Shown here: positions 1 to 44,637 of the stretch, in pieces
Numbering within the stretch: the stretch's first letter is position 1
Layout of the letters: each line of letters opens with the position of its first letter
Source of the DNA: a bacterium
GTDB lineage: Bacteria; Vulcanimicrobiota; Vulcanimicrobiia; Vulcanimicrobiales; Vulcanimicrobiaceae
Length of the DNA stretch: 44,637 nt
Assembly: GCA_021778415.1 (NCBI GenBank)
Contig: JAJYCL010000012.1
Span: 1 to 44,637 of the forward strand
Direction of reading: 5' to 3'
The notes under the pieces: generated by a model
Seen by the model: only the letters and a program-made list of their open reading frames with translations
Database searches by the model: none
Told to the model about the DNA's origin: nothing
Translations under genes and position numbers: made by a program

Positions 1-22
1 GGTGGGGCTTGTCTCGGTGTGG

Positions 23-28
23 TATAGT
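23..28 (+). promoter_or_regulatory. possible -10 box of the tRNA-Ser(GCT) promoter
   Basis: TATAGT lies 15 bases before the first base of the tRNA-Ser gene, the usual distance for a sigma-70 type -10 box. A -35 box would fall near or beyond the window edge, so this is only half a promoter. Confidence 0.3.
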
Positions 29-43
29 CGGGAGCGTTGCCGC

Positions 44-135
44 GGAGAGATGGCCGAGCGGCTGAAGGCGGCGGTTTGCTAAACCGTTATACGGCGTGTA
101 AACCCGTATCGAGGGTTCGAATCCCTCTCTCTCCG
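44..135 (+). tRNA. tRNA-Ser (anticodon GCT)
   Basis: Acceptor arm GGAGAGA pairs with TCTCTCC, followed by discriminator G135. The anticodon loop TTGCTAA gives GCT, reading AGC/AGU. A long variable arm, typical of class II tRNAs, and a standard T arm (GGGTTCGAATCCC) are present. CCA is not encoded, so the 3' end must be added after transcription. Confidence 0.95.
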
Positions 136-211
136 AAGCGACCGACGATTCTACGAAGGGAAACGGAAATAGCCGCCGTATCATAGGCGGTCGCCTCGCG
201 GCGGACATCAT

Positions 212-285
212 GCGGTCGTAGCTCAATTGGATAGAGCAACAGGCTACGAACTTGTAGGTTGGGGGTTCGAGTCCCTCCGACCGCA
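212..285 (+). tRNA. tRNA-Arg (anticodon ACG)
   Basis: The acceptor stem GCGGTCG/CGACCGC is perfect, the D arm is GCTC..GAGC, and the anticodon loop CTACGAA gives ACG. A34 in this tRNA is the classical substrate of the TadA deaminase, which makes inosine and allows reading of CGU, CGC and CGA. A tadA gene starts about 590 bases downstream. CCA is not encoded. The gene is followed at once by a strong intrinsic terminator. Confidence 0.95.
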
Positions 286-291
286 GATGCA

Positions 292-331
292 ACATCGAGC
301 GTCTCCAGAACGGAGACGCTCGATGTATTTT
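292..331 (+). terminator. intrinsic terminator after tRNA-Arg(ACG)
   Basis: A perfect 15-bp stem (292-306 with 312-326) closes a 5-base loop (AGAAC) and is followed by ATTTTA. It starts 7 bases after the tRNA, so it should end the tRNA-Ser/tRNA-Arg transcript. Confidence 0.85.
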
Positions 332-348
332 ATAGGCGACTTGCACGC

Positions 349-377
349 TTGATGCGCATCAAGGGTTCTGGTAGACT
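349..377 (+). promoter_or_regulatory. sigma-70 type promoter for tRNA-Met
   Basis: TTGATG (349-354) and TAGACT (372-377) are separated by 17 bases, and the -10 box has an upstream TG (TGGTAGACT). It sits between the terminator of the previous tRNA and tRNA-Met, which starts 35 bases after the -10 box. Confidence 0.65.
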
Positions 378-412
378 GCGGAACGAAGTTCGGGCGGAGC
401 GCGTCCGAGTGG

Positions 413-487
413 GGCTCGGTAGCTCAGTGGTAGAGCAGGGGACTCATAAGCCCTTGGTCGTAGGTTCAAATCCTACCCGAGTCACCA
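413..487 (+). tRNA. tRNA-Met (anticodon CAT), elongator-like
   Basis: Acceptor GGCTCGG pairs with CCGAGTC (one G-T pair); the anticodon loop is CTCATAA and CCA is encoded at 485-487. A paired first base pair (G1-C72) argues against the initiator tRNA, which normally carries a 1-72 mismatch. A tRNA-Ile2 with lysidine-modified CAT cannot be excluded. Read with a normal 7-base loop, position 31 (A) faces 39 (G), a mismatch at the top of the anticodon stem. Confidence 0.9.
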
Positions 488-493
488 ATGTAC

Positions 494-527
494 GGTTCGG
501 CCGCCGAGAGGCGGTCGAACCATTTTT
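494..527 (+). terminator. intrinsic terminator after tRNA-Met
   Basis: A 12-bp stem (494-505 with 510-521, one G-T pair) with a GAGA loop is followed by ATTTTT. It ends the tRNA-Met transcript 6 bases after the encoded CCA. Confidence 0.85.
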
Positions 528-544
528 GAGGTAGTATCCTAGGT

Positions 545-781
545 ATGTCCACTATTCCGTGCGATTTCTGCCCTCATCCGGTCGATCGGACCCAGATGGA
601 AGAGATCGAAATCTCGCACTACGTTCCGGATAGTTCCGGCGACGATCTGGCCTACGCACGGACGTACTACTTCGGGCATCCCGATTGTGTGCGCAAATTC
701 TACCGTGGTCTTGTCGATCACAAGCTCGATCTGTTTAAGCACATTCCCTCGGCTGGGCCGACGGATGGTCCCAAAGCTTAA
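545..781 (+). CDS. small cysteine/histidine-rich protein, unknown
   Basis: A 78-residue protein that I do not recognise. Near the N-terminus it has a CDFC knuckle (C6, C9) and further on a GHPDC segment (H45, C48), a spacing that could form a CxxC/HxxC zinc site. It contains no hydrophobic segment, so it is probably cytosolic. A GAGG sequence lies upstream of the ATG, but about 13 bases away, so the ribosome binding site is weak. It is flanked tightly by RNA genes: the tRNA-Met terminator ends 17 bases before it and tRNA-Arg(CCG) begins 7 bases after its stop. It may therefore share a transcript with that tRNA and with tadA. The reverse-strand frame covering the same bases looks like a shadow. 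Confidence 0.65.
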   Translation: MSTIPCDFCPHPVDRTQMEEIEISHYVPDSSGDDLAYARTYYFGHPDCVRKFYRGLVDHKLDLFKHIPSAGPTDGPKA

Positions 782-788
782 GTCTCAT

Positions 789-862
789 GCGCCCGTAGCG
801 TAGCTGGATAACGCGCGGCCCTCCGAAGGCTGAGACCGGGGGTTCGAATCCCTCCGGGCGCA
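789..862 (+). tRNA. tRNA-Arg (anticodon CCG)
   Basis: The perfect acceptor stem GCGCCCG/CGGGCGC and the anticodon loop CTCCGAA (CCG) identify a reader of CGG. The T arm is standard. CCA is not encoded. It lies between the small protein gene and tadA with only 7 and 14 bases of spacing, suggesting one transcript. Confidence 0.95.
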
Positions 863-876
863 TATTTTCTCCTGAT

Positions 877-1353
877 ATGATCCAAGATTCACACGCCCGA
901 CCGACCGACGCAGATGTCAGTTATCTGCGCCGAGCCCTTGCGTTGGCCGCGCAAGCGGAAGCTGCCGGCGATGTGCCTATTGGTGCAATCTTCGTCTGCG
1001 GCGACACGAAGATAGAAACGTGGAATGAAAAAGAACATCGGCATGATGCGACGGCGCACGCGGAAATGCTGGCGTTAGGTGAGGCGGCGCGCATGTTGGG
1101 CCGTTGGCGATTTTCCGATGCGACAATGTATATCACTAAAGAGCCGTGTTTGATGTGCGCCGGCGCATTGATTGCTGCGCGTATCGGGCGAGTCGTTTAT
1201 GGCGCGCGCGACCCTAAGGGTGGTGCCGATATCAGTGCGTTTGATGTGCTGCGCAATCCGCGCACCAATCATCGCCCCGAGGTACTCCCCGGCGTTTGCG
1301 AAGAAGAAGCCGCGCAACAGTTACGCTCCTTTTTCCGTTCGCGCCGCACCTAA
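877..1353 (+). CDS. tadA: tRNA adenosine(34) deaminase
   Basis: A 158-residue cytidine/deoxycytidylate-deaminase-fold enzyme. The zinc site is complete: HAE at residues 61-63 (zinc-binding His plus proton-shuttling Glu) and PCLMC at 90-94 (two zinc-binding Cys). TadA converts A34 of tRNA-Arg(ACG) to inosine in the cytosol, an essential step in most bacteria. The length is normal for the family. The N-terminal ATG follows tRNA-Arg(CCG) by 14 bases. The substrate tRNA is encoded in the same window at 212-285, which supports TadA over a guanine or cytosine deaminase of the same fold. Confidence 0.93.
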   Translation: MIQDSHARPTDADVSYLRRALALAAQAEAAGDVPIGAIFVCGDTKIETWNEKEHRHDATAHAEMLALGEAARMLGRWRFSDATMYITKEPCLMCAGALIAARIGRVVYGARDPKGGADISAFDVLRNPRTNHRPEVLPGVCEEEAAQQLRSFFRSRRT

Positions 1354-1382
1354 CTCCCGCAATCCCGCCCCATGTGTGCCTT

Positions 1383-1474
1383 GTCATGCTGAGGAGCGAT
1401 GCAAAGCATCGCGTCTCGAAGCATCCCCGTCATGCTGAGGAGCGATGCAAAGCATCGCGTCTCGAAGCATGACG
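1383..1474. repeat. two direct copies of the GAGGAGCG/CGTCTCG hairpin repeat
   Basis: Two nearly identical 42-base units (1383-1424 and 1429-1470) start with GTCATGCTGAGGAGCG and end with CGCGTCTCGAAGCAT. In each, CGATGC and GCATCG form a perfect 6-bp stem around an AAA loop. They lie between the convergent ends of tadA and the ankyrin gene. Same family as the arrays at 2645, 37757, 41915 and 44587. Confidence 0.9.
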
Positions 1475-1481
1475 GAGCGCA

Positions 1482-2420
1482 CTAATTGTGCAGAGAGATG
1501 CTGATCGAGTAGGATGCGCCGTTGGTTGGACGGTCCGGATGACTCCCTGGGGTGTACTCCGCTCGCACGAAGCCTAATTTCGTATCGCTCTGCACGTTCG
1601 TACACTGCAAAAGACTTTCCAAGAGCTTCTCAGGAATCGGTCCGCGGCCGCTATTGAGATAGATCCTTTGTAAGAGCGGGCGCAGTGTTTTTGCAATAAT
1701 ATCCAAAGGTATGGTCGACATAAACACCTCGGTTTTTAAAAAAATATATCGAGGAAATGTCTTTGCGCCTTCGACTTGATAGGTGTACATAATGACGTCC
1801 CCCGCCTCGCTTCCAAAATCGTGCTTGACGTTGTCGCAGGCATATGTCTTTGGATCGTTCGCAAAGGTTTTCCATGCCGACGATTTCCCAAAACCGATCG
1901 AAGCGGTCGCAGTACAAAACATGCTCGGGTAAAGCTGTGTCAGGACTTTTGCCCCGTGACGTTTGAGGAGTAGTACGACATCGGGGTGGTCATTGTCGAG
2001 AGCGAATTCAATCGGGGTGAATCCGTTTTTATCGTGCGCATTCACGTTTGCCCCGTGGGCGATAAGGATTGCCGCCACTTTCACCTGACCGAAATTGGCA
2101 GCGCGCATAAGCGGCGTATAATGCATAGGATTATACGCTCCGTCGATTGCCGCATGCGCCGCGAGCAGCGCAAGAACGGCCGGGACGCGGCCTTTTGCCG
2201 ATGCCCATTCGAGGGCACTGATCCCACCGGCGTCCCGCGTGTTCGGGTTTGCTCCGTGCCGTAGCAGAGAGCGAACAGCAGCGGTGTCCCCCTTTTCCGC
2301 CGCAAGCACGAGAGCCGGAACGGCTGGGGCAGAGGCCATTGTCGGTAGCGGTACGGTGGTGAAAAAAAATGCGCTCAGCAGCGCGAGGCGGGCGATTTTT
2401 GTTGCGAAGAGCGAATGCAT
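1482..2420 (-). CDS. exported ankyrin-repeat protein
   Basis: The start at 2420 is preceded by AAGGGGG at about 6 bases and opens a clear signal peptide (charged MHSLFATKIAR, hydrophobic core, cleavage near the MASA region). A start 12 codons upstream is possible but less likely. Residues about 35-160 form three to four ankyrin repeats, seen in motifs such as LLRHGANPNTRD and HGANVNAHDKNGFTPIEFA. The C-terminal half (about 150 residues) has no domain I recognise and ends in SISISLHN. Ankyrin repeats bind other proteins; the target here is unknown. It probably works in the cell envelope. The gene runs towards tadA and is divergent from tRNA-Ser(CGA). Confidence 0.85.
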   Translation of the reverse strand: MHSLFATKIARLALLSAFFFTTVPLPTMASAPAVPALVLAAEKGDTAAVRSLLRHGANPNTRDAGGISALEWASAKGRVPAVLALLAAHAAIDGAYNPMHYTPLMRAANFGQVKVAAILIAHGANVNAHDKNGFTPIEFALDNDHPDVVLLLKRHGAKVLTQLYPSMFCTATASIGFGKSSAWKTFANDPKTYACDNVKHDFGSEAGDVIMYTYQVEGAKTFPRYIFLKTEVFMSTIPLDIIAKTLRPLLQRIYLNSGRGPIPEKLLESLLQCTNVQSDTKLGFVRAEYTPGSHPDRPTNGASYSISISLHN

Positions 2421-2513
2421 AGAACCCCCTTGACTCGCACCTTGGAGGGCGGTCAAGGATACCCTCTCGGGCGCTCTTGAGGCTTTGTAGCAGGGAACGT
2501 GCGCTCTTTGCGG

Positions 2514-2519
2514 TAGAAT
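2514..2519 (+). promoter_or_regulatory. possible -10 box of tRNA-Ser(CGA)
   Basis: TAGAAT lies 23 bases before the tRNA 5' end. No convincing -35 box is seen at 16-18 bases upstream. Confidence 0.3.
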
Positions 2520-2542
2520 CGCAATCGCCCAAACGTCACCGC

Positions 2543-2633
2543 GGAGAGGTGGTCGAGTGGTTTAAGGCACCCGCCTCGAAAGCGGACGAGCGTGTTGAGC
2601 GCTCCGAGAGTTCGAATCTCTCCCTCTCCGCCA
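2543..2633 (+). tRNA. tRNA-Ser (anticodon CGA)
   Basis: Acceptor GGAGAGG pairs perfectly with CCTCTCC; discriminator is G and CCA is encoded (2631-2633). The anticodon loop CTCGAAA gives CGA, reading UCG. A long variable arm (GCGTGTTGAGCGC region) marks a class II serine tRNA. Confidence 0.95.
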
Positions 2634-2644
2634 TTTCCTAATCT

Positions 2645-3374
2645 GTCACCCTGAGGAGCGCACGCAGGGCGCGACTCGAAGGGCCGTGAACCAATGTTGC
2701 ACGCTAACGCGTGCTCCGTTTTTATGATGCTTCGCATCGCTCCTCAGCATGACAGCACTTTGTCACCCTGAGGAGCGCACGAAGTGCGCGTCTCGAAGGG
2801 CCGTGGCCGGGCGTAATTGTTGCACGCTAACGCGTGCTTCGTTTTTATGATGCTTCGAGACGCGACGCTTCGCATCGCTCCTCAGCATGACAGAGGCTTT
2901 GTCACCCTGAGGAGCGCACGAAGTGCGCATCTCGAAGGGCGCTCCTCAGCATGACAGAGGCTTTGTCACCCTGAGGAGCGCACGAAGTGCGCGTCTCGAA
3001 GGGCCGTGGACCAATGTTGCACGCTAACGCGTGCTCCGTTTTTATGATGCTTCGAGACGCGATGCTTCGCATCGCTCCTCAGCATGACAGGGCCTTCGCA
3101 TCGCTCCTCAGCATGACAGAGGCTTTGTCACCCTGAGGAGCGCACGCAGTGCGCGTCTCGAAGGGCCGTGGCCGGGCGTAATTGTTGCACGCTTCGCGTG
3201 CTCCGTTTTTATGATGCTTCGAGACGCGATGCTTCGCATCGCTCCTCAGCATGACAGGGCCTTCGCATCGCTCCTCAGCATGACAGGGCCTTCGCATCGC
3301 TCCTCAGCATGACAGGGCCTTCGCATCGCTCCTCGGCATGACAGGGCCTTCGCATCGCTCCTCAGCATGACAGG
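2645..3374. repeat. array of composite hairpin repeats (gene-free region)
   Basis: This gene-free 730-base stretch is built almost entirely from one repeat family. A composite unit has a left arm starting TGTCACCCTGAGGAGCG with stem CGCAC/GTGCG, a middle piece with its own stem GCACGC/GCGTGC, and an inverted right arm ending CGCTCCTCAGCATGACAG with stem CGATGC/GCATCG. Full or partial composites begin near 2645, 2762, 2899, 2965 and 3125. Apparent reading frames here only translate the repeats. No transposase or flanking target duplication is visible. It resembles the mosaic of REP-type elements, not a CRISPR, because there are no unique spacers. Confidence 0.9.
3235..3374. repeat. five tandem copies of a 29-bp unit
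   Basis: Starting at 3235, 3264, 3293, 3322 and 3351, a 29-base unit (CGCATCGCTCCTCAGCATGA plus CAGGGCCTT) repeats head to tail, with one change in the fourth copy (CTCGGCATG) and a shortened fifth. It is the right arm of the composite repeat amplified on its own, probably by slippage or unequal exchange. Confidence 0.93.
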
Positions 3375-3392
3375 GGCTGGAGCGATGGGGCG

Positions 3393-4115
3393 TTATGGCG
3401 TTGGGGATGGGCTGGCGAGTTGTGGATCGGGGGCGGACGTTGGGAAGGCGATATCGCTATAGGTGATATCGGCGATGACTTTAAAGCTGACGAACACGTG
3501 CTCCGTGGCGGAAAAGACGCCGTGCACGATCACCCAATGGCCCTGTATGACTTTGTAATCGAGTGCGATCTCCATATCGCTACTCACGTCGCGCATGACG
3601 ATGCGAGACGGGAGATGCGTTTGCGGATCGACGACGATCTCTTCCGGATAGAAACCCGTCACGCGCGACGTTGGCCCGATGAGAAAATGTTGCAGTGCAT
3701 CGGTTGAATCGGGAGCATAGGTTGGATTCCAAAACGATGCGTAGGGAATCATCACGCTGACGTTTGGATCCGGTGCGGGAATCGGAAAAATAATCGGCGA
3801 TTTGCGCACGACGGTAATATCGATGCGTTTGAGATTCGCGAAGTAACTAAAATCGAATTCCGAGAGTGGATCGAAATATGGAATGATCGGGAAGGCCTGG
3901 CCCGTTCGCGTTGCGCCCGCGGGGAGATCGTGCATGACGGCGACGTTATCGGCCACGCGAACGGCGACGCTGCGATCGACTTCCTGGGTACGTCCTAGCG
4001 ACGGCGCACTGATGTGCGTGCGTTCCGTATACGTCATATAGACCGGCGGATTCGTACTGTAGGCGTTGCTCGTTGCATTGACGAGGAGTGCGAGCGCAAG
4101 ATCTGGTCCGATCAT
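3393..4115 (-). CDS. hypothetical protein, possibly exported
   Basis: A 240-residue protein that I do not recognise. The N-terminus (MIGPDLALALLVNATSNA) is weakly hydrophobic and only marginally signal-peptide-like. The body is rich in beta-forming segments, for example ITVVRKSPIIFPIPAPDP and MEIALDYKVIQGHWVIVHGV. A phrase like PQTHLPSRIVMRD recalls outer-membrane-lipoprotein-sorting or DUF-type proteins that bind lipids, but this is only an impression. The C-terminus is Pro/Ser-rich (SAPDPQLASPSPTP). It is divergent from the M20 amidohydrolase with about 55 bases between starts, so the two probably share a promoter region. Its 3' end abuts the repeat array. Confidence 0.7.
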   Translation of the reverse strand: MIGPDLALALLVNATSNAYSTNPPVYMTYTERTHISAPSLGRTQEVDRSVAVRVADNVAVMHDLPAGATRTGQAFPIIPYFDPLSEFDFSYFANLKRIDITVVRKSPIIFPIPAPDPNVSVMIPYASFWNPTYAPDSTDALQHFLIGPTSRVTGFYPEEIVVDPQTHLPSRIVMRDVSSDMEIALDYKVIQGHWVIVHGVFSATEHVFVSFKVIADITYSDIAFPTSAPDPQLASPSPTP

Positions 4116-4170
4116 CGCGTGGACTCTTCGCGGCAGGGGGTATGCGCACCGCTACGCAACTGCCGATGCT

Positions 4171-5340
4171 ATGCCGTTTCCACATCCCGGTGCTACCCTC
4201 GTTGCCCATGTGAAAGAGTTACGTCGAAGGATTCATCGCCAACCCGAACTTGGCTTTGAAGAGATGCTCACTTCGGCGTTGGTTATCGGCGAACTCGAAC
4301 GACTTGGCATCGCGTACCGCCGAGTAGCGCAAACCGGCGTCGTCGGCGTCATTCGCGGGGGCTTGCCGGGCAAGACGGTCGGCTTGCGCGCCGATATGGA
4401 TGCACTCCCGATCACCGAGCGTAGCGGCGAACCTTTTGCGTCGGAGATACCGGGGAAGATGCATGCCTGCGGTCACGATGCGCATACGGCGATGCTCCTG
4501 GGCGCCGCCGAAGTGTTGCAAACGCACCGCGCCTCCGTCCCGGGAAATGTGGTGTTACTGTTTCAGCCGGCGGAAGAAGGACCGGGTGGTGCAAAACCCA
4601 TGATCGAGCTAGGCGCGCTCGATGATCCATTGGTTGAAGCCGTTGCGATGTTGCACGTCGATGTGCGCTATGAAGCCGGAACGCTCGGCGTTGCCGGCGG
4701 CCCCGTCAATGCCTCCGCCGATGAATTGCGCATCGTTGTGCGTGGCAAAGGTGGCCATGGTGCCTATCCGCACACGGCGATCGATGCGATCCCACCGAGT
4801 GCGGCGATCATTACTGCGTTACAAAACATTGCATCGCGAGAAACCGATCCGCTCAAATCCGTCATCGTCACCATCGGTACCATTGCCGGTGGATATCGTA
4901 ACAATGTCATTGCCGATGAAGTCGTAATGACGGGAACTCTGCGCGCGCATGATCCGCAGGTTCGCAACGAACTAGCTCCTCGCGTGCGGCGCATCGTCGA
5001 AGGCGTTGCAAGCGCGTACAACGTTAAAGCCGAGGTGATGATCGATCACGGCTATCCTCCGGTCATCAATAATGCCGAGCTTGCTGCGCATGTGCGCGCG
5101 TATCTGAAAAGCGAAACTGCGCTGTGCATCATCGAGCCGCCACCGACAATGGGCGCGGAAGACTTCGCGTATTTTGCCGAGCGTGCTCCGGGGCTTCATA
5201 TGCGGCTTGGGGTGCGCAATGAAGCGGCTGGTATTACCGCCTCCGGGCACAGCCCGGAGTTCCGCCTCGATGAGGCTGCTCTGGAATCGGGCGTTCAAGC
5301 GCTCGTTGGGTTTGTTTTCGCGGTGAACCACAATAGCTAG
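4171..5340 (+). CDS. M20 family metallo-amidohydrolase (N-acyl amino acid hydrolase type)
   Basis: A 389-residue M20D-type enzyme. It hydrolyses the amide bond of N-acylated amino acids or similar small amides (hippurate, IAA-amino acid, N-acetyl amino acids); the exact substrate cannot be read from sequence. Visible motifs are GLRADMDALPI at 71-81, HACGHDAHTAM at 98-108 (metal-binding C100 and H102), QPAEEGPGG at 132-140 (general base/metal Glu), the dimerisation-domain GGHGAYPHTAIDAI, and MGAEDFAYF near the C-terminus. No signal peptide, so cytosolic. The frame is open further upstream to 4066, but the conserved region starts with the LVAHVKELRRRIHRQPELGFEE stretch in two parts, so the ATG at 4171 is preferred; no strong ribosome site is seen. 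Confidence 0.9.
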   Translation: MPFPHPGATLVAHVKELRRRIHRQPELGFEEMLTSALVIGELERLGIAYRRVAQTGVVGVIRGGLPGKTVGLRADMDALPITERSGEPFASEIPGKMHACGHDAHTAMLLGAAEVLQTHRASVPGNVVLLFQPAEEGPGGAKPMIELGALDDPLVEAVAMLHVDVRYEAGTLGVAGGPVNASADELRIVVRGKGGHGAYPHTAIDAIPPSAAIITALQNIASRETDPLKSVIVTIGTIAGGYRNNVIADEVVMTGTLRAHDPQVRNELAPRVRRIVEGVASAYNVKAEVMIDHGYPPVINNAELAAHVRAYLKSETALCIIEPPPTMGAEDFAYFAERAPGLHMRLGVRNEAAGITASGHSPEFRLDEAALESGVQALVGFVFAVNHNS

Positions 5341-5389
5341 TGGGTCGCAAGACAGCAGGTACGACATAAGTGGCGGCGAAGCCCCAAGT

Positions 5390-5893
5390 ATGGCCGTTGC
5401 GTTTGCCACCCCGACACCGGCTGGGACCCGGACGCTGGCTGCCTCCCTGGATATGGCATCCCCACCGGAAGCCGCCTTTGGGCTCCTCACCTCGGTCGAA
5501 AAATGGCCGGTATGGCTGAGTTTCGTGCGTAGTGCGCACCTCGTCTCCTCGGCCCCCTTAGGCCTCGGAAGCGAGATCCTCTTGCGTTCTGCTCTCCCCG
5601 GTGAATCCGAGCAGCTGTACGAAGTCGATGCGTTTATCCCGAATTTTCACTTGTCGCTCGTCGGCGCGTATTCCATTCGCCGCCGCCTCGATTTTCGGAT
5701 CGAGCAGAAGACGTCGCGCTCGAAACTGCATGTGGCCGTTGCCTACCCGGCCTATCACGGTCGCATGGGCTATCTCCTCGACGGTGTCGTCAATGGGCGC
5801 AAGCTCGCAAGCTCGCTCGATCATGCGCTGGAGCACTTTCGCGGGCTCATCGAAGTCCGAGCGGAGAGCGATCACCTCCTCGATGATTTGTAA
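5390..5893 (+). CDS. SRPBCC / START-like domain protein
   Basis: A 167-residue protein with the layout of the polyketide cyclase/SRPBCC fold: a first strand (RTLAASLDMASPPEAAFGLL), the typical W-P-W segment (EKWPVWLSFVRSA), a central strand pair (RRLDFRIEQKTS) and a long C-terminal helix (DHALEHFRGLIEVRAE). Such proteins bind hydrophobic ligands in a cavity; no substrate can be given. The gene follows the amidohydrolase by 49 bases in the same direction, and the FmdB-like gene by a further 55, so they may be co-transcribed. No membrane segment or signal peptide. Assignment rests on pattern recognition and not on a conserved catalytic residue. Confidence 0.65.
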   Translation: MAVAFATPTPAGTRTLAASLDMASPPEAAFGLLTSVEKWPVWLSFVRSAHLVSSAPLGLGSEILLRSALPGESEQLYEVDAFIPNFHLSLVGAYSIRRRLDFRIEQKTSRSKLHVAVAYPAYHGRMGYLLDGVVNGRKLASSLDHALEHFRGLIEVRAESDHLLDDL

Positions 5894-5948
5894 GGTCTGT
5901 GCTAGCAGTCGTTGACCACGAGTGCTAGTTTTCCGTATACTTTAGGCC

Positions 5949-6203
5949 ATGCCACTCTACGACTATAAGTGCTCCGCCTGCGGGGCCATCACCGAAGTGC
6001 GCCACGGTTTTGACGATACCCATGATGACCGCTGTGCCGCGTGCGGCGGCGCGCTCGTCCGCGTGTTCAATCCGGCGCCGATCCTGTTCAAAGGCTCGGG
6101 ATTCTATATTACCGATTCGCGCGGAAGCAGCGAAAGCGCGAGTGCTGAAGCCGCTCCCGCTGCCCCAGCTGCACCGCCAGCCGCAACGCCGCCGGCAGCC
6201 TAG
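5949..6203 (+). CDS. FmdB family zinc-ribbon protein
   Basis: An 84-residue protein beginning MPLYDYKCSACG, the hallmark of the FmdB/CxxC_CxxC_SSSS family. A zinc ribbon is formed by C8-x2-C11 and C30-x2-C33 (CAACGGA). Then comes the family's FKGSGFYITDS segment, and the tail from about residue 60 is a low-complexity Ala/Pro stretch. The family is named after a putative regulator of formamidase genes, but its role is mostly unknown. The gene is followed after 12 bases by a small membrane protein gene in the same direction. Confidence 0.88.
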   Translation: MPLYDYKCSACGAITEVRHGFDDTHDDRCAACGGALVRVFNPAPILFKGSGFYITDSRGSSESASAEAAPAAPAAPPAATPPAA

Positions 6204-6215
6204 GCTCGATCGAGG

Positions 6216-6557
6216 ATGACCATCAGTCCGCGCGAGCTCATGGTGGTTCTTATTCTCGCCGGCGTCGGGCTCTTCGCGTTCGGATGTGTGGCCGTCCTCA
6301 TCCGTGCCATTCAAGTCTTTCTGCGCGTTCAACGCATCGTGCCGCCCGTTACCGAGGAGCAGCTTCTTGCCGGGCAGCGAGCGTCGGAAAATTTGGCGCG
6401 CTGCGGGCATTTGGCCCAGGCGCACCTCGCGCGCATTACATCGGCCCTGGCGCAGTCGCAAGCGTCCCTAGCCGCTCTGCGCATTCTCCCGGCCCTGCGG
6501 GCGCTATCCGTCGGCGCGAAGGCCGTTCGCGCGCTGTTCGCAGCGGAGATTCGCTAG
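6216..6557 (+). CDS. small membrane protein, unknown
   Basis: A 113-residue protein with one strong membrane segment at about residues 8-31 (VVLILAGVGLFAFGCVAVLI), followed by a predicted helical, Ala/Leu-rich cytoplasmic or periplasmic part (ARITSALAQSQASLAALRIL). No family recognised. The ATG is preceded by GAGG at 6 bases (CGATCGAGGATG context), reasonable for translation. The stop overlaps the stop of the convergent methyltransferase-like gene by 4 bases. Confidence 0.65.
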   Translation: MTISPRELMVVLILAGVGLFAFGCVAVLIRAIQVFLRVQRIVPPVTEEQLLAGQRASENLARCGHLAQAHLARITSALAQSQASLAALRILPALRALSVGAKAVRALFAAEIR

Positions 6558-7720
6558 GGGCGAAAGCCGAAGGGCGGGTTTTCGGGGTCGTCGGGAGGCT
6601 CGGGCGGCCATCCGAACGGCGGATTATTTGTCGGTGGCGGAACGCCGAACGCCTCGGGATTGCCCGTGCTTCCTTGCCCGACTCCGAAGGCCGATGAAAC
6701 CGGCGGAACGACCGGCTGCTCAGGCGTCGGGGCTTTAAACGGCTGCTTGGCGGGTGGCGGTGCCTGAATCTTCGGCGCCGGGGCGGCGGCAGGCTGGCGC
6801 GGAGGCGGCGGCGGCGGTGCCGCATCGAGCGGTGGAAACTCGTATCCCATATCCGCGGAGACTTCGCGCTGAAATTGCTCGCGGAAATTCGATGAGGAAT
6901 CGACGGGCGCACTCGGCGTTTTTTGCGTCGTCGTGAGTGCCTGCGTTTTCGGCGCGGCAACGATGCTCGTCTCTTTGCGCGGTGTGAAATTCGGAATCGG
7001 GAGTTCGCCTGCGGGTGCGCCGACGAGCACAAAGCGCGCCGCGGGAAGCAGCGTTGCGTCGGGGCGTTTTGCCAGCGCGCGTAGTTCGTCGAGATACGTT
7101 TGCGGAGCTTCCTCCACTTGCATCGTAGCGATCAGTAATTCAATGGTATCGGTGACATATTCGCGCGGTGGAACTTTGGCAAACGCGAATACATGTTGAT
7201 CGATTGCGGCTCGCACCCCTTGGAGAAGTTTTTTCCAATAGTCGAGCGGCTGATAGTATTCGAATTGGCCGAGCTCACGTTTTGCTTGGGAATACAGCGA
7301 GGCAATTTTGCGACCCACCGGATCGGCAGGTGGAGCAAGCTCGATAATACCTATGCGCTTTGCAACGCGCCCGAGTTCGGAAAGAATCTGACCGTGAAAA
7401 AATGGATCCGCCTCGTGCAAGTAATGGGCGGCGATTGCCATGTCATAACGATCATTGCGAGCTGGAATGACGGACGTGCTTCCGCGAATGAGTCGCGCAT
7501 TGAGGTGTGCATATTTGCGAATTTCATCATCGCGATGATCGATGACGTGGACTTCCGCGCCGGCATCGATTGCGTTGGAAATCATGGTGCCATCCGGACC
7601 ATAGCCGCAGAAGAGGACGGACATACCCGCTTCAATAGCGAGCGCTTCCCATACTAACGTATCGAGGTATTTGGATTCGCTTTCGAATTCATCGAAAGAA
7701 TAGATCGCTACTTCTCTCAC
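6554..7720 (-). CDS. methyltransferase-like protein with proline-rich tail
   Basis: 388 residues from a GTG at 7720 that overlaps the aroA stop (GTGA), so translation is probably coupled to aroA. The open frame continues upstream inside aroA, but that part is a shadow. Residues about 1-240 resemble a class I SAM-dependent methyltransferase: a glycine-rich loop region (SVLFCGYGPDGTMISNAI), an acidic end of strand 2 (VHVIDHRDDE) and a motif-IV-like strand (DRYDMAIAAHYLHEADPF). The loop is not the usual GxGxG, so activity is uncertain. From about residue 265 the chain becomes Pro/Ala/Thr-rich and disordered, with six consecutive prolines, ending in PPFGWPPEPPDDPENPPFGF. Substrate unknown. It overlaps the convergent gene at 6216-6557 by 4 bases. 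Confidence 0.75.
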   Translation of the reverse strand: MREVAIYSFDEFESESKYLDTLVWEALAIEAGMSVLFCGYGPDGTMISNAIDAGAEVHVIDHRDDEIRKYAHLNARLIRGSTSVIPARNDRYDMAIAAHYLHEADPFFHGQILSELGRVAKRIGIIELAPPADPVGRKIASLYSQAKRELGQFEYYQPLDYWKKLLQGVRAAIDQHVFAFAKVPPREYVTDTIELLIATMQVEEAPQTYLDELRALAKRPDATLLPAARFVLVGAPAGELPIPNFTPRKETSIVAAPKTQALTTTQKTPSAPVDSSSNFREQFQREVSADMGYEFPPLDAAPPPPPPRQPAAAPAPKIQAPPPAKQPFKAPTPEQPVVPPVSSAFGVGQGSTGNPEAFGVPPPTNNPPFGWPPEPPDDPENPPFGFRP

Positions 7721-8955
7721 GTTGTCTGCACGCTCCGCATGGTGGCGATAAACTCGGGAAACGAGACGTCGATGCAGCGTGCGTCGTCGATACTGAGCTC
7801 TCCGGCTGCAGTGGCGAGGACGGCCGTTGCCATCGCCGTTCGATGGTCGCCTTCCGTTGCGATGGTGCCGCCGCCTGCTTTCGGCGTGCCGCCATGGATG
7901 GTGAGGGCATTGGGCTCCGTTTCGCACGCGATGCCAACAGAGGCGCAAAGGCGCTCAATCGCGGCGACACGATCGGATTCCTTGGTTCGCAAGTCGCGTA
8001 TGCCGGTGATGCGGGTGGAGCCGTGCGCGAAGCACGCCGCCACCGCAAGAAGCGGAAGCTCGTCGATGGCCCGTAGCGCGACAAGCGGATCGATGTTTGT
8101 CCCGGTGAGCGTTGCCGAGCGAATCCGAAGAGATCCGAGCGGCTCGCCACAATGCTCGCGCGCATTGATGATCTCGATGTTGGCACCCATGGCGCGCAAT
8201 GCTTCGATAATCCCCGTTCGCGTCGGATTCATGTTCACGCCGGTGATCGTAAGATCGCTATCGCGTGCCAGGGTGGCGGCGGTGATGAAAAATGCCGCGG
8301 CGGAAAGATCGCCCGGTACATCGATATCGTGCGGACGCAATTGTGTGCTGCGCAGTTCGATGCGCTTTCCGTCGCTGATGATATCTGCACCGAGATACCG
8401 CAGCATGCGCTCGGTGTGATCTCGCGAGCCACCATCATTTGTAATCGTCACCGGTGTTTGCGCTGCGACGCCGGCGAGAAGGAGCGCAGATTTAATTTGC
8501 GCTGATTGCGAAAGCAAAATGAAACTGCGTGTCTGCGGTTCGGTTCGGCCATCGATGGTCAGCGGGAGCTTTCCGTCCGTCGTGTGTATGCGCGCGCCAA
8601 ATGCTCGCAATTGCATTGCGACGGGTTCCATCGGACGCTTGCGCAGCGACTCATCGCCATCGAACACGGCGCGGCGATTTGCACCCGCGCAAATGCCGAG
8701 CACCATGCGCGCAGTTGATCCCGAATTCATGCAGTCGATCTGCACCGGCTCGTGTGTGAGTTCGGCCGCTTCAAGGGCGATAAGTGCTTCACGCGTTGCC
8801 TGCACATCGCGACCGGGGTTGAGGCCGCGAATGTTGATCGGATGATCGAGCAGCGATGCCAGCATCAGCGCACGGTGCGAAATCGATTTATCTCCCGGAA
8901 CGGTGATTTCGCCGCGAAGCGGCCCGGCGCCGAAAGTATGCGTGCTTGCCAACAT
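7717..8955 (-). CDS. aroA: 3-phosphoshikimate 1-carboxyvinyltransferase (EPSP synthase)
   Basis: 412 residues, the normal length. The enzyme joins phosphoenolpyruvate to shikimate-3-phosphate in the cytosol, the sixth step of the shikimate pathway. Motifs: PGDKSISHRAL at 20-30 (substrate-binding Lys, Ser, Arg), NSGSTARM near 76-83, GDESLRKRPM near 100-110, QSAQIKSALLLAG in the middle, and TKESDR towards the C-terminus. The NSGST and GDESLRKRPM forms resemble the class II enzymes of Gram-positive bacteria more than the E. coli form. Its stop overlaps the GTG start of the methyltransferase-like gene by 4 bases. The divergent gene begins 107 bases away. Confidence 0.96.
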   Translation of the reverse strand: MLASTHTFGAGPLRGEITVPGDKSISHRALMLASLLDHPINIRGLNPGRDVQATREALIALEAAELTHEPVQIDCMNSGSTARMVLGICAGANRRAVFDGDESLRKRPMEPVAMQLRAFGARIHTTDGKLPLTIDGRTEPQTRSFILLSQSAQIKSALLLAGVAAQTPVTITNDGGSRDHTERMLRYLGADIISDGKRIELRSTQLRPHDIDVPGDLSAAAFFITAATLARDSDLTITGVNMNPTRTGIIEALRAMGANIEIINAREHCGEPLGSLRIRSATLTGTNIDPLVALRAIDELPLLAVAACFAHGSTRITGIRDLRTKESDRVAAIERLCASVGIACETEPNALTIHGGTPKAGGGTIATEGDHRTAMATAVLATAAGELSIDDARCIDVSFPEFIATMRSVQTT

Positions 8956-9062
8956 GCCGTTCCCCTTCGTGGCCCGCCCACATTCCCCCGGCCTCGCACC
9001 GATTGCCAGGGAAGTTCAGGACGACGCGAGCAATGGATAACGCTCCAGGAGGTGTACGCGTC

Positions 9063-9524
9063 ATGCTTCTTCCGACGAGTGATGGTAGTAAAGCGAAGGC
9101 CGTTTTTCTCTCGAACGGCTCCGATGGCGAACGTGCCGAGCATTGTACCGAAGCCGCGATGAATATGGCGATAAAAATGACGATGTTCATTGCTATGGAT
9201 GCCTTGCCGCCCGATGTGCAAACGAATATCCGCGGAAAAATCGATGCGCACCTCGAGACAATCGTGAACACGTCGATGGATGCGGGAGCCGATGCCTATT
9301 CGAGCGGTACGTCGGCGACGGCAGCGGCTGTAGGAGCGGGCGTGGCTGCAGCGGTTGCGGCGACGAGTCTTGGACGTGTGCGCCATGCGCTGTATCGAGG
9401 CGGATCCGTCCTCGGCGATGTCCAGGCCGTCGCTTCCGGAAATCCCGAGAAAATCGCGCGTCGCGTCGGCCAACACGTGTTCTGGCGTGCGTTCGGAAAG
9501 CTTGGCCGCAAACTGTTTCCTTAG
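9063..9524 (+). CDS. hypothetical helical protein with Ala/Gly-rich segment
   Basis: 153 residues from the ATG at 9063, chosen because a perfect AGGAGG lies at 9047-9052, 10 bases upstream. An in-frame ATG at 9033 exists but lacks such a site. The protein has an N-terminal region (MLLPTSDGSKAKAVFLSNGS), a Met-rich helix (AAMNMAIKMTMFIAMDAL), and an Ala/Gly/Val-rich stretch (TSATAAAVGAGVAAAVAATS) that may enter a membrane. The C-terminus is basic. Function unknown. A strong terminator follows 9 bases after its stop. Confidence 0.65.
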   Translation: MLLPTSDGSKAKAVFLSNGSDGERAEHCTEAAMNMAIKMTMFIAMDALPPDVQTNIRGKIDAHLETIVNTSMDAGADAYSSGTSATAAAVGAGVAAAVAATSLGRVRHALYRGGSVLGDVQAVASGNPEKIARRVGQHVFWRAFGKLGRKLFP

Positions 9525-9533
9525 GAAATAAAA

Positions 9534-9561
9534 AAAACAGGCCACCGAAGTGGCCTGTTTT
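9534..9561. terminator. bidirectional intrinsic terminator
   Basis: AAAACAGGCCAC (9534-9545) and GTGGCCTGTTTT (9550-9561) form a 12-bp stem with a CGAA tetraloop. The A-run on one side and T-run on the other make it work in both directions: for the 9063-9524 gene on the plus strand and for tRNA-Leu on the minus strand. Confidence 0.9.
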
Positions 9562-9585
9562 CGTGTTTGGCAACCAACCAAATCA

Positions 9586-9669
9586 TGGTAGGGAAGGTGG
9601 GATTTGAACCCACACGAGTTGCCCCGGCCGCTTTTGAGGCGGCTGCGTCTGCCGTTCCGCCACTCCCCC
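9586..9669 (-). tRNA. tRNA-Leu (anticodon CAA)
   Basis: Read on the minus strand: acceptor GGGGGAG pairs with CTTCCCT (two G-T pairs), discriminator A, encoded CCA at 9588-9586. The anticodon loop CTCAAAA gives CAA, reading UUG. It has a class II variable arm and a T arm with GGGTTCAAATCCC. It begins 8 bases after the stop of the fusion gene upstream, so it is probably transcribed with it or from a promoter inside it. Confidence 0.94.
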
Positions 9670-9677
9670 GTGGATGG

Positions 9678-12600
9678 TCAGGGGCTTTTCTCCTCAAGAA
9701 GCGTCCGCGCCTGTTCGACCGATGTCGCATCCACGACGTTCAGATTCATGCTGATGTGACGTTTCATGAAGCGAATGGTGGCGATGGAAGCGCCTCGGGT
9801 GTCACGGAGCGTTGCGCTCGTCACGTCCCCTGGATGCCAACAGAGGCGAAGCAACGTGTGTTGCCCGCGATGAAAGACGCCGAGGCAGTGCCCGCCCGGT
9901 TCGATGAGCGACGTGTCGCCGTGATAACGGCGAAATCCTGAAAGTGACACGAGTTGAGCGTTGCTTGCGGGATCGTGCGGCGAAAATGTTTCCGTGATGC
10001 GAATCCCGGGCACTCCATGGGTTACCGTATAGGTCCGTGAGAATCGTGCGCCGCCATTCGGGATATCAGGCGCATCGTAGTGGCACGAAAGTGAAAACTC
10101 TGCTGTCGTACCGGCGTTATCTCGGCAATGATAGCGTCGGTTGAACGTTCCTGCCGGGAGCGGATGCGTATACGCTGCAATATAATCCCGCTTTGAGATG
10201 CTTGGGCTGGGCCAAACTGCATCGCGAAAGAGTCCAATTCCGGTCGCGTAATTATGCGGTACCAATGTTTCGCCTACCATCGACCAATAGGAAAATACTC
10301 TCGATCGAGCCCCCGCTTTGTGAGCGATTCGCAGGGTGAGATTTCCGTCGACGATTCTATAGGATGCGTGGCCCGAAACATCATCTGAAAACGCCGCGGT
10401 TGATGGTACTCCAAATGGTCGAACGGCGGTTACGACGATGCCGCCGCTCTTTTTCGGCCTCGCAGCGACCATTCGCGAAAATAGTTGGCCTTTGCTATCA
10501 ACGACGATTCTGGCGTTGTGTTGGTCGATGTGCATGGCGATCGCTCGACTCGTTGGCGTGTTACGAAAGGTGATGTCGCACGGCAAAGAGGGCAAACGCG
10601 ATTGTCGTCGTGTACTTTGCTGCTGCATGCTCCCGCGCCATGATTCGGCCCAGAGTTCACAGTTCGTGGATTCGATCACGGCCTGGGATGGACGGTGCGG
10701 CGCAATGAGATGAAAGGGAACATCGAAGAGATATACACGCGCGCCGAGCGGCGGAATACGCGCCGCCGCAATCGCGAACGTTCGTCCGCGGTAGGTAAGA
10801 TGCGTGGCGTTGATCTGAACCGAGTGATTCGCTGGGTTAAGGATATCCAACAGGGCGGGCCCGTTGTTGATACCGACGAGCAGACGCGCATTGGAGAGGC
10901 CCCGCAAGATCGGGCGTACGTGTCGCTCGGCTTCGCGCACCGACGGGTAAATTTTCACGCCGAATGCACGGAGCGCACCAAGCCGCGCAACGACGCGAGC
11001 GCGGACTGGGCGCGCGGCGTCGGGAGAAAAAATCACCGCATTTTGTCGGAATAATTCTTGATTCGTAGCATACCGAAGGTCGATGAGTCGGCAAGAGAAG
11101 TGTTCTGCCCGACAGCGTGCGAGTTCATCGATGACGATCTGCATCTGTTTTTCGAAATAGAGAGAAGAGACCGAGGATGAGGGATAGATGCTCGGCGTCC
11201 AAGCGATCGCCATATCGGAGACGGGATGCAACGTGGCAATCGTCGAGCCGAGATCACGTTCAAGTAAGCCAAATGCGCGGACCGACGCATAGCGCTTGGC
11301 AATTTCACCGTCGGCGGTGAACGCCGCGTCCCAGGCATAAGACCAATTTGCCCATGGTGCCTCCCAGCCATCGGGATTGATCGTGTCTTGAAGCGGGAAA
11401 TTGACGATCCCATGCGCACCGAGTTGTAACAGTTCGTTCAGGGCAAGCGTGGTGTTACGCGGGTCGCTTGGGCGCGGCTTGCCTTCATCGGCACCTTGCA
11501 GCCATCCGGCCTGAAACTCGGCGATCATCGTTGGCGCATTGGGTTGCGTCGCCAACAGATCGGTCGCGAAATCGAGTTGCGTGAGATCGTGCAGGCCGAT
11601 TTGATAGGCATCGCTTTGATACCAGTCGCCCCAGGCCCAAACCGGTGATGCCGCGGTCACTTTTTGCTCGTAGGTATTGATCATCAGCGTCACCTCTGTT
11701 CCCACCGATGCCTGGACCGTCGATTTAAGCCAGTCGATGTAGGCACGCCAGTGCGGTCCGGGCCAGGTATCGTTATCGATATACGCGCCCTGATCGTCGT
11801 CAAGCGCAATGGCGATAATATCTCGTCGATACGGCGTTACTTCTTGGAGCACGCGATGCAACCAACGCGCAGCGTAGTGAAGATGCGTCGCATTGGCAAG
11901 CCATTCGGCACCGGCAGCATCTGCATGTGCATTCTGCAACGTCGCGGTCGCCGGATAGCGACCCGTGAGAATATCATGCAGCGGCATCGCGTATTCCGGG
12001 CGTTGTAATAACCACGCCGGATAACCGCCGTTGCGCCATTCATTGCGAATGACCGGCCCTGGGCGCAAGATGATCTTGAATCCCGCGTCATCGATAATTT
12101 TCAGAAGTTGCTGAAGATTTCGACGGTGGTTCGTATGCCCGTCGAAATCGAAGTTGCCGTTACTCAGTTCATGCCAGTTCCACGGAACATACAAATCAAT
12201 GGTATTAATGCCAAGGTTTTTGTAGCGATCGAGATCGTATTGCCATTCCTCCGCTGGAATACGCTCGTAGAAAAATGCCGCGCCCCACACAAAGAACGGC
12301 TTTCCCGCAACAGTAAATACAGGGTGGCCGTTTTCTTGGCGTATCGATGCGCCGGGCCACGATATTGTCGACGCCTGTGCAGGCGCGCTTCCAAGCGTGA
12401 CGAGAACAACAATCGAGGCGGCCAAGGCAAAGGGCCAGAGTCGTCGCATCCGCGCGAAACCGACGAACGTCAGCACACCGATGCACAACCAAGCGGTTCC
12501 GATGATCATGGCAAGACTCCCAGTCGACACGAACGCGAGTAGCCATCCGCCGAGCGCAATCATCGCCGGCAGCGGATAAAACGGCATAGAAAACGGTGCG

Positions 12601-13730
12601 GCATCGCGGGTGCGCCGTAAACGTAGAACGGCGACGATTTGCGCAATAGCCTGGATCAGCACGATGCCCGCCGTGAGGATAGCGATGACAAAATCTAACG
12701 AGAAGAAGCAGAGCGGAATCGTCGCCGCACCGATGGCAACGACGCCAATAAACGGAACCTGGGTCGTGTGCCCGAGGCGCGAAAAGTCGGAAAAAAAGTT
12801 GCCGTCCCGTGCGGCGGCAAACGGAATGCGCGCAAAGCCGAGCAGATTCCCATACAACGATGCAAATGCGGTCAGTACCACCAGTACCACAAACACAGCC
12901 GCAACGGTACCGCCGAACCCGTGCGCAACGGCGGTTGCAGCAAAGAACTGCGGATCACCGGAGATCGGCGTTACGAGAACGCTCACTTGCAAGAGGATAT
13001 ACAGCAGCGCGACAACGGCAATGGCCCAAAAGATCGAACGCGGTGTCGTTCGTGCGGGCTCGCGCAATTCATCACCGAGTAGCGTAGCTTGCGCATAGCC
13101 GACGTAATCGTAGAGTGCGATATACAATCCCGTGCCAAACGCAAGCGCGAGGCTCGGCCAGGAGCCGCGCAGTGCTGGAAACGCGAGCAGATGCTGCCAT
13201 TGCGGATGCAGTAGGCCTGCTGCGATCGCCACCAGTAGCGTCGCAATGGCGATCACGGCAAACGCGCGTGAGAGTTTTTGCACGATGTCCAGACGAGCGA
13301 GTAATCCGACGGTCATCAGGATAGCCAGGAGCGATGCCATCACACCCTTTGCAACCGCATCATGGGCTATTGACGGCATAAGATACGCAGAATATTGCAC
13401 GGCGCCGATCGCGCCGCTGGCCAACAACGCCGGCGCGAAGAGCAACATTTGCCAGGTGAACAAAAATGCGAGGCCGCGACCCCAGCTGTTCGCGCCGAAC
13501 GACTCACGCAAGAAGGTATACGTGCCGCCGGATCCCGGGAATCGCGATCCAAGTTCCGCCCAGACCATGCCGTCGCAGAGCGCAACGAGCGCGCCGGCTA
13601 TCCAAGCGAGCAACGCAGAAGGGCCGACAAGGGCAGACAGAACGAGCGGAACGGTAACGAGCGGGCCGATGCCGATCATCGTAATGATGTTGATGGCCGT
13701 GGCGCCGAGAAGGCCGATCCGTCGTTGCAT
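9678..13730 (-). CDS. amino-acid permease fused to a GH35-like glycoside hydrolase
   Basis: One uninterrupted 1350-residue frame. Residues 1-427 form an APC-superfamily amino acid permease: RRIGLLGATAINIITMIGIG in helix 1, ELGSRFPGSGGTYTFLRE at 59-76, and about 12 membrane segments. Residues 428-453 look like a complete signal peptide (MRRLWPFALAASIVVLVTLG then APAQA). Residues 454-800 match GH35 beta-galactosidases: VWGAAFFYERIPAEEW at 481-496, NTIDLYVPWNWHE, LRPGPVIRNEWRNGGYPAWL at 555-574, and PTMIAEFQAGW around nucleophile-position E738. The acid/base site, normally NE before YG, reads D645-D646-Q-G. Residues 800-1350 are beta-rich, without a domain I can name. A 12-helix permease would leave its C-terminus inside, so the 13th segment could place the hydrolase outside. 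Alternatively two proteins are made, from an internal ATG at 12449, though no ribosome site is visible there. Confidence 0.85.
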   Translation of the reverse strand: MQRRIGLLGATAINIITMIGIGPLVTVPLVLSALVGPSALLAWIAGALVALCDGMVWAELGSRFPGSGGTYTFLRESFGANSWGRGLAFLFTWQMLLFAPALLASGAIGAVQYSAYLMPSIAHDAVAKGVMASLLAILMTVGLLARLDIVQKLSRAFAVIAIATLLVAIAAGLLHPQWQHLLAFPALRGSWPSLALAFGTGLYIALYDYVGYAQATLLGDELREPARTTPRSIFWAIAVVALLYILLQVSVLVTPISGDPQFFAATAVAHGFGGTVAAVFVVLVVLTAFASLYGNLLGFARIPFAAARDGNFFSDFSRLGHTTQVPFIGVVAIGAATIPLCFFSLDFVIAILTAGIVLIQAIAQIVAVLRLRRTRDAAPFSMPFYPLPAMIALGGWLLAFVSTGSLAMIIGTAWLCIGVLTFVGFARMRRLWPFALAASIVVLVTLGSAPAQASTISWPGASIRQENGHPVFTVAGKPFFVWGAAFFYERIPAEEWQYDLDRYKNLGINTIDLYVPWNWHELSNGNFDFDGHTNHRRNLQQLLKIIDDAGFKIILRPGPVIRNEWRNGGYPAWLLQRPEYAMPLHDILTGRYPATATLQNAHADAAGAEWLANATHLHYAARWLHRVLQEVTPYRRDIIAIALDDDQGAYIDNDTWPGPHWRAYIDWLKSTVQASVGTEVTLMINTYEQKVTAASPVWAWGDWYQSDAYQIGLHDLTQLDFATDLLATQPNAPTMIAEFQAGWLQGADEGKPRPSDPRNTTLALNELLQLGAHGIVNFPLQDTINPDGWEAPWANWSYAWDAAFTADGEIAKRYASVRAFGLLERDLGSTIATLHPVSDMAIAWTPSIYPSSSVSSLYFEKQMQIVIDELARCRAEHFSCRLIDLRYATNQELFRQNAVIFSPDAARPVRARVVARLGALRAFGVKIYPSVREAERHVRPILRGLSNARLLVGINNGPALLDILNPANHSVQINATHLTYRGRTFAIAAARIPPLGARVYLFDVPFHLIAPHRPSQAVIESTNCELWAESWRGSMQQQSTRRQSRLPSLPCDITFRNTPTSRAIAMHIDQHNARIVVDSKGQLFSRMVAARPKKSGGIVVTAVRPFGVPSTAAFSDDVSGHASYRIVDGNLTLRIAHKAGARSRVFSYWSMVGETLVPHNYATGIGLFRDAVWPSPSISKRDYIAAYTHPLPAGTFNRRYHCRDNAGTTAEFSLSCHYDAPDIPNGGARFSRTYTVTHGVPGIRITETFSPHDPASNAQLVSLSGFRRYHGDTSLIEPGGHCLGVFHRGQHTLLRLCWHPGDVTSATLRDTRGASIATIRFMKRHISMNLNVVDATSVEQARTLLEEKSP

Positions 13731-13782
13731 GGCGCGCCGTTCGCTGCATGCGCGGCGAGCCCTCGCAGCGAAGAGCGGCTCG

Positions 13783-14823
13783 ATGCACGTACAGCATGAT
13801 TATGCGCGCCTACTTGGGTTAGCCGGCAATCTCGCCTTTGATTTTGTGGAGAGTCCGGCGCTTGTCGGCAACGCATTGGGTGATTCCCCGACGCGACCGG
13901 TTATAACGTATCTTCCACCTGGCTATGATCCAAACGGATCGCGGCAGTATCCTGTCTTGTATTGTTTGCATGGGTACTCCGGAAGTGCAGCCGCTCTCGT
14001 CGGCGCAAGCGCGTGGAATCTCAACGTGATGCAACGCATCGACCGACTGATCACGCGCAAGGCAATGCCGGAGGCTTTGCTTGTCATCGTCGATGGCTGG
14101 ACGCGCTTAGGCGGATCGCAATATGTCGATTCCATTCACAATGGTGCGTATGCAACCTACGTCGTGCGCGACGTTATTGGGCACGTCGATGCGTCATTTC
14201 GCACGATCGCGCACGCCGGTGGCCGCGCCGTGTTCGGAAAATCATCGGGTGGGTTTGGCGCTATGCATCTGGTGATGGAGCATCCCGGCGTGTTCTCGGC
14301 GTTTGCGTCGCATAGCGGGGATAGCTATTTCCGCTATAACCATCCGCCAGCATTCGCCCACCTCCATCGCACGCTCGAACGCTGGCAGTGGGATATGGCG
14401 GCCTTTGTGGATTCGTATACCGGCAAAGCCAAACCAACGGCAGCAGAATTTTCAACCATCGAAATGCTCGGCTATGCATCGGCCTACTCGCCTCTTTCGG
14501 CGAAGCCATTTGATATCGCGCTACCTATCGACCGGGCAACGGGTGAAGTGGATGAGGCAATTTTTGCCCGGTGGGTTGCGTTCGATCCCCTGGAGCGAGT
14601 AGCCGGGAAGGCCAGCGAACTTGCCGCCCTTCGCCTACGTTATCTCGATTGCGGGCGTCGCGATGAGTATGGTCTGGATATCGGGGCTCGAGCGGTGAAG
14701 CGCCGCCTTATTGAACTCGGATGCGAGGTTCAGCATGAAGAATTCGATGATGATCATCGCAACATCGGCTATCGCTACGAAGTTTCTCTCCCACTTCTGA
14801 CGAACGTACTGGATCACACATGA
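13783..14823 (+). CDS. alpha/beta-hydrolase, esterase D / enterochelin esterase-like family
   Basis: 346 residues from ATG 13783; the frame is open much further upstream but that part is antisense to the permease gene. It has the features of the putative-esterase family (PF00756 type): ITYLPPGYDPNG at 41-52, YPVLYCLHGYSGS with the oxyanion region, and a nucleophile elbow GKSSGG with S154. A His in DDDHRNIGYRYE near residue 324 completes the likely triad. Such enzymes cleave acyl esters from sugars, glutathione or siderophores; the substrate here is unknown. No signal peptide, so cytosolic. It is divergent from the permease/GH35 gene with 52 bases between starts, and its stop overlaps the next gene by 4 bases, so those two are one operon. 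Confidence 0.85.
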   Translation: MHVQHDYARLLGLAGNLAFDFVESPALVGNALGDSPTRPVITYLPPGYDPNGSRQYPVLYCLHGYSGSAAALVGASAWNLNVMQRIDRLITRKAMPEALLVIVDGWTRLGGSQYVDSIHNGAYATYVVRDVIGHVDASFRTIAHAGGRAVFGKSSGGFGAMHLVMEHPGVFSAFASHSGDSYFRYNHPPAFAHLHRTLERWQWDMAAFVDSYTGKAKPTAAEFSTIEMLGYASAYSPLSAKPFDIALPIDRATGEVDEAIFARWVAFDPLERVAGKASELAALRLRYLDCGRRDEYGLDIGARAVKRRLIELGCEVQHEEFDDDHRNIGYRYEVSLPLLTNVLDHT

Positions 14824-15386
14824 AAAAACCGTTTTTTGTTCTCTTCGCGTTATTGTTACTCGCCGCCCCGGCGTATGCGCAAGTTACCCCGACTCCGGCA
14901 CCTACCCCAGACCCGCACGTCTACGTTGATCACGCAATGTATCTCGTCGTTCCAAACGATTATTCGTTACTCGGGCGGCGGACGGTACAAGTCGCGCAAC
15001 TTGGCGGAAAACTCGAACCGCTAGCCGTGTGGGCGAAGCACTATCACCGTGATTCAATTTCTCTTACGCTTATGGCCGAGGGCGATAATGAGACGTTAAA
15101 TGCTTGGTTGGTGACGTTCAAAAACGAAATTCGGGAAAAGATCGGTAACGTGTTCATTAAAAAATCGACCCTCGGCACGTTGAAAAATGGTATGCCTGCC
15201 TATTGGGTGACCTTGAGTTATGGGAGCGGCTTCACCTCGCGTAAGCGTGAAGGCTGGGTGTGGTCCGATGGTCAGCGCGGAATCTTTTTGTCCGTGGATT
15301 TTCCGATCGAAGCAATGTCCGAAAAAGAGGCAAAAGCGGCACTCTCCAACGTGCGCGCCACGATGTACCCAAGGATTGACGAGTAG
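14820..15386 (+). CDS. secreted protein of unknown function
   Basis: 188 residues with a textbook signal peptide (MKKPFFVLFALLLLAAPAYA, cleavage before QVTP), followed by a short Pro/Thr linker. The mature part has strands and an amphipathic helix (NAWLVTFKNEIREKIGNVFI), then GMPAYWVTLSYGSGFTSRKR and a final helical segment. The layout resembles small periplasmic domains of PsbP/DUF1795 type, but I cannot assign it. The ATG overlaps the esterase stop (ATGA), so the two are translated together; the esterase itself is cytosolic. The 3' end is 3 bases from the stop of the convergent cystathionine lyase gene. Confidence 0.75.
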   Translation: MKKPFFVLFALLLLAAPAYAQVTPTPAPTPDPHVYVDHAMYLVVPNDYSLLGRRTVQVAQLGGKLEPLAVWAKHYHRDSISLTLMAEGDNETLNAWLVTFKNEIREKIGNVFIKKSTLGTLKNGMPAYWVTLSYGSGFTSRKREGWVWSDGQRGIFLSVDFPIEAMSEKEAKAALSNVRATMYPRIDE

Positions 15387-15389
15387 ACC

Positions 15390-16529
15390 TTAAAGCGATT
15401 CCAAGGCCGATGTGAGATCGGCAATAAGATCGTCGGCATCTTCGATACCCACCGAGAGGCGTAAGAGGCCATCGGTGACACCGCGGCGTTCACGATCTTC
15501 CTTCGGAATGGACCCGTGCGTCATCCGAGCAGGATGGCAGATCAGCGATTCAACGCCGCCGAGCGATTCGGCAAGACTGAAGTACTGGAGTTTCGGCGCA
15601 AACGTCAGCGCCCGCTCCATCGGTCCGCGAAGTGTAAACGAGACCATGCCCGCAAAGCCGCTCATCTGACGTTTTGCCAAGGCATGCTGCGGATGCGATG
15701 GCAGACCCGGGTAGAAAACGCGCTCAACTTCCGCATGGGCTTCGAGAAATTCAGCGATGCGTTGGGCGTTTTCCGCGTGTTGGCGCATCCGAAGTGCAAG
15801 CGTTTTCGCACCGCGCATGGTGAGCCAGGCGTCGTGCGGTGACGGGACGCCGCCAACGGCATTTTGGTGGAATTTTATCGATTCGTGCAGATCATCGTTG
15901 CTGGTGATCGCAACGCCGCCAATAACATCGCTATGGCCGCCGATATATTTCGTCGTCGAATGAACGACAATGTCTGCGCCCAAGGCAAGTGGCGACTGAA
16001 AATACGGCGATGCAAAGGTATTATCGACGACGACAATTTGGCCCGCCGTTCGCAAGGAGCAAATTGCGGCAATATCGATGAGCTTCAGTAACGGATTCGT
16101 CGGTGTCTCGATCCAAAACATTTTGGTGTTCGGCCGAATTGCCGCGCGAACGGCCGCAAGATCGGCCATGTCGACGTAGGTGAACTCCAAACCGTATCGA
16201 GTGAGGACGCGCGAGAAGAGTCGATACGTGCCGCCATAGAGATCATCGGTCACAACGACATGATCACCCATGGCGAGCGTGTTGAGCACAGCAGCCGTTG
16301 CCGCCATGCCGCTGGCGAATGCCGATCCGTGTTGTGCATTTTCGAGCGAGGCGAGTTGCGCTTCAAGCGCAACGCGGGTCGGATTCACCGTTCGGCTATA
16401 ATCAAACCCTTTGTGCGAGCCGACGGCATCCTGGGTGTATGTCGACGTTTGATAGATCGGAACAATCGTTGCTCCGGTTGCCTCGTCGGCTTCTTGACCG
16501 ACGTGAATGGCGCGGGTCGCAAATTTCAT
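15390..16529 (-). CDS. PLP-dependent cystathionine gamma-lyase / gamma-synthase family enzyme
   Basis: 379 residues, full length for the Cys/Met metabolism PLP family. The PLP lysine is K194 in HSTTKYIGGHSDVIGG; PLP-phosphate contacts appear in FASGMAATAA, and YDDLYGGTYRLF-like and TPTNPLL motifs are present. The C-terminal SLGGVESLICHPARMTHGSI motif is typical. The family includes gamma-synthase (MetB), gamma-lyase (MccB/CTH) and beta-lyase (MetC). Position directly after a cystathionine beta-synthase gene, with a 4-base ATGA overlap, favours gamma-lyase: cystathionine to cysteine, 2-oxobutyrate and ammonia. Sequence alone cannot exclude gamma-synthase activity. Confidence 0.9.
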   Translation of the reverse strand: MKFATRAIHVGQEADEATGATIVPIYQTSTYTQDAVGSHKGFDYSRTVNPTRVALEAQLASLENAQHGSAFASGMAATAAVLNTLAMGDHVVVTDDLYGGTYRLFSRVLTRYGLEFTYVDMADLAAVRAAIRPNTKMFWIETPTNPLLKLIDIAAICSLRTAGQIVVVDNTFASPYFQSPLALGADIVVHSTTKYIGGHSDVIGGVAITSNDDLHESIKFHQNAVGGVPSPHDAWLTMRGAKTLALRMRQHAENAQRIAEFLEAHAEVERVFYPGLPSHPQHALAKRQMSGFAGMVSFTLRGPMERALTFAPKLQYFSLAESLGGVESLICHPARMTHGSIPKEDRERRGVTDGLLRLSVGIEDADDLIADLTSALESL

Positions 16530-17920
16530 GCTTGGACCGAACTGGTGGAGAGAAATCCGATGACGTCTTGGCGGGTGACGACGCCAATCGGTTCACCGTC
16601 GTCGGTGACGACGATTGCCGGATTTGCGAGCGTCAGCAATTTATAGGCGCGGTCGATCTCTTCGAATTGCTCGAGCATGGGGAACGGATGGCCCATAACT
16701 TCGCTCACCGGCTTATGAAGTATGTCCGCTTTATCGAAGACGGCTTGCATGACGGCGACATCGTTGACCGAACCGACCTGCTCGCCTCCTCGCATAATCG
16801 GCAATTGCGAAATTTCATATTTGCGGAGAAGATCGAGCGCATCTTTGACAGGCGCCGTATCGAGAAGCGTGATCATCGGTGGCAATGGGGTCTTTGAGCG
16901 CAAAACATCGCCGACAGTGGCGCGGCGCTTGCCCTCGGAGAGAAATCCGTTGGCGATCATCCATTCATCGTTGAAAATTTTCGACATGTAACCACGCCCG
17001 GAATCGGGTAAGATCACAACAACGACGGCATCTTTAGGCAGCTTTTGCGCGAGCCGAACGGCGGCAACGGCGGCGGTACCGGAAGAGCCGCCGACAAGCA
17101 GACCCTCCTCGCGTGCGATGCGTCGAGCCATCAAGAACGAATCGCGGTCCGAAACACGCACCATCTCATCGATCACTTTGAGATCCACGGTTTCGGGAAG
17201 ATAATTCATGCCGATACCTTCGACGGCGTACGACCGCGGCGTATCGCCGGAATAAATGGAGCCTTCGGGGTCCGCTCCGACGACGTGAATCTTCGGATTC
17301 ATCTCTTTGAGATAGCGAGCGGTGCCGGAGATCGTTCCGCCCGTGCCGATACCGGCGACGAGATGGGTGATCGTTCCCCGGGTCTGGGCCCAAATTTCAG
17401 GGCCGGTCGAGGCATAGTGCGCGTCGGGATTATGGTGATTATGAAATTGATTCGGCTGAAACGCTCCGGCGATTTCGGATGCAAGGCGATTGGCAACGCC
17501 GTAATATGATTCCGGTGAATCGGGCGGCACGTTTGTCGGCGTAACGACCACCTCGGCACCATAGGCGCGCAAGAGATCGATTTTTTCCTTCGACATTTTA
17601 TCCGGCATCACGAGAATGCAGCGATAGCCGCGAATGGCCGCGGCCATGGCCAAGCCGCTTCCGGTGTTTCCGCTGGTGGGTTCGACGATCGTTCCGCCCG
17701 GCTTGAGAAGCCCCGCCTTTTCGGCGGCCGCAAGCATCACGATCGATGGGCGGTCTTTGACACTTCCACCCGGATTAACGTATTCGACTTTGGCCAGGAC
17801 CAGACAATTCGCGCCGTCGGTGACTTTGTTGAGTCGCACAAGCGGCGTGTTTCCGACGGCATCGAGTGCCGTCTCGCAGTAGATCGGTCCGGTCTGTTTT
17901 TCGGTGGTTGTCGTTGCCAT
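16526..17920 (-). CDS. cystathionine beta-synthase with C-terminal CBS domain pair
   Basis: 464 residues. The N-terminal part is a fold-type II PLP enzyme: PLP lysine K55 in NPGGSVKDRP, substrate-binding loop TSGNTGSGLA at 82-91, and GIGTGGTISGTARYLKE for the phosphate of PLP. Residues about 335-464 hold two CBS domains (MITLLDTAPVKDALDLLRKY and VVTDDGEPIGVVTRQDVIGF), which in animal enzymes bind SAM. The reaction is serine (or O-acetylserine) plus homocysteine to cystathionine in the cytosol. The FHNHHNPDAHYASTGPEIW segment is typical of true CBS and supports it over plain cysteine synthase. It is the first gene of a two-gene operon with the lyase, giving reverse transsulfuration from methionine sulfur to cysteine. 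Confidence 0.92.
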   Translation of the reverse strand: MATTTTEKQTGPIYCETALDAVGNTPLVRLNKVTDGANCLVLAKVEYVNPGGSVKDRPSIVMLAAAEKAGLLKPGGTIVEPTSGNTGSGLAMAAAIRGYRCILVMPDKMSKEKIDLLRAYGAEVVVTPTNVPPDSPESYYGVANRLASEIAGAFQPNQFHNHHNPDAHYASTGPEIWAQTRGTITHLVAGIGTGGTISGTARYLKEMNPKIHVVGADPEGSIYSGDTPRSYAVEGIGMNYLPETVDLKVIDEMVRVSDRDSFLMARRIAREEGLLVGGSSGTAAVAAVRLAQKLPKDAVVVVILPDSGRGYMSKIFNDEWMIANGFLSEGKRRATVGDVLRSKTPLPPMITLLDTAPVKDALDLLRKYEISQLPIMRGGEQVGSVNDVAVMQAVFDKADILHKPVSEVMGHPFPMLEQFEEIDRAYKLLTLANPAIVVTDDGEPIGVVTRQDVIGFLSTSSVQA

Positions 17921-17996
17921 GGCCGCCGTTTTGGACGAGTCCTTACGGCCCGCCTGCGCGGGGAGTCATCGAGACGATGGCGAAGCGACAAACGTC

Positions 17997-18344
17997 ATGA
18001 TTCGTTCACGTTTTTTGCCGCTCATCGCCGGCCTTGTCATCGTTCTCAGCGGTTGTAATTCCGATGCGTTACCGCCTGCCGGTCAATATGCAACGCTCAG
18101 CGGTGTCGTTACCGATAGCGTGACACATGCGCCCATTTCGGGTGCCACCGTCACCGTGGACGCGGTGCTCACAACGACGACCGATGCAAATGGAGCTTTC
18201 TCGTTTGCGAAGGTTCCGATTGGGGCGCTCGATTTTACGGTTCAGGCCGACGGTCACAAACTCTCGTCGGGCTCGGTGAAAGTCGATGGCGGCAAAGCGT
18301 TCGTCCTCAACGTTGCTCTTGATGCGGCTCAGCCCGGATCGTAA
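17997..18344 (+). CDS. lipoprotein with carboxypeptidase regulatory-like domain
   Basis: 115 residues from ATG 17997; upstream in-frame ATGs exist, but this one opens a clear lipoprotein signal (MIRSRFLPLIAGLVIVLSGC) with lipobox LSGC, Cys about residue 20. The mature part is one Ig-like/prealbumin-like carboxypeptidase regulatory domain, seen in TLSGVVTDSVTHAPISGATV and TTTDANGAFSFAKVPIG. Such domains are small structural or binding modules on the outside of the membrane. The gene is convergent with yvcK, and the two coding ends overlap by 16 bases. Confidence 0.85.
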   Translation: MIRSRFLPLIAGLVIVLSGCNSDALPPAGQYATLSGVVTDSVTHAPISGATVTVDAVLTTTTDANGAFSFAKVPIGALDFTVQADGHKLSSGSVKVDGGKAFVLNVALDAAQPGS

Positions 18345-19633
18345 GCCTCGGCTGGTCGAACCAACGTCGCGCGTGCCGCAATGGCATGATCGATCACATC
18401 GATAACGACGTTCGCTAATTTTTCGCTGTCGTGGCGAACGGTCTGGTTTTCGCTAATGACATCGGCAATAATCGGCGTGAATCCCAGCATGCGAATACGC
18501 TCCACATCCGGTTCCACCGGAATTTGTCCCTCGGCTTCGTATTTTTCACGCAATCGTTCAGGCGCGCGAGCGTTCGTGATGACGTAATCGAAGACACGTT
18601 CGGAAACGTTGGCCGATAACGCTTCGACGTGCTGGGATGCACTCAAGGAGTCCGTTTCGCCCGGCTGCGTCATCACGTTGCAAATATACATTTTTACCGC
18701 GCGAGCGGTAGCAATTTCGCGGGCAACGCGAGCGACGAGCAGATTCGGAATGATCGATGTATACAGGGATCCCGGTCCAAGGACGATAGCATCGGCAGCT
18801 CGGATGGCTGCGATGACTTCTTCGAGCGGTTCGATGACGGCTGGCTCGAAGTAGACACTTTCGATCGGTTTATGCGTTGCTGTAATCGTCGATTCGCCTT
18901 TGACGACGGTTCCGTCTTTGAATCGGGCGCACAGTCGCGCGATGCCCAACGTCGAAGGAAGAACGCGACCAACGATATTTAATACGCGACTCGATTCGCG
19001 AATGGCCACTTCGAAGTTCCCGGTGATACCGGTCATGGCAACGAGAAAAAGATTTCCGAAGGAATGGCCGCTGAGGCCTTCGCCTTCGCTGAATCGATAG
19101 CGAAACAGATCCGTGACCATCGCTTCATCGTCGGCGAGAGCGACTAAGCAGTTCCGAATATCACCGGGAGGTAAAACGCCGAATTCTTTTTGTAGTCGGC
19201 CCGATGAGCCACCGTCATCGCTGACGGTGACGACGGCGGTGAGATTCGTGGTGTGCGATTTGAGGCCACGAAGCAACGTCGATAGCCCCGTGCCTCCGCC
19301 GATGGCCACAATCGTATAGCCGTCGCGCAGGCGCGCGTCATCATGCGGGCTTGTTCGCGCAAACGCCACGAGAGCACGGACGGAGAGAATAACGCCAATA
19401 AGCAACAAGAGGCCGCCAACGGAAAATAAAATCGTGGTGACGAGCGATGGCTTGATGTAATCGACGGCGATATCGTCGATGAGTTCATTGAGATTGAGAT
19501 TCCACCCCTGAGCATTGGCGTATCGCGCGAATGCATCGTAGAGCACGAAGAGCCCGATGAGCGCAATTGTCATCCAGCGTTTAAAGCCCGCCCCCGGTGC
19601 AAGCCAGCGCAGGCGACGAATCATGTACGCCAT
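18329..19633 (-). CDS. yvcK: YvcK/CofD-like protein with N-terminal membrane anchor
   Basis: 434 residues from ATG 19633, whose A is shared with the rapZ stop (TAATG). The catalytic-like part has YTIVAIGGGTGLSTLLRGLK and TVSDDGGSSGRLQKEFG, then PPGDIRNCLVALADDE, the hallmarks of the YvcK/CofD (gluconeogenesis factor) family, which binds UDP-sugars and influences cell-wall synthesis on gluconeogenic carbon sources. Unlike the short B. subtilis protein, about 100 residues precede it with two membrane segments (MTIALIGLFVLYDAF and TTILFSVGGLLLLIGVIL). The usual third partner, whiA, is absent: the next gene is a convergent lipoprotein. Confidence 0.92.
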   Translation of the reverse strand: MAYMIRRLRWLAPGAGFKRWMTIALIGLFVLYDAFARYANAQGWNLNLNELIDDIAVDYIKPSLVTTILFSVGGLLLLIGVILSVRALVAFARTSPHDDARLRDGYTIVAIGGGTGLSTLLRGLKSHTTNLTAVVTVSDDGGSSGRLQKEFGVLPPGDIRNCLVALADDEAMVTDLFRYRFSEGEGLSGHSFGNLFLVAMTGITGNFEVAIRESSRVLNIVGRVLPSTLGIARLCARFKDGTVVKGESTITATHKPIESVYFEPAVIEPLEEVIAAIRAADAIVLGPGSLYTSIIPNLLVARVAREIATARAVKMYICNVMTQPGETDSLSASQHVEALSANVSERVFDYVITNARAPERLREKYEAEGQIPVEPDVERIRMLGFTPIIADVISENQTVRHDSEKLANVVIDVIDHAIAARATLVRPAEAYDPG

Positions 19634-20490
19634 TAGTTGCGCTCCGCGTCGCGCAGTTCGAGACGCGCATCGAGCCCGAAACGTTCGCGAAAATCGTCGG
19701 TCATTCTCTTGGCGATATAGACGGAGCGATGTCGTCCGCCGGTGCAACCAATGGCAATGGTGAGTTGTGATTTTCCTTCGGCAATGAAGCGAGGAACGAG
19801 AAGATCGAACATCGTGCGTAACGCATCAACGAAGGCCTGCGTATCGGGATCATCTTCGATATACGCCGCGACGTCCGGGTGAAGACCCGTTTTTTCACGG
19901 AGGGTATCGACATAGTTGGGATTGCGCAAAAAACGCGCATCGAAAAGCAGATCGATATCCAACGGAATGCCATATTTGAAACCGAAGGCAACGATCGACA
20001 CGCGCATGGAATGGTGGTGGTACGATCCGGTCGTGAGCGAAAGGAGGCGATTCTTGAGTTCGCTATGGGTCAGATCGGTGGTATCGATGATGAACGTCGC
20101 TTCATCGCGCAACGGTGCCAGCGTCGTACGTTCAAGCGCGATCGCCTTGCGCAGCGAACCGCCATCGTCGCTAAACGGGTGGCGACGTCGCGTTTCACTA
20201 TATCGGCGGATGAGGACGTCATCGCGTGCGTCGACAAAAAGAACGATATGCTCGACCGTTGTGGCGCGAATGCTGGTGAGTGCGTCGCCAAGCTCCCCAT
20301 GGGCTCGGAGGTCGAGGGAAATAGCTAATTGGCCGATCCCGCCGCGGTCGATCAGCGCGACCGTTTCGTCCAAAAGTGCGGGAGGAAGGTGATCGATGCA
20401 ATAATAGCCGAGATCCTCAAGGGTTTTCATTGTCTGACTCTTTCCCGCACCGGAAAGCCCGACAACAAAGATAATTCGCTCGACGCTCAC
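19633..20490 (-). CDS. rapZ: RapZ / YvcJ nucleotide-binding protein
   Basis: 285 residues, normal length. The Walker A motif is GLSGAGKSQTMKTLEDLGYYCIDHLPPALL in two overlapping segments at about 12-38; the Walker B region and the C-terminal IAIGCTGGRHRSVYIAKRM motif are typical of the family. RapZ in E. coli is an RNA-binding adaptor that controls GlmS (glucosamine-6-phosphate) through small RNAs; YvcJ in B. subtilis binds GTP and affects competence. Which role applies here is unknown. It is the first gene of the rapZ-yvcK operon and is divergent from the DUF2203 gene by 21 bases. Confidence 0.95.
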   Translation of the reverse strand: MSVERIIFVVGLSGAGKSQTMKTLEDLGYYCIDHLPPALLDETVALIDRGGIGQLAISLDLRAHGELGDALTSIRATTVEHIVLFVDARDDVLIRRYSETRRRHPFSDDGGSLRKAIALERTTLAPLRDEATFIIDTTDLTHSELKNRLLSLTTGSYHHHSMRVSIVAFGFKYGIPLDIDLLFDARFLRNPNYVDTLREKTGLHPDVAAYIEDDPDTQAFVDALRTMFDLLVPRFIAEGKSQLTIAIGCTGGRHRSVYIAKRMTDDFRERFGLDARLELRDAERN

Positions 20491-20511
20491 GAGGTCACCA
20501 GGGTTACGCGC

Positions 20512-20928
20512 ATGCGGTGGTTTTCGCTCGAAAAGGCCAATGCCCTTATTCCCAAGATTGCGCCGCTTCTCGAAGAGCTGCTACGCAAGCGGCGGGATCT
20601 TGCCATCGCGCTCTTGGAGAGCCAGACGATCCTGCGCGGCGAGGCCTCGAGTTCGACGCCCTCGCGCTTGGCGCGCGCCGGTTCGACGCTACCGGCCCCG
20701 CGATTCGGCGAGCGAAAAGGCGAGATCGTCCGGTTGATCCATCGCATCGAATCATTCGGCTGCACGGTCAAAGACCTTGATCTCGGTTTAATTGATTTCC
20801 CCGCCCTGCACGATGGGAAGCCGGTGTGTCTGTGCTGGAAGTTCGGCGAAGCCGCGATTTCGGCATGGCATGAAACAGAAGAAGGGTTCGCTCATCGCAA
20901 ACCCCTCGATCGGCATATCGGGCACTAA
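20512..20928 (+). CDS. DUF2203 family protein
   Basis: 138 residues from ATG 20512, the start that gives the family's opening MRWFSLEKANALIPKIAPLL. The rest matches DUF2203 in layout: helical N-terminal half (EELLRKRRDLAIALLES), a loop, a second helix (KGEIVRLIHRIESFGCTVKD) and the conserved end LGLIDFPALHDGKPVCLCWK with FGE. Function unknown. Upstream in-frame codons overlap rapZ and are not real. It ends one base before the stop of the convergent DUF1858-type gene. Confidence 0.87.
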   Translation: MRWFSLEKANALIPKIAPLLEELLRKRRDLAIALLESQTILRGEASSSTPSRLARAGSTLPAPRFGERKGEIVRLIHRIESFGCTVKDLDLGLIDFPALHDGKPVCLCWKFGEAAISAWHETEEGFAHRKPLDRHIGH

Positions 20929-21333
20929 TTACGCGGGTGTCGCGCTCGCCTCAATGGCGAGAAAATCTTCCGCTAAGCCTTGCAAGCGCACTTCGCCAAA
21001 CTCGGCCGTGTACGCGCCGCCGTCGGCAGCGGTAATCGTTCCAACATCCGGGACGTCGGCAAGCTGCGGAATTTTGCCTCGAATATCATCGGGAATGCGC
21101 ACTTTATCGCCGATGGCAAACGAGCCCTGATCCCACAGCGCGTTGAGCGCATCGAGCAACATCGGTAAGGGAATACCGTAATCTTCGCTCACAGCGCCGA
21201 TGGTGTGGCTTTCACTAATTGCGCAATTGGAGCATCCGCCAAGGTGAAAACGGGCAAAAACGCGTCGCGCACCGGCGTGAATTTTAAACGCCTGATCGAC
21301 GGTGAGATCTGGGGTAAAGCGCTGCTCGCTCAC
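20929..21333 (-). CDS. DUF1858-type redox-disulfide protein
   Basis: 134 residues from GTG 21333, chosen because AAGGAG sits 5 bases upstream; the longer frame runs into the RNase P RNA leader. Residues about 5-65 match the DUF1858 / hybrid-cluster-associated redox disulfide domain: TPDLTVDQAFKIHAGARRVF and then HLGGCSNCAISESHTI with a CxxC pair. The domain is small, and its CxxC has been proposed to act in redox or metal chemistry; the role is unproven. The C-terminal 60 residues (GSFAIGDKVRIPDDIRG and following) look like a small beta domain. It lies just downstream of rnpB on the same strand. Confidence 0.75.
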   Translation of the reverse strand: MSEQRFTPDLTVDQAFKIHAGARRVFARFHLGGCSNCAISESHTIGAVSEDYGIPLPMLLDALNALWDQGSFAIGDKVRIPDDIRGKIPQLADVPDVGTITAADGGAYTAEFGEVRLQGLAEDFLAIEASATPA

Positions 21334-21416
21334 GGGGACTCCTTGTAACCTGGTGTGATTGCGTGACGTTCGATGAGACCTCAATGCCGCCTTCATCGGT
21401 TGCGTTTGAGGACGTT

Positions 21417-21780
21417 TGCGAAGTGCGCCGATAAGCCGGATTCTGTACCATCGCAAGCGATGGCGACGACCATCTCTCTGGGGCGACCGTTACCGTTCGC
21501 CTCATTGCACTCTCCCGTTCGAGTGGGCCACCCGGCCGCACGAATGCGGCAGATCAGGAGAGCTTGCTTCCAGGTGGGGTTTACCCGCGCGCATGTCTCC
21601 ATGCAACGCCGTGAGCTCTTACCTCACGATTTCACCCTTACCGCGCAAGCGCGGCGGTTTGTTTCTGTGGCACTTTCCTTCGAGTTGCCCCGACAGGCCG
21701 TTAGCCTGCACCCTGCCCGTTAAAGCCCGGACTTTCCTCGACTCCACGCGGGGAGCCGCGGTCATCTAGCGCACTTCGCG
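21417..21780 (-). ncRNA. rnpB: RNase P RNA
   Basis: The minus strand carries the universal rnpB signatures: near the 5' end, GAGGAAAGTCCGGGC; AACGGGCAGGGTGCAGGCTA; then GAAAGTGCCACAGAAAC; and near the 3' end CAGAATCCGGCTTATCGG. The P1 stem is formed by GCGAAGTGCGC at the 5' end and GCGCACTTCGC at the 3' end. About 364 nt, the normal size for a bacterial type A RNA. It processes tRNA 5' ends. Confidence 0.97.
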
Positions 21781-21786
21781 AGCCGG

Positions 21787-21792
21787 AGTATA
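21787..21792 (-). promoter_or_regulatory. -10 box of rnpB
   Basis: TATACT on the minus strand lies 6 bases before the rnpB 5' end, exactly where a -10 box belongs. The -35 region (CAGCGA near 21810-21815) is weak. The box lies just after the stop of the VOC gene. Confidence 0.55.
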
Positions 21793-21803
21793 CCATGCGG
21801 TGG

Positions 21804-22145
21804 TTATTTTCGCTGATGCAGAATAATTTGATTGCCCTCGGTGTCTTCGGCGATGGCCATAAAGCAGGGCTCATGCTCCATCGGATCTTCCACGGGGATC
21901 CCTTTGGCGCGCAATTCGGCGACCGCTTCGGCAACGGAGGGAACCGCGAACATCACGCCGCCGCCGGGTGGCATTTCATCGGTTTTCCAGAGGCCGAACG
22001 TCGAGCCATCGGCGAGTTCGAATTCGGCCCCCATGCCGGGCCAGTGAACCGTTGGGGTCAGACCGAGCACATCGCGATAGAATGCGACGGCCCGATCGGC
22101 GTCGTCGACGGGGTAGGTATGAATATCAATGCCGGTAATGTTCAT
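21804..22145 (-). CDS. VOC / glyoxalase-like protein
   Basis: 113 residues made of the two beta-alpha-beta-beta-beta units of the vicinal oxygen chelate fold. Visible hallmarks are YPVDDADRAVAFYRDVLGL at 11-29, FELADGSTFGLWK in the middle, and the closing MAIAEDTEGNQIILHQR with the metal-binding-type Glu/Asp area. The family covers glyoxalases, dioxygenases and antibiotic-binding proteins; the substrate cannot be told. No signal peptide, so cytosolic. It sits between a terminator for the tRNA-Ala pair and rnpB, all on the same strand. Confidence 0.88.
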   Translation of the reverse strand: MNITGIDIHTYPVDDADRAVAFYRDVLGLTPTVHWPGMGAEFELADGSTFGLWKTDEMPPGGGVMFAVPSVAEAVAELRAKGIPVEDPMEHEPCFMAIAEDTEGNQIILHQRK

Positions 22146-22203
22146 AATACGAACATGTGTTCGTCTCGATGCTGCTGTTTTCCCCTTTTCGGGGTCGGCC
22201 TTA

Positions 22204-22238
22204 TGAAAAAAGATCGCGAATACTATTCTTTGCGATCT
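22204..22238 (-). terminator. intrinsic terminator after the tRNA-Ala pair
   Basis: On the minus strand AGATCGC and GCGATCT pair around a 14-base loop that can itself form GAATA/TATTC, followed by TTTTTT. It lies 26 bases after the second tRNA-Ala gene. Confidence 0.75.
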
Positions 22239-22263
22239 CTATTTCTATTTCGTTCGACGACTA

Positions 22264-22339
22264 TGGTGGAGGCAAGGAGACTCGAACTCCTGACCCTCAC
22301 GCTGCCAGCGTGATGCTCTACCAACTGAGCTATGCCCCC
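22264..22339 (-). tRNA. tRNA-Ala (anticodon GGC)
   Basis: Minus strand: acceptor GGGGGCA with TGCCTCC (one G-T pair), encoded CCA, anticodon loop CTGGCAG giving GGC, reading GCC/GCU. Apart from the anticodon arm and variable region it is nearly identical to the adjacent tRNA-Ala(TGC), so the pair probably arose by tandem duplication. Only 11 bases separate them. Confidence 0.95.
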
Positions 22340-22350
22340 AGAGTCGCGCG

Positions 22351-22426
22351 TGGTGGAGGCAAGGAGACTCGAACTCCTGACATCCTGCTTGCAAAGCAGG
22401 CGCTCTACCAACTGAGCTATGCCCCC
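22351..22426 (-). tRNA. tRNA-Ala (anticodon TGC)
   Basis: Minus strand: same acceptor and T arm as the neighbouring tRNA-Ala(GGC), anticodon loop TTTGCAA giving TGC, encoded CCA at 22353-22351. It is the upstream gene of the pair. It is not linked to an rRNA operon here, unlike the common Ile-Ala spacer arrangement. Confidence 0.95.
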
Positions 22427-22439
22427 TCGCGCCCGGCAT

Positions 22440-22465
22440 GGTACGTCACGCAAGCGTGACGTACC
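22440..22465. repeat. perfect inverted repeat upstream of the tRNA-Ala pair
   Basis: GGTACGTCACGC and GCGTGACGTACC are perfect 12-base arms around AA. The element sits between the stop of the papain-like lipoprotein gene (22487) and the tRNA-Ala(TGC) gene. On the minus strand no T-run follows it, so it is not a typical intrinsic terminator for the protease gene. It could still be a Rho-independent pause, a processing stem or an operator. Confidence 0.6.
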
Positions 22466-22486
22466 TCGTTCTTTTGTCGGGTCCGG

Positions 22487-24028
22487 TTAAATCGGCGGCA
22501 CAATCTGATAGGCGAGTGCTTCCGTACCCGACGCTCGTGTGCTCCAGAAGCTGTACGGAAGATAGAAGTATCCGTTGATGCCGTGCGTCGTGCCCCAGGA
22601 ATTGAGCACGATGAACGAACCGCCGGCAACGGAATCATCGTAGCCGACGAAGACCATTGCATGGCCGCCGAGTTTACTTCCATCGTATCCGGAATAGACG
22701 GCGTTGGACGCGTTGAGCGTTCCGAGAACGTTGTCCACACCCATCGCCATATAGATCGGATACCCAGCAGCGAGATAGCTTTTTATCGTCCCTACGTTCG
22801 TTCCGAGATTCCAATATTGCCGCACGCGATAGTTCGCAGCGATGCCCATCGTATACGTCGACAAGTAGGAGTACGACGGGCTATCGCCTGCATTCCATGG
22901 CACGACGGAGAGTGGAACGGCGCCGATCGTGCGGAGCGATTCGAGAACCGCGATGAGCGTTGTGCCATCGTCGATTCCGCCGTTGACCGAGCGTTGATTA
23001 TAGGTGAAGCGCGGGCTAAACGTGGTGGCATCGTTGTTGCCGAATTGCCCGGAGCCGGTGAGAACCCATGATGGAATCGATGCGCGCGCCGCTTTTTGCA
23101 TGGCGCTCATGATGGAATAGACGCCGGAGAAGACGGCGCACATATTCGAGTTCGCTTGATTTCCAACGGGCGGAAACGCGGGGCTCAAATTAACGAACGT
23201 GGCCGACATCGGGCGACGCTTCGTTGCGAAGGAACTGATCGGTGGAGGCAGCGGTGGAGCCGTCGGAATCGCCGCGAGTTCATCCGGCGTTGAAATTTGC
23301 GTATCGCCGATGACGGCGCCGTTGGAGGGTTCGGTAAATGGCGTCGTCGATGCGATGGCAACATTTACAGGGTTCACGATGGCTCCGGCGAGGGTGCCGT
23401 TAATCGCGAACTCCGGAATCGACGCGCCCGAATACGAGACAGATACCGACCCGGCCGGCGAGGTGAGCGTCGTGCTCGAAAGGGTCGCCGAGGGATCGCT
23501 TGATGTAAGCGTTATCGGCGTTGAGAACGGCGTGGTGCCGAGAATGCGCCGGCCCTGCCCATCGTAGAGAACGGCATCGATCGTTGTCGTGGCGGAGGCT
23601 CCCGCGGGAAGCTCGATGGGATTTGCCGAGAGCGTCACGGTCGCGGGGGCGCAACCGAAGCAAGCAAAGAGTGCGCCATTTTCGTCATCGGCTTCCGTCG
23701 AAAACGAACCGGTATCCAGCGTTGCGCCGCTTGCGTTTGCGATCGTCACGGCAAGATTGGCATAGGCCGGTGGGGCCGAAACGCTCACCGAGCATGAACC
23801 TGCGGCACAGGATCCGGTGCTGGTCGTCGTGGCAAATCCGTTCGCCGTCACGGAGACGCTTGCCGTGCTTGCCGCTGCGGTCGCCCCACTCACTCCAATC
23901 GTGAGTGGAATCGTGACGTACCCGGCCGTTGCCGAGGTGGTGGGCAGGCTGACGTTACTAGCCGAGCTACATCCGGCGGCAAGCAGTAGTGCTGCACCGA
24001 GGGCGGCGATTTTTCCGAAATGCTTCAT
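22487..24028 (-). CDS. lipoprotein with papain-like (C1) cysteine peptidase domain
   Basis: 513 residues. MKHFGKIAALGAALLLAAGC is a lipoprotein signal with lipid-modified C20. Residues about 35-230 are Ser/Thr/Ala-rich and look like two Ig-like beta domains. From about 285 a C1A-like peptidase begins: PPVGNQANSNMCAVF holds oxyanion Q291 and nucleophile C297, GGHAMVFVGYDD holds H456, and VLNSWGTTHGINGYF holds N476. The canonical CGSCWAF is changed to SNMCAVF, but Gln, Cys, His and Asn are all present, so activity is plausible. There is no obvious inhibitory propeptide. It would be anchored at the cell surface or periplasmic face and act on proteins there. It is divergent from the FkbM gene. 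Confidence 0.87.
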   Translation of the reverse strand: MKHFGKIAALGAALLLAAGCSSASNVSLPTTSATAGYVTIPLTIGVSGATAAASTASVSVTANGFATTTSTGSCAAGSCSVSVSAPPAYANLAVTIANASGATLDTGSFSTEADDENGALFACFGCAPATVTLSANPIELPAGASATTTIDAVLYDGQGRRILGTTPFSTPITLTSSDPSATLSSTTLTSPAGSVSVSYSGASIPEFAINGTLAGAIVNPVNVAIASTTPFTEPSNGAVIGDTQISTPDELAAIPTAPPLPPPISSFATKRRPMSATFVNLSPAFPPVGNQANSNMCAVFSGVYSIMSAMQKAARASIPSWVLTGSGQFGNNDATTFSPRFTYNQRSVNGGIDDGTTLIAVLESLRTIGAVPLSVVPWNAGDSPSYSYLSTYTMGIAANYRVRQYWNLGTNVGTIKSYLAAGYPIYMAMGVDNVLGTLNASNAVYSGYDGSKLGGHAMVFVGYDDSVAGGSFIVLNSWGTTHGINGYFYLPYSFWSTRASGTEALAYQIVPPI

Positions 24029-24128
24029 AGCCGATATGCTTTCTTCCGTGTCAAAGCCGGGGAAATTGTGCTACCTACCTTTGCCTCCACTGGGCGAGTC
24101 GCCTTTCGACGAACTCCATTGGTGAAGA

Positions 24129-25148
24129 ATGAGGTACGTTGCCGTAACGAGTATAGGTCCAAATGCCTTTTCGATTCGTGGTATTTTTCCATTGTCGACG
24201 ATGAGCAAAGCGCAAGGCTCGCGACCATTTTTGTGGCGAGTCGTTTCGAGTGTCGTTTATGCTTGGGTACCGCACTTGCAACCGTTCATGAGGCGCTCGG
24301 GGCTGTCAGGCGTAAAGCGATGGATCTATCGTTGCATCACCGATCCGTACACGAATTTCCGGCTCGAAAATTTTGAAGTCGAATCCGTCTTTGGAGCGCG
24401 GTTCGAAGGGACGTTGGGCGGTCTCATTCAGCGCCGGGTTTTTCATTTCGGTGTCTTCGAGCCGAATCTCACCGATTGGATCAAACAATCACTACGACCC
24501 GGTGACACGTTTTTGGATGTTGGGGCCAACGTTGGATATTTTACGCTGTTAGCCTCACGTGTCGTTGGCCCGACGGGATCAGTCGTTGCGGTTGAAGCTG
24601 CACCGTCTACTTTCTCTACGCTCGTGAAGAACTGCCAGCGCAATTCCTGTACGAACGTCCGCTCACTCAATCTTGCCGCATTCGATCGCGAGACGGAATT
24701 GCCGCTGTTTCACATCCCGAGCGAAGAGAACACCGGAGGAGCGAGTGTCGTTCTCGCTGTTGGCCCGTGCGAAACTGTCGTGCAGGCGAAACCGCTAGCG
24801 ACCGTGCTTTCCGAATCCGAAATAGGTTCCATGCGAATCGTGAAAATTGATGTTGAAGGTGCAGAAGTGGAAGCGGTGCGCGGCCTCATTCCCGTCATTT
24901 CCCGGATGCCTGAGCACGTCGAAATCGTTGTTGAATCTCTGCCGGAGAACTATGACGCGATTGCCGGCATGATGGAAGAACTCGAGTTCCATACCTATAC
25001 GTTAGAGAATCCGATGGAGCCATTCATTCCTGTCCACGGTTCACGTCGCCCACTGCGCCATCGCGGCGCGTTTTCGCAAGCGGGCTTAACGATGGATCAT
25101 GGTGTCGCCTATTTCGTTTTTTCTCGCCAAGATCGCGAAGAATTGTAA
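24129..25148 (+). CDS. FkbM family methyltransferase
   Basis: Up to 339 residues. The SAM-binding region reads TFLDVGANVGYFTLLASRVV at about residues 127-146, followed by GSVVAVEAAPSTF, and the FkbM signature MRIVKIDVEGAEVEAVRGL lies near residue 237. FkbM enzymes O-methylate hydroxyl groups on polyketides, sugars and glycolipids; the acceptor here is unknown. No glycosyltransferase neighbours point to one. The start is uncertain: ATG 24129 has a GGTGAA only 2 bases upstream, while ATG 24201 (MSKAQGSRPF) would drop 24 poorly typical residues. The gene ends 8 bases before the truncated tRNA-Ile fragment. Confidence 0.87.
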   Translation: MRYVAVTSIGPNAFSIRGIFPLSTMSKAQGSRPFLWRVVSSVVYAWVPHLQPFMRRSGLSGVKRWIYRCITDPYTNFRLENFEVESVFGARFEGTLGGLIQRRVFHFGVFEPNLTDWIKQSLRPGDTFLDVGANVGYFTLLASRVVGPTGSVVAVEAAPSTFSTLVKNCQRNSCTNVRSLNLAAFDRETELPLFHIPSEENTGGASVVLAVGPCETVVQAKPLATVLSESEIGSMRIVKIDVEGAEVEAVRGLIPVISRMPEHVEIVVESLPENYDAIAGMMEELEFHTYTLENPMEPFIPVHGSRRPLRHRGAFSQAGLTMDHGVAYFVFSRQDREEL

Positions 25149-25156
25149 GCCGCGTC

Positions 25157-25197
25157 GGTGGGCCGTCCTGGGATCGAACCGGGACCTCATGCGTATC
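25157..25197 (-). pseudogene. truncated tRNA-Ile fragment (3' half, att-like scar)
   Basis: These 41 bases match the 3' half of the intact tRNA-Ile(GAT) at 26283-26359, from the GAT anticodon to the acceptor 3' strand (shared GGATCGAACC and GGGACCTCATGC), with two substitutions and one missing base. The D arm and 5' acceptor strand are absent, so it cannot be a working tRNA. Same orientation as the intact gene, on its 3' side, as expected for a displaced 3' end after site-specific integration. Confidence 0.85.
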
Positions 25198-25198
25198 G

Positions 25199-25244
25199 AT
25201 GCCGGAAATTTCTTCGGGCGAATGCCGGAACTTTCTTCAGGCGA
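25199..25244. repeat. two tandem 23-bp repeats beside the tRNA fragment
   Basis: ATGCCGGAAATTTCTTCGGG+CGA (25199-25221) is followed directly by a second copy with two changes (25222-25244). It lies between the tRNA-Ile fragment and the first islet gene, where recombinase arm sites or a duplicated regulatory site could be. Confidence 0.75.
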
Positions 25245-25274
25245 ACGAACGTAGGCTGCTAGGAGGATCTGCTT

Positions 25275-25721
25275 TTGAAACGATGGTTTGTTTTTTTTGC
25301 CGGCATCGCGTTTGTCGCAGGCGCGATGATGGCCCCTGCGCTAGCGGTCAACTACGAGCCGAGCAACGGTGTCATTCTGCTTCGGAATTGGACAAAGGAG
25401 TTCGTGAAAATCACGGAGATCCGGCACATGGTCGGTTCGTTACCAGGTATCGTGATCGACCGGGACCTCACCATCCCCCCGGATGGGAAGTTTATCTACG
25501 CGAACCGATGCTGCTACGCTGCCGGCTCCGTCTATCGCATCACCTATCTGAATCCGCCCGGAGCGGAGCATAAGACCGGTTCGATTCTGATCACCATGGG
25601 ATACGGAGCTCTCGGCTGCCAAATGTTCAGCGCGCCCCTAGCCGCCTCCGATGAGGTCGAGTTCAGAACGAAAAACAGCGAAATTCATGCCGTCGACAGA
25701 GGGCGGTTGTGTCAAAAATGA
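25275..25721 (+). CDS. secreted protein, islet paralogue 1
   Basis: 148 residues from a TTG start with AGGAGG at 25261-25266, 8 bases upstream, so the start is well supported. A signal peptide (MKRWFVFFAGIAFVAGAMMA, cleavage near PALA) precedes a compact domain. It shares with the next gene EIRHMVGSLPGIVID, then DLT.PP, then YANRCCYAAGS.YRIT. The adjacent Cys pair in NRCCYAAG and two later cysteines (LGC, RLC) suggest disulfides. No family recognised, and no enzyme motif seen. It lies inside the tRNA-Ile islet and is followed after 11 bases by its paralogue. Confidence 0.8.
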   Translation: MKRWFVFFAGIAFVAGAMMAPALAVNYEPSNGVILLRNWTKEFVKITEIRHMVGSLPGIVIDRDLTIPPDGKFIYANRCCYAAGSVYRITYLNPPGAEHKTGSILITMGYGALGCQMFSAPLAASDEVEFRTKNSEIHAVDRGRLCQK

Positions 25722-25732
25722 GGATCACTGCA

Positions 25733-26164
25733 ATGAAACGTCTCGCCCTCTTTTGTGCGGGCCTCGCGCTCGTGTTGGGGCTCGCACACGCACCGACGCT
25801 CGCGTACACCCGTGAAAACGGCGTCATCATTCTCCGGAATCGCACCAGCGCGCCTGTGAAGATCGTCGAAATCCGGCATATGGTGGGCTCGCTGCCGGGG
25901 ATCGTGATCGATCACGATCTGACCGTCCCGCCCCACAAGACCGTCTACGCAAATCGATGCTGCTACGCGGCTGGATCCGATTACCGCATCACTGCCGAAG
26001 GCTCCGGCCAGAAGGTCTCGCATGTCGTTCAGGTCCGTATGAAGGGATGCCCGATTGGCAACGGCCAATTTGGTGGAATCGATTATGCGAGTTACGTCGT
26101 CGAGCTCATGACGACCGGAAAAGGCGAGCTCGTGTTCATCGACAAGGGGCCTGCCTGCGAATAA
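25733..26164 (+). CDS. secreted protein, islet paralogue 2
   Basis: 143 residues from ATG 25733, with TGAGGA about 9 bases upstream; an in-frame start 24 bases earlier would overlap gene 1. The signal peptide is MKRLALFCAGLALVLGLAHA with cleavage near TLAYT. The mature part repeats the core of paralogue 1 (GVIILRN, EIRHMVGSLPGIVID, YANRCCYAAGSDYRIT) but diverges after it, with four other cysteine positions roughly kept. Tandem duplication followed by divergence is clear. Function unknown; exported, probably disulfide-bonded. A bidirectional terminator follows 86 bases downstream. Confidence 0.8.
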   Translation: MKRLALFCAGLALVLGLAHAPTLAYTRENGVIILRNRTSAPVKIVEIRHMVGSLPGIVIDHDLTVPPHKTVYANRCCYAAGSDYRITAEGSGQKVSHVVQVRMKGCPIGNGQFGGIDYASYVVELMTTGKGELVFIDKGPACE

Positions 26165-26249
26165 TCCCAAGGCCTCCCTTGAGCGGTTAGTCCTCGCCGG
26201 ATGTGAGGGCTAGCCGCTCGAGAAGTCTGCCATAGTCGACAGCTTCAAA

Positions 26250-26279
26250 AAAAAGACCCCGATAAAATCGGGGTTTTTT
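26250..26279. terminator. bidirectional intrinsic terminator
   Basis: CCCCGAT (26257-26263) pairs with ATCGGGG (26267-26273) around AAA, with an A-run upstream and a T-run downstream. It can end the two-gene islet transcript on the plus strand and the tRNA-Ile transcript on the minus strand. Confidence 0.85.
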
Positions 26280-26282
26280 ATA

Positions 26283-26359
26283 TGGTGGGCCATCCTGGGA
26301 TCGAACCAGGGACCTCATGCTTATCAAGCATGCGCTCTAACCAGCTGAGCTAATGGCCC
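26283..26359 (-). tRNA. tRNA-Ile (anticodon GAT)
   Basis: Minus strand: acceptor GGGCCAT/ATGGCCC perfect, discriminator A, encoded CCA. The anticodon loop TTGATAA gives GAT, reading AUC/AUU. It is intact and is the attachment-type site of the islet: its 3' half is duplicated at 25157-25197. Confidence 0.96.
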
Positions 26360-26372
26360 GCGTTACGACGGG

Positions 26373-26378
26373 AGTATA
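26373..26378 (-). promoter_or_regulatory. -10 box of tRNA-Ile
   Basis: TATACT on the minus strand lies 13 bases before the tRNA 5' end. TTGCCT (26393-26398) is upstream but the spacing of 14 is short, so only the -10 is convincing. Confidence 0.45.
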
Positions 26379-26425
26379 TCATGCCATGCAAGAGGCAATT
26401 ATTGGCACGACTCCTGTCGCGGTGG

Positions 26426-26668
26426 CTAGATGAGGCCGATCCATTTTTGCATGTAGGCATCCTCGCTTTTAATTTGGGCGAGCATGAGGGCTTCGAGGGC
26501 GTCGGATTCTCGCTGCATCTCGGCTCGCTCCTCGGTTTGGAAATCGAAGGCCTGGTGTTGGACGGCGAGGTTGGCCTCCTCGGCAGCCTGAGCCGCCGAG
26601 GAAGCGGGATCCGGCGGCGCACTTGCGGCCGCCGAAGCGGTCCGGCTCACGGATTCGATGCGGCTCAT
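26426..26668 (-). CDS. short helical protein, possible secretion substrate
   Basis: 80 residues, ATG overlapping the stop of the previous gene (ATGA). The N-terminus is Ser/Ala-rich and flexible; from about residue 28 it is one long charged helix (QTEERAEMQRESDALEALML). It ends AQIKSEDAYMQKWIGLI. The last segment is similar to the end of the neighbouring 109-residue protein (AQTKSDNAITKKFIESI), suggesting a shared C-terminal motif. No signal peptide, no Cys. Size and shape recall rod or needle subunits of specialised secretion systems, but I recognise no such family. Confidence 0.6.
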   Translation of the reverse strand: MSRIESVSRTASAAASAPPDPASSAAQAAEEANLAVQHQAFDFQTEERAEMQRESDALEALMLAQIKSEDAYMQKWIGLI

Positions 26669-26994
26669 GAGCTGATCGATTCGATGAACTTCTTGGTGAT
26701 CGCATTGTCTGATTTCGTCTGCGCCATCTGGACATCGCGCAGGGTATTCACCTCGCGCATCTTTTCGCTGCGCTCATCGATCATCTCGTTAAAGACGGTG
26801 GATTGCATCTGCATCGATTCTTGGTGGCGGATCTGCTCGGCATACATGGCGGTTTGAAACGCCTCGTCTTGGGCGTTGAGGCCGCCCATGGCCCCGAGTT
26901 GGGCTCCGTTGCCGGCGGCGGAGAAGAGGCCGCCGACGACGCTACCGGCGATCATCGGGGCCGCGGATTCGAGCAGGGCGGGGAGAAAAGCCAT
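26665..26994 (-). CDS. short helical protein with hydrophobic N-terminus
   Basis: 109 residues, with AAGGAG 7 bases before the ATG, the best ribosome site in this cluster. The N-terminal 35 residues are hydrophobic and Gly/Ala-rich (AAPMIAGSVVGGLFSAAGNG), then a Met/Gln-rich helix (YAEQIRHQESMQMQSTVFNE) leads to a final helix ending AQTKSDNAITKKFIESISS, similar to the end of the next gene. Lies 23 bases downstream of the lytic transglycosylase. Function unknown; could be a small membrane or exported structural protein. Confidence 0.62.
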   Translation of the reverse strand: MAFLPALLESAAPMIAGSVVGGLFSAAGNGAQLGAMGGLNAQDEAFQTAMYAEQIRHQESMQMQSTVFNEMIDERSEKMREVNTLRDVQMAQTKSDNAITKKFIESISS

Positions 26995-27017
26995 GGTGGA
27001 CTCCTTTTCGGTGGTGC

Positions 27018-27671
27018 TTAGGCGGCGTCGGGATCGATGACGGAGCTATAGTCGGGGCCTTGTTGGGCCGACGCGCTCGGTGGCGGTGAAATCGGCAGTG
27101 GCGGGGTATACGGCATGAGTGAGGGCTGGCAGAGCGCGGCCCCGGCGGCAGCGTTGCGCAGGGTCCCCACATCGGCCACGGTCGCCCGATCGTCGCCGTG
27201 GGCGATTTGCCGATAGTGCCGAAGGACGGAATCGGCGTAGCCGAGGGTTTCGCCGTCTCCCCAGGTGGTGCGGGTTCCCGTCGCAGTCGGGCTTCCGGCG
27301 TTATAAGCACTCAGCGCCTTATGTAGATCGCCGCCGTAGCGATTGAGGTTGGAGCGAATCATCCGAGCGGCATAATCCGCGTTGGCCTGGGGATCGAGGG
27401 CGGAGGCGGTGCGGGCAAAGCTGTGCCAGCGATCGTCGATCTGGAAGATGCCGTGCCCGTGGCCGCCGTCTCCGATGATATTGCGCCCGGCGTTGTTGCC
27501 CGGGCCGCCCGTCTCTTGCGCCGCCACCGCGGCGAGCAAATCGGGATCGAGGCCTTGGGCCTTTGCGGCGGTGGCAATTTCCGTCGAATAGGCCACGCCG
27601 CGGCCGTTGAGTTGGGCCGCGGCGGCGTGAATAGAGGCTGGAAGTATCATTGCCGCCGTCCACTGCGACAT
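27018..27671 (-). CDS. lytic transglycosylase (SLT-type) domain protein
   Basis: 217 residues from ATG 27671 (an ATG at 27650 is also possible); the longer open frame upstream is antisense to the DUF177 gene. The lysozyme-fold domain spans about 25-165: catalytic-type Glu in LLAAVAAQETGGPGNN, then NIIGDGGHGHGIFQIDDRWH and HKALSAYNAGSPTATG. It would cut peptidoglycan glycan strands. The N-terminus has only a weakly hydrophobic, non-standard export signal (AAMILPASIHAAAAQ), and the C-terminal 50 residues are Pro/Ser-rich. Transglycosylases of this size commonly open the wall for secretion systems, pili or phage. It is first in an operon with two short helical proteins. Confidence 0.8.
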   Translation of the reverse strand: MSQWTAAMILPASIHAAAAQLNGRGVAYSTEIATAAKAQGLDPDLLAAVAAQETGGPGNNAGRNIIGDGGHGHGIFQIDDRWHSFARTASALDPQANADYAARMIRSNLNRYGGDLHKALSAYNAGSPTATGTRTTWGDGETLGYADSVLRHYRQIAHGDDRATVADVGTLRNAAAGAALCQPSLMPYTPPLPISPPPSASAQQGPDYSSVIDPDAA

Positions 27672-27680
27672 TTCCGCGGT

Positions 27681-27709
27681 TTGACAAGGGGGGCGTCGGG
27701 CTCTACTAT
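27681..27709 (+). promoter_or_regulatory. near-consensus promoter of the DUF177-rpmF-fab operon
   Basis: TTGACA (27681-27686, perfect) and TACTAT (27704-27709) are 17 bases apart. Transcription would start near 27716, leaving a leader of about 58 bases before the DUF177 gene. No other gene lies between, and the divergent transglycosylase starts only 10 bases away, so its own promoter must overlap this region. Confidence 0.8.
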
Positions 27710-27716
27710 ACGGTAG

Positions 27717-27757
27717 TCGTGACGAGGGCTCCGCAGCCGCGGGGCCCTTCTGCACGA
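27717..27757 (+). promoter_or_regulatory. hairpin in the leader of the rpmF operon
   Basis: TCGTG (27717-27721) pairs with CACGA (27753-27757), and inside it a 9-bp stem GGGCTCCGC/GCGGGGCCC (27726-27734 with 27739-27747, one T-G) closes an AGCC loop. No T-run follows, so it is not a terminator; it ends 17 bases before the ATG. It might control translation or RNA stability. Confidence 0.5.
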
Positions 27758-27774
27758 CCGTACCTAGAGAAATC

Positions 27775-28248
27775 ATGAACCGTATGCATACGATCGAGCT
27801 TGCCGGACTCTTTGCCGGATCGGGAAGAAACCTGGTTGTCGATGAAGAGATCGCCCTAGATGGATTTGAGGGGATCGCCTTCCCGCAACCGGCAAGAACG
27901 CAGCTCAATCTTCGTGTCGTAGATCGTCTGATCGCCATCGATGGCGGGATCGACGTTCTCGCGCAGGGAGAATGCGTCGGGTGCCTCGATGATGTATCGC
28001 GAGAGCTACACGTCGAGGTCAGCGAGCGTCTTGATCCGGATGGAGATCGCAGCGTCGATCCGTTTGGTGAAACGAACGTCCTCGTTGGAACTCGGCTCGA
28101 TCTCGTGGATCTTGTGCAGCAACTCGTGCTCACCTCGCTTCCCATGGGATTGCGTTGCGGGCCGGATTGCAAAGGTCTCTGCGGTGAATGTGGTGCGAAC
28201 CTTAACACGGGCAATTGCCCTCATAGTAACGGAGAGTCACGTGGCTAA
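27775..28248 (+). CDS. DUF177 (YceD-like) protein
   Basis: 157 residues. The N-terminal half is beta-rich; the C-terminus carries the family motif LRCGPDCKGLCGECGANLNT with a second Cys group (GNCPH), a likely metal site. YceD/DUF177 proteins are almost always encoded right before rpmF and are needed for normal 23S rRNA levels; the detailed role is not settled. The gene overlaps rpmF by 8 bases. The start could also be the ATG three codons on (MHTIELAGLF). Confidence 0.9.
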   Translation: MNRMHTIELAGLFAGSGRNLVVDEEIALDGFEGIAFPQPARTQLNLRVVDRLIAIDGGIDVLAQGECVGCLDDVSRELHVEVSERLDPDGDRSVDPFGETNVLVGTRLDLVDLVQQLVLTSLPMGLRCGPDCKGLCGECGANLNTGNCPHSNGESRG

Positions 28249-28447
28249 TCTCAAATGGAAGACGCCTCGCAGTAAAACGCGGAGTCGTCGCGCAGCGAAT
28301 TGGAACCTCAATCCGGTAACGACGGTCGCTTGCCCGCAATGCAAGCAGCCGAAGCGTCCGCATTTCGTCTGCGGCCACTGCGGCATGTACGACGGCCGTC
28401 AGGTTGTCGAGATCAAAGACGATCACGCCGGCCACGCGCACGACTAA
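28241..28447 (+). CDS. rpmF: 50S ribosomal protein L32
   Basis: 68 residues from a GTG with GGAGA 5 bases upstream. The N-terminus ANLKWKTPRSKTRSRRAANW is the L32 signature, and a zinc ribbon follows: CPQCKQPKRPHFVCGHCGMYDG. The last residues (DDHAGHAHD) are a His-rich extension. It overlaps the DUF177 stop and is followed by fabH after 3 bases. Confidence 0.96.
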   Translation: MANLKWKTPRSKTRSRRAANWNLNPVTTVACPQCKQPKRPHFVCGHCGMYDGRQVVEIKDDHAGHAHD

Positions 28448-28450
28448 CCC

Positions 28451-29437
28451 TTGAACCCGATCGGGGTCAAAATTCGCGCCGTCGGCAGTTATGCGCCGGA
28501 GAAAATTCTCACCAATGAGGATTTCGAACGCATGCTGGACACGAGTGACGAATGGATTACGTCGCGCACCGGAATGAAGCGCCGACACATCAGTGCGCCG
28601 GAACAGGCGTCGAGCGACCTCGGGATCGAGGCCGCTCGCATTGCGTTGCAACGTGCAAATCTTACGCCGCAGGATATTGATTGCTACGTCGTCGCCAGCG
28701 CGACGCCGGATTATATCTTTCCGGCGACGTCCGCGATCATCGCCGCAAAATTAGGAGCCACCGATAAACCCGCGTTCGATATGGAGATCGGATGCAGTGG
28801 ATTCATCTATGGCCTCACGGTTTGCGCCGGCTTGATCCGCGGCGGTGTGCACAAGCGCGTCATGCTCATCGGTGCCGAAACGCTCACCAAATTTACGAAT
28901 TATGAAGATCGCGGCACGTCGATTCTTTTCGGCGACGGTGCCGGAGCGGCGATTCTCGAAGCGAGTGAAATCGATTCGTTCCTTTCCAGCGATTTAGGTT
29001 CCGACGGCTCGAATCCGGCGATTCTGTTGCTGCCAACCGGTGGCTCGCGTGAACGCGTCACGCAAGCGGCCATCGATGCCAAGCGCGATATGATCTACAT
29101 GAATGGTCGCGAAGTGTTCAAATTTGCGGTCACGAAAATGATTCAGTCCACGGCTCGTGCGCTGGAAAAAGCGGGGCTCACCAAAGAGCAGTGCAACTTC
29201 CTTATCCCGCATCAAGCGAATAAGCGCATCATCGACGCTGCTTCAAAATATCTCGAAATGCCGCCGGAAAAAGTGCTCGTGAATATCCAAGAGTACGGCA
29301 ATACCTCGTGTGCATCCGTGCCGCTGGCCCTCGATGAAGCCTTACAAGGCGGAAAAATTCATCCCGGCGATATCATCGTTTTCGTGGGATTCGGCGCCGG
29401 GCTTTCATGGGGCGCCGTCACCTGGAGATGGCAATAA
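28451..29437 (+). CDS. fabH: 3-oxoacyl-ACP synthase III
   Basis: 328 residues from a TTG start 3 bases after rpmF. The triad is complete: C115 in EIGCSGFIYGL, H254 in IPHQANKRI and N284 in YGNTSCAS. The GDGAGAAILE loop is typical. FabH condenses acetyl-CoA (or another short acyl-CoA) with malonyl-ACP to start fatty acid synthesis. plsX, which often lies between rpmF and fabH, is missing here. The stop shares a base with the fabD start (TAATG). Confidence 0.96.
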   Translation: MNPIGVKIRAVGSYAPEKILTNEDFERMLDTSDEWITSRTGMKRRHISAPEQASSDLGIEAARIALQRANLTPQDIDCYVVASATPDYIFPATSAIIAAKLGATDKPAFDMEIGCSGFIYGLTVCAGLIRGGVHKRVMLIGAETLTKFTNYEDRGTSILFGDGAGAAILEASEIDSFLSSDLGSDGSNPAILLLPTGGSRERVTQAAIDAKRDMIYMNGREVFKFAVTKMIQSTARALEKAGLTKEQCNFLIPHQANKRIIDAASKYLEMPPEKVLVNIQEYGNTSCASVPLALDEALQGGKIHPGDIIVFVGFGAGLSWGAVTWRWQ

Positions 29438-30387
29438 TGCGCGTTGCAGTCATTTTTCCCGGACAAGGCTCGCAGACATTGGGAATGGGCGCCGATGTCG
29501 CCGCGAAGAGCGAGATCGCAGCAGAGCTTTTCGAACGCGCGAAACGCGTGCTTGGCTATGATCTTCTGGCCCTGCAAATCAATGGTCCGGAAGAAAAGCT
29601 CCGTGAGACGGTCTATTCGCAGCCGGCGATTTTTGTAACGAACCTTGCACTTGCGCTCGCTTGCGGCGACGCGCTCAACCCGGTGGTCAGTGCCGGGCAT
29701 TCGTTCGGTGAGTTTTGTTCCTTGACGTTAGCTGGCGCGCTGGAGTTTGAAGATGCGCTGCGTATCGTCGATGAGCGAGGCAAAGCGATGCAAGCGGCGG
29801 CCGAGCAAGCTCCCGGCGCGATGTCGGCCGTTCTCGGATTGGAGCCGTCCATACTGCGCGAAACGGTTGAACGCGTCCGCACGACGTCCAATCTTCGCGT
29901 ACAATTGGCGAATTTTAATGCGCCTGGGCAAATTGTCATTAGTGGCGATCTTGGAGGCGTGCAACAGGCGGGGCAAGCCTTACTCGAGGCAGGTGCCAAG
30001 CGCGTCGTTGCTCTCAATGTTTCCGGTGCATGGCATAGTGAGTTAATGCAGCCCGCCGTCGAACGGTTTGGTAAAGCGGTTGAAGCCGGAAGTTTCTCGT
30101 TGCCGCGGTTCGACGTGATTAGTAACGTCGATGCAACGGTGTATCGCGATACGGCAACGATGCGCAGCAATCTCGTTCATTCGCTGACTGCCGAAGTGCG
30201 TTGGCACGACACGGCGCTGGAAATGATGAAGCATCAACCGGATCTTATCGTCGAGTTCGGCGCATCGCCGGTTCTCGGGCCGATGGCCAAACGGCTTCCC
30301 GAGGTTAAAGATGTTCGCACCGTCTCCGATTATGCCGGAGTCGAAAAACTGTTGACCCAGCTGATTGCCGGAGCGGTGAACGCATGA
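29437..30387 (+). CDS. fabD: malonyl-CoA:ACP transacylase
   Basis: 316 residues from ATG 29437, the one that overlaps the fabH stop and has CTGGAG about 9 bases upstream. The start gives the family's opening MRVAVIFPGQGSQTLGMG. Nucleophile S89 in GHSFGEFC and the His in NVSGAWHSELM (about 198) form the catalytic dyad; an Arg in the EARIVDERGKAM-type helix is present. It moves malonyl from CoA to ACP. The stop overlaps fabG by 4 bases. Confidence 0.95.
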   Translation: MRVAVIFPGQGSQTLGMGADVAAKSEIAAELFERAKRVLGYDLLALQINGPEEKLRETVYSQPAIFVTNLALALACGDALNPVVSAGHSFGEFCSLTLAGALEFEDALRIVDERGKAMQAAAEQAPGAMSAVLGLEPSILRETVERVRTTSNLRVQLANFNAPGQIVISGDLGGVQQAGQALLEAGAKRVVALNVSGAWHSELMQPAVERFGKAVEAGSFSLPRFDVISNVDATVYRDTATMRSNLVHSLTAEVRWHDTALEMMKHQPDLIVEFGASPVLGPMAKRLPEVKDVRTVSDYAGVEKLLTQLIAGAVNA

Positions 30388-31130
30388 GCCTCGTCGGTCG
30401 TACGGCATTTATTACCGGTGCGTCGCGTGGTATCGGCCGCGGGATCGCAGTTGAACTTGCGACCGCGGGAGCGGATGTTGCGCTTGTCGGGCGTGATCTC
30501 GATGCACTCAATGAGACGGTCGCTGCGTGCCAATCGGCGCGCCCAGATGTTCGCACGCTCGTGCTGCAAGCGGATGTCACCGATGCCGCCGCGATGGATG
30601 CCGCAGTGGCACAAACCGTTGAAGCATTTGGCCGGCTCGATTTTGCCGTCGCCAACGCCGGGCAATCGATCGATGCGTTGTTACTTCGCTTAAAACCGGA
30701 TGTGATCGAAACAATGCTCAATGTGAATCTCAAATCCGCATTTCATCTGTGCAGCGCCGTTGTGAAGCCGATGATGAAACAGCGTTTTGGTTCGATTGTG
30801 CTCGTCTCATCGATTGTCGGGCTCACCGGTAATGCAGGCCAAGCGGCCTATGCCGCATCAAAGGCCGGGCTCCTTGCCCTTGCAAAATCGTTGGCCAAAG
30901 AATTAGGTTCCCGCAATATTCGCGTTAACGCCGTCGCGCCGGGTCTGATCGATACTGCGATGACGGAAAAGATGCCGGATGCTGCGCGTGAAGCGCTGCT
31001 GAAGATGACTGCGCTCGGACGCGCAGGCACTCCAAAAGATGTCGGTGGTGTTGTGGCATTTTTATGCTCCGACGCCGCTGCATACGTCACCGGTCAGACG
31101 CTCGTCGTCGACGGTGGCGTGGTTATGTAA
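30384..31130 (+). CDS. fabG: 3-oxoacyl-ACP reductase
   Basis: 248 residues of the classical short-chain dehydrogenase fold. GASRGIGRGIA near the N-terminus binds NADPH, NVNLKSAF follows, SSIVG holds the catalytic Ser, and YAASKAG holds Tyr and Lys. The context between fabD and acpP makes reduction of 3-oxoacyl-ACP the role. It starts inside the fabD stop (ATGA). Confidence 0.95.
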   Translation: MSLVGRTAFITGASRGIGRGIAVELATAGADVALVGRDLDALNETVAACQSARPDVRTLVLQADVTDAAAMDAAVAQTVEAFGRLDFAVANAGQSIDALLLRLKPDVIETMLNVNLKSAFHLCSAVVKPMMKQRFGSIVLVSSIVGLTGNAGQAAYAASKAGLLALAKSLAKELGSRNIRVNAVAPGLIDTAMTEKMPDAAREALLKMTALGRAGTPKDVGGVVAFLCSDAAAYVTGQTLVVDGGVVM

Positions 31131-31160
31131 CTCTCACTGCCCGATATAAAGAGGAACCGT

Positions 31161-31406
31161 ATGGCTACGACCTTCGACCGCGTCAAAAAAATCATCGTCG
31201 ATCAACTTGCCGTTGATGAGAACGAAGTAACGATGGAAGCGTCGATCACTGACGATCTTGGAGCCGATTCACTCTCGCAAGTCGAGCTCGTGATGGCGTT
31301 TGAGAACGAATTCAGCATCGATATTCCCGATGAAGAAGCTGAGAAAATCAAGACCGTTGGCGATGCCGTCAAGCGCGTCGATGATGCCTTAGCGGCAGCG
31401 GGCTAA
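31161..31406 (+). CDS. acpP: acyl carrier protein
   Basis: 81 residues, acidic, with the phosphopantetheine serine S37 in [22 protein letters not shown] lies 7 bases before the ATG (AGAGGAACCGT). It carries the growing acyl chain in fatty acid synthesis. It is followed after 3 bases by ffh. Confidence 0.97.
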
Positions 31407-31409
31407 TTC

Positions 31410-32738
31410 TTGTTCGAACAGCTTAGCGATCGGCTTGGCGCGATATTCTCGCGTCTGGCCGGCCGCGGTCGCATTAGCGAGGCCGAGGTCGATGAAGCGA
31501 TGCGCGAAGTGCGCGTCGCCTTGTTGGAAGCCGACGTTGCGCTGCCTGCGGCTAAGGCGTTTGTCGCACGGATTAAAGAGAAAGCCAAAGGCGCCGATGT
31601 CTTGGCTTCGCTTACACCCGCGCAAACGATCGTTAAGATCGTTCACGACGAACTCGTTGAGCTACTTGGTGGCGCGCAAGCGCGTTTGCAATTTTCCGAT
31701 GCGCCACCGTCGGTCATTCTTATGGTCGGCCTGCAGGGCTCCGGTAAAACCACGCAGGTTGGAAAGCTCGGGTTACGGCTCAAGGAGCAAGGTCGGCGTA
31801 GTCTTTTGGTGGCAGCCGACGTGTATCGCCCGGCGGCCGTCGCGCAATTACAAACGCTCGGCAAACAAACCGATCTTCCCGTGTTCGAACGCGGGCAGGG
31901 CGATGCCGTTGCAATTGCGCGCGAAGGTGTTGCCGAGGCGCGTCGATTAGGCATTTCAACCGTCATCATCGATACTGCCGGTCGCCTGCAGATCGATGCC
32001 TCATTGATGGACGAGCTCGTTCGTCTTAAAGCAGCGGTAAACCCAAAAGAAATTCTTTTCGTTGCCGACGCAATGACGGGCCAAGAAGCCACCACGGTGG
32101 CGCGCGGTTTTCACGAAAAGCTCGGCATCACCGGCATCATTCTCACGAAAATGGATGGCGATACGCGCGGCGGTGCCGCGTTTTCGATCTTCCATGAAAC
32201 GGGCGCACCGATTAAGTTTATCGGCACCGGTGAAAAACTTACTGCGCTTGAGGCCTTTCATCCCGACCGCTTGGCATCGCGTATTCTCGGCATGGGCGAT
32301 GTCATGTCGCTCATCGAGCGCACGCAATCCGTCTATTCCGAAGAACAGGCGAAATCGCTTGAGCAGAAATTGCGCAAATCGCAGTTCACGCTCGATGATT
32401 TTCTTGAACAGATGCGTCAAGTGCGGAAGATGGGTTCGATGACGGATCTGCTCAAGATGATTCCCGGTGTCTCGCGGGCGCTACCAAAAGATTTCGAGAT
32501 TCCCGAAAAAGAGCTTGGGAAGATCGAAGCGATCATCTGCTCGATGACGCGCGCCGAACGGCGCAACCCGGATATTCTCAATGGTTCGCGTCGTAAACGC
32601 ATCGCTTCGGGAAGCGGAACGCTGGTTAGCGATGTCAACAAACTCGTCAAGCAATTCGAAGCGTCGAAATCCATGATGAAGCAGTTCGGCGGTGGCGGTA
32701 AGAGACGTCCACGCCTCCCGATGGGGCTGCCACAATAG
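31410..32738 (+). CDS. ffh: signal recognition particle protein
   Basis: 442 residues from a TTG start, 3 bases after acpP. N domain (about 1-90), G domain with GLQGSGKTTQVGKLG (P-loop), DTAGRL and TKMDGDTRGG, then a Met-rich M domain (MTDLLKMIPG, SKSMMKQF) that binds 4.5S RNA and signal sequences. It targets membrane and secreted proteins to the Sec machinery. No 4.5S RNA gene was seen in the window. The next gene is rpsP, 66 bases on. Confidence 0.97.
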   Translation: MFEQLSDRLGAIFSRLAGRGRISEAEVDEAMREVRVALLEADVALPAAKAFVARIKEKAKGADVLASLTPAQTIVKIVHDELVELLGGAQARLQFSDAPPSVILMVGLQGSGKTTQVGKLGLRLKEQGRRSLLVAADVYRPAAVAQLQTLGKQTDLPVFERGQGDAVAIAREGVAEARRLGISTVIIDTAGRLQIDASLMDELVRLKAAVNPKEILFVADAMTGQEATTVARGFHEKLGITGIILTKMDGDTRGGAAFSIFHETGAPIKFIGTGEKLTALEAFHPDRLASRILGMGDVMSLIERTQSVYSEEQAKSLEQKLRKSQFTLDDFLEQMRQVRKMGSMTDLLKMIPGVSRALPKDFEIPEKELGKIEAIICSMTRAERRNPDILNGSRRKRIASGSGTLVSDVNKLVKQFEASKSMMKQFGGGGKRRPRLPMGLPQ

Positions 32739-32804
32739 TTGTGCTCTCTAGCAAGTCGCGTGCTTTAATCGCGATCCAACATCTAAAGAAAATAATAGGA
32801 ACCG

Positions 32805-33098
32805 ATGGTTAAGATCCGCCTGCGCCGCATGGGCGCAAAAAAACAACCGACATATCGCTTTGTTGTCGCCGACGCGCGCTCGCCGCGCGATGGCCGCTTC
32901 ATTGAGATTCTCGGCCATTACAACCCACGCACCGAACCCAAGACCGTTGTCGTCAACGAAGAAAAAGCCAAAGAGTGGCTTGCCAAGGGTGCGCAACCGT
33001 CCGATACCGTTCGCCGTCTTTTTGCCGAAAAGGGCATCATGGAACGCGGACCGATTTCGATTGCCAAGCGTAAACCTAAGAGCGAGAAAAGCGCGTAA
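32805..33098 (+). CDS. rpsP: 30S ribosomal protein S16
   Basis: 97 residues beginning [20 protein letters not shown], the S16 signature, with [10 protein letters not shown] in the middle. AGGA lies 5 bases before the ATG. The basic C-terminus ([10 protein letters not shown]) is usual. The stop overlaps the next start by one base. Confidence 0.97.
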
Positions 33099-33643
33099 TG
33101 TCGGCCTTTGACGACGAGTTTGGTCTCTTCGGAGAAGAGGTAGACTCCTCGGAGCGTCGCGCGAAACTTGGCGCACGCATTATCAATCAAGGCGAAACCA
33201 TTATCGACGAAATCGAACCTGAAGATGCAGACGCACCGCGCCGCTCCCGTGATTCGGGCGGTCGTCGCCGTGAACAACAACCAGGTGGTTTCCGTCGCAA
33301 CGGTGGCCCTCGTTTTGGCGGACGCGACGAAGGCCGTCGCCATGTATCAACTCCGGCATCACCGGATGCGGCGCGCCGCGCCGGTGCTCTGCTCGAGTTT
33401 CTCGCTCGCAAATTAGTCGCAAAACCGGACGATGTATCCGTCGATCTTTTCGCGGATGAATCCGGTCAGCCGGTCATCGAAGTCGTTGTCGATTCCGAAG
33501 ATCTCGGTAAGATGATCGGGCGAAATGGCCGCGTTGCGCAAGCGCTGCGCACGATCGCTCGCGCATCGGCCGAAGGCCGCATCGCTGTCGATATTCTCGA
33601 TGCGAGCGAAGCTGCCGACGAGGGCGAAGAAGACGCCGAATAA
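33098..33643 (+). CDS. khpA: KH-domain RNA-binding protein KhpA with long N-terminal extension
   Basis: 181 residues, about twice the usual KhpA length of 75-85. The C-terminal KH domain (about 88-165) has DSEDLGKMIGRNGRVAQALR with the GxxG loop (GRNG). Before it lies an acidic segment (DEIEPEDADAPRR) and an Arg/Gly/Asn-rich region (GGRRREQQPGGFRRNGGPRF), a likely disordered RNA-binding tail. The order rpsP-khpA-rimM is conserved in many bacteria; KhpA with KhpB binds RNAs and affects cell division and wall synthesis. It overlaps rimM by 44 bases. Confidence 0.9.
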   Translation: MSAFDDEFGLFGEEVDSSERRAKLGARIINQGETIIDEIEPEDADAPRRSRDSGGRRREQQPGGFRRNGGPRFGGRDEGRRHVSTPASPDAARRAGALLEFLARKLVAKPDDVSVDLFADESGQPVIEVVVDSEDLGKMIGRNGRVAQALRTIARASAEGRIAVDILDASEAADEGEEDAE

Positions 33644-34178
33644 CGAACTTCTCAAGGCCGGTCGCATTGCCGGCGTCTTTGGGATTCGTGGTGAGCTCAA
33701 GTGCGACCCGACTGAGTCGGGTCGCATCCTCTTTGTGCGCGGCGCAACGTTTCAAGCGCAAGGTCGCGATGTCAGCGAGCCGGTGACGATCGCCAGTGTT
33801 CGCGAGCACCAAAAACGCCTGCTCTTGCGCTTTGAGGGAGTCGAGGACGCAACGGCCGCGGAACGCTTTGCGCCGTGCGAATTATTAGTTGCCCGCAAGG
33901 AATTAGCCCGCGGCGTTGGGCCGGGAGAATACCTCGATATCGATTTAGTCGGCTGCCGTGTTGTGGATGCAGCGGGGACGAATCTCGGAACGGTGCGCGA
34001 TGTCGAACACTATCCGGCAAGCGATATGCTCGTCGTCGGTCGCGGCATGATTCCGATGATTCGCGAGTTTATTCTTTCGATCGATCTTGCTGCCAAGGAA
34101 ATTCGAGTTGAAATTCCGCTTGGTCTGCTCAACGATGCCGACGCTACGTCGGACGGAACGTCATCGACAACGAATTGA
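33600..34178 (+). CDS. rimM: ribosome maturation factor RimM
   Basis: 192 residues from ATG 33600, inside khpA. The first RimM domain reads LKAGRIAGVFGIRGELKCDP and the PRC-barrel LDIDLVGCRVVDAAGTNLGT; the conserved end is FILSIDLAAKEIRVEIPLGLL. RimM helps assemble the head of the 30S subunit and binds S19. No other start codon fits the conserved N-terminus, which begins about 15 residues in. The usual next genes trmD and rplS are missing. The last 35 bases overlap the convergent msrB. Confidence 0.9.
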   Translation: MRAKLPTRAKKTPNNELLKAGRIAGVFGIRGELKCDPTESGRILFVRGATFQAQGRDVSEPVTIASVREHQKRLLLRFEGVEDATAAERFAPCELLVARKELARGVGPGEYLDIDLVGCRVVDAAGTNLGTVRDVEHYPASDMLVVGRGMIPMIREFILSIDLAAKEIRVEIPLGLLNDADATSDGTSSTTN

Positions 34179-34554
34179 TGCAGTAACGCGTCTTTCGCGG
34201 GCTTGGGCCGTCGTCAAAGACATGTCCAAGATGCGAATCGCAGGCTTTGCAGCGCACTTCCGTGCGCACCATGCCGTGACTATGATCGTCGAGCAACCGT
34301 ACGTTTTGTTGCTCGTCGGGATGCGTAAATGACGGCCACCCACAATGGGATTCAAACTTTGCATCGGACGTGAAAAGATCTGCTCCGCAGGCTGCGCACG
34401 AGAACGTCCCGACACGATGTTCGTCGGTAAGCGCCCCGGTAAACGGGCGTTCCGTTCCCGCTTCACGCAAAATATGATAAGCGTCCGGCGAAAGGAGTGC
34501 TTTCCACTCTTCCTCGCTTTTTTGGACGTCGGGAGAGACATCATGGTTCATCAT
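34144..34554 (-). CDS. msrB: peptide-methionine (R)-S-oxide reductase
   Basis: 136 residues from ATG 34554, after AGGGAGAG. Catalytic C125 is in RYCINSLSMTF; the zinc site is CAAC (53-56) and CKAC (102-105); SHCGWPSF is the family motif. It reduces methionine-R-sulfoxide in proteins, using thioredoxin. No signal peptide, so cytosolic, in contrast to the exported MsrA at 42357. The last 35 bases overlap rimM tail to tail, with both frames intact. Confidence 0.95.
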   Translation of the reverse strand: MMNHDVSPDVQKSEEEWKALLSPDAYHILREAGTERPFTGALTDEHRVGTFSCAACGADLFTSDAKFESHCGWPSFTHPDEQQNVRLLDDHSHGMVRTEVRCKACDSHLGHVFDDGPSPRKTRYCINSLSMTFRPT

Positions 34555-34580
34555 AGGTCTCTCCCTAAACGTCCGAGGGG

Positions 34581-34607
34581 GCCTATCCGTTTCGTGGATA
34601 GGCTTTT
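34581..34607 (+). terminator. possible terminator for the rpsP-khpA-rimM transcript
   Basis: GCCTATCC and GGATAGGC form an 8-bp stem with a 7-base loop, followed by TTTT on the plus strand. It lies beyond msrB, so a rimM transcript ending here would run antisense through the whole of msrB. The stem also contains the stop region of the next minus-strand gene. Confidence 0.4.
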
Positions 34608-35638
34608 GCGTACGCATCCACGGCCGCTTGTATGGCCGCAGTGAGATCGCCGTTTTCCGCCGTTTGCGTCGCAAAGACGGCGCCAAAGCACGTATAGGCC
34701 GAGAGCGTAAACGTGTAGGTCGTCGTTTTGCGAAAGCGTCCTTCGGTTTTCGACGTCACTGAGCCGCCAAAGAGCGTAGTATCGCGATGCGATCCGCAGA
34801 GCCTATTGGCCGACGCTGCGAGCGCAGAGCTTTGCACATCGGTGGGACTGGTGACGAAATAGATGTCGATATCATGTTGCAAGGCCTGCGTCGCCGTGGT
34901 GAGCTGGCCGCTCGGCAAGGATCCGTCGATGCGCGCCACGAGCGAGACGCGCGACGGCTTGTGCAGGCGCATCGGTTCGGGCGTTTTCGACGCAGAATGT
35001 TTTGCGTGGAATAGTCCGGCTAATGCTCCGAGGCCGCCAAGCGAAACGGATGCTCCATTTTTCGTTGGTTTGGGTGTCGCGCTCGATTGCGATTCGTCGG
35101 CTTGGGAGACGGGGATACCCTCGTCGTTGAGGCCTGCGCGAGCGAGGATGGCACTGCGTGCCTGCAGCGCTTGCGAAGCGGCATCATTGGAGTTTGCGAT
35201 TTCAACGGTGTGCGAGTACATGATGACACCGTTTCGGCCGTCGACTATTTGCAGCACCATCGATGCTCCGTTGCCCATTGCCAGGAGTGAACCCGTAATA
35301 TAATAATCGGCATGGTCTTTTTGGGCCGTTGCAAACATGGCTGTCGTCGCGACTTTGGTGGGAATGGCAACCACTTTGATGTTTCCCGCAGATTCCATAA
35401 CGTTTTTGAAAATCTGGGCGATTTTCATTCCCGGATCGCCATCGAAGCCGGCTCCGGCCACAAACGGAAACACCACAACGTTGAGCGATTCGCCGAGTTT
35501 TACCGGTGCTGGAGTCGAGCCCATGAGCGGAATCGCTGTGGCCAGCGCGCTGGGTTTGCTCGTTGATGACGGCGTGGGGACCGCTGCTAGGAGCGCAAGG
35601 GCGGGAGCAAGGGCAAAAAGAGCGAGGAGTCGGCGCAC
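34583..35638 (-). CDS. secreted protein with CsgG/TolB-N-like domain
   Basis: 351 residues. MRRLLALFALAPALALLAAV is a signal peptide. Residues about 50-165 (SLNVVVFPFVAGAGFDGDPG, ATAQKDHADYYITGSLLAMG, GVIMYSHTVEI) resemble the nucleotide-like fold of CsgG/TolB N-terminal proteins, which assemble or sense at the outer membrane; this is pattern recognition only. A Pro/Ser/Lys linker follows, then a second beta-rich domain with two Cys (RLCGS, YTCFG). It lies 28 bases upstream of msrB on the same strand and may share its transcript. Confidence 0.7.
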   Translation of the reverse strand: MRRLLALFALAPALALLAAVPTPSSTSKPSALATAIPLMGSTPAPVKLGESLNVVVFPFVAGAGFDGDPGMKIAQIFKNVMESAGNIKVVAIPTKVATTAMFATAQKDHADYYITGSLLAMGNGASMVLQIVDGRNGVIMYSHTVEIANSNDAASQALQARSAILARAGLNDEGIPVSQADESQSSATPKPTKNGASVSLGGLGALAGLFHAKHSASKTPEPMRLHKPSRVSLVARIDGSLPSGQLTTATQALQHDIDIYFVTSPTDVQSSALAASANRLCGSHRDTTLFGGSVTSKTEGRFRKTTTYTFTLSAYTCFGAVFATQTAENGDLTAAIQAAVDAYAKAYPRNG

Positions 35639-35722
35639 GTGGATCCTTTCGGGAAGCCATGATGGAGGAGGGCTGCGACGTAAAAACGTCGCGGACGGGA
35701 AAAGCGTTCGCTTCTTGGCGGT

Positions 35723-36415
35723 CTAGCCGAGATTCGCGATTTGCGCCTCGAACGCTTGCAGCAGGCTGTTGATTTGCCCGGGGGCTTCAAGCATCGGGAG
35801 GTGGCCGAGCCCGGGGAGAATCTCGGCACGAGCCCCGGGGACTCGCTCGGCGATCATCTGCGCGAACTTCGGTGGCATAAGGCGATCATCGGCGCCCGTG
35901 ATCGCGAGCATCGGAAGCGCGATTTCCGCGAGATTCGCCGTTCGATCAAAGGCATCACAGGCGCGAAAATCGGCGATCGTTTGCGATTGGCCGACGTCCA
36001 TGAGTTGCTCGCGCATCGTTTGCATAAGCTCGTTCGTTGGGGTTGCGAAGAAGATTGGAACGAGCGTTTCAATCGCAGCCGGGAAATCCGTTTCCATTTG
36101 TGTGAACATCGCAGGGCCGACGCGCATTTTTGCACCCGAACCCAAGAGCACGCAGCCGCGAATGCGCGATGCACCGCGAACGGCGAGTTCGAGCGCGATT
36201 GCGCCGCCCATCGAACTGCCAACGAGCAGTGCATCCTCGATCGCGTGCGTCTGCAGTTGCAACTCGACGGCATCGGCAAACGCGCCGATGGATGTCGTAT
36301 CGCCATGCGTGGAACGGCCCGGGAGCCGAATAAAAACGCCGTTCGGAAATGCGGAACGTTGTTCGTGGAATACGGCATCCGTACAGCCGGCGCCATGAAT
36401 GAAAACGAAAGTCAT
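35723..36415 (-). CDS. alpha/beta hydrolase
   Basis: 230 residues from ATG 36415, which overlaps the stop of the membrane protein gene (ATGA), with AAAGGA upstream. The fold is clear: FVFIHGAGCTD holds the oxyanion HG, GSSMGGAIALELA the nucleophile Ser, TGADDRLMPP the acidic residue, and GLGHLPMLE the His. Such enzymes cleave esters, amides or C-C bonds; substrate unknown. No signal peptide. Confidence 0.9.
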   Translation of the reverse strand: MTFVFIHGAGCTDAVFHEQRSAFPNGVFIRLPGRSTHGDTTSIGAFADAVELQLQTHAIEDALLVGSSMGGAIALELAVRGASRIRGCVLLGSGAKMRVGPAMFTQMETDFPAAIETLVPIFFATPTNELMQTMREQLMDVGQSQTIADFRACDAFDRTANLAEIALPMLAITGADDRLMPPKFAQMIAERVPGARAEILPGLGHLPMLEAPGQINSLLQAFEAQIANLG

Positions 36416-37242
36416 GAAGTTCGATCCTTTACAGGGGTCAGTTTGACGGTGCCATGCGCGAGCGCCCACGCTGCGCTGACTTCGGCACCGAAGAAGAAAA
36501 GATTTGCGACAAGATAAAACCAGAGTAGGAGGGCAAGCGGGACGGAAAGTGCTCCATAAATGCGCGTGAAATTAATATTGATCGTGTATTCCGTAAACGC
36601 ATATTGCAAGACCGGCCAAATCACCGCGCAGAACGTCGCGCCCGGCACGCCAAAATGCCACGGCAGCACGCGATTCGGCAGAAATGCATAGAGCACCATG
36701 CAGATGCCAAACACGAGCGCGAGCGAAATAAAATACGCCGCGATCTGCACGAGATGCGCTTTATCGGGGAGATGCGCCATTGTCGCAGCCAGTGAAATGG
36801 CAATCGGCAAGGCGACGGCGATAATGATGAGGATGCCGATGATCGGCAACATCACGATTGCCAATGCCATGTCGTGCAAATACCCTCGGCCTTTGGGCAC
36901 TTCCAGAATGCGATCTAACGCAATCGTTAAGGCCATGAAGAGATTTTTACCGGACCACAAGAGGAACCCCAAGGCAATCAACGATGAGATGCCGCGTCCG
37001 AAAATATAGGATTGAAGATTCGCCTGAATATACGAATGGACGGCCGGCGAAAGATTGGTGATCACGCCGAGTAGGCGGCTTTGCGCATCCGGGACGAGCA
37101 GCGACGCGCCTGTGAGTCCGAGGACGACGAGCGGAAATAACCCGAAAATCGCGTTAAAGGAGACCGCTTGTGCAAGAAAGGCACAGCCATCCGAGGAGAA
37201 CCGAGCCAGGGCCTCGCGTAGGGTAGGGAAGAGTCGCGACAT
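36412..37242 (-). CDS. YihY/virulence factor BrkB family membrane protein
   Basis: 276 residues from ATG 37242 (MSRLFPTLREAL); a start 15 codons earlier would overlap the next gene. Six membrane segments, including GFLLWSGKNLFMALTIALDR, FYLVANLFFFGAEV and AFTEYTININFTRIYGALSVP, which are typical of the family once called RNase BN. The family's role is unsettled (transport or envelope integrity). Translationally coupled to the downstream hydrolase. Confidence 0.9.
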   Translation of the reverse strand: MSRLFPTLREALARFSSDGCAFLAQAVSFNAIFGLFPLVVLGLTGASLLVPDAQSRLLGVITNLSPAVHSYIQANLQSYIFGRGISSLIALGFLLWSGKNLFMALTIALDRILEVPKGRGYLHDMALAIVMLPIIGILIIIAVALPIAISLAATMAHLPDKAHLVQIAAYFISLALVFGICMVLYAFLPNRVLPWHFGVPGATFCAVIWPVLQYAFTEYTININFTRIYGALSVPLALLLWFYLVANLFFFGAEVSAAWALAHGTVKLTPVKDRTS

Positions 37243-37265
37243 GCGCTGCGGTATATGAGGTGCCA

Positions 37266-37754
37266 ATGCCCCTATTCCCTCCGCCAACGGTCGAGGTGCG
37301 CCTGGACGGCCGCCCCGTGCTCGCCTACCATCGGGTCATTTTGCGACGCAACATCGTGATGGCGCCGATTTTGCCGTTCGCGCTGCGATTCGCCCATATT
37401 ATCGGCCAAACGCCTCGCTTGCTCACGCTTGAGCGTCGCGACGATATCGTCCGCGTTCGCGTTGAGGGGGCCGGTGGAGTGCCGCGCTTCGGCCTTGCCG
37501 GGCCGTTGCGAGCCTTTGGATTCGGCGTGCGCTTTGATGCGCAGAAGAAGATTCTCTGGGTGACGTCGCCGATGCGGCGACCGCTTGTGATTTCAACGCC
37601 GTTTCGCGGCGCCCCAATGGCGGCTCGCGCTGTCTTTACCCCGACGCCCGTTCAGACGCCCAGGCCGCCTTTTACGGGGCCGATGCGCCCCCGTCGCACA
37701 CCGATTCCGCTGGAGTTTTGGGCCACCCCATCACCGCACCCGGCGCACCTATAG
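37266..37754 (+). CDS. hypothetical protein with Pro-rich tail
   Basis: 162 residues from ATG 37266 with GAGG 5 bases upstream. The first 110 residues have beta-rich stretches (TVEVRLDGRPVLAYHRVILR, DDIVRVRVEGAGG), and the tail is Pro/Arg-rich (VQTPRPPFTGPMRPRRTPIP). No membrane segment or signal. Divergent from the YihY gene with 23 bases between starts. No family recognised. The hairpin repeats start 3 bases after its stop. Confidence 0.6.
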   Translation: MPLFPPPTVEVRLDGRPVLAYHRVILRRNIVMAPILPFALRFAHIIGQTPRLLTLERRDDIVRVRVEGAGGVPRFGLAGPLRAFGFGVRFDAQKKILWVTSPMRRPLVISTPFRGAPMAARAVFTPTPVQTPRPPFTGPMRPRRTPIPLEFWATPSPHPAHL

Positions 37755-37756
37755 GC

Positions 37757-37870
37757 CCTTCGAGACGCGCACTTCGTGCGCTCCTCAGGGTGACAGCACT
37801 GTCATGCTGAGGAGCGAGCGGAGCGAGCGTCTCGAAGCATCACTCATGCGGGAGCACGCGCTAGCGTGCA
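37757..37870. repeat. hairpin repeats of the GAGGAGCG family
   Basis: An inverted left arm (CCCTTCGAGACGCGCACTTC), a direct arm GTCATGCTGAGGAGCG with the third stem variant (GAGCGGAGCGAG), and the middle hairpin GCACGC/GCGTGC are all present. They fill the gap between the hypothetical gene and the oxidoreductase gene. Confidence 0.88.
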
Positions 37871-37920
37871 ACATTTGATCGTTCGTAAATCGAATGCGAC
37901 TCCAAATTATTCCGCTGTTT

Positions 37921-38760
37921 TTACCGCACCCGAGCTAACGCCGAGAGATCTTCGGCGCCGAGGTTTTCGGCGATTCCGCGATCGAGCATGGCGCAGACGG
38001 CATCGATGACGGGGAGCGGATGGGCGGCGGCGGCTTGCATGAGCCCCGCATCTTTACGTGCCATCGCAAGCGACCACGTGACTTCACGATCGTCGTAAAA
38101 CATGCGTTTTCCGCGGCCGCTAATCTGCCCGCTGGGATCGTAAAAGTCGAATAGCCCAAACGCTTGTTCCGGCGTGAACTTCGCCGCTTTTGCTATCTCT
38201 AAAATGTCGTGCAAGCCACCGATGACCGCAAGGATCATGGCGTTGCCCATGAGCTTGTACACGGCAGCGGCATCGACACGTGAACCGAGATTGCGAAGCG
38301 TTCCCGTCATCTCCTCAAGCTGCGAGCGCAGCGCATCGATGCGCGCCTGATCGCCGCTTACCAGCATCGTGCCGGTTGCCGCAAGCGATTGCGGTGGTCC
38401 CATAAATACGGGTGCATGCAAAAACGGAATATTCTGCGCGCGTAAATGCGCTTCACGCTCGAGCACGCCGGCGACGGATACGGTGGTGTGATCGATGATC
38501 GGAACACCCGGGGCGAGGCCGGGAAGAAGAGCCGCGATGGTGGCATCGACGGCCGCGTCGTCGGCTAGGCACAGATGCACGCGCGATGCTCCGCGTGCGC
38601 ATGCTGCGGCATCGGTGAAGGCCACGGCCCCACAATCTTCGAGCGCTTTCGCTTTTTGCGCGGTGCGATTCCAAACATGGACGTCGTGACGATTGCGGCG
38701 CAGCGATTGCACGAAGCCCGAGCCGAGCATGCCAGCTCCATAAAATGCAACGGTTGTCAT
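37921..38760 (-). CDS. NAD(P)-dependent oxidoreductase, beta-hydroxyacid dehydrogenase family
   Basis: 279 residues from ATG 38760. GAGMLGSGFVQSLRRNRHDV near the start is the Rossmann nucleotide-binding loop, and DHTTVSVAGVL and PVFMGPPQSLAATGTML occupy the substrate-binding positions of 3-hydroxyisobutyrate/tartronate semialdehyde-type enzymes. The catalytic Lys region VYKLMGNAMILAVIGG is in place. The substrate is not certain (imine reductases share the fold). Divergent from the small membrane protein gene; the 14-base palindrome between them could control both. Confidence 0.87.
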   Translation of the reverse strand: MTTVAFYGAGMLGSGFVQSLRRNRHDVHVWNRTAQKAKALEDCGAVAFTDAAACARGASRVHLCLADDAAVDATIAALLPGLAPGVPIIDHTTVSVAGVLEREAHLRAQNIPFLHAPVFMGPPQSLAATGTMLVSGDQARIDALRSQLEEMTGTLRNLGSRVDAAAVYKLMGNAMILAVIGGLHDILEIAKAAKFTPEQAFGLFDFYDPSGQISGRGKRMFYDDREVTWSLAMARKDAGLMQAAAAHPLPVIDAVCAMLDRGIAENLGAEDLSALARVR

Positions 38761-38822
38761 GCGTGTGGTTACGCTTACGTCTTTGGCAATACCTCTTGCG
38801 CTTACGTCGTTCATGTGTTACT

Positions 38823-38844
38823 GTGTACTAGTACACTAATACAC
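38823..38844. promoter_or_regulatory. palindromic operator upstream of the GntR operon
   Basis: GTGTACTAGTACAC is a perfect 14-base palindrome (38823-38836). GTGTA at its start and TACAC at 38840-38844 form a second, wider inverted repeat. It lies 27 bases before the operon that encodes a YtrA-type GntR regulator and is a good candidate for its binding site. Confidence 0.6.
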
Positions 38845-38870
38845 AAGGCAATGCTGCCGAGGAGAGAAGT

Positions 38871-39116
38871 ATGATGCTCGTGACTCTTTTAGGAATGTCA
38901 GCAGCCATCGCGTGGCTTGTCGCCGTTTTTGCCGAGCCCGTCGGCCGTTTCAACGAAGATCTTGTCTATGTGCTCCCGCATTCTGTGCGCCGCACGTACC
39001 GGAAGATGTCCCTTGGAAAGCCGTACGATAGTCCGATGTGGATTCGGTACAATCGCATCGGTGGAACGTGCCTGGGATTGCTCTTGCTTGTTGCGATCGT
39101 CGCGATTCACGGCTAG
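38871..39116 (+). CDS. small two-helix membrane protein
   Basis: 81 residues. GGAG lies upstream of the ATGATG start (either Met is possible). A membrane segment at about 2-22 (VTLLGMSAAIAWLVAVFA) and one at 63-80 (GGTCLGLLLLVAIVAIHG) flank a polar middle with Arg/Tyr (VRRTYRKMSLGKPYDSPMWI). Function unknown. It is followed after 8 bases by the GntR regulator, so it is probably regulated by it. Confidence 0.75.
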   Translation: MMLVTLLGMSAAIAWLVAVFAEPVGRFNEDLVYVLPHSVRRTYRKMSLGKPYDSPMWIRYNRIGGTCLGLLLLVAIVAIHG

Positions 39117-39124
39117 CTGCACGC

Positions 39125-39529
39125 ATGCGCCCGCCTCAGCTGCGCATCGATGATGCGTCGCTCTTACCTGTCTATGAGCAATTGCGTGAGCAACTGGGTG
39201 CAACGATTGCATCCGGGGGATTTGCGCGTGGCGAGAAGTTGCCGGCGGTTCGCGAGTTGGCGATGCGCTTACGCATCAATCCGACGACCGTTCATCGCGC
39301 CTACGCCGAATTAGAACGTCAAGGTTTCGTTCGGACACGGCGCGGATTGGGGACTTTTGTCGCCGGAGCGCCGAAGCCCGAGCGCAAGAGGCAGCACAAA
39401 CGCCTAACCGAGCGTGCAGACCGCTTCGTGGTTGAAAGCTTGGCGGTAGGATACGCTGCGGGGGATGTGCTATTGGCGATACGAAGCGCGTTGGAACGTC
39501 GGTCCGCTGTTGCGGGTTCTACCGCATAG
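39125..39529 (+). CDS. GntR family transcription regulator, YtrA type
   Basis: 134 residues from ATG 39125. The winged helix is typical: PVYEQLREQLGATIASGGFA, GEKLPAVRELAMRLRINPTT and the recognition helix VHRAYAELERQGFVRTRRGLG. The short C-terminus of about 50 residues, without a ligand domain, marks the YtrA subfamily. Such regulators usually repress their own operon with membrane proteins or ABC transporters. A matching palindrome lies upstream at 38823. Confidence 0.9.
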   Translation: MRPPQLRIDDASLLPVYEQLREQLGATIASGGFARGEKLPAVRELAMRLRINPTTVHRAYAELERQGFVRTRRGLGTFVAGAPKPERKRQHKRLTERADRFVVESLAVGYAAGDVLLAIRSALERRSAVAGSTA

Positions 39530-39545
39530 GGAGGCTTTGAGGACA

Positions 39546-39890
39546 GTGAAGATTGAGGGTGGGTTTTGTCCACGATTTCATAAGGCCGTCGAGTTGATCG
39601 GTCGTCGCTGGACGGGTGCAATTATCCGCGTGCTCTTGAGCGGCCCGGCGCGTTTCACGGAACTTGCTGCCGCGGTACCCGGTCTTTCCGATCGTTTATT
39701 ATCCGAGCGACTGCGTGAACTCGAAGACGAAGCCATTGTCGAGCGGGTCGATACGGGCGGGCACGAGGCCTACGCCTTAACGAAAAAGGGGCGCGAACTC
39801 ACCCCTGTTCTTGATTCGCTTGGGCAATGGGCCGAGCGTTGGATTGCGTTTGAGCCGGCTACTCGGAGTGCTTCTCGTCGCGCGTCGTAA
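39546..39890 (+). CDS. HxlR family transcription regulator
   Basis: 114 residues from GTG 39546. CPRFHKAVELIGRRWTGAII is the N-terminal HxlR signature with its single conserved Cys, used for redox sensing in relatives such as YodB; FTELAAAVPGLSDRLLSERL is the recognition region and GGHEAYALTKKGREL the wing. The last 32 bases overlap the convergent YqhA-like gene. The GntR gene ends 16 bases upstream, so they may be one transcript. A TTACTTA inverted repeat at 41413 resembles sites of this family. Confidence 0.88.
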   Translation: MKIEGGFCPRFHKAVELIGRRWTGAIIRVLLSGPARFTELAAAVPGLSDRLLSERLRELEDEAIVERVDTGGHEAYALTKKGRELTPVLDSLGQWAERWIAFEPATRSASRRAS

Positions 39891-40374
39891 GATAGATCGA
39901 GAGTCCGATGAGCGCGATACCGATGGCGAGATAGAGAAGCTCTAGCGGTGTCTTGAGATCCTGCTCGAGCGCAAATTCGAAATACCGAACCACGAGAATC
40001 AGAAAGACGACTTTCGCTAAGCGTTCTTTGAGATCGTCGATGCTTCGCGTGACCAAGAGGTTTGTGGCTACACCATCATCGGTTGGAACATCGAATTTCC
40101 CGATGAACAATTGATAGAGTCCAAACCCAAAGATGATCAGTATCGAGGCGAATAAATAGCCGTCGACGATGCCCGCGAGATGGCTAATCAGGGCGATATG
40201 TCGCGTCGGATCATCGCCTTCAAAGCTGCGCGTATGCATGATGACCGTCCATGCATCTTGCGTGTTGGTGAAAAGCAAGAGTGCTGAAAGCACGATGCTG
40301 GCGATAACCGCGATGAAGACGAGATACCGTGAGCTCCATAAGACGGTTGAGATGATGTGGCCGATTTTCTGCAT
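39859..40374 (-). CDS. YqhA family (UPF0114) membrane protein
   Basis: 171 residues from ATG 40374, with GGAAGG upstream. Membrane segments lie at about 17-37 (RYLVFIAVIASIVLSALLLF), 65-90 (HLAGIVDGYLFASILIIFGF) and two near the C-terminus. SIDDLKERLAKVVFLILVV is conserved in YqhA proteins, whose role is unknown. It follows the deacetylase-like gene by 13 bases on the same strand. The 3' end overlaps hxlR tail to tail by 32 bases. Confidence 0.88.
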   Translation of the reverse strand: MQKIGHIISTVLWSSRYLVFIAVIASIVLSALLLFTNTQDAWTVIMHTRSFEGDDPTRHIALISHLAGIVDGYLFASILIIFGFGLYQLFIGKFDVPTDDGVATNLLVTRSIDDLKERLAKVVFLILVVRYFEFALEQDLKTPLELLYLAIGIALIGLSIYLTTRDEKHSE

Positions 40375-40387
40375 GAGGAGCCTTCCT

Positions 40388-41386
40388 TTACGGGTTGGCG
40401 GTGAGGTCGCGAACGAGAACGAGCGTAATGCCCGCGCGCGCAAACTCCGGGAGCATGGATTTGATGGCCGCTAACGTCGTTGCACGAGGATGGCCAATGG
40501 CGATCGCCGAGCCGTGATCGAGAGCGATACGGCCTGCTGCGCGCAATTGGCCGATCGTATAGGCTTCGTTTGCATGATTATCGAGGAAGACATCGCGTGA
40601 TGCCGTTGGGATGCCAAGAGCCTTTGTTGTTTCGGCAGCGACGCTTTTTCCGTTCGTACGGGAATCCACAAAAAAGAGATTTCTCTTTGCGAGAATCTCG
40701 GCGACATCGTGCATCACGCGCGGATCGGCCGTGGCTTTACTGCCTTCGTGATTGTTCACACCCTGGGCAAGAGGCACTTGCGCGAGATCGGCGCGTAGCG
40801 TGCTCTCGATCTTCGCATCCGTCATCTTTGTGGTGATTTCACCGGGACCGGGATAGAGCCCCGAGAGCGTCTCCATTGGAAGGTGCAGCATGACGCCTTT
40901 GCCCGCCGCCTCTGCTTCGTCGGCAATAATTTTTGTGCCGTGGACATCGGGAAGCACCGAGAGCGTTACAGGGACGGGCAACGCGATGAATCCGCGCTCG
41001 ACATTCAACCATTGACCGCAATCGTCAATGATAATGGCTAAACGAGCTCGCGACGTCGCGGGATTCGCCGTCATCCCAGCTTCGGGATGCTCGGTCGGCT
41101 GCTGTGTCGGCGCACCGGAAGGCGTGGCCGACGGCGTGGTACGTGGCGTGGCCTTTGGCTGGGGAACTGGCGTGGATCGTTCGGGAGCGGCCGTGGCGAC
41201 CGTCGCCACCGACGCTCGCGGTGTCGGCGCGTGGTGCGTCGGCTGCGTACGCGGTCGAAGGAGCCACCAGCCGGCGAGAACGGCAAACAAAAGTAAGGAG
41301 ATCGGGGCCAGAGGCGAGCGCGATCGGCGTGAAGTTCGTTTTTTCGGCACGGGAACTGCCGCTTCGACGCGTAAAGGTCTGTGCAC
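40388..41386 (-). CDS. divergent polysaccharide deacetylase (YibQ-like) protein
   Basis: 332 residues from a GTG. A basic N-terminus and one membrane segment (APISLLLFAVLAGWWLL, about 27-43) anchor it; a Thr/Pro/Ala-rich linker of about 60 residues follows. The catalytic-fold domain (about 113-330) shows ARLAIIIDDCGQ, VTLSVLPDVHG, GVMLHLPMETLS, GVNNHEGSKATAD and the end AIAIGHPRATT, the DUF610/divergent polysaccharide deacetylase pattern. It lies outside the cytoplasm, probably acting on wall or exported polysaccharide; activity is unproven in this family. Confidence 0.9.
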   Translation of the reverse strand: MHRPLRVEAAVPVPKKRTSRRSRSPLAPISLLLFAVLAGWWLLRPRTQPTHHAPTPRASVATVATAAPERSTPVPQPKATPRTTPSATPSGAPTQQPTEHPEAGMTANPATSRARLAIIIDDCGQWLNVERGFIALPVPVTLSVLPDVHGTKIIADEAEAAGKGVMLHLPMETLSGLYPGPGEITTKMTDAKIESTLRADLAQVPLAQGVNNHEGSKATADPRVMHDVAEILAKRNLFFVDSRTNGKSVAAETTKALGIPTASRDVFLDNHANEAYTIGQLRAAGRIALDHGSAIAIGHPRATTLAAIKSMLPEFARAGITLVLVRDLTANP

Positions 41387-41412
41387 TCCGTTGCAACCGG
41401 AGGCGGCGTTCT

Positions 41413-41433
41413 TTACTTATATATAGTAAGTAA
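41413..41433. promoter_or_regulatory. TTACTTA-N7-TAAGTAA inverted repeat
   Basis: Perfect 7-base arms around TATATAG, AT-rich in an otherwise GC-rich window. It lies in the gap between the divergent deacetylase and membrane protein genes and overlaps possible -10 sequences (TATATA). It looks like a repressor operator. The arms resemble sites I associate with HxlR/YodB-type regulators. Confidence 0.5.
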
Positions 41434-41467
41434 CTTATTTCTCGCCCGCTTTGTGGAGGATCACCTC

Positions 41468-41908
41468 ATGTCAGTTCAAGTCAAACGCCCCGTCGCCGTC
41501 GGCCACGCTATTGCGGCCGGTCTGCTCGGCGCCGTTCTCGTCGATCTCTTTCTCATACTCAGTCACCAAGCACCGTTTCCGGGCATCTACCAATTTGTCG
41601 CCTCGGGGCTCGTTGGCCAGGCTGCGTTTACGTCGTCAAGCTACATCGTTCTCGGCGTCATTTTGCATCTCGTCATTTCCATCGTTTGGGCTCTGCTCTA
41701 TGCCTTTGTCGTCACCGCGATGGGGCGTGGGAAGCAGTGGGTCCTCGATGGTGCCATTTTTGGTGTGATCGTAATGATTGCCATGACCGGACTGCTGATG
41801 GCCAAAGGCATGGGCGCCGCACCGACCACCGGAGCGCTCATCGGCAGTCTCATCGCGCACGTCGTATTCTTCGGCTGGCCCGTCGCCTGGTACTACGGCC
41901 GCAAGTAG
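41468..41908 (+). CDS. four-helix membrane protein, unknown
   Basis: 146 residues from ATG 41468, with GGAGG 8 bases upstream. Four membrane segments at about 15-33, 55-80, 93-112 and 118-138 (for example HAIAAGLLGAVLVDLFLILS and GVIVMIAMTGLLMAKGMGA), short loops, ending WPVAWYYGRK. No family recognised. A palindromic operator-like site lies just upstream, and the hairpin repeats begin 7 bases after the stop. Confidence 0.72.
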   Translation: MSVQVKRPVAVGHAIAAGLLGAVLVDLFLILSHQAPFPGIYQFVASGLVGQAAFTSSSYIVLGVILHLVISIVWALLYAFVVTAMGRGKQWVLDGAIFGVIVMIAMTGLLMAKGMGAAPTTGALIGSLIAHVVFFGWPVAWYYGRK

Positions 41909-41914
41909 CCCCTC

Positions 41915-42352
41915 TGAGGAGCGAGCGGCCTTGTCACCCTGAGGAGCGCACGGCATTGTCACCCTGAGGAGCGCACGGAGTGCGCGTCTCGAAGGGCCGC
42001 ACGGAAAGGTTGCACGCTAACGCGTGCTCCGTTCGAGTGATGCTTCGAGACGCGATGCTACGCATCGCTCCTCAGCATGACAGTAACTGTCACCCTGAGG
42101 AGCGCACGGCATTGTCACCCTGAGGAGCGCACGAAGTGCGCGTCTCGAAGGGCTGCTGAGAAATGTTGCACGCTTCGCGTGCCCCGTTTTGGTGATGCTT
42201 CGAGACGCTCGCTACGCTCGCTCCTCAGCATGACAGAAACTGCGCTCGCTCCTCAGCATGACAGAAACTGCGCATCGCTCCTCAGCGTGACAGAAACTGC
42301 GCTCGCTCCTCAGCGTGACAGAATGCTGCGCATCGCTTCCCAGCGTGACGGT
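41915..42352. repeat. array of hairpin repeats (gene-free region)
   Basis: This gene-free stretch of about 440 bases consists of composite units of the same family as 2645-3374: left arms with CGCAC/GTGCG stems, middle hairpins with TAAC or TTC loops, inverted right arms, and at 42235-42350 several tandem right arms with a period of 28-30 bases. Readable frames through it are repeat translations. It ends just after the msrA stop. Confidence 0.88.
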
Positions 42353-42356
42353 GGGG

Positions 42357-42977
42357 TTAGTGTTTGCGGATGAGTCCTGGGAACGTGGCTTGGAGGGCTT
42401 TGATTTTTGGATCGTCGTTGTAGACGATGTAGCCGTCGTCAGGATGCTTGTCGGCGTAATGCTGATGATAGGCTTCGGCGCGATAGAACGCTGTAAGATG
42501 CGCGATCTTCGTCGAAATCGGCGCGGAGAACGTGTGTGCTCGCGACATCGCAGCGATAACGGCTTGCGCGATGTGCTGTTGCGCGGCGGTCGTATAGAAG
42601 ATCTCCGAGCGATATTGCGGCCCGTAATCCGGCCCTTCGTGCCGTACTTGGGTGGGATCATGAGCGACGAGGAAAAACACATGGAGCAGTTGGGTCGTTG
42701 AAATGACATGCGGGTTGTAGTCGATAGCGACAACTTCGGCATGCCGTGTGCCGTCGGAGGACACCGCTTCATAATTTGCCGTGGCGGCGCTTCCGCCGGC
42801 ATAGCCCACCGTGGTGTTGACGACGCCATTGAGGCGTTCGAAGACCGCCTGCATCCCCCAAAAGCATCCGCCCGCCAAAACGATGCGCTGCGTGGGTTGC
42901 GCCGCAACGCTCGGCGTAGGTCCGAGGAGCGACGATACCGAGAGAAGTGCCGCGAAGGCCAGTTGTGTCAGCTTCAT
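42357..42977 (-). CDS. msrA: exported peptide-methionine (S)-S-oxide reductase
   Basis: 206 residues. A signal peptide (MKLTQLAFAALLSVSSLLGP, cleavage near SVAA-Q) is unusual among cytosolic MsrA proteins and places it outside the cytoplasm. Catalytic C38 is in LAGGCFWGMQ, then VGYAGGS and GPDYGPQYRSEIFY are conserved. It reduces methionine-S-sulfoxide in proteins. It starts 17 bases after the cyclase stop, so the two are probably one operon. The C-terminus lacks an obvious recycling Cys pair. Confidence 0.95.
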   Translation of the reverse strand: MKLTQLAFAALLSVSSLLGPTPSVAAQPTQRIVLAGGCFWGMQAVFERLNGVVNTTVGYAGGSAATANYEAVSSDGTRHAEVVAIDYNPHVISTTQLLHVFFLVAHDPTQVRHEGPDYGPQYRSEIFYTTAAQQHIAQAVIAAMSRAHTFSAPISTKIAHLTAFYRAEAYHQHYADKHPDDGYIVYNDDPKIKALQATFPGLIRKH

Positions 42978-42994
42978 ATACCCTAGAACGCAGC

Positions 42995-44533
42995 TTAGGC
43001 GTCGTTGGATGACTGCTCCAGAGCGGAAAGCGCATTTTCGAGCGCCGTCCGAGCAGCCTGCGGGTCGGTGACGGCGTGGGCGTCGATAAAGACATCGAAT
43101 CCCGATCCGTGGGCCATGATGATTTCGTCGGCGTCCTCATCGCGCAATCCGTCGATGACATACGGAATGACTGGTCGCGCGATGCCGCGCATGGTGATGG
43201 GCTCGAGGGGATGCGCATGGACAATCTCGGAAACGAGCGCGTACGTTTCGTAGCTCACCACGAGACTGCCCGGCTCGGCAATCGATTGTAAACGCGCAGC
43301 AAGATTCGCTTCGGCACCGATGATCGTGTAATCGATGCGCTCGCGGCTTCCGAAATTTCCAACGTTACAGTAGCCGGTATTTATGCCCATCCGCGCGCGG
43401 AAAGGATGCTCGATACCGCGTTTTCGCCAGATGCGACCGAGCTCTTCCAGGCGATGTTGCATCGCAATGGCCATGCGCACACATGCTGCGGCATCTTCGT
43501 CGGTGCCGCGACTCTCCGGATCGCCGAAGAAGACAAGAATAGCATCGCCAATGAACTTATCGAGCGTTCCACCGTAATCAAACGCGATCTGCGACATTTC
43601 ACTAAAATATTCGTTCAGCAGGGCCGTGAGTTCTTCGGCCTGCATGCGCTCCGTGGTTGCCGTGAAATCTTTGATGTCGGAGAAGAAGATGGTGAGTTTT
43701 TTGCGTTGCGTTGCGACATCCGCCGAAGCCTTTCCACTGAAAATCGCTTCGAAAATTTGCGGTGAGATATAGCGGGAAATTTTTTGCGAAACATCCAGAA
43801 GCGAATCGTTCGCCATTTCAAGATCGCGATTTGTCGCAGCTATTGTGCGAGCATGCCGACGTTGCAGCCAAATTGCCAATAAGCCTAGGAGTGAGGCGAA
43901 GATGAAATATGCTAAGAGATAGCGGAAGGATAGAATGTTTGCGACGAGCGGTTGTGTGATGATGAGTTCTTGGATCCCACGAACATCGCCGACTTTCCAG
44001 TCGTGTTTCGGGCTATCGGGACTGGAATTATGGCAAGCAACGCAGGTTGGACCCATGATGATCGGCGTTGCATAGCGGACTGTGGTGGCGAGACCGCTCC
44101 ACGAGACATTTTCTAACGACGGTTGGCGGTGGCGCGCAAACGATGCGATGGCATCTCGTTCGAAGGTATCAAGTTTGTGCGGTGGGCGCCCTTTGAATGG
44201 GAATTCGGAAACAAAGCGGTAGCGCAATGAGGCGTCGGGGTCTTTAATCATCTTGCCGAGTTCAAGTGAGAACGTCGCTGGGATAGGGATGCCGCCTGGG
44301 TGGTCCATGAAAAAGCGTGTCACTTCGGCATGGCCATGCGCCGCTTCGATGCGAGCGACGATATCATTGGCATAGAAGCCGCGAATATTGGTGATAACGC
44401 GATCAAGCCCGGTTGCTTCGCGCGTCAGTGAATTCGCGGAAATGACGCGTAGATCAAGCCAAACGGCGAGCGGCAGCCCCACAAGAAGGACCGCCACCAA
44501 GACAGCCAACAAGCGCGTTGATAATCGCTCCAC
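42995..44533 (-). CDS. membrane adenylate cyclase with N-terminal haem-c sensor domain
   Basis: 512 residues. A first membrane helix (about 7-29), a periplasmic domain (30-200), a second helix (201-224), a coiled/linker region and a class III cyclase domain (about 275-465). The periplasmic domain resembles the Tll0287-like/DUF3365 fold and carries a c-type haem motif, CVACH at 164-168. The cyclase has metal-binding D286 and D330, K326 for base recognition, T403 in the position seen in CyaC-type adenylate cyclases, and transition-state N410 and R414, so it should be active and make cAMP. Probably a redox or gas sensor; msrA follows on the same transcript. Confidence 0.88.
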   Translation of the reverse strand: MERLSTRLLAVLVAVLLVGLPLAVWLDLRVISANSLTREATGLDRVITNIRGFYANDIVARIEAAHGHAEVTRFFMDHPGGIPIPATFSLELGKMIKDPDASLRYRFVSEFPFKGRPPHKLDTFERDAIASFARHRQPSLENVSWSGLATTVRYATPIIMGPTCVACHNSSPDSPKHDWKVGDVRGIQELIITQPLVANILSFRYLLAYFIFASLLGLLAIWLQRRHARTIAATNRDLEMANDSLLDVSQKISRYISPQIFEAIFSGKASADVATQRKKLTIFFSDIKDFTATTERMQAEELTALLNEYFSEMSQIAFDYGGTLDKFIGDAILVFFGDPESRGTDEDAAACVRMAIAMQHRLEELGRIWRKRGIEHPFRARMGINTGYCNVGNFGSRERIDYTIIGAEANLAARLQSIAEPGSLVVSYETYALVSEIVHAHPLEPITMRGIARPVIPYVIDGLRDEDADEIIMAHGSGFDVFIDAHAVTDPQAARTALENALSALEQSSNDA

Positions 44534-44586
44534 GCGCCTCTCTTCGAGCTCGCTCCGTCTCTCACCCTACAGACGTGCGTGGTTGG

Positions 44587-44637
44587 CCGTGGAGGAATGT
44601 TGCACGCTTCGCGTGCTCCATTTTGGTGATGCTTCGA
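44587..44637. repeat. start of another hairpin repeat, cut by the window end
   Basis: The middle hairpin (GCACGC-TTC-GCGTGC) and the beginning of the inverted right arm (GATGCTTCGA) are present. The rest lies outside the window. Confidence 0.8.

What the first reader, a model, noticed from the sequence alone, without database searches (positions are those of the whole stretch)
9678..13730. Amino-acid permease fused to a GH35-type glycoside hydrolase
One unbroken 1350-residue frame joins an APC-type permease (1-427) to a GH35-like hydrolase (454-800) plus a long beta-rich tail. I know of no described fusion of this kind. It could couple breakdown of a glycan or glycopeptide to uptake of a released amino acid or amino sugar, or be a surface-anchored enzyme that borrowed a membrane anchor.
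Basis: partly seen in the sequence, partly recalled or inferred. Interest (0 to 1): 0.8.

Follow-up and report, generated by a model that had tools for sequence, protein, structure and literature searches.

The report
Transporter fused to a sugar-cleaving enzyme
A family of soil bacteria carries a real, conserved gene that joins a membrane importer to a sugar-cleaving enzyme through one extra membrane helix, which suggests (untested) that one protein cuts a sugar compound outside the inner membrane and pulls the piece in.

Summary
Window 9678-13730 (minus strand) is one open frame of 1350 aa. It joins a 12-helix APC-fold permease (1-427), a 13th hydrophobic helix (432-446), a GH35-related three-domain glycosidase (about 455-1020), a disordered linker and a C-terminal beta domain. 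It is not a sequencing error: 50 of 99 held genomes of the same Eremiobacterota family, in about 21 genera, carry the same fusion, 49 of them in one frame. Both halves are under purifying selection, and an internal start at the join is not conserved. Other family members have the two genes apart, with the GH35 gene at the same locus. The stand-alone permease occurs only in genomes without the fusion (0 of 50 against 18 of 28).

[quoted passage not shown] It keeps the nucleophile Glu and GlmA's amine-recognising Asp, but the acid/base Glu is an invariant Asp. The permease lacks the usual amino-acid-binding motif; its stand-alone relatives sit in sugar operons.

Best reading: a one-chain enzyme-importer whose periplasmic glycosidase feeds an amine-bearing sugar to the permease. 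Fusion and topology are well supported; substrate, catalysis and coupling are inferred. I found no published description.

The parts
9678..13730 (-). Whole fused gene, 1350 aa, ATG at 13730
   Evidence: Open frame; same architecture in 50 related genomes
12450..13730 (-). Permease half, residues 1-427, 12-TM APC (LeuT-type) fold
   Evidence: Pfam AA_permease_2; model residues 4-429 align with BasC 9h76 at Z 42.3, 412 residues, rmsd 2.4
13647..13673 (-). TM1 signature G-x-G-P-x-x-T-x-P (residues 20-28), in place of the canonical G[STA]GIF
   Evidence: Near-invariant in fused, family-separate and outside stand-alone permeases; compared with own-genome paralogues
13095..13112 (-). TM6 signature Y-D-Y-x-G-Y (residues 207-212) with an acidic residue D208
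   Evidence: D208 in 47/47 fused, 24/24 separate, 46/53 outside permeases
12393..12443 (-). Join: R-x-W-P-F motif and 13th hydrophobic helix (residues 430-446); resembles a signal peptide
   Evidence: W432-P433 invariant in 41 fused proteins; helix 432-446 in the model; hydropathy and positive loop before it
12447..12449 (-). ATG codon of M428, the only candidate internal start at the join; not conserved
   Evidence: ATG near the join in 3 of 41, no start codon at all in 13 of 41, SD-like sequence in 1 of 41
11295..12368 (-). TIM barrel of the GH35-related half (about residues 455-812)
   Evidence: Pfam GH35; fold match to GlmA and GH35 enzymes
11793..11801 (-). D644-D645-D646 after beta-4: D645 = amine-recognising Asp178 of GlmA, D646 = acid/base position (Glu179) changed to Asp
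   Evidence: Alignment with P. horikoshii GlmA 'TIDDEP'; DDD in 64 of 64 sequences; PMC6566704
11517..11519 (-). E738 at the end of beta-7, catalytic nucleophile position
   Evidence: Aligns with SEFWSGW of GH35 3d3a; invariant 64/64; strand 734-739 in the model
10671..11294 (-). Second and third domains of the GlmA-like enzyme (about residues 813-1020)
   Evidence: Fold alignment to 5gsl reaches model residue 567 = residue 1020, Z 37.4, 504 residues
10383..10661 (-). Low-confidence, variable linker (about residues 1024-1116)
   Evidence: pLDDT under 50; variable between relatives
9729..10364 (-). C-terminal beta domain (about residues 1123-1334), conserved in the family
   Evidence: All-beta with high pLDDT; invariant residues such as G1140, R1142, R1169, D1170 (numbers plus 453)
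13783..14823 (+). Divergent esterase gene, conserved neighbour of the GH35 gene whether fused or separate
   Evidence: Pfam PF00756; opposite strand beside GH35 in 25/30 fused and 25/27 separate loci

Best explanation
This is a single-chain enzyme-importer of the inner membrane. Shown by sequence and comparison: one polypeptide frame carries a 12-TM APC-fold permease, then a conserved R-x-W-P-F turn and a 13th hydrophobic helix, then a GlmA-like GH35-related glycosidase. Inferred from established topology rules: the permease has both ends in the cytoplasm, so the 13th helix carries the enzyme to the periplasmic side of these two-membrane cells. Inferred, moderate: the enzyme cleaves a beta-linked, probably amine-bearing sugar from a periplasmic glycoside, by a retaining mechanism with E738 as nucleophile and an unusual Asp at the acid/base place. 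Inferred, weaker: the permease beside it imports the released unit, so that cleavage and uptake happen at one spot.
For: Fusion recurs in 50 of 99 held family genomes in about 21 genera, 49 of them in one frame. In close pairs dN/dS is 0.04-0.19 for the permease and 0.03-0.11 for the GH part. Internal start not conserved. GH active site invariant in 64 of 64. Closest folds of the enzyme half are the exo-beta-D-glucosaminidases 5gsl/5gsm/8oug and a beta-1,2-glucosyltransferase. GlmA's Asp178, which recognises the C2 amine, is kept as D645. Permease lacks the canonical TM1 motif. Its stand-alone relatives lie in operons with PfkB kinase and GH4, many with a PIG-L deacetylase and six with a GH35 gene directly upstream; archaeal chitin breakdown pairs GlmA with a diacetylchitobiose deacetylase (reference list seen; its PIG-L/CE14 membership is my own knowledge). 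Stand-alone permease present only where the fusion is absent: 0 of 50 against 18 of 28 genomes, as if both activities are needed but may be joined or apart. Cultured relative V. alpinus is Gram-negative with an outer membrane (PMC9758169).
Against: No activity or transport data exist. The acid/base Glu is Asp, which often cripples a glycosidase, and R-N replaces the C-G/A pair next to the active-site E564. About a third of genomes with a separate GH35 gene (10 of 28) have no close permease, so the enzyme can work without it. In this species the permease half evolves fast, with 13 departures at near-invariant sites against 0-10 in relatives. The family's own permease loci lack the PfkB-GH4-PIG-L operon. 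The exclusivity test is only borderline after correcting for shared ancestry (median p 0.06).
Confidence: 0.45

Rival explanations
1. Transporter with a glycosidase-like ancillary ectodomain. The GH35-related half has lost or changed catalysis and serves to stabilise, localise or tune the permease, as the GH13-like ectodomains of rBAT and 4F2hc do for SLC7 light chains.
For: The permease's fold neighbours include the SLC7 light chains of heteromeric transporters, which work with a one-TM, glycosidase-fold ectodomain (PMC8537225). The acid/base Glu is replaced by Asp.
Against: The active-site residues are strictly invariant in 64 sequences, whereas 4F2hc lost its catalytic residues. The GH35 gene occurs alone with its own signal peptide at the same locus, sometimes with no permease in the genome, so it is not only a permease subunit.
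Confidence: 0.2
2. One frame, two products. The 13th helix acts as an internal signal peptide and signal peptidase cuts after it, releasing a free periplasmic glycosidase and leaving a separate permease, like the cytochrome b/c1 precursor FbcH of Bradyrhizobium (precedent from my own knowledge).
For: The join looks like a signal peptide (MRRLWPFALAASIVVLVTLGSAPAQA in the window), and stand-alone GH35 copies at the same locus carry true signal peptides. A-x-A sites follow the helix in 34 of 41 fused proteins.
Against: A-x-A is expected by composition alone in 28 of 41, so the sites are not informative. The model predicts a 15-residue helix that fits either a TM or a signal peptide.
Confidence: 0.2
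3. The permease is only a membrane anchor: its transport function is irrelevant and it holds the enzyme at the inner membrane.
For: In this species the permease half is accelerated. A separate GH35 enzyme survives without any permease in some genomes.
Against: Low dN/dS and a conserved substrate-site signature in the permease across the family, including in the window protein itself. A 12-TM permease is an expensive anchor when one helix suffices.
Confidence: 0.1
4. Assembly or sequencing artefact joining two genes.
For: The genome is a draft of 61 contigs.
Against: Same fusion in tens of independently assembled genomes at 44-57% identity, with a conserved join.
Confidence: 0.01

Closest known systems
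GlmA, archaeal exo-beta-D-glucosaminidase (GH35; 5gsm, 5gsl, 8oug)
   Same: Same three-domain fold order over 504 residues (Z 37.4); Asp before the acid/base position; nucleophile Glu at beta-7
   Different: Acid/base Glu is Asp; R-N replaces C-G beside the conserved Glu; an extra C-terminal beta domain; exported and joined to a permease; score 106 bits against the 1500-bit equivalog cut-off
BasC / LAT-type APC permeases (9h76, SLC7 light chains)
   Same: 12-TM LeuT-type fold, Z 42.3, 412 residues
   Different: 23% identity; TM1 motif G-x-G-P and TM6 Y-D-Y-x-G-Y in place of the amino-acid motif; 13th helix and fused enzyme
Heteromeric amino acid transporters (SLC7 plus rBAT/4F2hc)
   Same: An APC-fold transporter held next to a one-TM, glycosidase-fold ectodomain
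   Different: Two chains joined by a disulphide, GH13 not GH35, eukaryotic, ectodomain without shown activity (PMC8537225)
Stand-alone permease operons of Acidobacteria, Rhodanobacteraceae and Sphingomonas (permease-PfkB-GH4, with PIG-L or GH35)
   Same: Same permease subfamily (36-42% identity, same TM1/TM6 signature); six loci have a GH35 gene directly upstream
   Different: Separate genes; the GH35 there is the canonical ENEY type
beta-1,2-glucosyltransferase of Ignavibacterium album (GH35; 7vkw-7vl3)
   Same: Same fold, Z 36.8 over 488 residues
   Different: A transglycosylase; not fused to a transporter

Membership tests
APC superfamily permease | AA_permease_2 profile match and 12-TM LeuT-type fold | tested here: met
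   95.5 bits against a 27-bit cut-off; BasC Z 42.3, 412 residues, rmsd 2.4
Amino-acid transporter of the APC superfamily | TM1 substrate motif G[STA]GIF | tested here: not met
   Reads G-I-G-P in the window and G-x-G-P across the subfamily, unlike most of the five own-genome paralogues
Amino-acid transporter of the APC superfamily | Transports amino acids | not testable with these tools
   No assay
GH35 | Glyco_hydro_35 profile match and TIM barrel | tested here: met
   119.7 bits against 27; fold matches to GH35 enzymes
GH35 | Nucleophile Glu at the end of beta-7 | tested here: met
   E738 aligned with 3d3a SEFWSGW, invariant 64/64
GH35 | Acid/base Glu after beta-4 | tested here: not met
   Asp646 in all 64 sequences; alignment to GlmA Glu179
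GlmA-type exo-beta-D-glucosaminidase | Asp preceding the acid/base residue (amine recognition) | tested here: met
   D645 aligns with Asp178
GlmA-type exo-beta-D-glucosaminidase | NCBIfam NF041127 equivalog score of 1500 bits | tested here: not met
   106.2 bits
GlmA-type exo-beta-D-glucosaminidase | Releases glucosamine | not testable with these tools
   No assay
Heteromeric amino acid transporter (SLC7/SLC3) | Separate heavy chain of the GH13 family | tested here: not met
   One chain, GH35-related domain
Cleaved fusion precursor (FbcH-like) | Signal peptidase cut between the halves in vivo | not testable with these tools
   A-x-A frequency is not above composition; needs proteomics

The most novel reading that the evidence does not exclude
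A new class of one-chain enzyme-transporters: a periplasmic GH35-related glycosidase with an Asp acid/base, joined by a 13th helix to an APC permease of a sugar-operon subfamily, cuts an amine-bearing glycoside and imports the released unit, and the two activities have been fused and separated repeatedly at one locus in one bacterial family.
Probability: 0.4. Interest if true: 0.75.

Novelty: new variant of a known kind. Interest (0 to 1): 0.6.

Why it matters
If true, it is a bacterial case of a transporter physically joined to a catalytic glycosidase on its outer face, a parallel to the puzzling glycosidase-fold ectodomains of human rBAT and 4F2hc, whose own enzymatic role is unresolved. It also suggests that a widespread branch of 'amino acid permeases' carries amine-bearing sugars instead, and it offers a directly testable function for a core gene of a little-studied phylum that has one cultured member.

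Tried and rejected
Internal start at M428: rejected as the family rule. Signal-peptidase sites by A-x-A count: uninformative. Search for PIG-L, PfkB, GH4 and TonB genes beside the family's own permeases: none. PIG-L hits of opposite strand at offset near 0 are antisense shadows of the permease caused by an over-long query frame and were ignored. Joint AlphaFold model of both halves: relative placement not reliable (pTM 0.54), so no channelling geometry was read from it. The C-terminal beta domain (1123-1334) has no clear separate fold match in the lists, but it was not searched alone. Plasmid records: only separate permeases or GH35 pieces, none covering 80% of the query. Paper searches for transporter-glycosidase fusions, for glucosamine transport by APC permeases, and for these operons gave nothing relevant. 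The fbcH precedent could not be confirmed in the paper library and rests on my own knowledge.
Full report
The observation. Window 9678-13730 on the minus strand is one open frame of 1350 codons, starting at ATG 13730. Pfam gives AA_permease_2 at residues 5-443 (E 4.5e-27) and Glyco_hydro_35 from residue 472 (E 2.7e-34). Both scores lie far above the curated cut-offs, so the domain calls are not chance.

It is not an artefact. The window lies in a 2.59 Mb draft genome whose relatives are Candidatus Eremiobacterota. In 99 held genomes of its family, 50, in about 21 genera, have both domains adjacent in the same orientation; all but G015 keep them in one open frame. Fused relatives are 44-57% identical over most of the protein. 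Within the 149 held genomes of the phylum the GH35-related gene was found only in this family, in 85 genomes, nearly always one copy. A scan of 84,980 species found the fused form only in this group; two hits titled Rhodospirillales are the same genomes that the genome search places in the family. That scan reaches close relatives only, so fusions elsewhere are not excluded.

The join is conserved. In 41 aligned fused proteins W432-P433 is invariant, nearly always in an R-x-W-P-F setting, and is followed by a hydrophobic stretch of about 15 residues. AlphaFold places 12 helices in a permease fold (residues 4-429 align with BasC, Z 42.3, 412 residues, rmsd 2.4) and a further helix at 432-446. 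Since the APC fold ends in the cytoplasm (established knowledge), the 13th helix would put the enzyme in the periplasm. The cultured relative Vulcanimicrobium alpinus has an outer membrane (PMC9758169). M428, at window 12449, is the obvious candidate internal start, but an ATG near the join occurs in 3 of 41, no start codon at all within 17 codons in 13 of 41, and a Shine-Dalgarno-like sequence in 1 of 41. So separate initiation is not the family rule. Cleavage after translation stays open; A-x-A sites are no more frequent than composition explains beyond 34 against 28 of 41.

Both halves are maintained. In close pairs of fused genes dN/dS is 0.04-0.19 for the permease, 0.03-0.11 for the GH part, and mostly 0.07-0.4 at the join, which is short and noisy. 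In the window's own species the permease is fast-evolving: 13 departures at near-invariant positions, against 0-10 elsewhere, while the GH part is normal. All signature residues named below are nevertheless intact.

Fused and separate forms. At least 28 family genomes have a GH35 gene that is not fused and not at a contig edge. It sits at the same locus, beside a divergent esterase (25 of 27 separate and 25 of 30 fused loci) and the cystathionine lyase and synthase genes, and carries its own signal peptide. On the GH35 tree the state changes at least 10 times (7-8 forced by well supported branches). Stand-alone family permeases mostly form one clade. They occur in 18 of 28 genomes with a separate GH35 gene and in 0 of 50 with the fusion (Fisher p 6e-11 without regard to ancestry; with independent pairs the direction is always the same, but median p is 0.06). 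The simplest reading is that the permease function is kept, joined or apart, in most members, while 10 genomes lack a close permease.

The enzyme half. Its closest folds are the archaeal exo-beta-D-glucosaminidases (5gsl Z 37.4, 504 residues, rmsd 3.3) and a beta-1,2-glucosyltransferase of GH35 (Z 36.8, 488 residues). In GlmA, Asp178 before the acid/base Glu179 binds the C2 amine of glucosamine and D178N is dead (PMC6566704). The window aligns D645-D646 to Asp178-Glu179, so the amine-reading Asp is kept and the acid/base is Asp. The nucleophile position E738 aligns with the canonical GH35 Glu. D644-D645-D646, E738, E564, R562 and N563 are invariant in 64 sequences, fused and separate. Strict invariance argues for a working site; the Glu to Asp change argues for an altered mechanism or substrate. 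The GlmA paper itself warns that its nucleophile cannot be inferred from sequence, so my assignment rests on alignment with ordinary GH35 enzymes and on the beta-7 place in the model.

The permease half. The usual amino-acid motif G[STA]GIF of TM1 reads G-x-G-P, and TM6 reads Y-D-Y-x-G-Y with an acidic residue, in fused, separate and outside relatives alike. The outside relatives (36-42% identical) lie in operons with a PfkB kinase and GH4, often a PIG-L deacetylase and a TonB receptor, and in six Luteibacter/Dyella loci with a canonical GH35 gene immediately upstream. This links the permease branch to sugar metabolism, twice independently to GH35. It does not prove the substrate, and the family's own loci lack these operons.

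Mechanism and its status. Shown: one frame, conserved fusion, both halves constrained, GlmA-like fold, invariant active site. Inferred with good support: periplasmic enzyme and inner-membrane permease. Inferred with moderate support: the enzyme frees, and the permease imports, an amine-bearing sugar. The strongest rivals are a non-catalytic ectodomain like those of human rBAT and 4F2hc (PMC8537225) and a precursor cut into two proteins.

Novelty. Both parts belong to known folds; the combination, the 13th-helix connection and the Asp acid/base variant are not described in the papers I could search. I rate it a new variant of a known kind. It fails two tests for plain family membership (acid/base Glu of GH35; TM1 motif of amino-acid transporters), so I call it GH35-related and APC-fold, not a GH35 beta-galactosidase or an amino-acid permease.

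Noticed in passing
L050-L101 (Acidobacteria, Luteibacter, Dyella, Sphingomonas), around the permease match: Conserved operon of an APC permease with G-x-G-P motif, a PfkB kinase and GH4, often with a PIG-L deacetylase, a TonB receptor or GH35: a probable undescribed sugar-uptake pathway.
   Followed up: partly
window 12450-13730: The permease half of this species is unusually divergent (branch 1.3 against a median of 0.17; 13 departures at near-invariant sites) while the GH half is normal.
   Followed up: partly
window 14820-15386 (+): 188-aa protein with no Pfam or NCBIfam match, conserved beside the esterase in 38 of 57 loci.
   Followed up: no
window 6554-7948 (-): Frame of up to 464 aa without family match, overlapping aroA's frame, with relatives in 22 loci.
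   Followed up: no
window 22487-24028 (-): 513-aa frame with no NCBIfam match and a match in only one of the compared loci; most loci do not reach this far.
   Followed up: no
window 15390-20490 (-): Conserved run of cystathionine lyase/synthase-type genes, YvcK and RapZ next to this locus across the family.
   Followed up: partly
L029 and L031: Records titled Rhodospirillales carry the same gene as genomes G014 and G007, which genome search places in this family: probably mislabelled MAGs.
   Followed up: partly
genome G015, contig C49, 20492-23256: The fused gene is broken into three frames (663, 420, 698 aa): pseudogene or assembly errors.
   Followed up: no
window 9589-9669 (-): A tRNA gene lies 9 bases after the stop of the fused gene; further tRNA genes and a class A RNase P RNA (21416-21777 -) are in the window.
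   Followed up: no

What the first reader, a model, noticed from the sequence alone, without database searches (positions are those of the whole stretch)
25157..26359. Integrase-free islet at the 3' end of tRNA-Ile
The 3' half of tRNA-Ile, from the anticodon on, is duplicated 1.1 kb away on the correct side and strand. This is the footprint of site-specific integration, yet no recombinase lies between. It could be a decayed element or a small cargo unit moved by a recombinase elsewhere.
Basis: partly seen in the sequence, partly recalled or inferred. Interest (0 to 1): 0.65.

Follow-up and report, generated by a model that had tools for sequence, protein, structure and literature searches.

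The report
Decayed integrase-free islet at tRNA-Ile
A 1.1-kilobase piece of DNA once inserted itself behind a tRNA gene of a little-known bacterium, no longer carries the enzyme that moved it, and still holds two intact genes for small exported proteins; it is an ordinary kind of genomic fossil in an unusual host.

Summary
tRNA-Ile(GAU) (26283-26359, -) has an eroded copy of its 3' part, positions 35-76, at 25157-25197 on the correct strand and side (39 of 41 letters match, one base deleted). Between them lie 1,085 bp with two paralogous signal-peptide genes and no trace of a recombinase. The host is a Ca. Eremiobacterota relative. tRNA-Ile is an integration hotspot of its family: I count at least 16 fragment sites in 13 of 99 genomes, breaking at the anticodon, including a 22.5-kb island with an integrase beside the tRNA (G011). 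Of six genomes with tRNA and fragment on one contig, five have no integrase between. The window's genome has a second such site, tRNA-Ala(CGC), with an integrase stump. Related cargo sits at tRNA-Asn in G036, and in G118 in a 2.06-kb insert exactly behind tRNA-Ile, with empty sites in sister genomes. Best reading: a decayed remnant of a tyrosine-integrase island (eroded fragment, no paired arm repeats) whose cargo stays under purifying selection. Delivery in trans as a non-autonomous unit is not excluded. A known kind of thing (integrase-less tRNA island, CIME-like); the recurring cargo is of modest interest.

The parts
26283..26359 (-). tRNA-Ile(GAU), intact, CCA encoded; the restored target gene
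   Evidence: ARAGORN; Rfam RF00005 71.9 bits
25157..25197 (-). Displaced, eroded 3' fragment of tRNA-Ile (positions 35-76), the distal end of the islet
25198..26282 (.). The islet, 1,085 bp, 56.4% G+C (window 57.7%), no recombinase trace
25275..25721 (+). Cargo gene car1 (my label), 148 aa, TTG start, signal peptide by eye, family of exported proteins
   Evidence: dN/dS 0.19-0.28 for the pair against the G036 copies
25733..26164 (+). Cargo gene car2 (my label), 143 aa, paralogue of car1 (52% identical)
   Evidence: predicted beta-sandwich, pLDDT 75.7
25199..25244 (+). Two 23-bp direct repeats next to the fragment, upstream of car1; probably part of the car promoter region, since a related stretch lies upstream of car1 in G036
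   Evidence: (D10), alignment; function inferred
26247..26282 (-). Terminator-like hairpin and T run directly behind tRNA-Ile, on the islet side
   Evidence: read in sequence
26181..26219 (+). Inverted repeat behind car2, possible operon terminator without a T run
   Evidence: read by eye
24129..25148 (+). FkbM-type methyltransferase gene just outside the fragment, opposite orientation to its relatives in G116 and G118; flank, not islet
   Evidence: Pfam PF05050 1.8e-13

Best explanation
The islet is the remnant of an element that a tyrosine integrase inserted into tRNA-Ile, with strand exchange in the anticodon loop. The element supplied a new 3' half with its own terminator, which keeps the tRNA working, and the old 3' half was pushed 1.1 kb downstream, where it has eroded. 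The integrase and any left-end arm sites were then deleted, leaving two small exported-protein genes that are still under purifying selection. Shown: the duplicated 3' end, its breakpoint, the absence of an integrase, intact cargo, and integrase-bearing and empty versions of the site in relatives. Inferred: which enzyme did it, that its gene once lay inside the element, and that the islet can no longer be excised.
For: Same anticodon-region breakpoint in the 15 fragment sites lined up, from 13 genomes. G011 has a 428-aa integrase beside tRNA-Ile and a fragment 22.5 kb away. Integrases also lie near tRNA-Ile fragments in G045 and G098, and a weak sub-cutoff one in G010. In the window's genome the tRNA-Ala(CGC) site shows decay in progress: an integrase C-terminal stump behind the tRNA and two fragments. 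Arm-like direct repeats occur at both ends in G011, in the integrase-free G009 islet and in that tRNA-Ala unit, but not in the window islet (1 shared 8-mer, 2.65 expected). The window fragment is among the most eroded and lacks the final A and the terminator. dN/dS 0.19-0.28 for car1 and car2.
Against: No integrase remnant at all in the islet, so loss rather than never having had one is inferred. Three islets with different cargo in three genera have about the same small size, 1.02-1.10 kb, without an integrase, which decay alone does not predict. Sister genomes of the same genus are not held, so this insertion itself has no empty-site control.
Confidence: 0.68

Rival explanations
1. The islet arrived as a small non-autonomous unit, with att sites and cargo only, moved in trans by an integrase of another element (CIME-like or hitcher-like), and never carried its own integrase.
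For: Integrase-free islets of 1.02-1.10 kb with different cargo in G000, G009 and G058; G009 keeps paired GGGGTCA repeats at both ends without an integrase; the same cargo family in integrase-free units at tRNA-Asn (G036) and tRNA-Ile (G118); the G000 and G058 fragments share the variant GATACGCATGAGG.
Against: The window islet shows no shared arm repeats and an eroded fragment. No integrase with matching arm repeats was found for G009; only loci already held were looked at, among them the 3.4-kb locus L163. Broken integrases beside cargo (tRNA-Ala unit, G036:C4) show that decay does occur.
Confidence: 0.24
2. The fragment is a duplication without site-specific recombination, for instance a slipped or unequal exchange such as may underlie the tandem tRNA 3' repeats seen elsewhere in this family.
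For: Tandem short units bearing tRNA 3' ends exist in the family: tRNA-Ile of G055 and tRNA-Gln of G047.
Against: The window copy is single, 1.1 kb away, with unrelated DNA between; its breakpoint equals that of integrase-bearing islands.
Confidence: 0.05
3. The element was larger: much of the stretch from tRNA-Ile to tRNA-Ala (22427-26282), including the FkbM and peptidase-like genes, was accreted in several events, and the fragment is only an inner border.
For: The interval from tRNA-Ile to tRNA-Ala(TGC) is as short as 14 and 23 bp in G037 and G021 and 3.86 kb here. FkbM genes recur in this interval in G116, G118 and on contig G036:C15.
Against: No second fragment was found nearer to tRNA-Ala. 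This would add to the main reading, not replace it.
Confidence: 0.15

Closest known systems
tRNA-targeted integrative islands of the Islander type (PMC4383910, passages read)
   Same: Intact tRNA, displaced 3' fragment on the right side and strand, anticodon-centred crossover (site type A)
   Different: No integrase and only 1.1 kb; Islander rejects candidates without an integrase and those under 2 kb, so such islets are filtered out
CIMEs, cis-mobilizable elements (PMC5704250, passages read)
   Same: Integration and transfer genes missing, att sites left, at a site where other elements integrate
   Different: Descent from an ICE or IME is unknown; the distal att site is eroded; no adjoining functional element was seen
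Dehalococcoides ssrA genomic islands without integration module (PMC3146451, passages read)
   Same: 15 such islands, delimited by the 3' end of the target RNA gene, are reported there next to islands with the module
   Different: Target is ssrA and the enzyme a serine recombinase; other cargo
rtT tandem repeats behind E. coli tyrT (recalled, from no call; one search found no paper on it)
   Same: Repeats of a tRNA 3' end behind the tRNA gene
   Different: Tandem short units; resembles G055 and G047, not the window

Membership tests
tRNA-targeted integrative island | Intact tRNA plus displaced 3' fragment, same orientation, 3' side | tested here: met
tRNA-targeted integrative island | Crossover at one of the known tRNA sublocations | tested here: met
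   Homology starts at the anticodon, as in the other sites of the family
tRNA-targeted integrative island | Integrase gene inside | tested here: not met
   so it is at most a remnant of one
CIME | Integration and transfer genes lost | tested here: met
   Apart from antisense frames only two small exported-protein genes lie between the ends
CIME | attL and attR retained in working state | tested here: inconclusive
   Fragment has a deletion and mismatches and lacks the last A; no shared arm repeats; activity needs an experiment
CIME | Derived from an ICE or IME and mobilised in cis after accretion | not testable with these tools
   No conjugation genes are left and no neighbouring active element is held
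rtT-like tandem tRNA 3' repeats | Several short near-identical units in tandem | tested here: not met
   One fragment only in the window

The most novel reading that the evidence does not exclude
In this family of Eremiobacterota, tRNA 3' ends host a pool of tiny integrase-free cassettes, bounded by tRNA borders, that repeatedly carry one family of exported beta-sandwich proteins and are moved in trans by integrases of resident islands. The car1-car2 pair would be such a cassette, seen at tRNA-Ile here and at tRNA-Asn in G036.
Probability: 0.12. Interest if true: 0.55.

Novelty: new member of a known kind. Interest (0 to 1): 0.25.

Why it matters
It shows that uncultured Eremiobacterota have ordinary tRNA integration hotspots, and that islets too small and too bare for standard island finders recur there. 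The exported protein family may be a real accessory trait of these bacteria: it recurs near tRNA genes and stays under purifying selection after the mobile machinery is gone. If the units are moved in trans, they would give a simple test case for how little an integrative element needs.

Tried and rejected
Integrase remnant hidden in the islet: none found at E<=0.1. The 23-bp repeats beside the fragment as integrase arm sites: not preferred, since they lie at one end only and related sequence precedes car1 in G036; not excluded. A tRNA-Ile fragment at the right edge of the G118 insert: a 19-nt local match, but 26 of 2,000 shuffles score as high and the empty-site sequence aligns there too, so only suggestive. 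Function of the cargo: no Pfam, PHROG or NCBIfam match for car1 or car2. For car2 there was no plasmid or phage match and no Foldseek match at E<=0.001; VIA-align shows beta folds such as the PepT2 extracellular domain and transthyretin at Z 9-12, which names a fold, not a function. A scan of viral contigs with the five-sequence car alignment gave no confirmed relative. A T7-like phage origin, suggested by the SLT and gp14-like genes at 26668-27656: rejected for the islet, because they lie on the 5' side of tRNA-Ile and are present in most relatives (SLT in 52, gp14-like in 56 of 67 loci with at least 1.6 kb of 5' flank). Contig G036:C15 (fragment plus an FkbM gene 87% identical to that of G116) may be a contaminant of that genome; its fragment stays in the count of 16, but I draw nothing from it about G036. 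Literature: the searches showed no description of such islets in Eremiobacterota in that library; this is no proof of absence in print.

The printed match lists were cut by the tool, so fragment counts are lower bounds. The printed table was cut; one search repeated the fragment scan on all 77 loci. In one search the middle one of the three G055 fragments was left out. In reading I disregarded five reading-frame pairs with third-position identity 0.78-0.93 and the few smaller antisense frames (one at 0.548, one at 0.524), which overlap real genes on the other strand.

Full report
The window is contig 44, positions 1-44637, of a 2.59-Mb genome in 61 contigs. The one named relative found by the cargo search is a Candidatus Eremiobacterota assembly; its contig has the same length as contig 30 of G036, a genome of the same family as the window's. 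No other genome of the window's own genus appeared among the 98.

tRNA-Ile(GAU) lies at 26283-26359 on the - strand. Positions 35-76 of it recur at 25157-25197 on the same strand, downstream of its 3' end. The copy has lost one T-stem base, carries two mismatches, and lacks the final A of CCA and the terminator that follows most other fragments. The match scores 69 against at most 29 in 2,000 shuffles. When all 46 tRNA genes of the genome were scanned with the flanks in hand, only two had such fragments: this one and tRNA-Ala(CGC).

The islet is 1,085 bp long and holds two genes read towards the tRNA, 25275-25721 and 25733-26164, paralogous at 52% identity, with signal peptides by eye. I call them car1 and car2. 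They match nothing in Pfam, PHROGs or NCBIfam. They belong to a family of exported proteins of this bacterial family with a CCYAAGS-like motif. Matches to car2 were found in 8 of 98 genomes, at 16 loci. The predicted car2 structure (pLDDT 75.7) is a beta fold. No recombinase is present: the integrases collected here give no hit to the islet at E<=0.1, while the same search finds the integrase stump of the tRNA-Ala unit.

The site is a hotspot. A search with tRNA-Ile in 99 genomes of the family matched 94. In its printed list, which was cut, I count 16 fragments of the 3' part in 13 genomes, starting at tRNA positions 26-35. Fifteen of them are lined up. In six genomes tRNA and fragment lie on one contig: G000, G055, G009, G058, G032 and G011. 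Only G011 has integrases between them, one directly beside the tRNA, on a 22.5-kb island. Integrases also lie near fragments on broken contigs of G045 and G098, with a weak sub-cutoff match in G010. Of 77 tRNA-Ile loci in hand, 5 show a fragment within the fetched stretch; that of G011 lies further away. The 5' side of tRNA-Ile is conserved (DUF177 gene in 55 of 67 loci with at least 1.6 kb of flank). The 3' side ranges from 14 bp to tRNA-Ala(TGC) in G037 and 23 bp in G021 to several kilobases.

An empty-site comparison was possible in another genus. In G118, 2.06 kb lie exactly between the 3' end of tRNA-Ile and the sequence that follows tRNA-Ile, from base 15 on, in G047 (90% identical) and G115 (84%); G023, G116 and G056 align less closely. 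The insert carries a 197-aa member of the same exported protein family, and no integrase was found in it. Its right edge has only a doubtful tRNA remnant. So an integrase-free insertion behind tRNA-Ile, with related cargo, exists in another genus too.

The cargo moves between sites. In G036 the car1-car2 pair, plus a third gene, lies behind tRNA-Asn, in the last of three units delimited by 21-nt copies of the tRNA-Asn 3' end. DNA identity with the window islet is 72% over 947 bp and ends close to the operon. Third-codon-position identity between the two genomes is 0.565 for car1 and 0.593 for car2; for the other sense genes compared it is 0.32-0.52. This suggests exchange after the genera parted, but on few genes, and a short flanking gene reaches 0.51. 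dN/dS is 0.19-0.28. Of the 16 car loci, five have a tRNA within 1.5 kb, all with the cargo on the 3' side; chance gives about 0.001 by a simple binomial, or 0.007 if the two tRNA-Glu/Gln cases count once. In G036:C4 cargo genes lie beside a broken integrase gene.

The ends of the elements help to judge age. Short direct repeats shared by both ends, as integrase arm sites would be, are found in G011, in the integrase-free G009 islet (GGGGTCA, two at each end) and in the first tRNA-Ala unit of the window's genome (GTCCGCC, two at each end). The window islet has none beyond chance. Together with the eroded fragment this makes it one of the more decayed cases. The second tRNA-Ala unit (3.1 kb) also lacks an integrase and shared repeats.

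Mechanism. Shown: the duplication, its borders, the missing recombinase, and integrase-bearing, integrase-free and empty versions of the site in relatives. Inferred: a tyrosine integrase exchanged strands in the anticodon loop; the element's own 3' half and terminator restored the tRNA; the integrase end was later deleted; the cargo was kept by selection. I give about 0.93 to site-specific integration as such, 0.68 to the decay reading in full and 0.24 to arrival as a unit moved in trans. FkbM is in the opposite orientation to that in G116 and G118, so an inversion with a breakpoint at the fragment might explain the lost end and terminator; this is a guess.

Compared with what is known: the signature is that of tRNA islands as used by Islander, which demands an integrase and at least 2 kb (PMC4383910, passages). 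Integrase-less leftovers with att sites are called CIMEs (PMC5704250, passages). In Dehalococcoides, 15 ssrA islands without integration modules are reported (PMC3146451, passages). A recent review treats elements that need helpers broadly (PMC11389934, passages). The window islet is a new member of a known kind; whether its att sites still work was not tested. The only unusual aspect is the recurrence of one exported protein family in such islets.

Noticed in passing
window 26429-27656: Conserved trio on the 5' side of tRNA-Ile: SLT transglycosylase, a short gene with a weak T7 gp14-like match, and an 80-aa gene, next to DUF177 and fab-type genes (fab names recalled); SLT in 52 and gp14-like in 56 of 67 loci. 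It may be a domesticated phage or secretion module.
   Followed up: partly
L182 (G000:C9:7000-17500), 431-4760: Second islet array in the window's genome: tRNA-Ala(CGC) followed by two units (1.0 and 3.1 kb) with 46-47 nt fragments; the first has an integrase stump and paired arm-like repeats.
   Followed up: partly
L054 (G055:C222), 1819-2330: tRNA-Ile followed by three tandem near-identical units of about 140 bp, each ending in its 3' part (one run of N in the assembly); resembles the recalled rtT repeats of E. coli.
   Followed up: no
L202 (G047:C8), tRNA-Gln at 2600-2671 (-): tRNA-Gln(TTG) followed by two 54-55 nt copies of its 3' part within 325 bp.
   Followed up: no
L023, 5111-7054: tRNA-Asn of G036 followed by two units of about 130-150 bp that hold a dispersed-looking CTGAGC...GTCGAAGG sequence and by a 1.6-kb cargo unit, each closed by 21 nt of the tRNA 3' end; a different sublocation (T arm) from the tRNA-Ile sites.
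   Followed up: partly
L055 (G009:C2), islet behind tRNA-Ile: The G009 islet contains an inverted 118-bp piece, 82% identical, of the gene region on the 5' side of the same tRNA, and paired GGGGTCA repeats at both ends without an integrase.
   Followed up: partly
L065 (G036:C15), 611-2900: A 3.3-kb contig with a tRNA-Ile fragment, an FkbM gene 87% identical to that of G116 of another genus, and tRNA-Ala genes arranged as in that genus: contamination or recent transfer.
   Followed up: partly
window 22487-24028: A gene for a secreted protein that looks like a papain-type peptidase lies between FkbM and tRNA-Ala; my reading of the translation, not searched.
   Followed up: no
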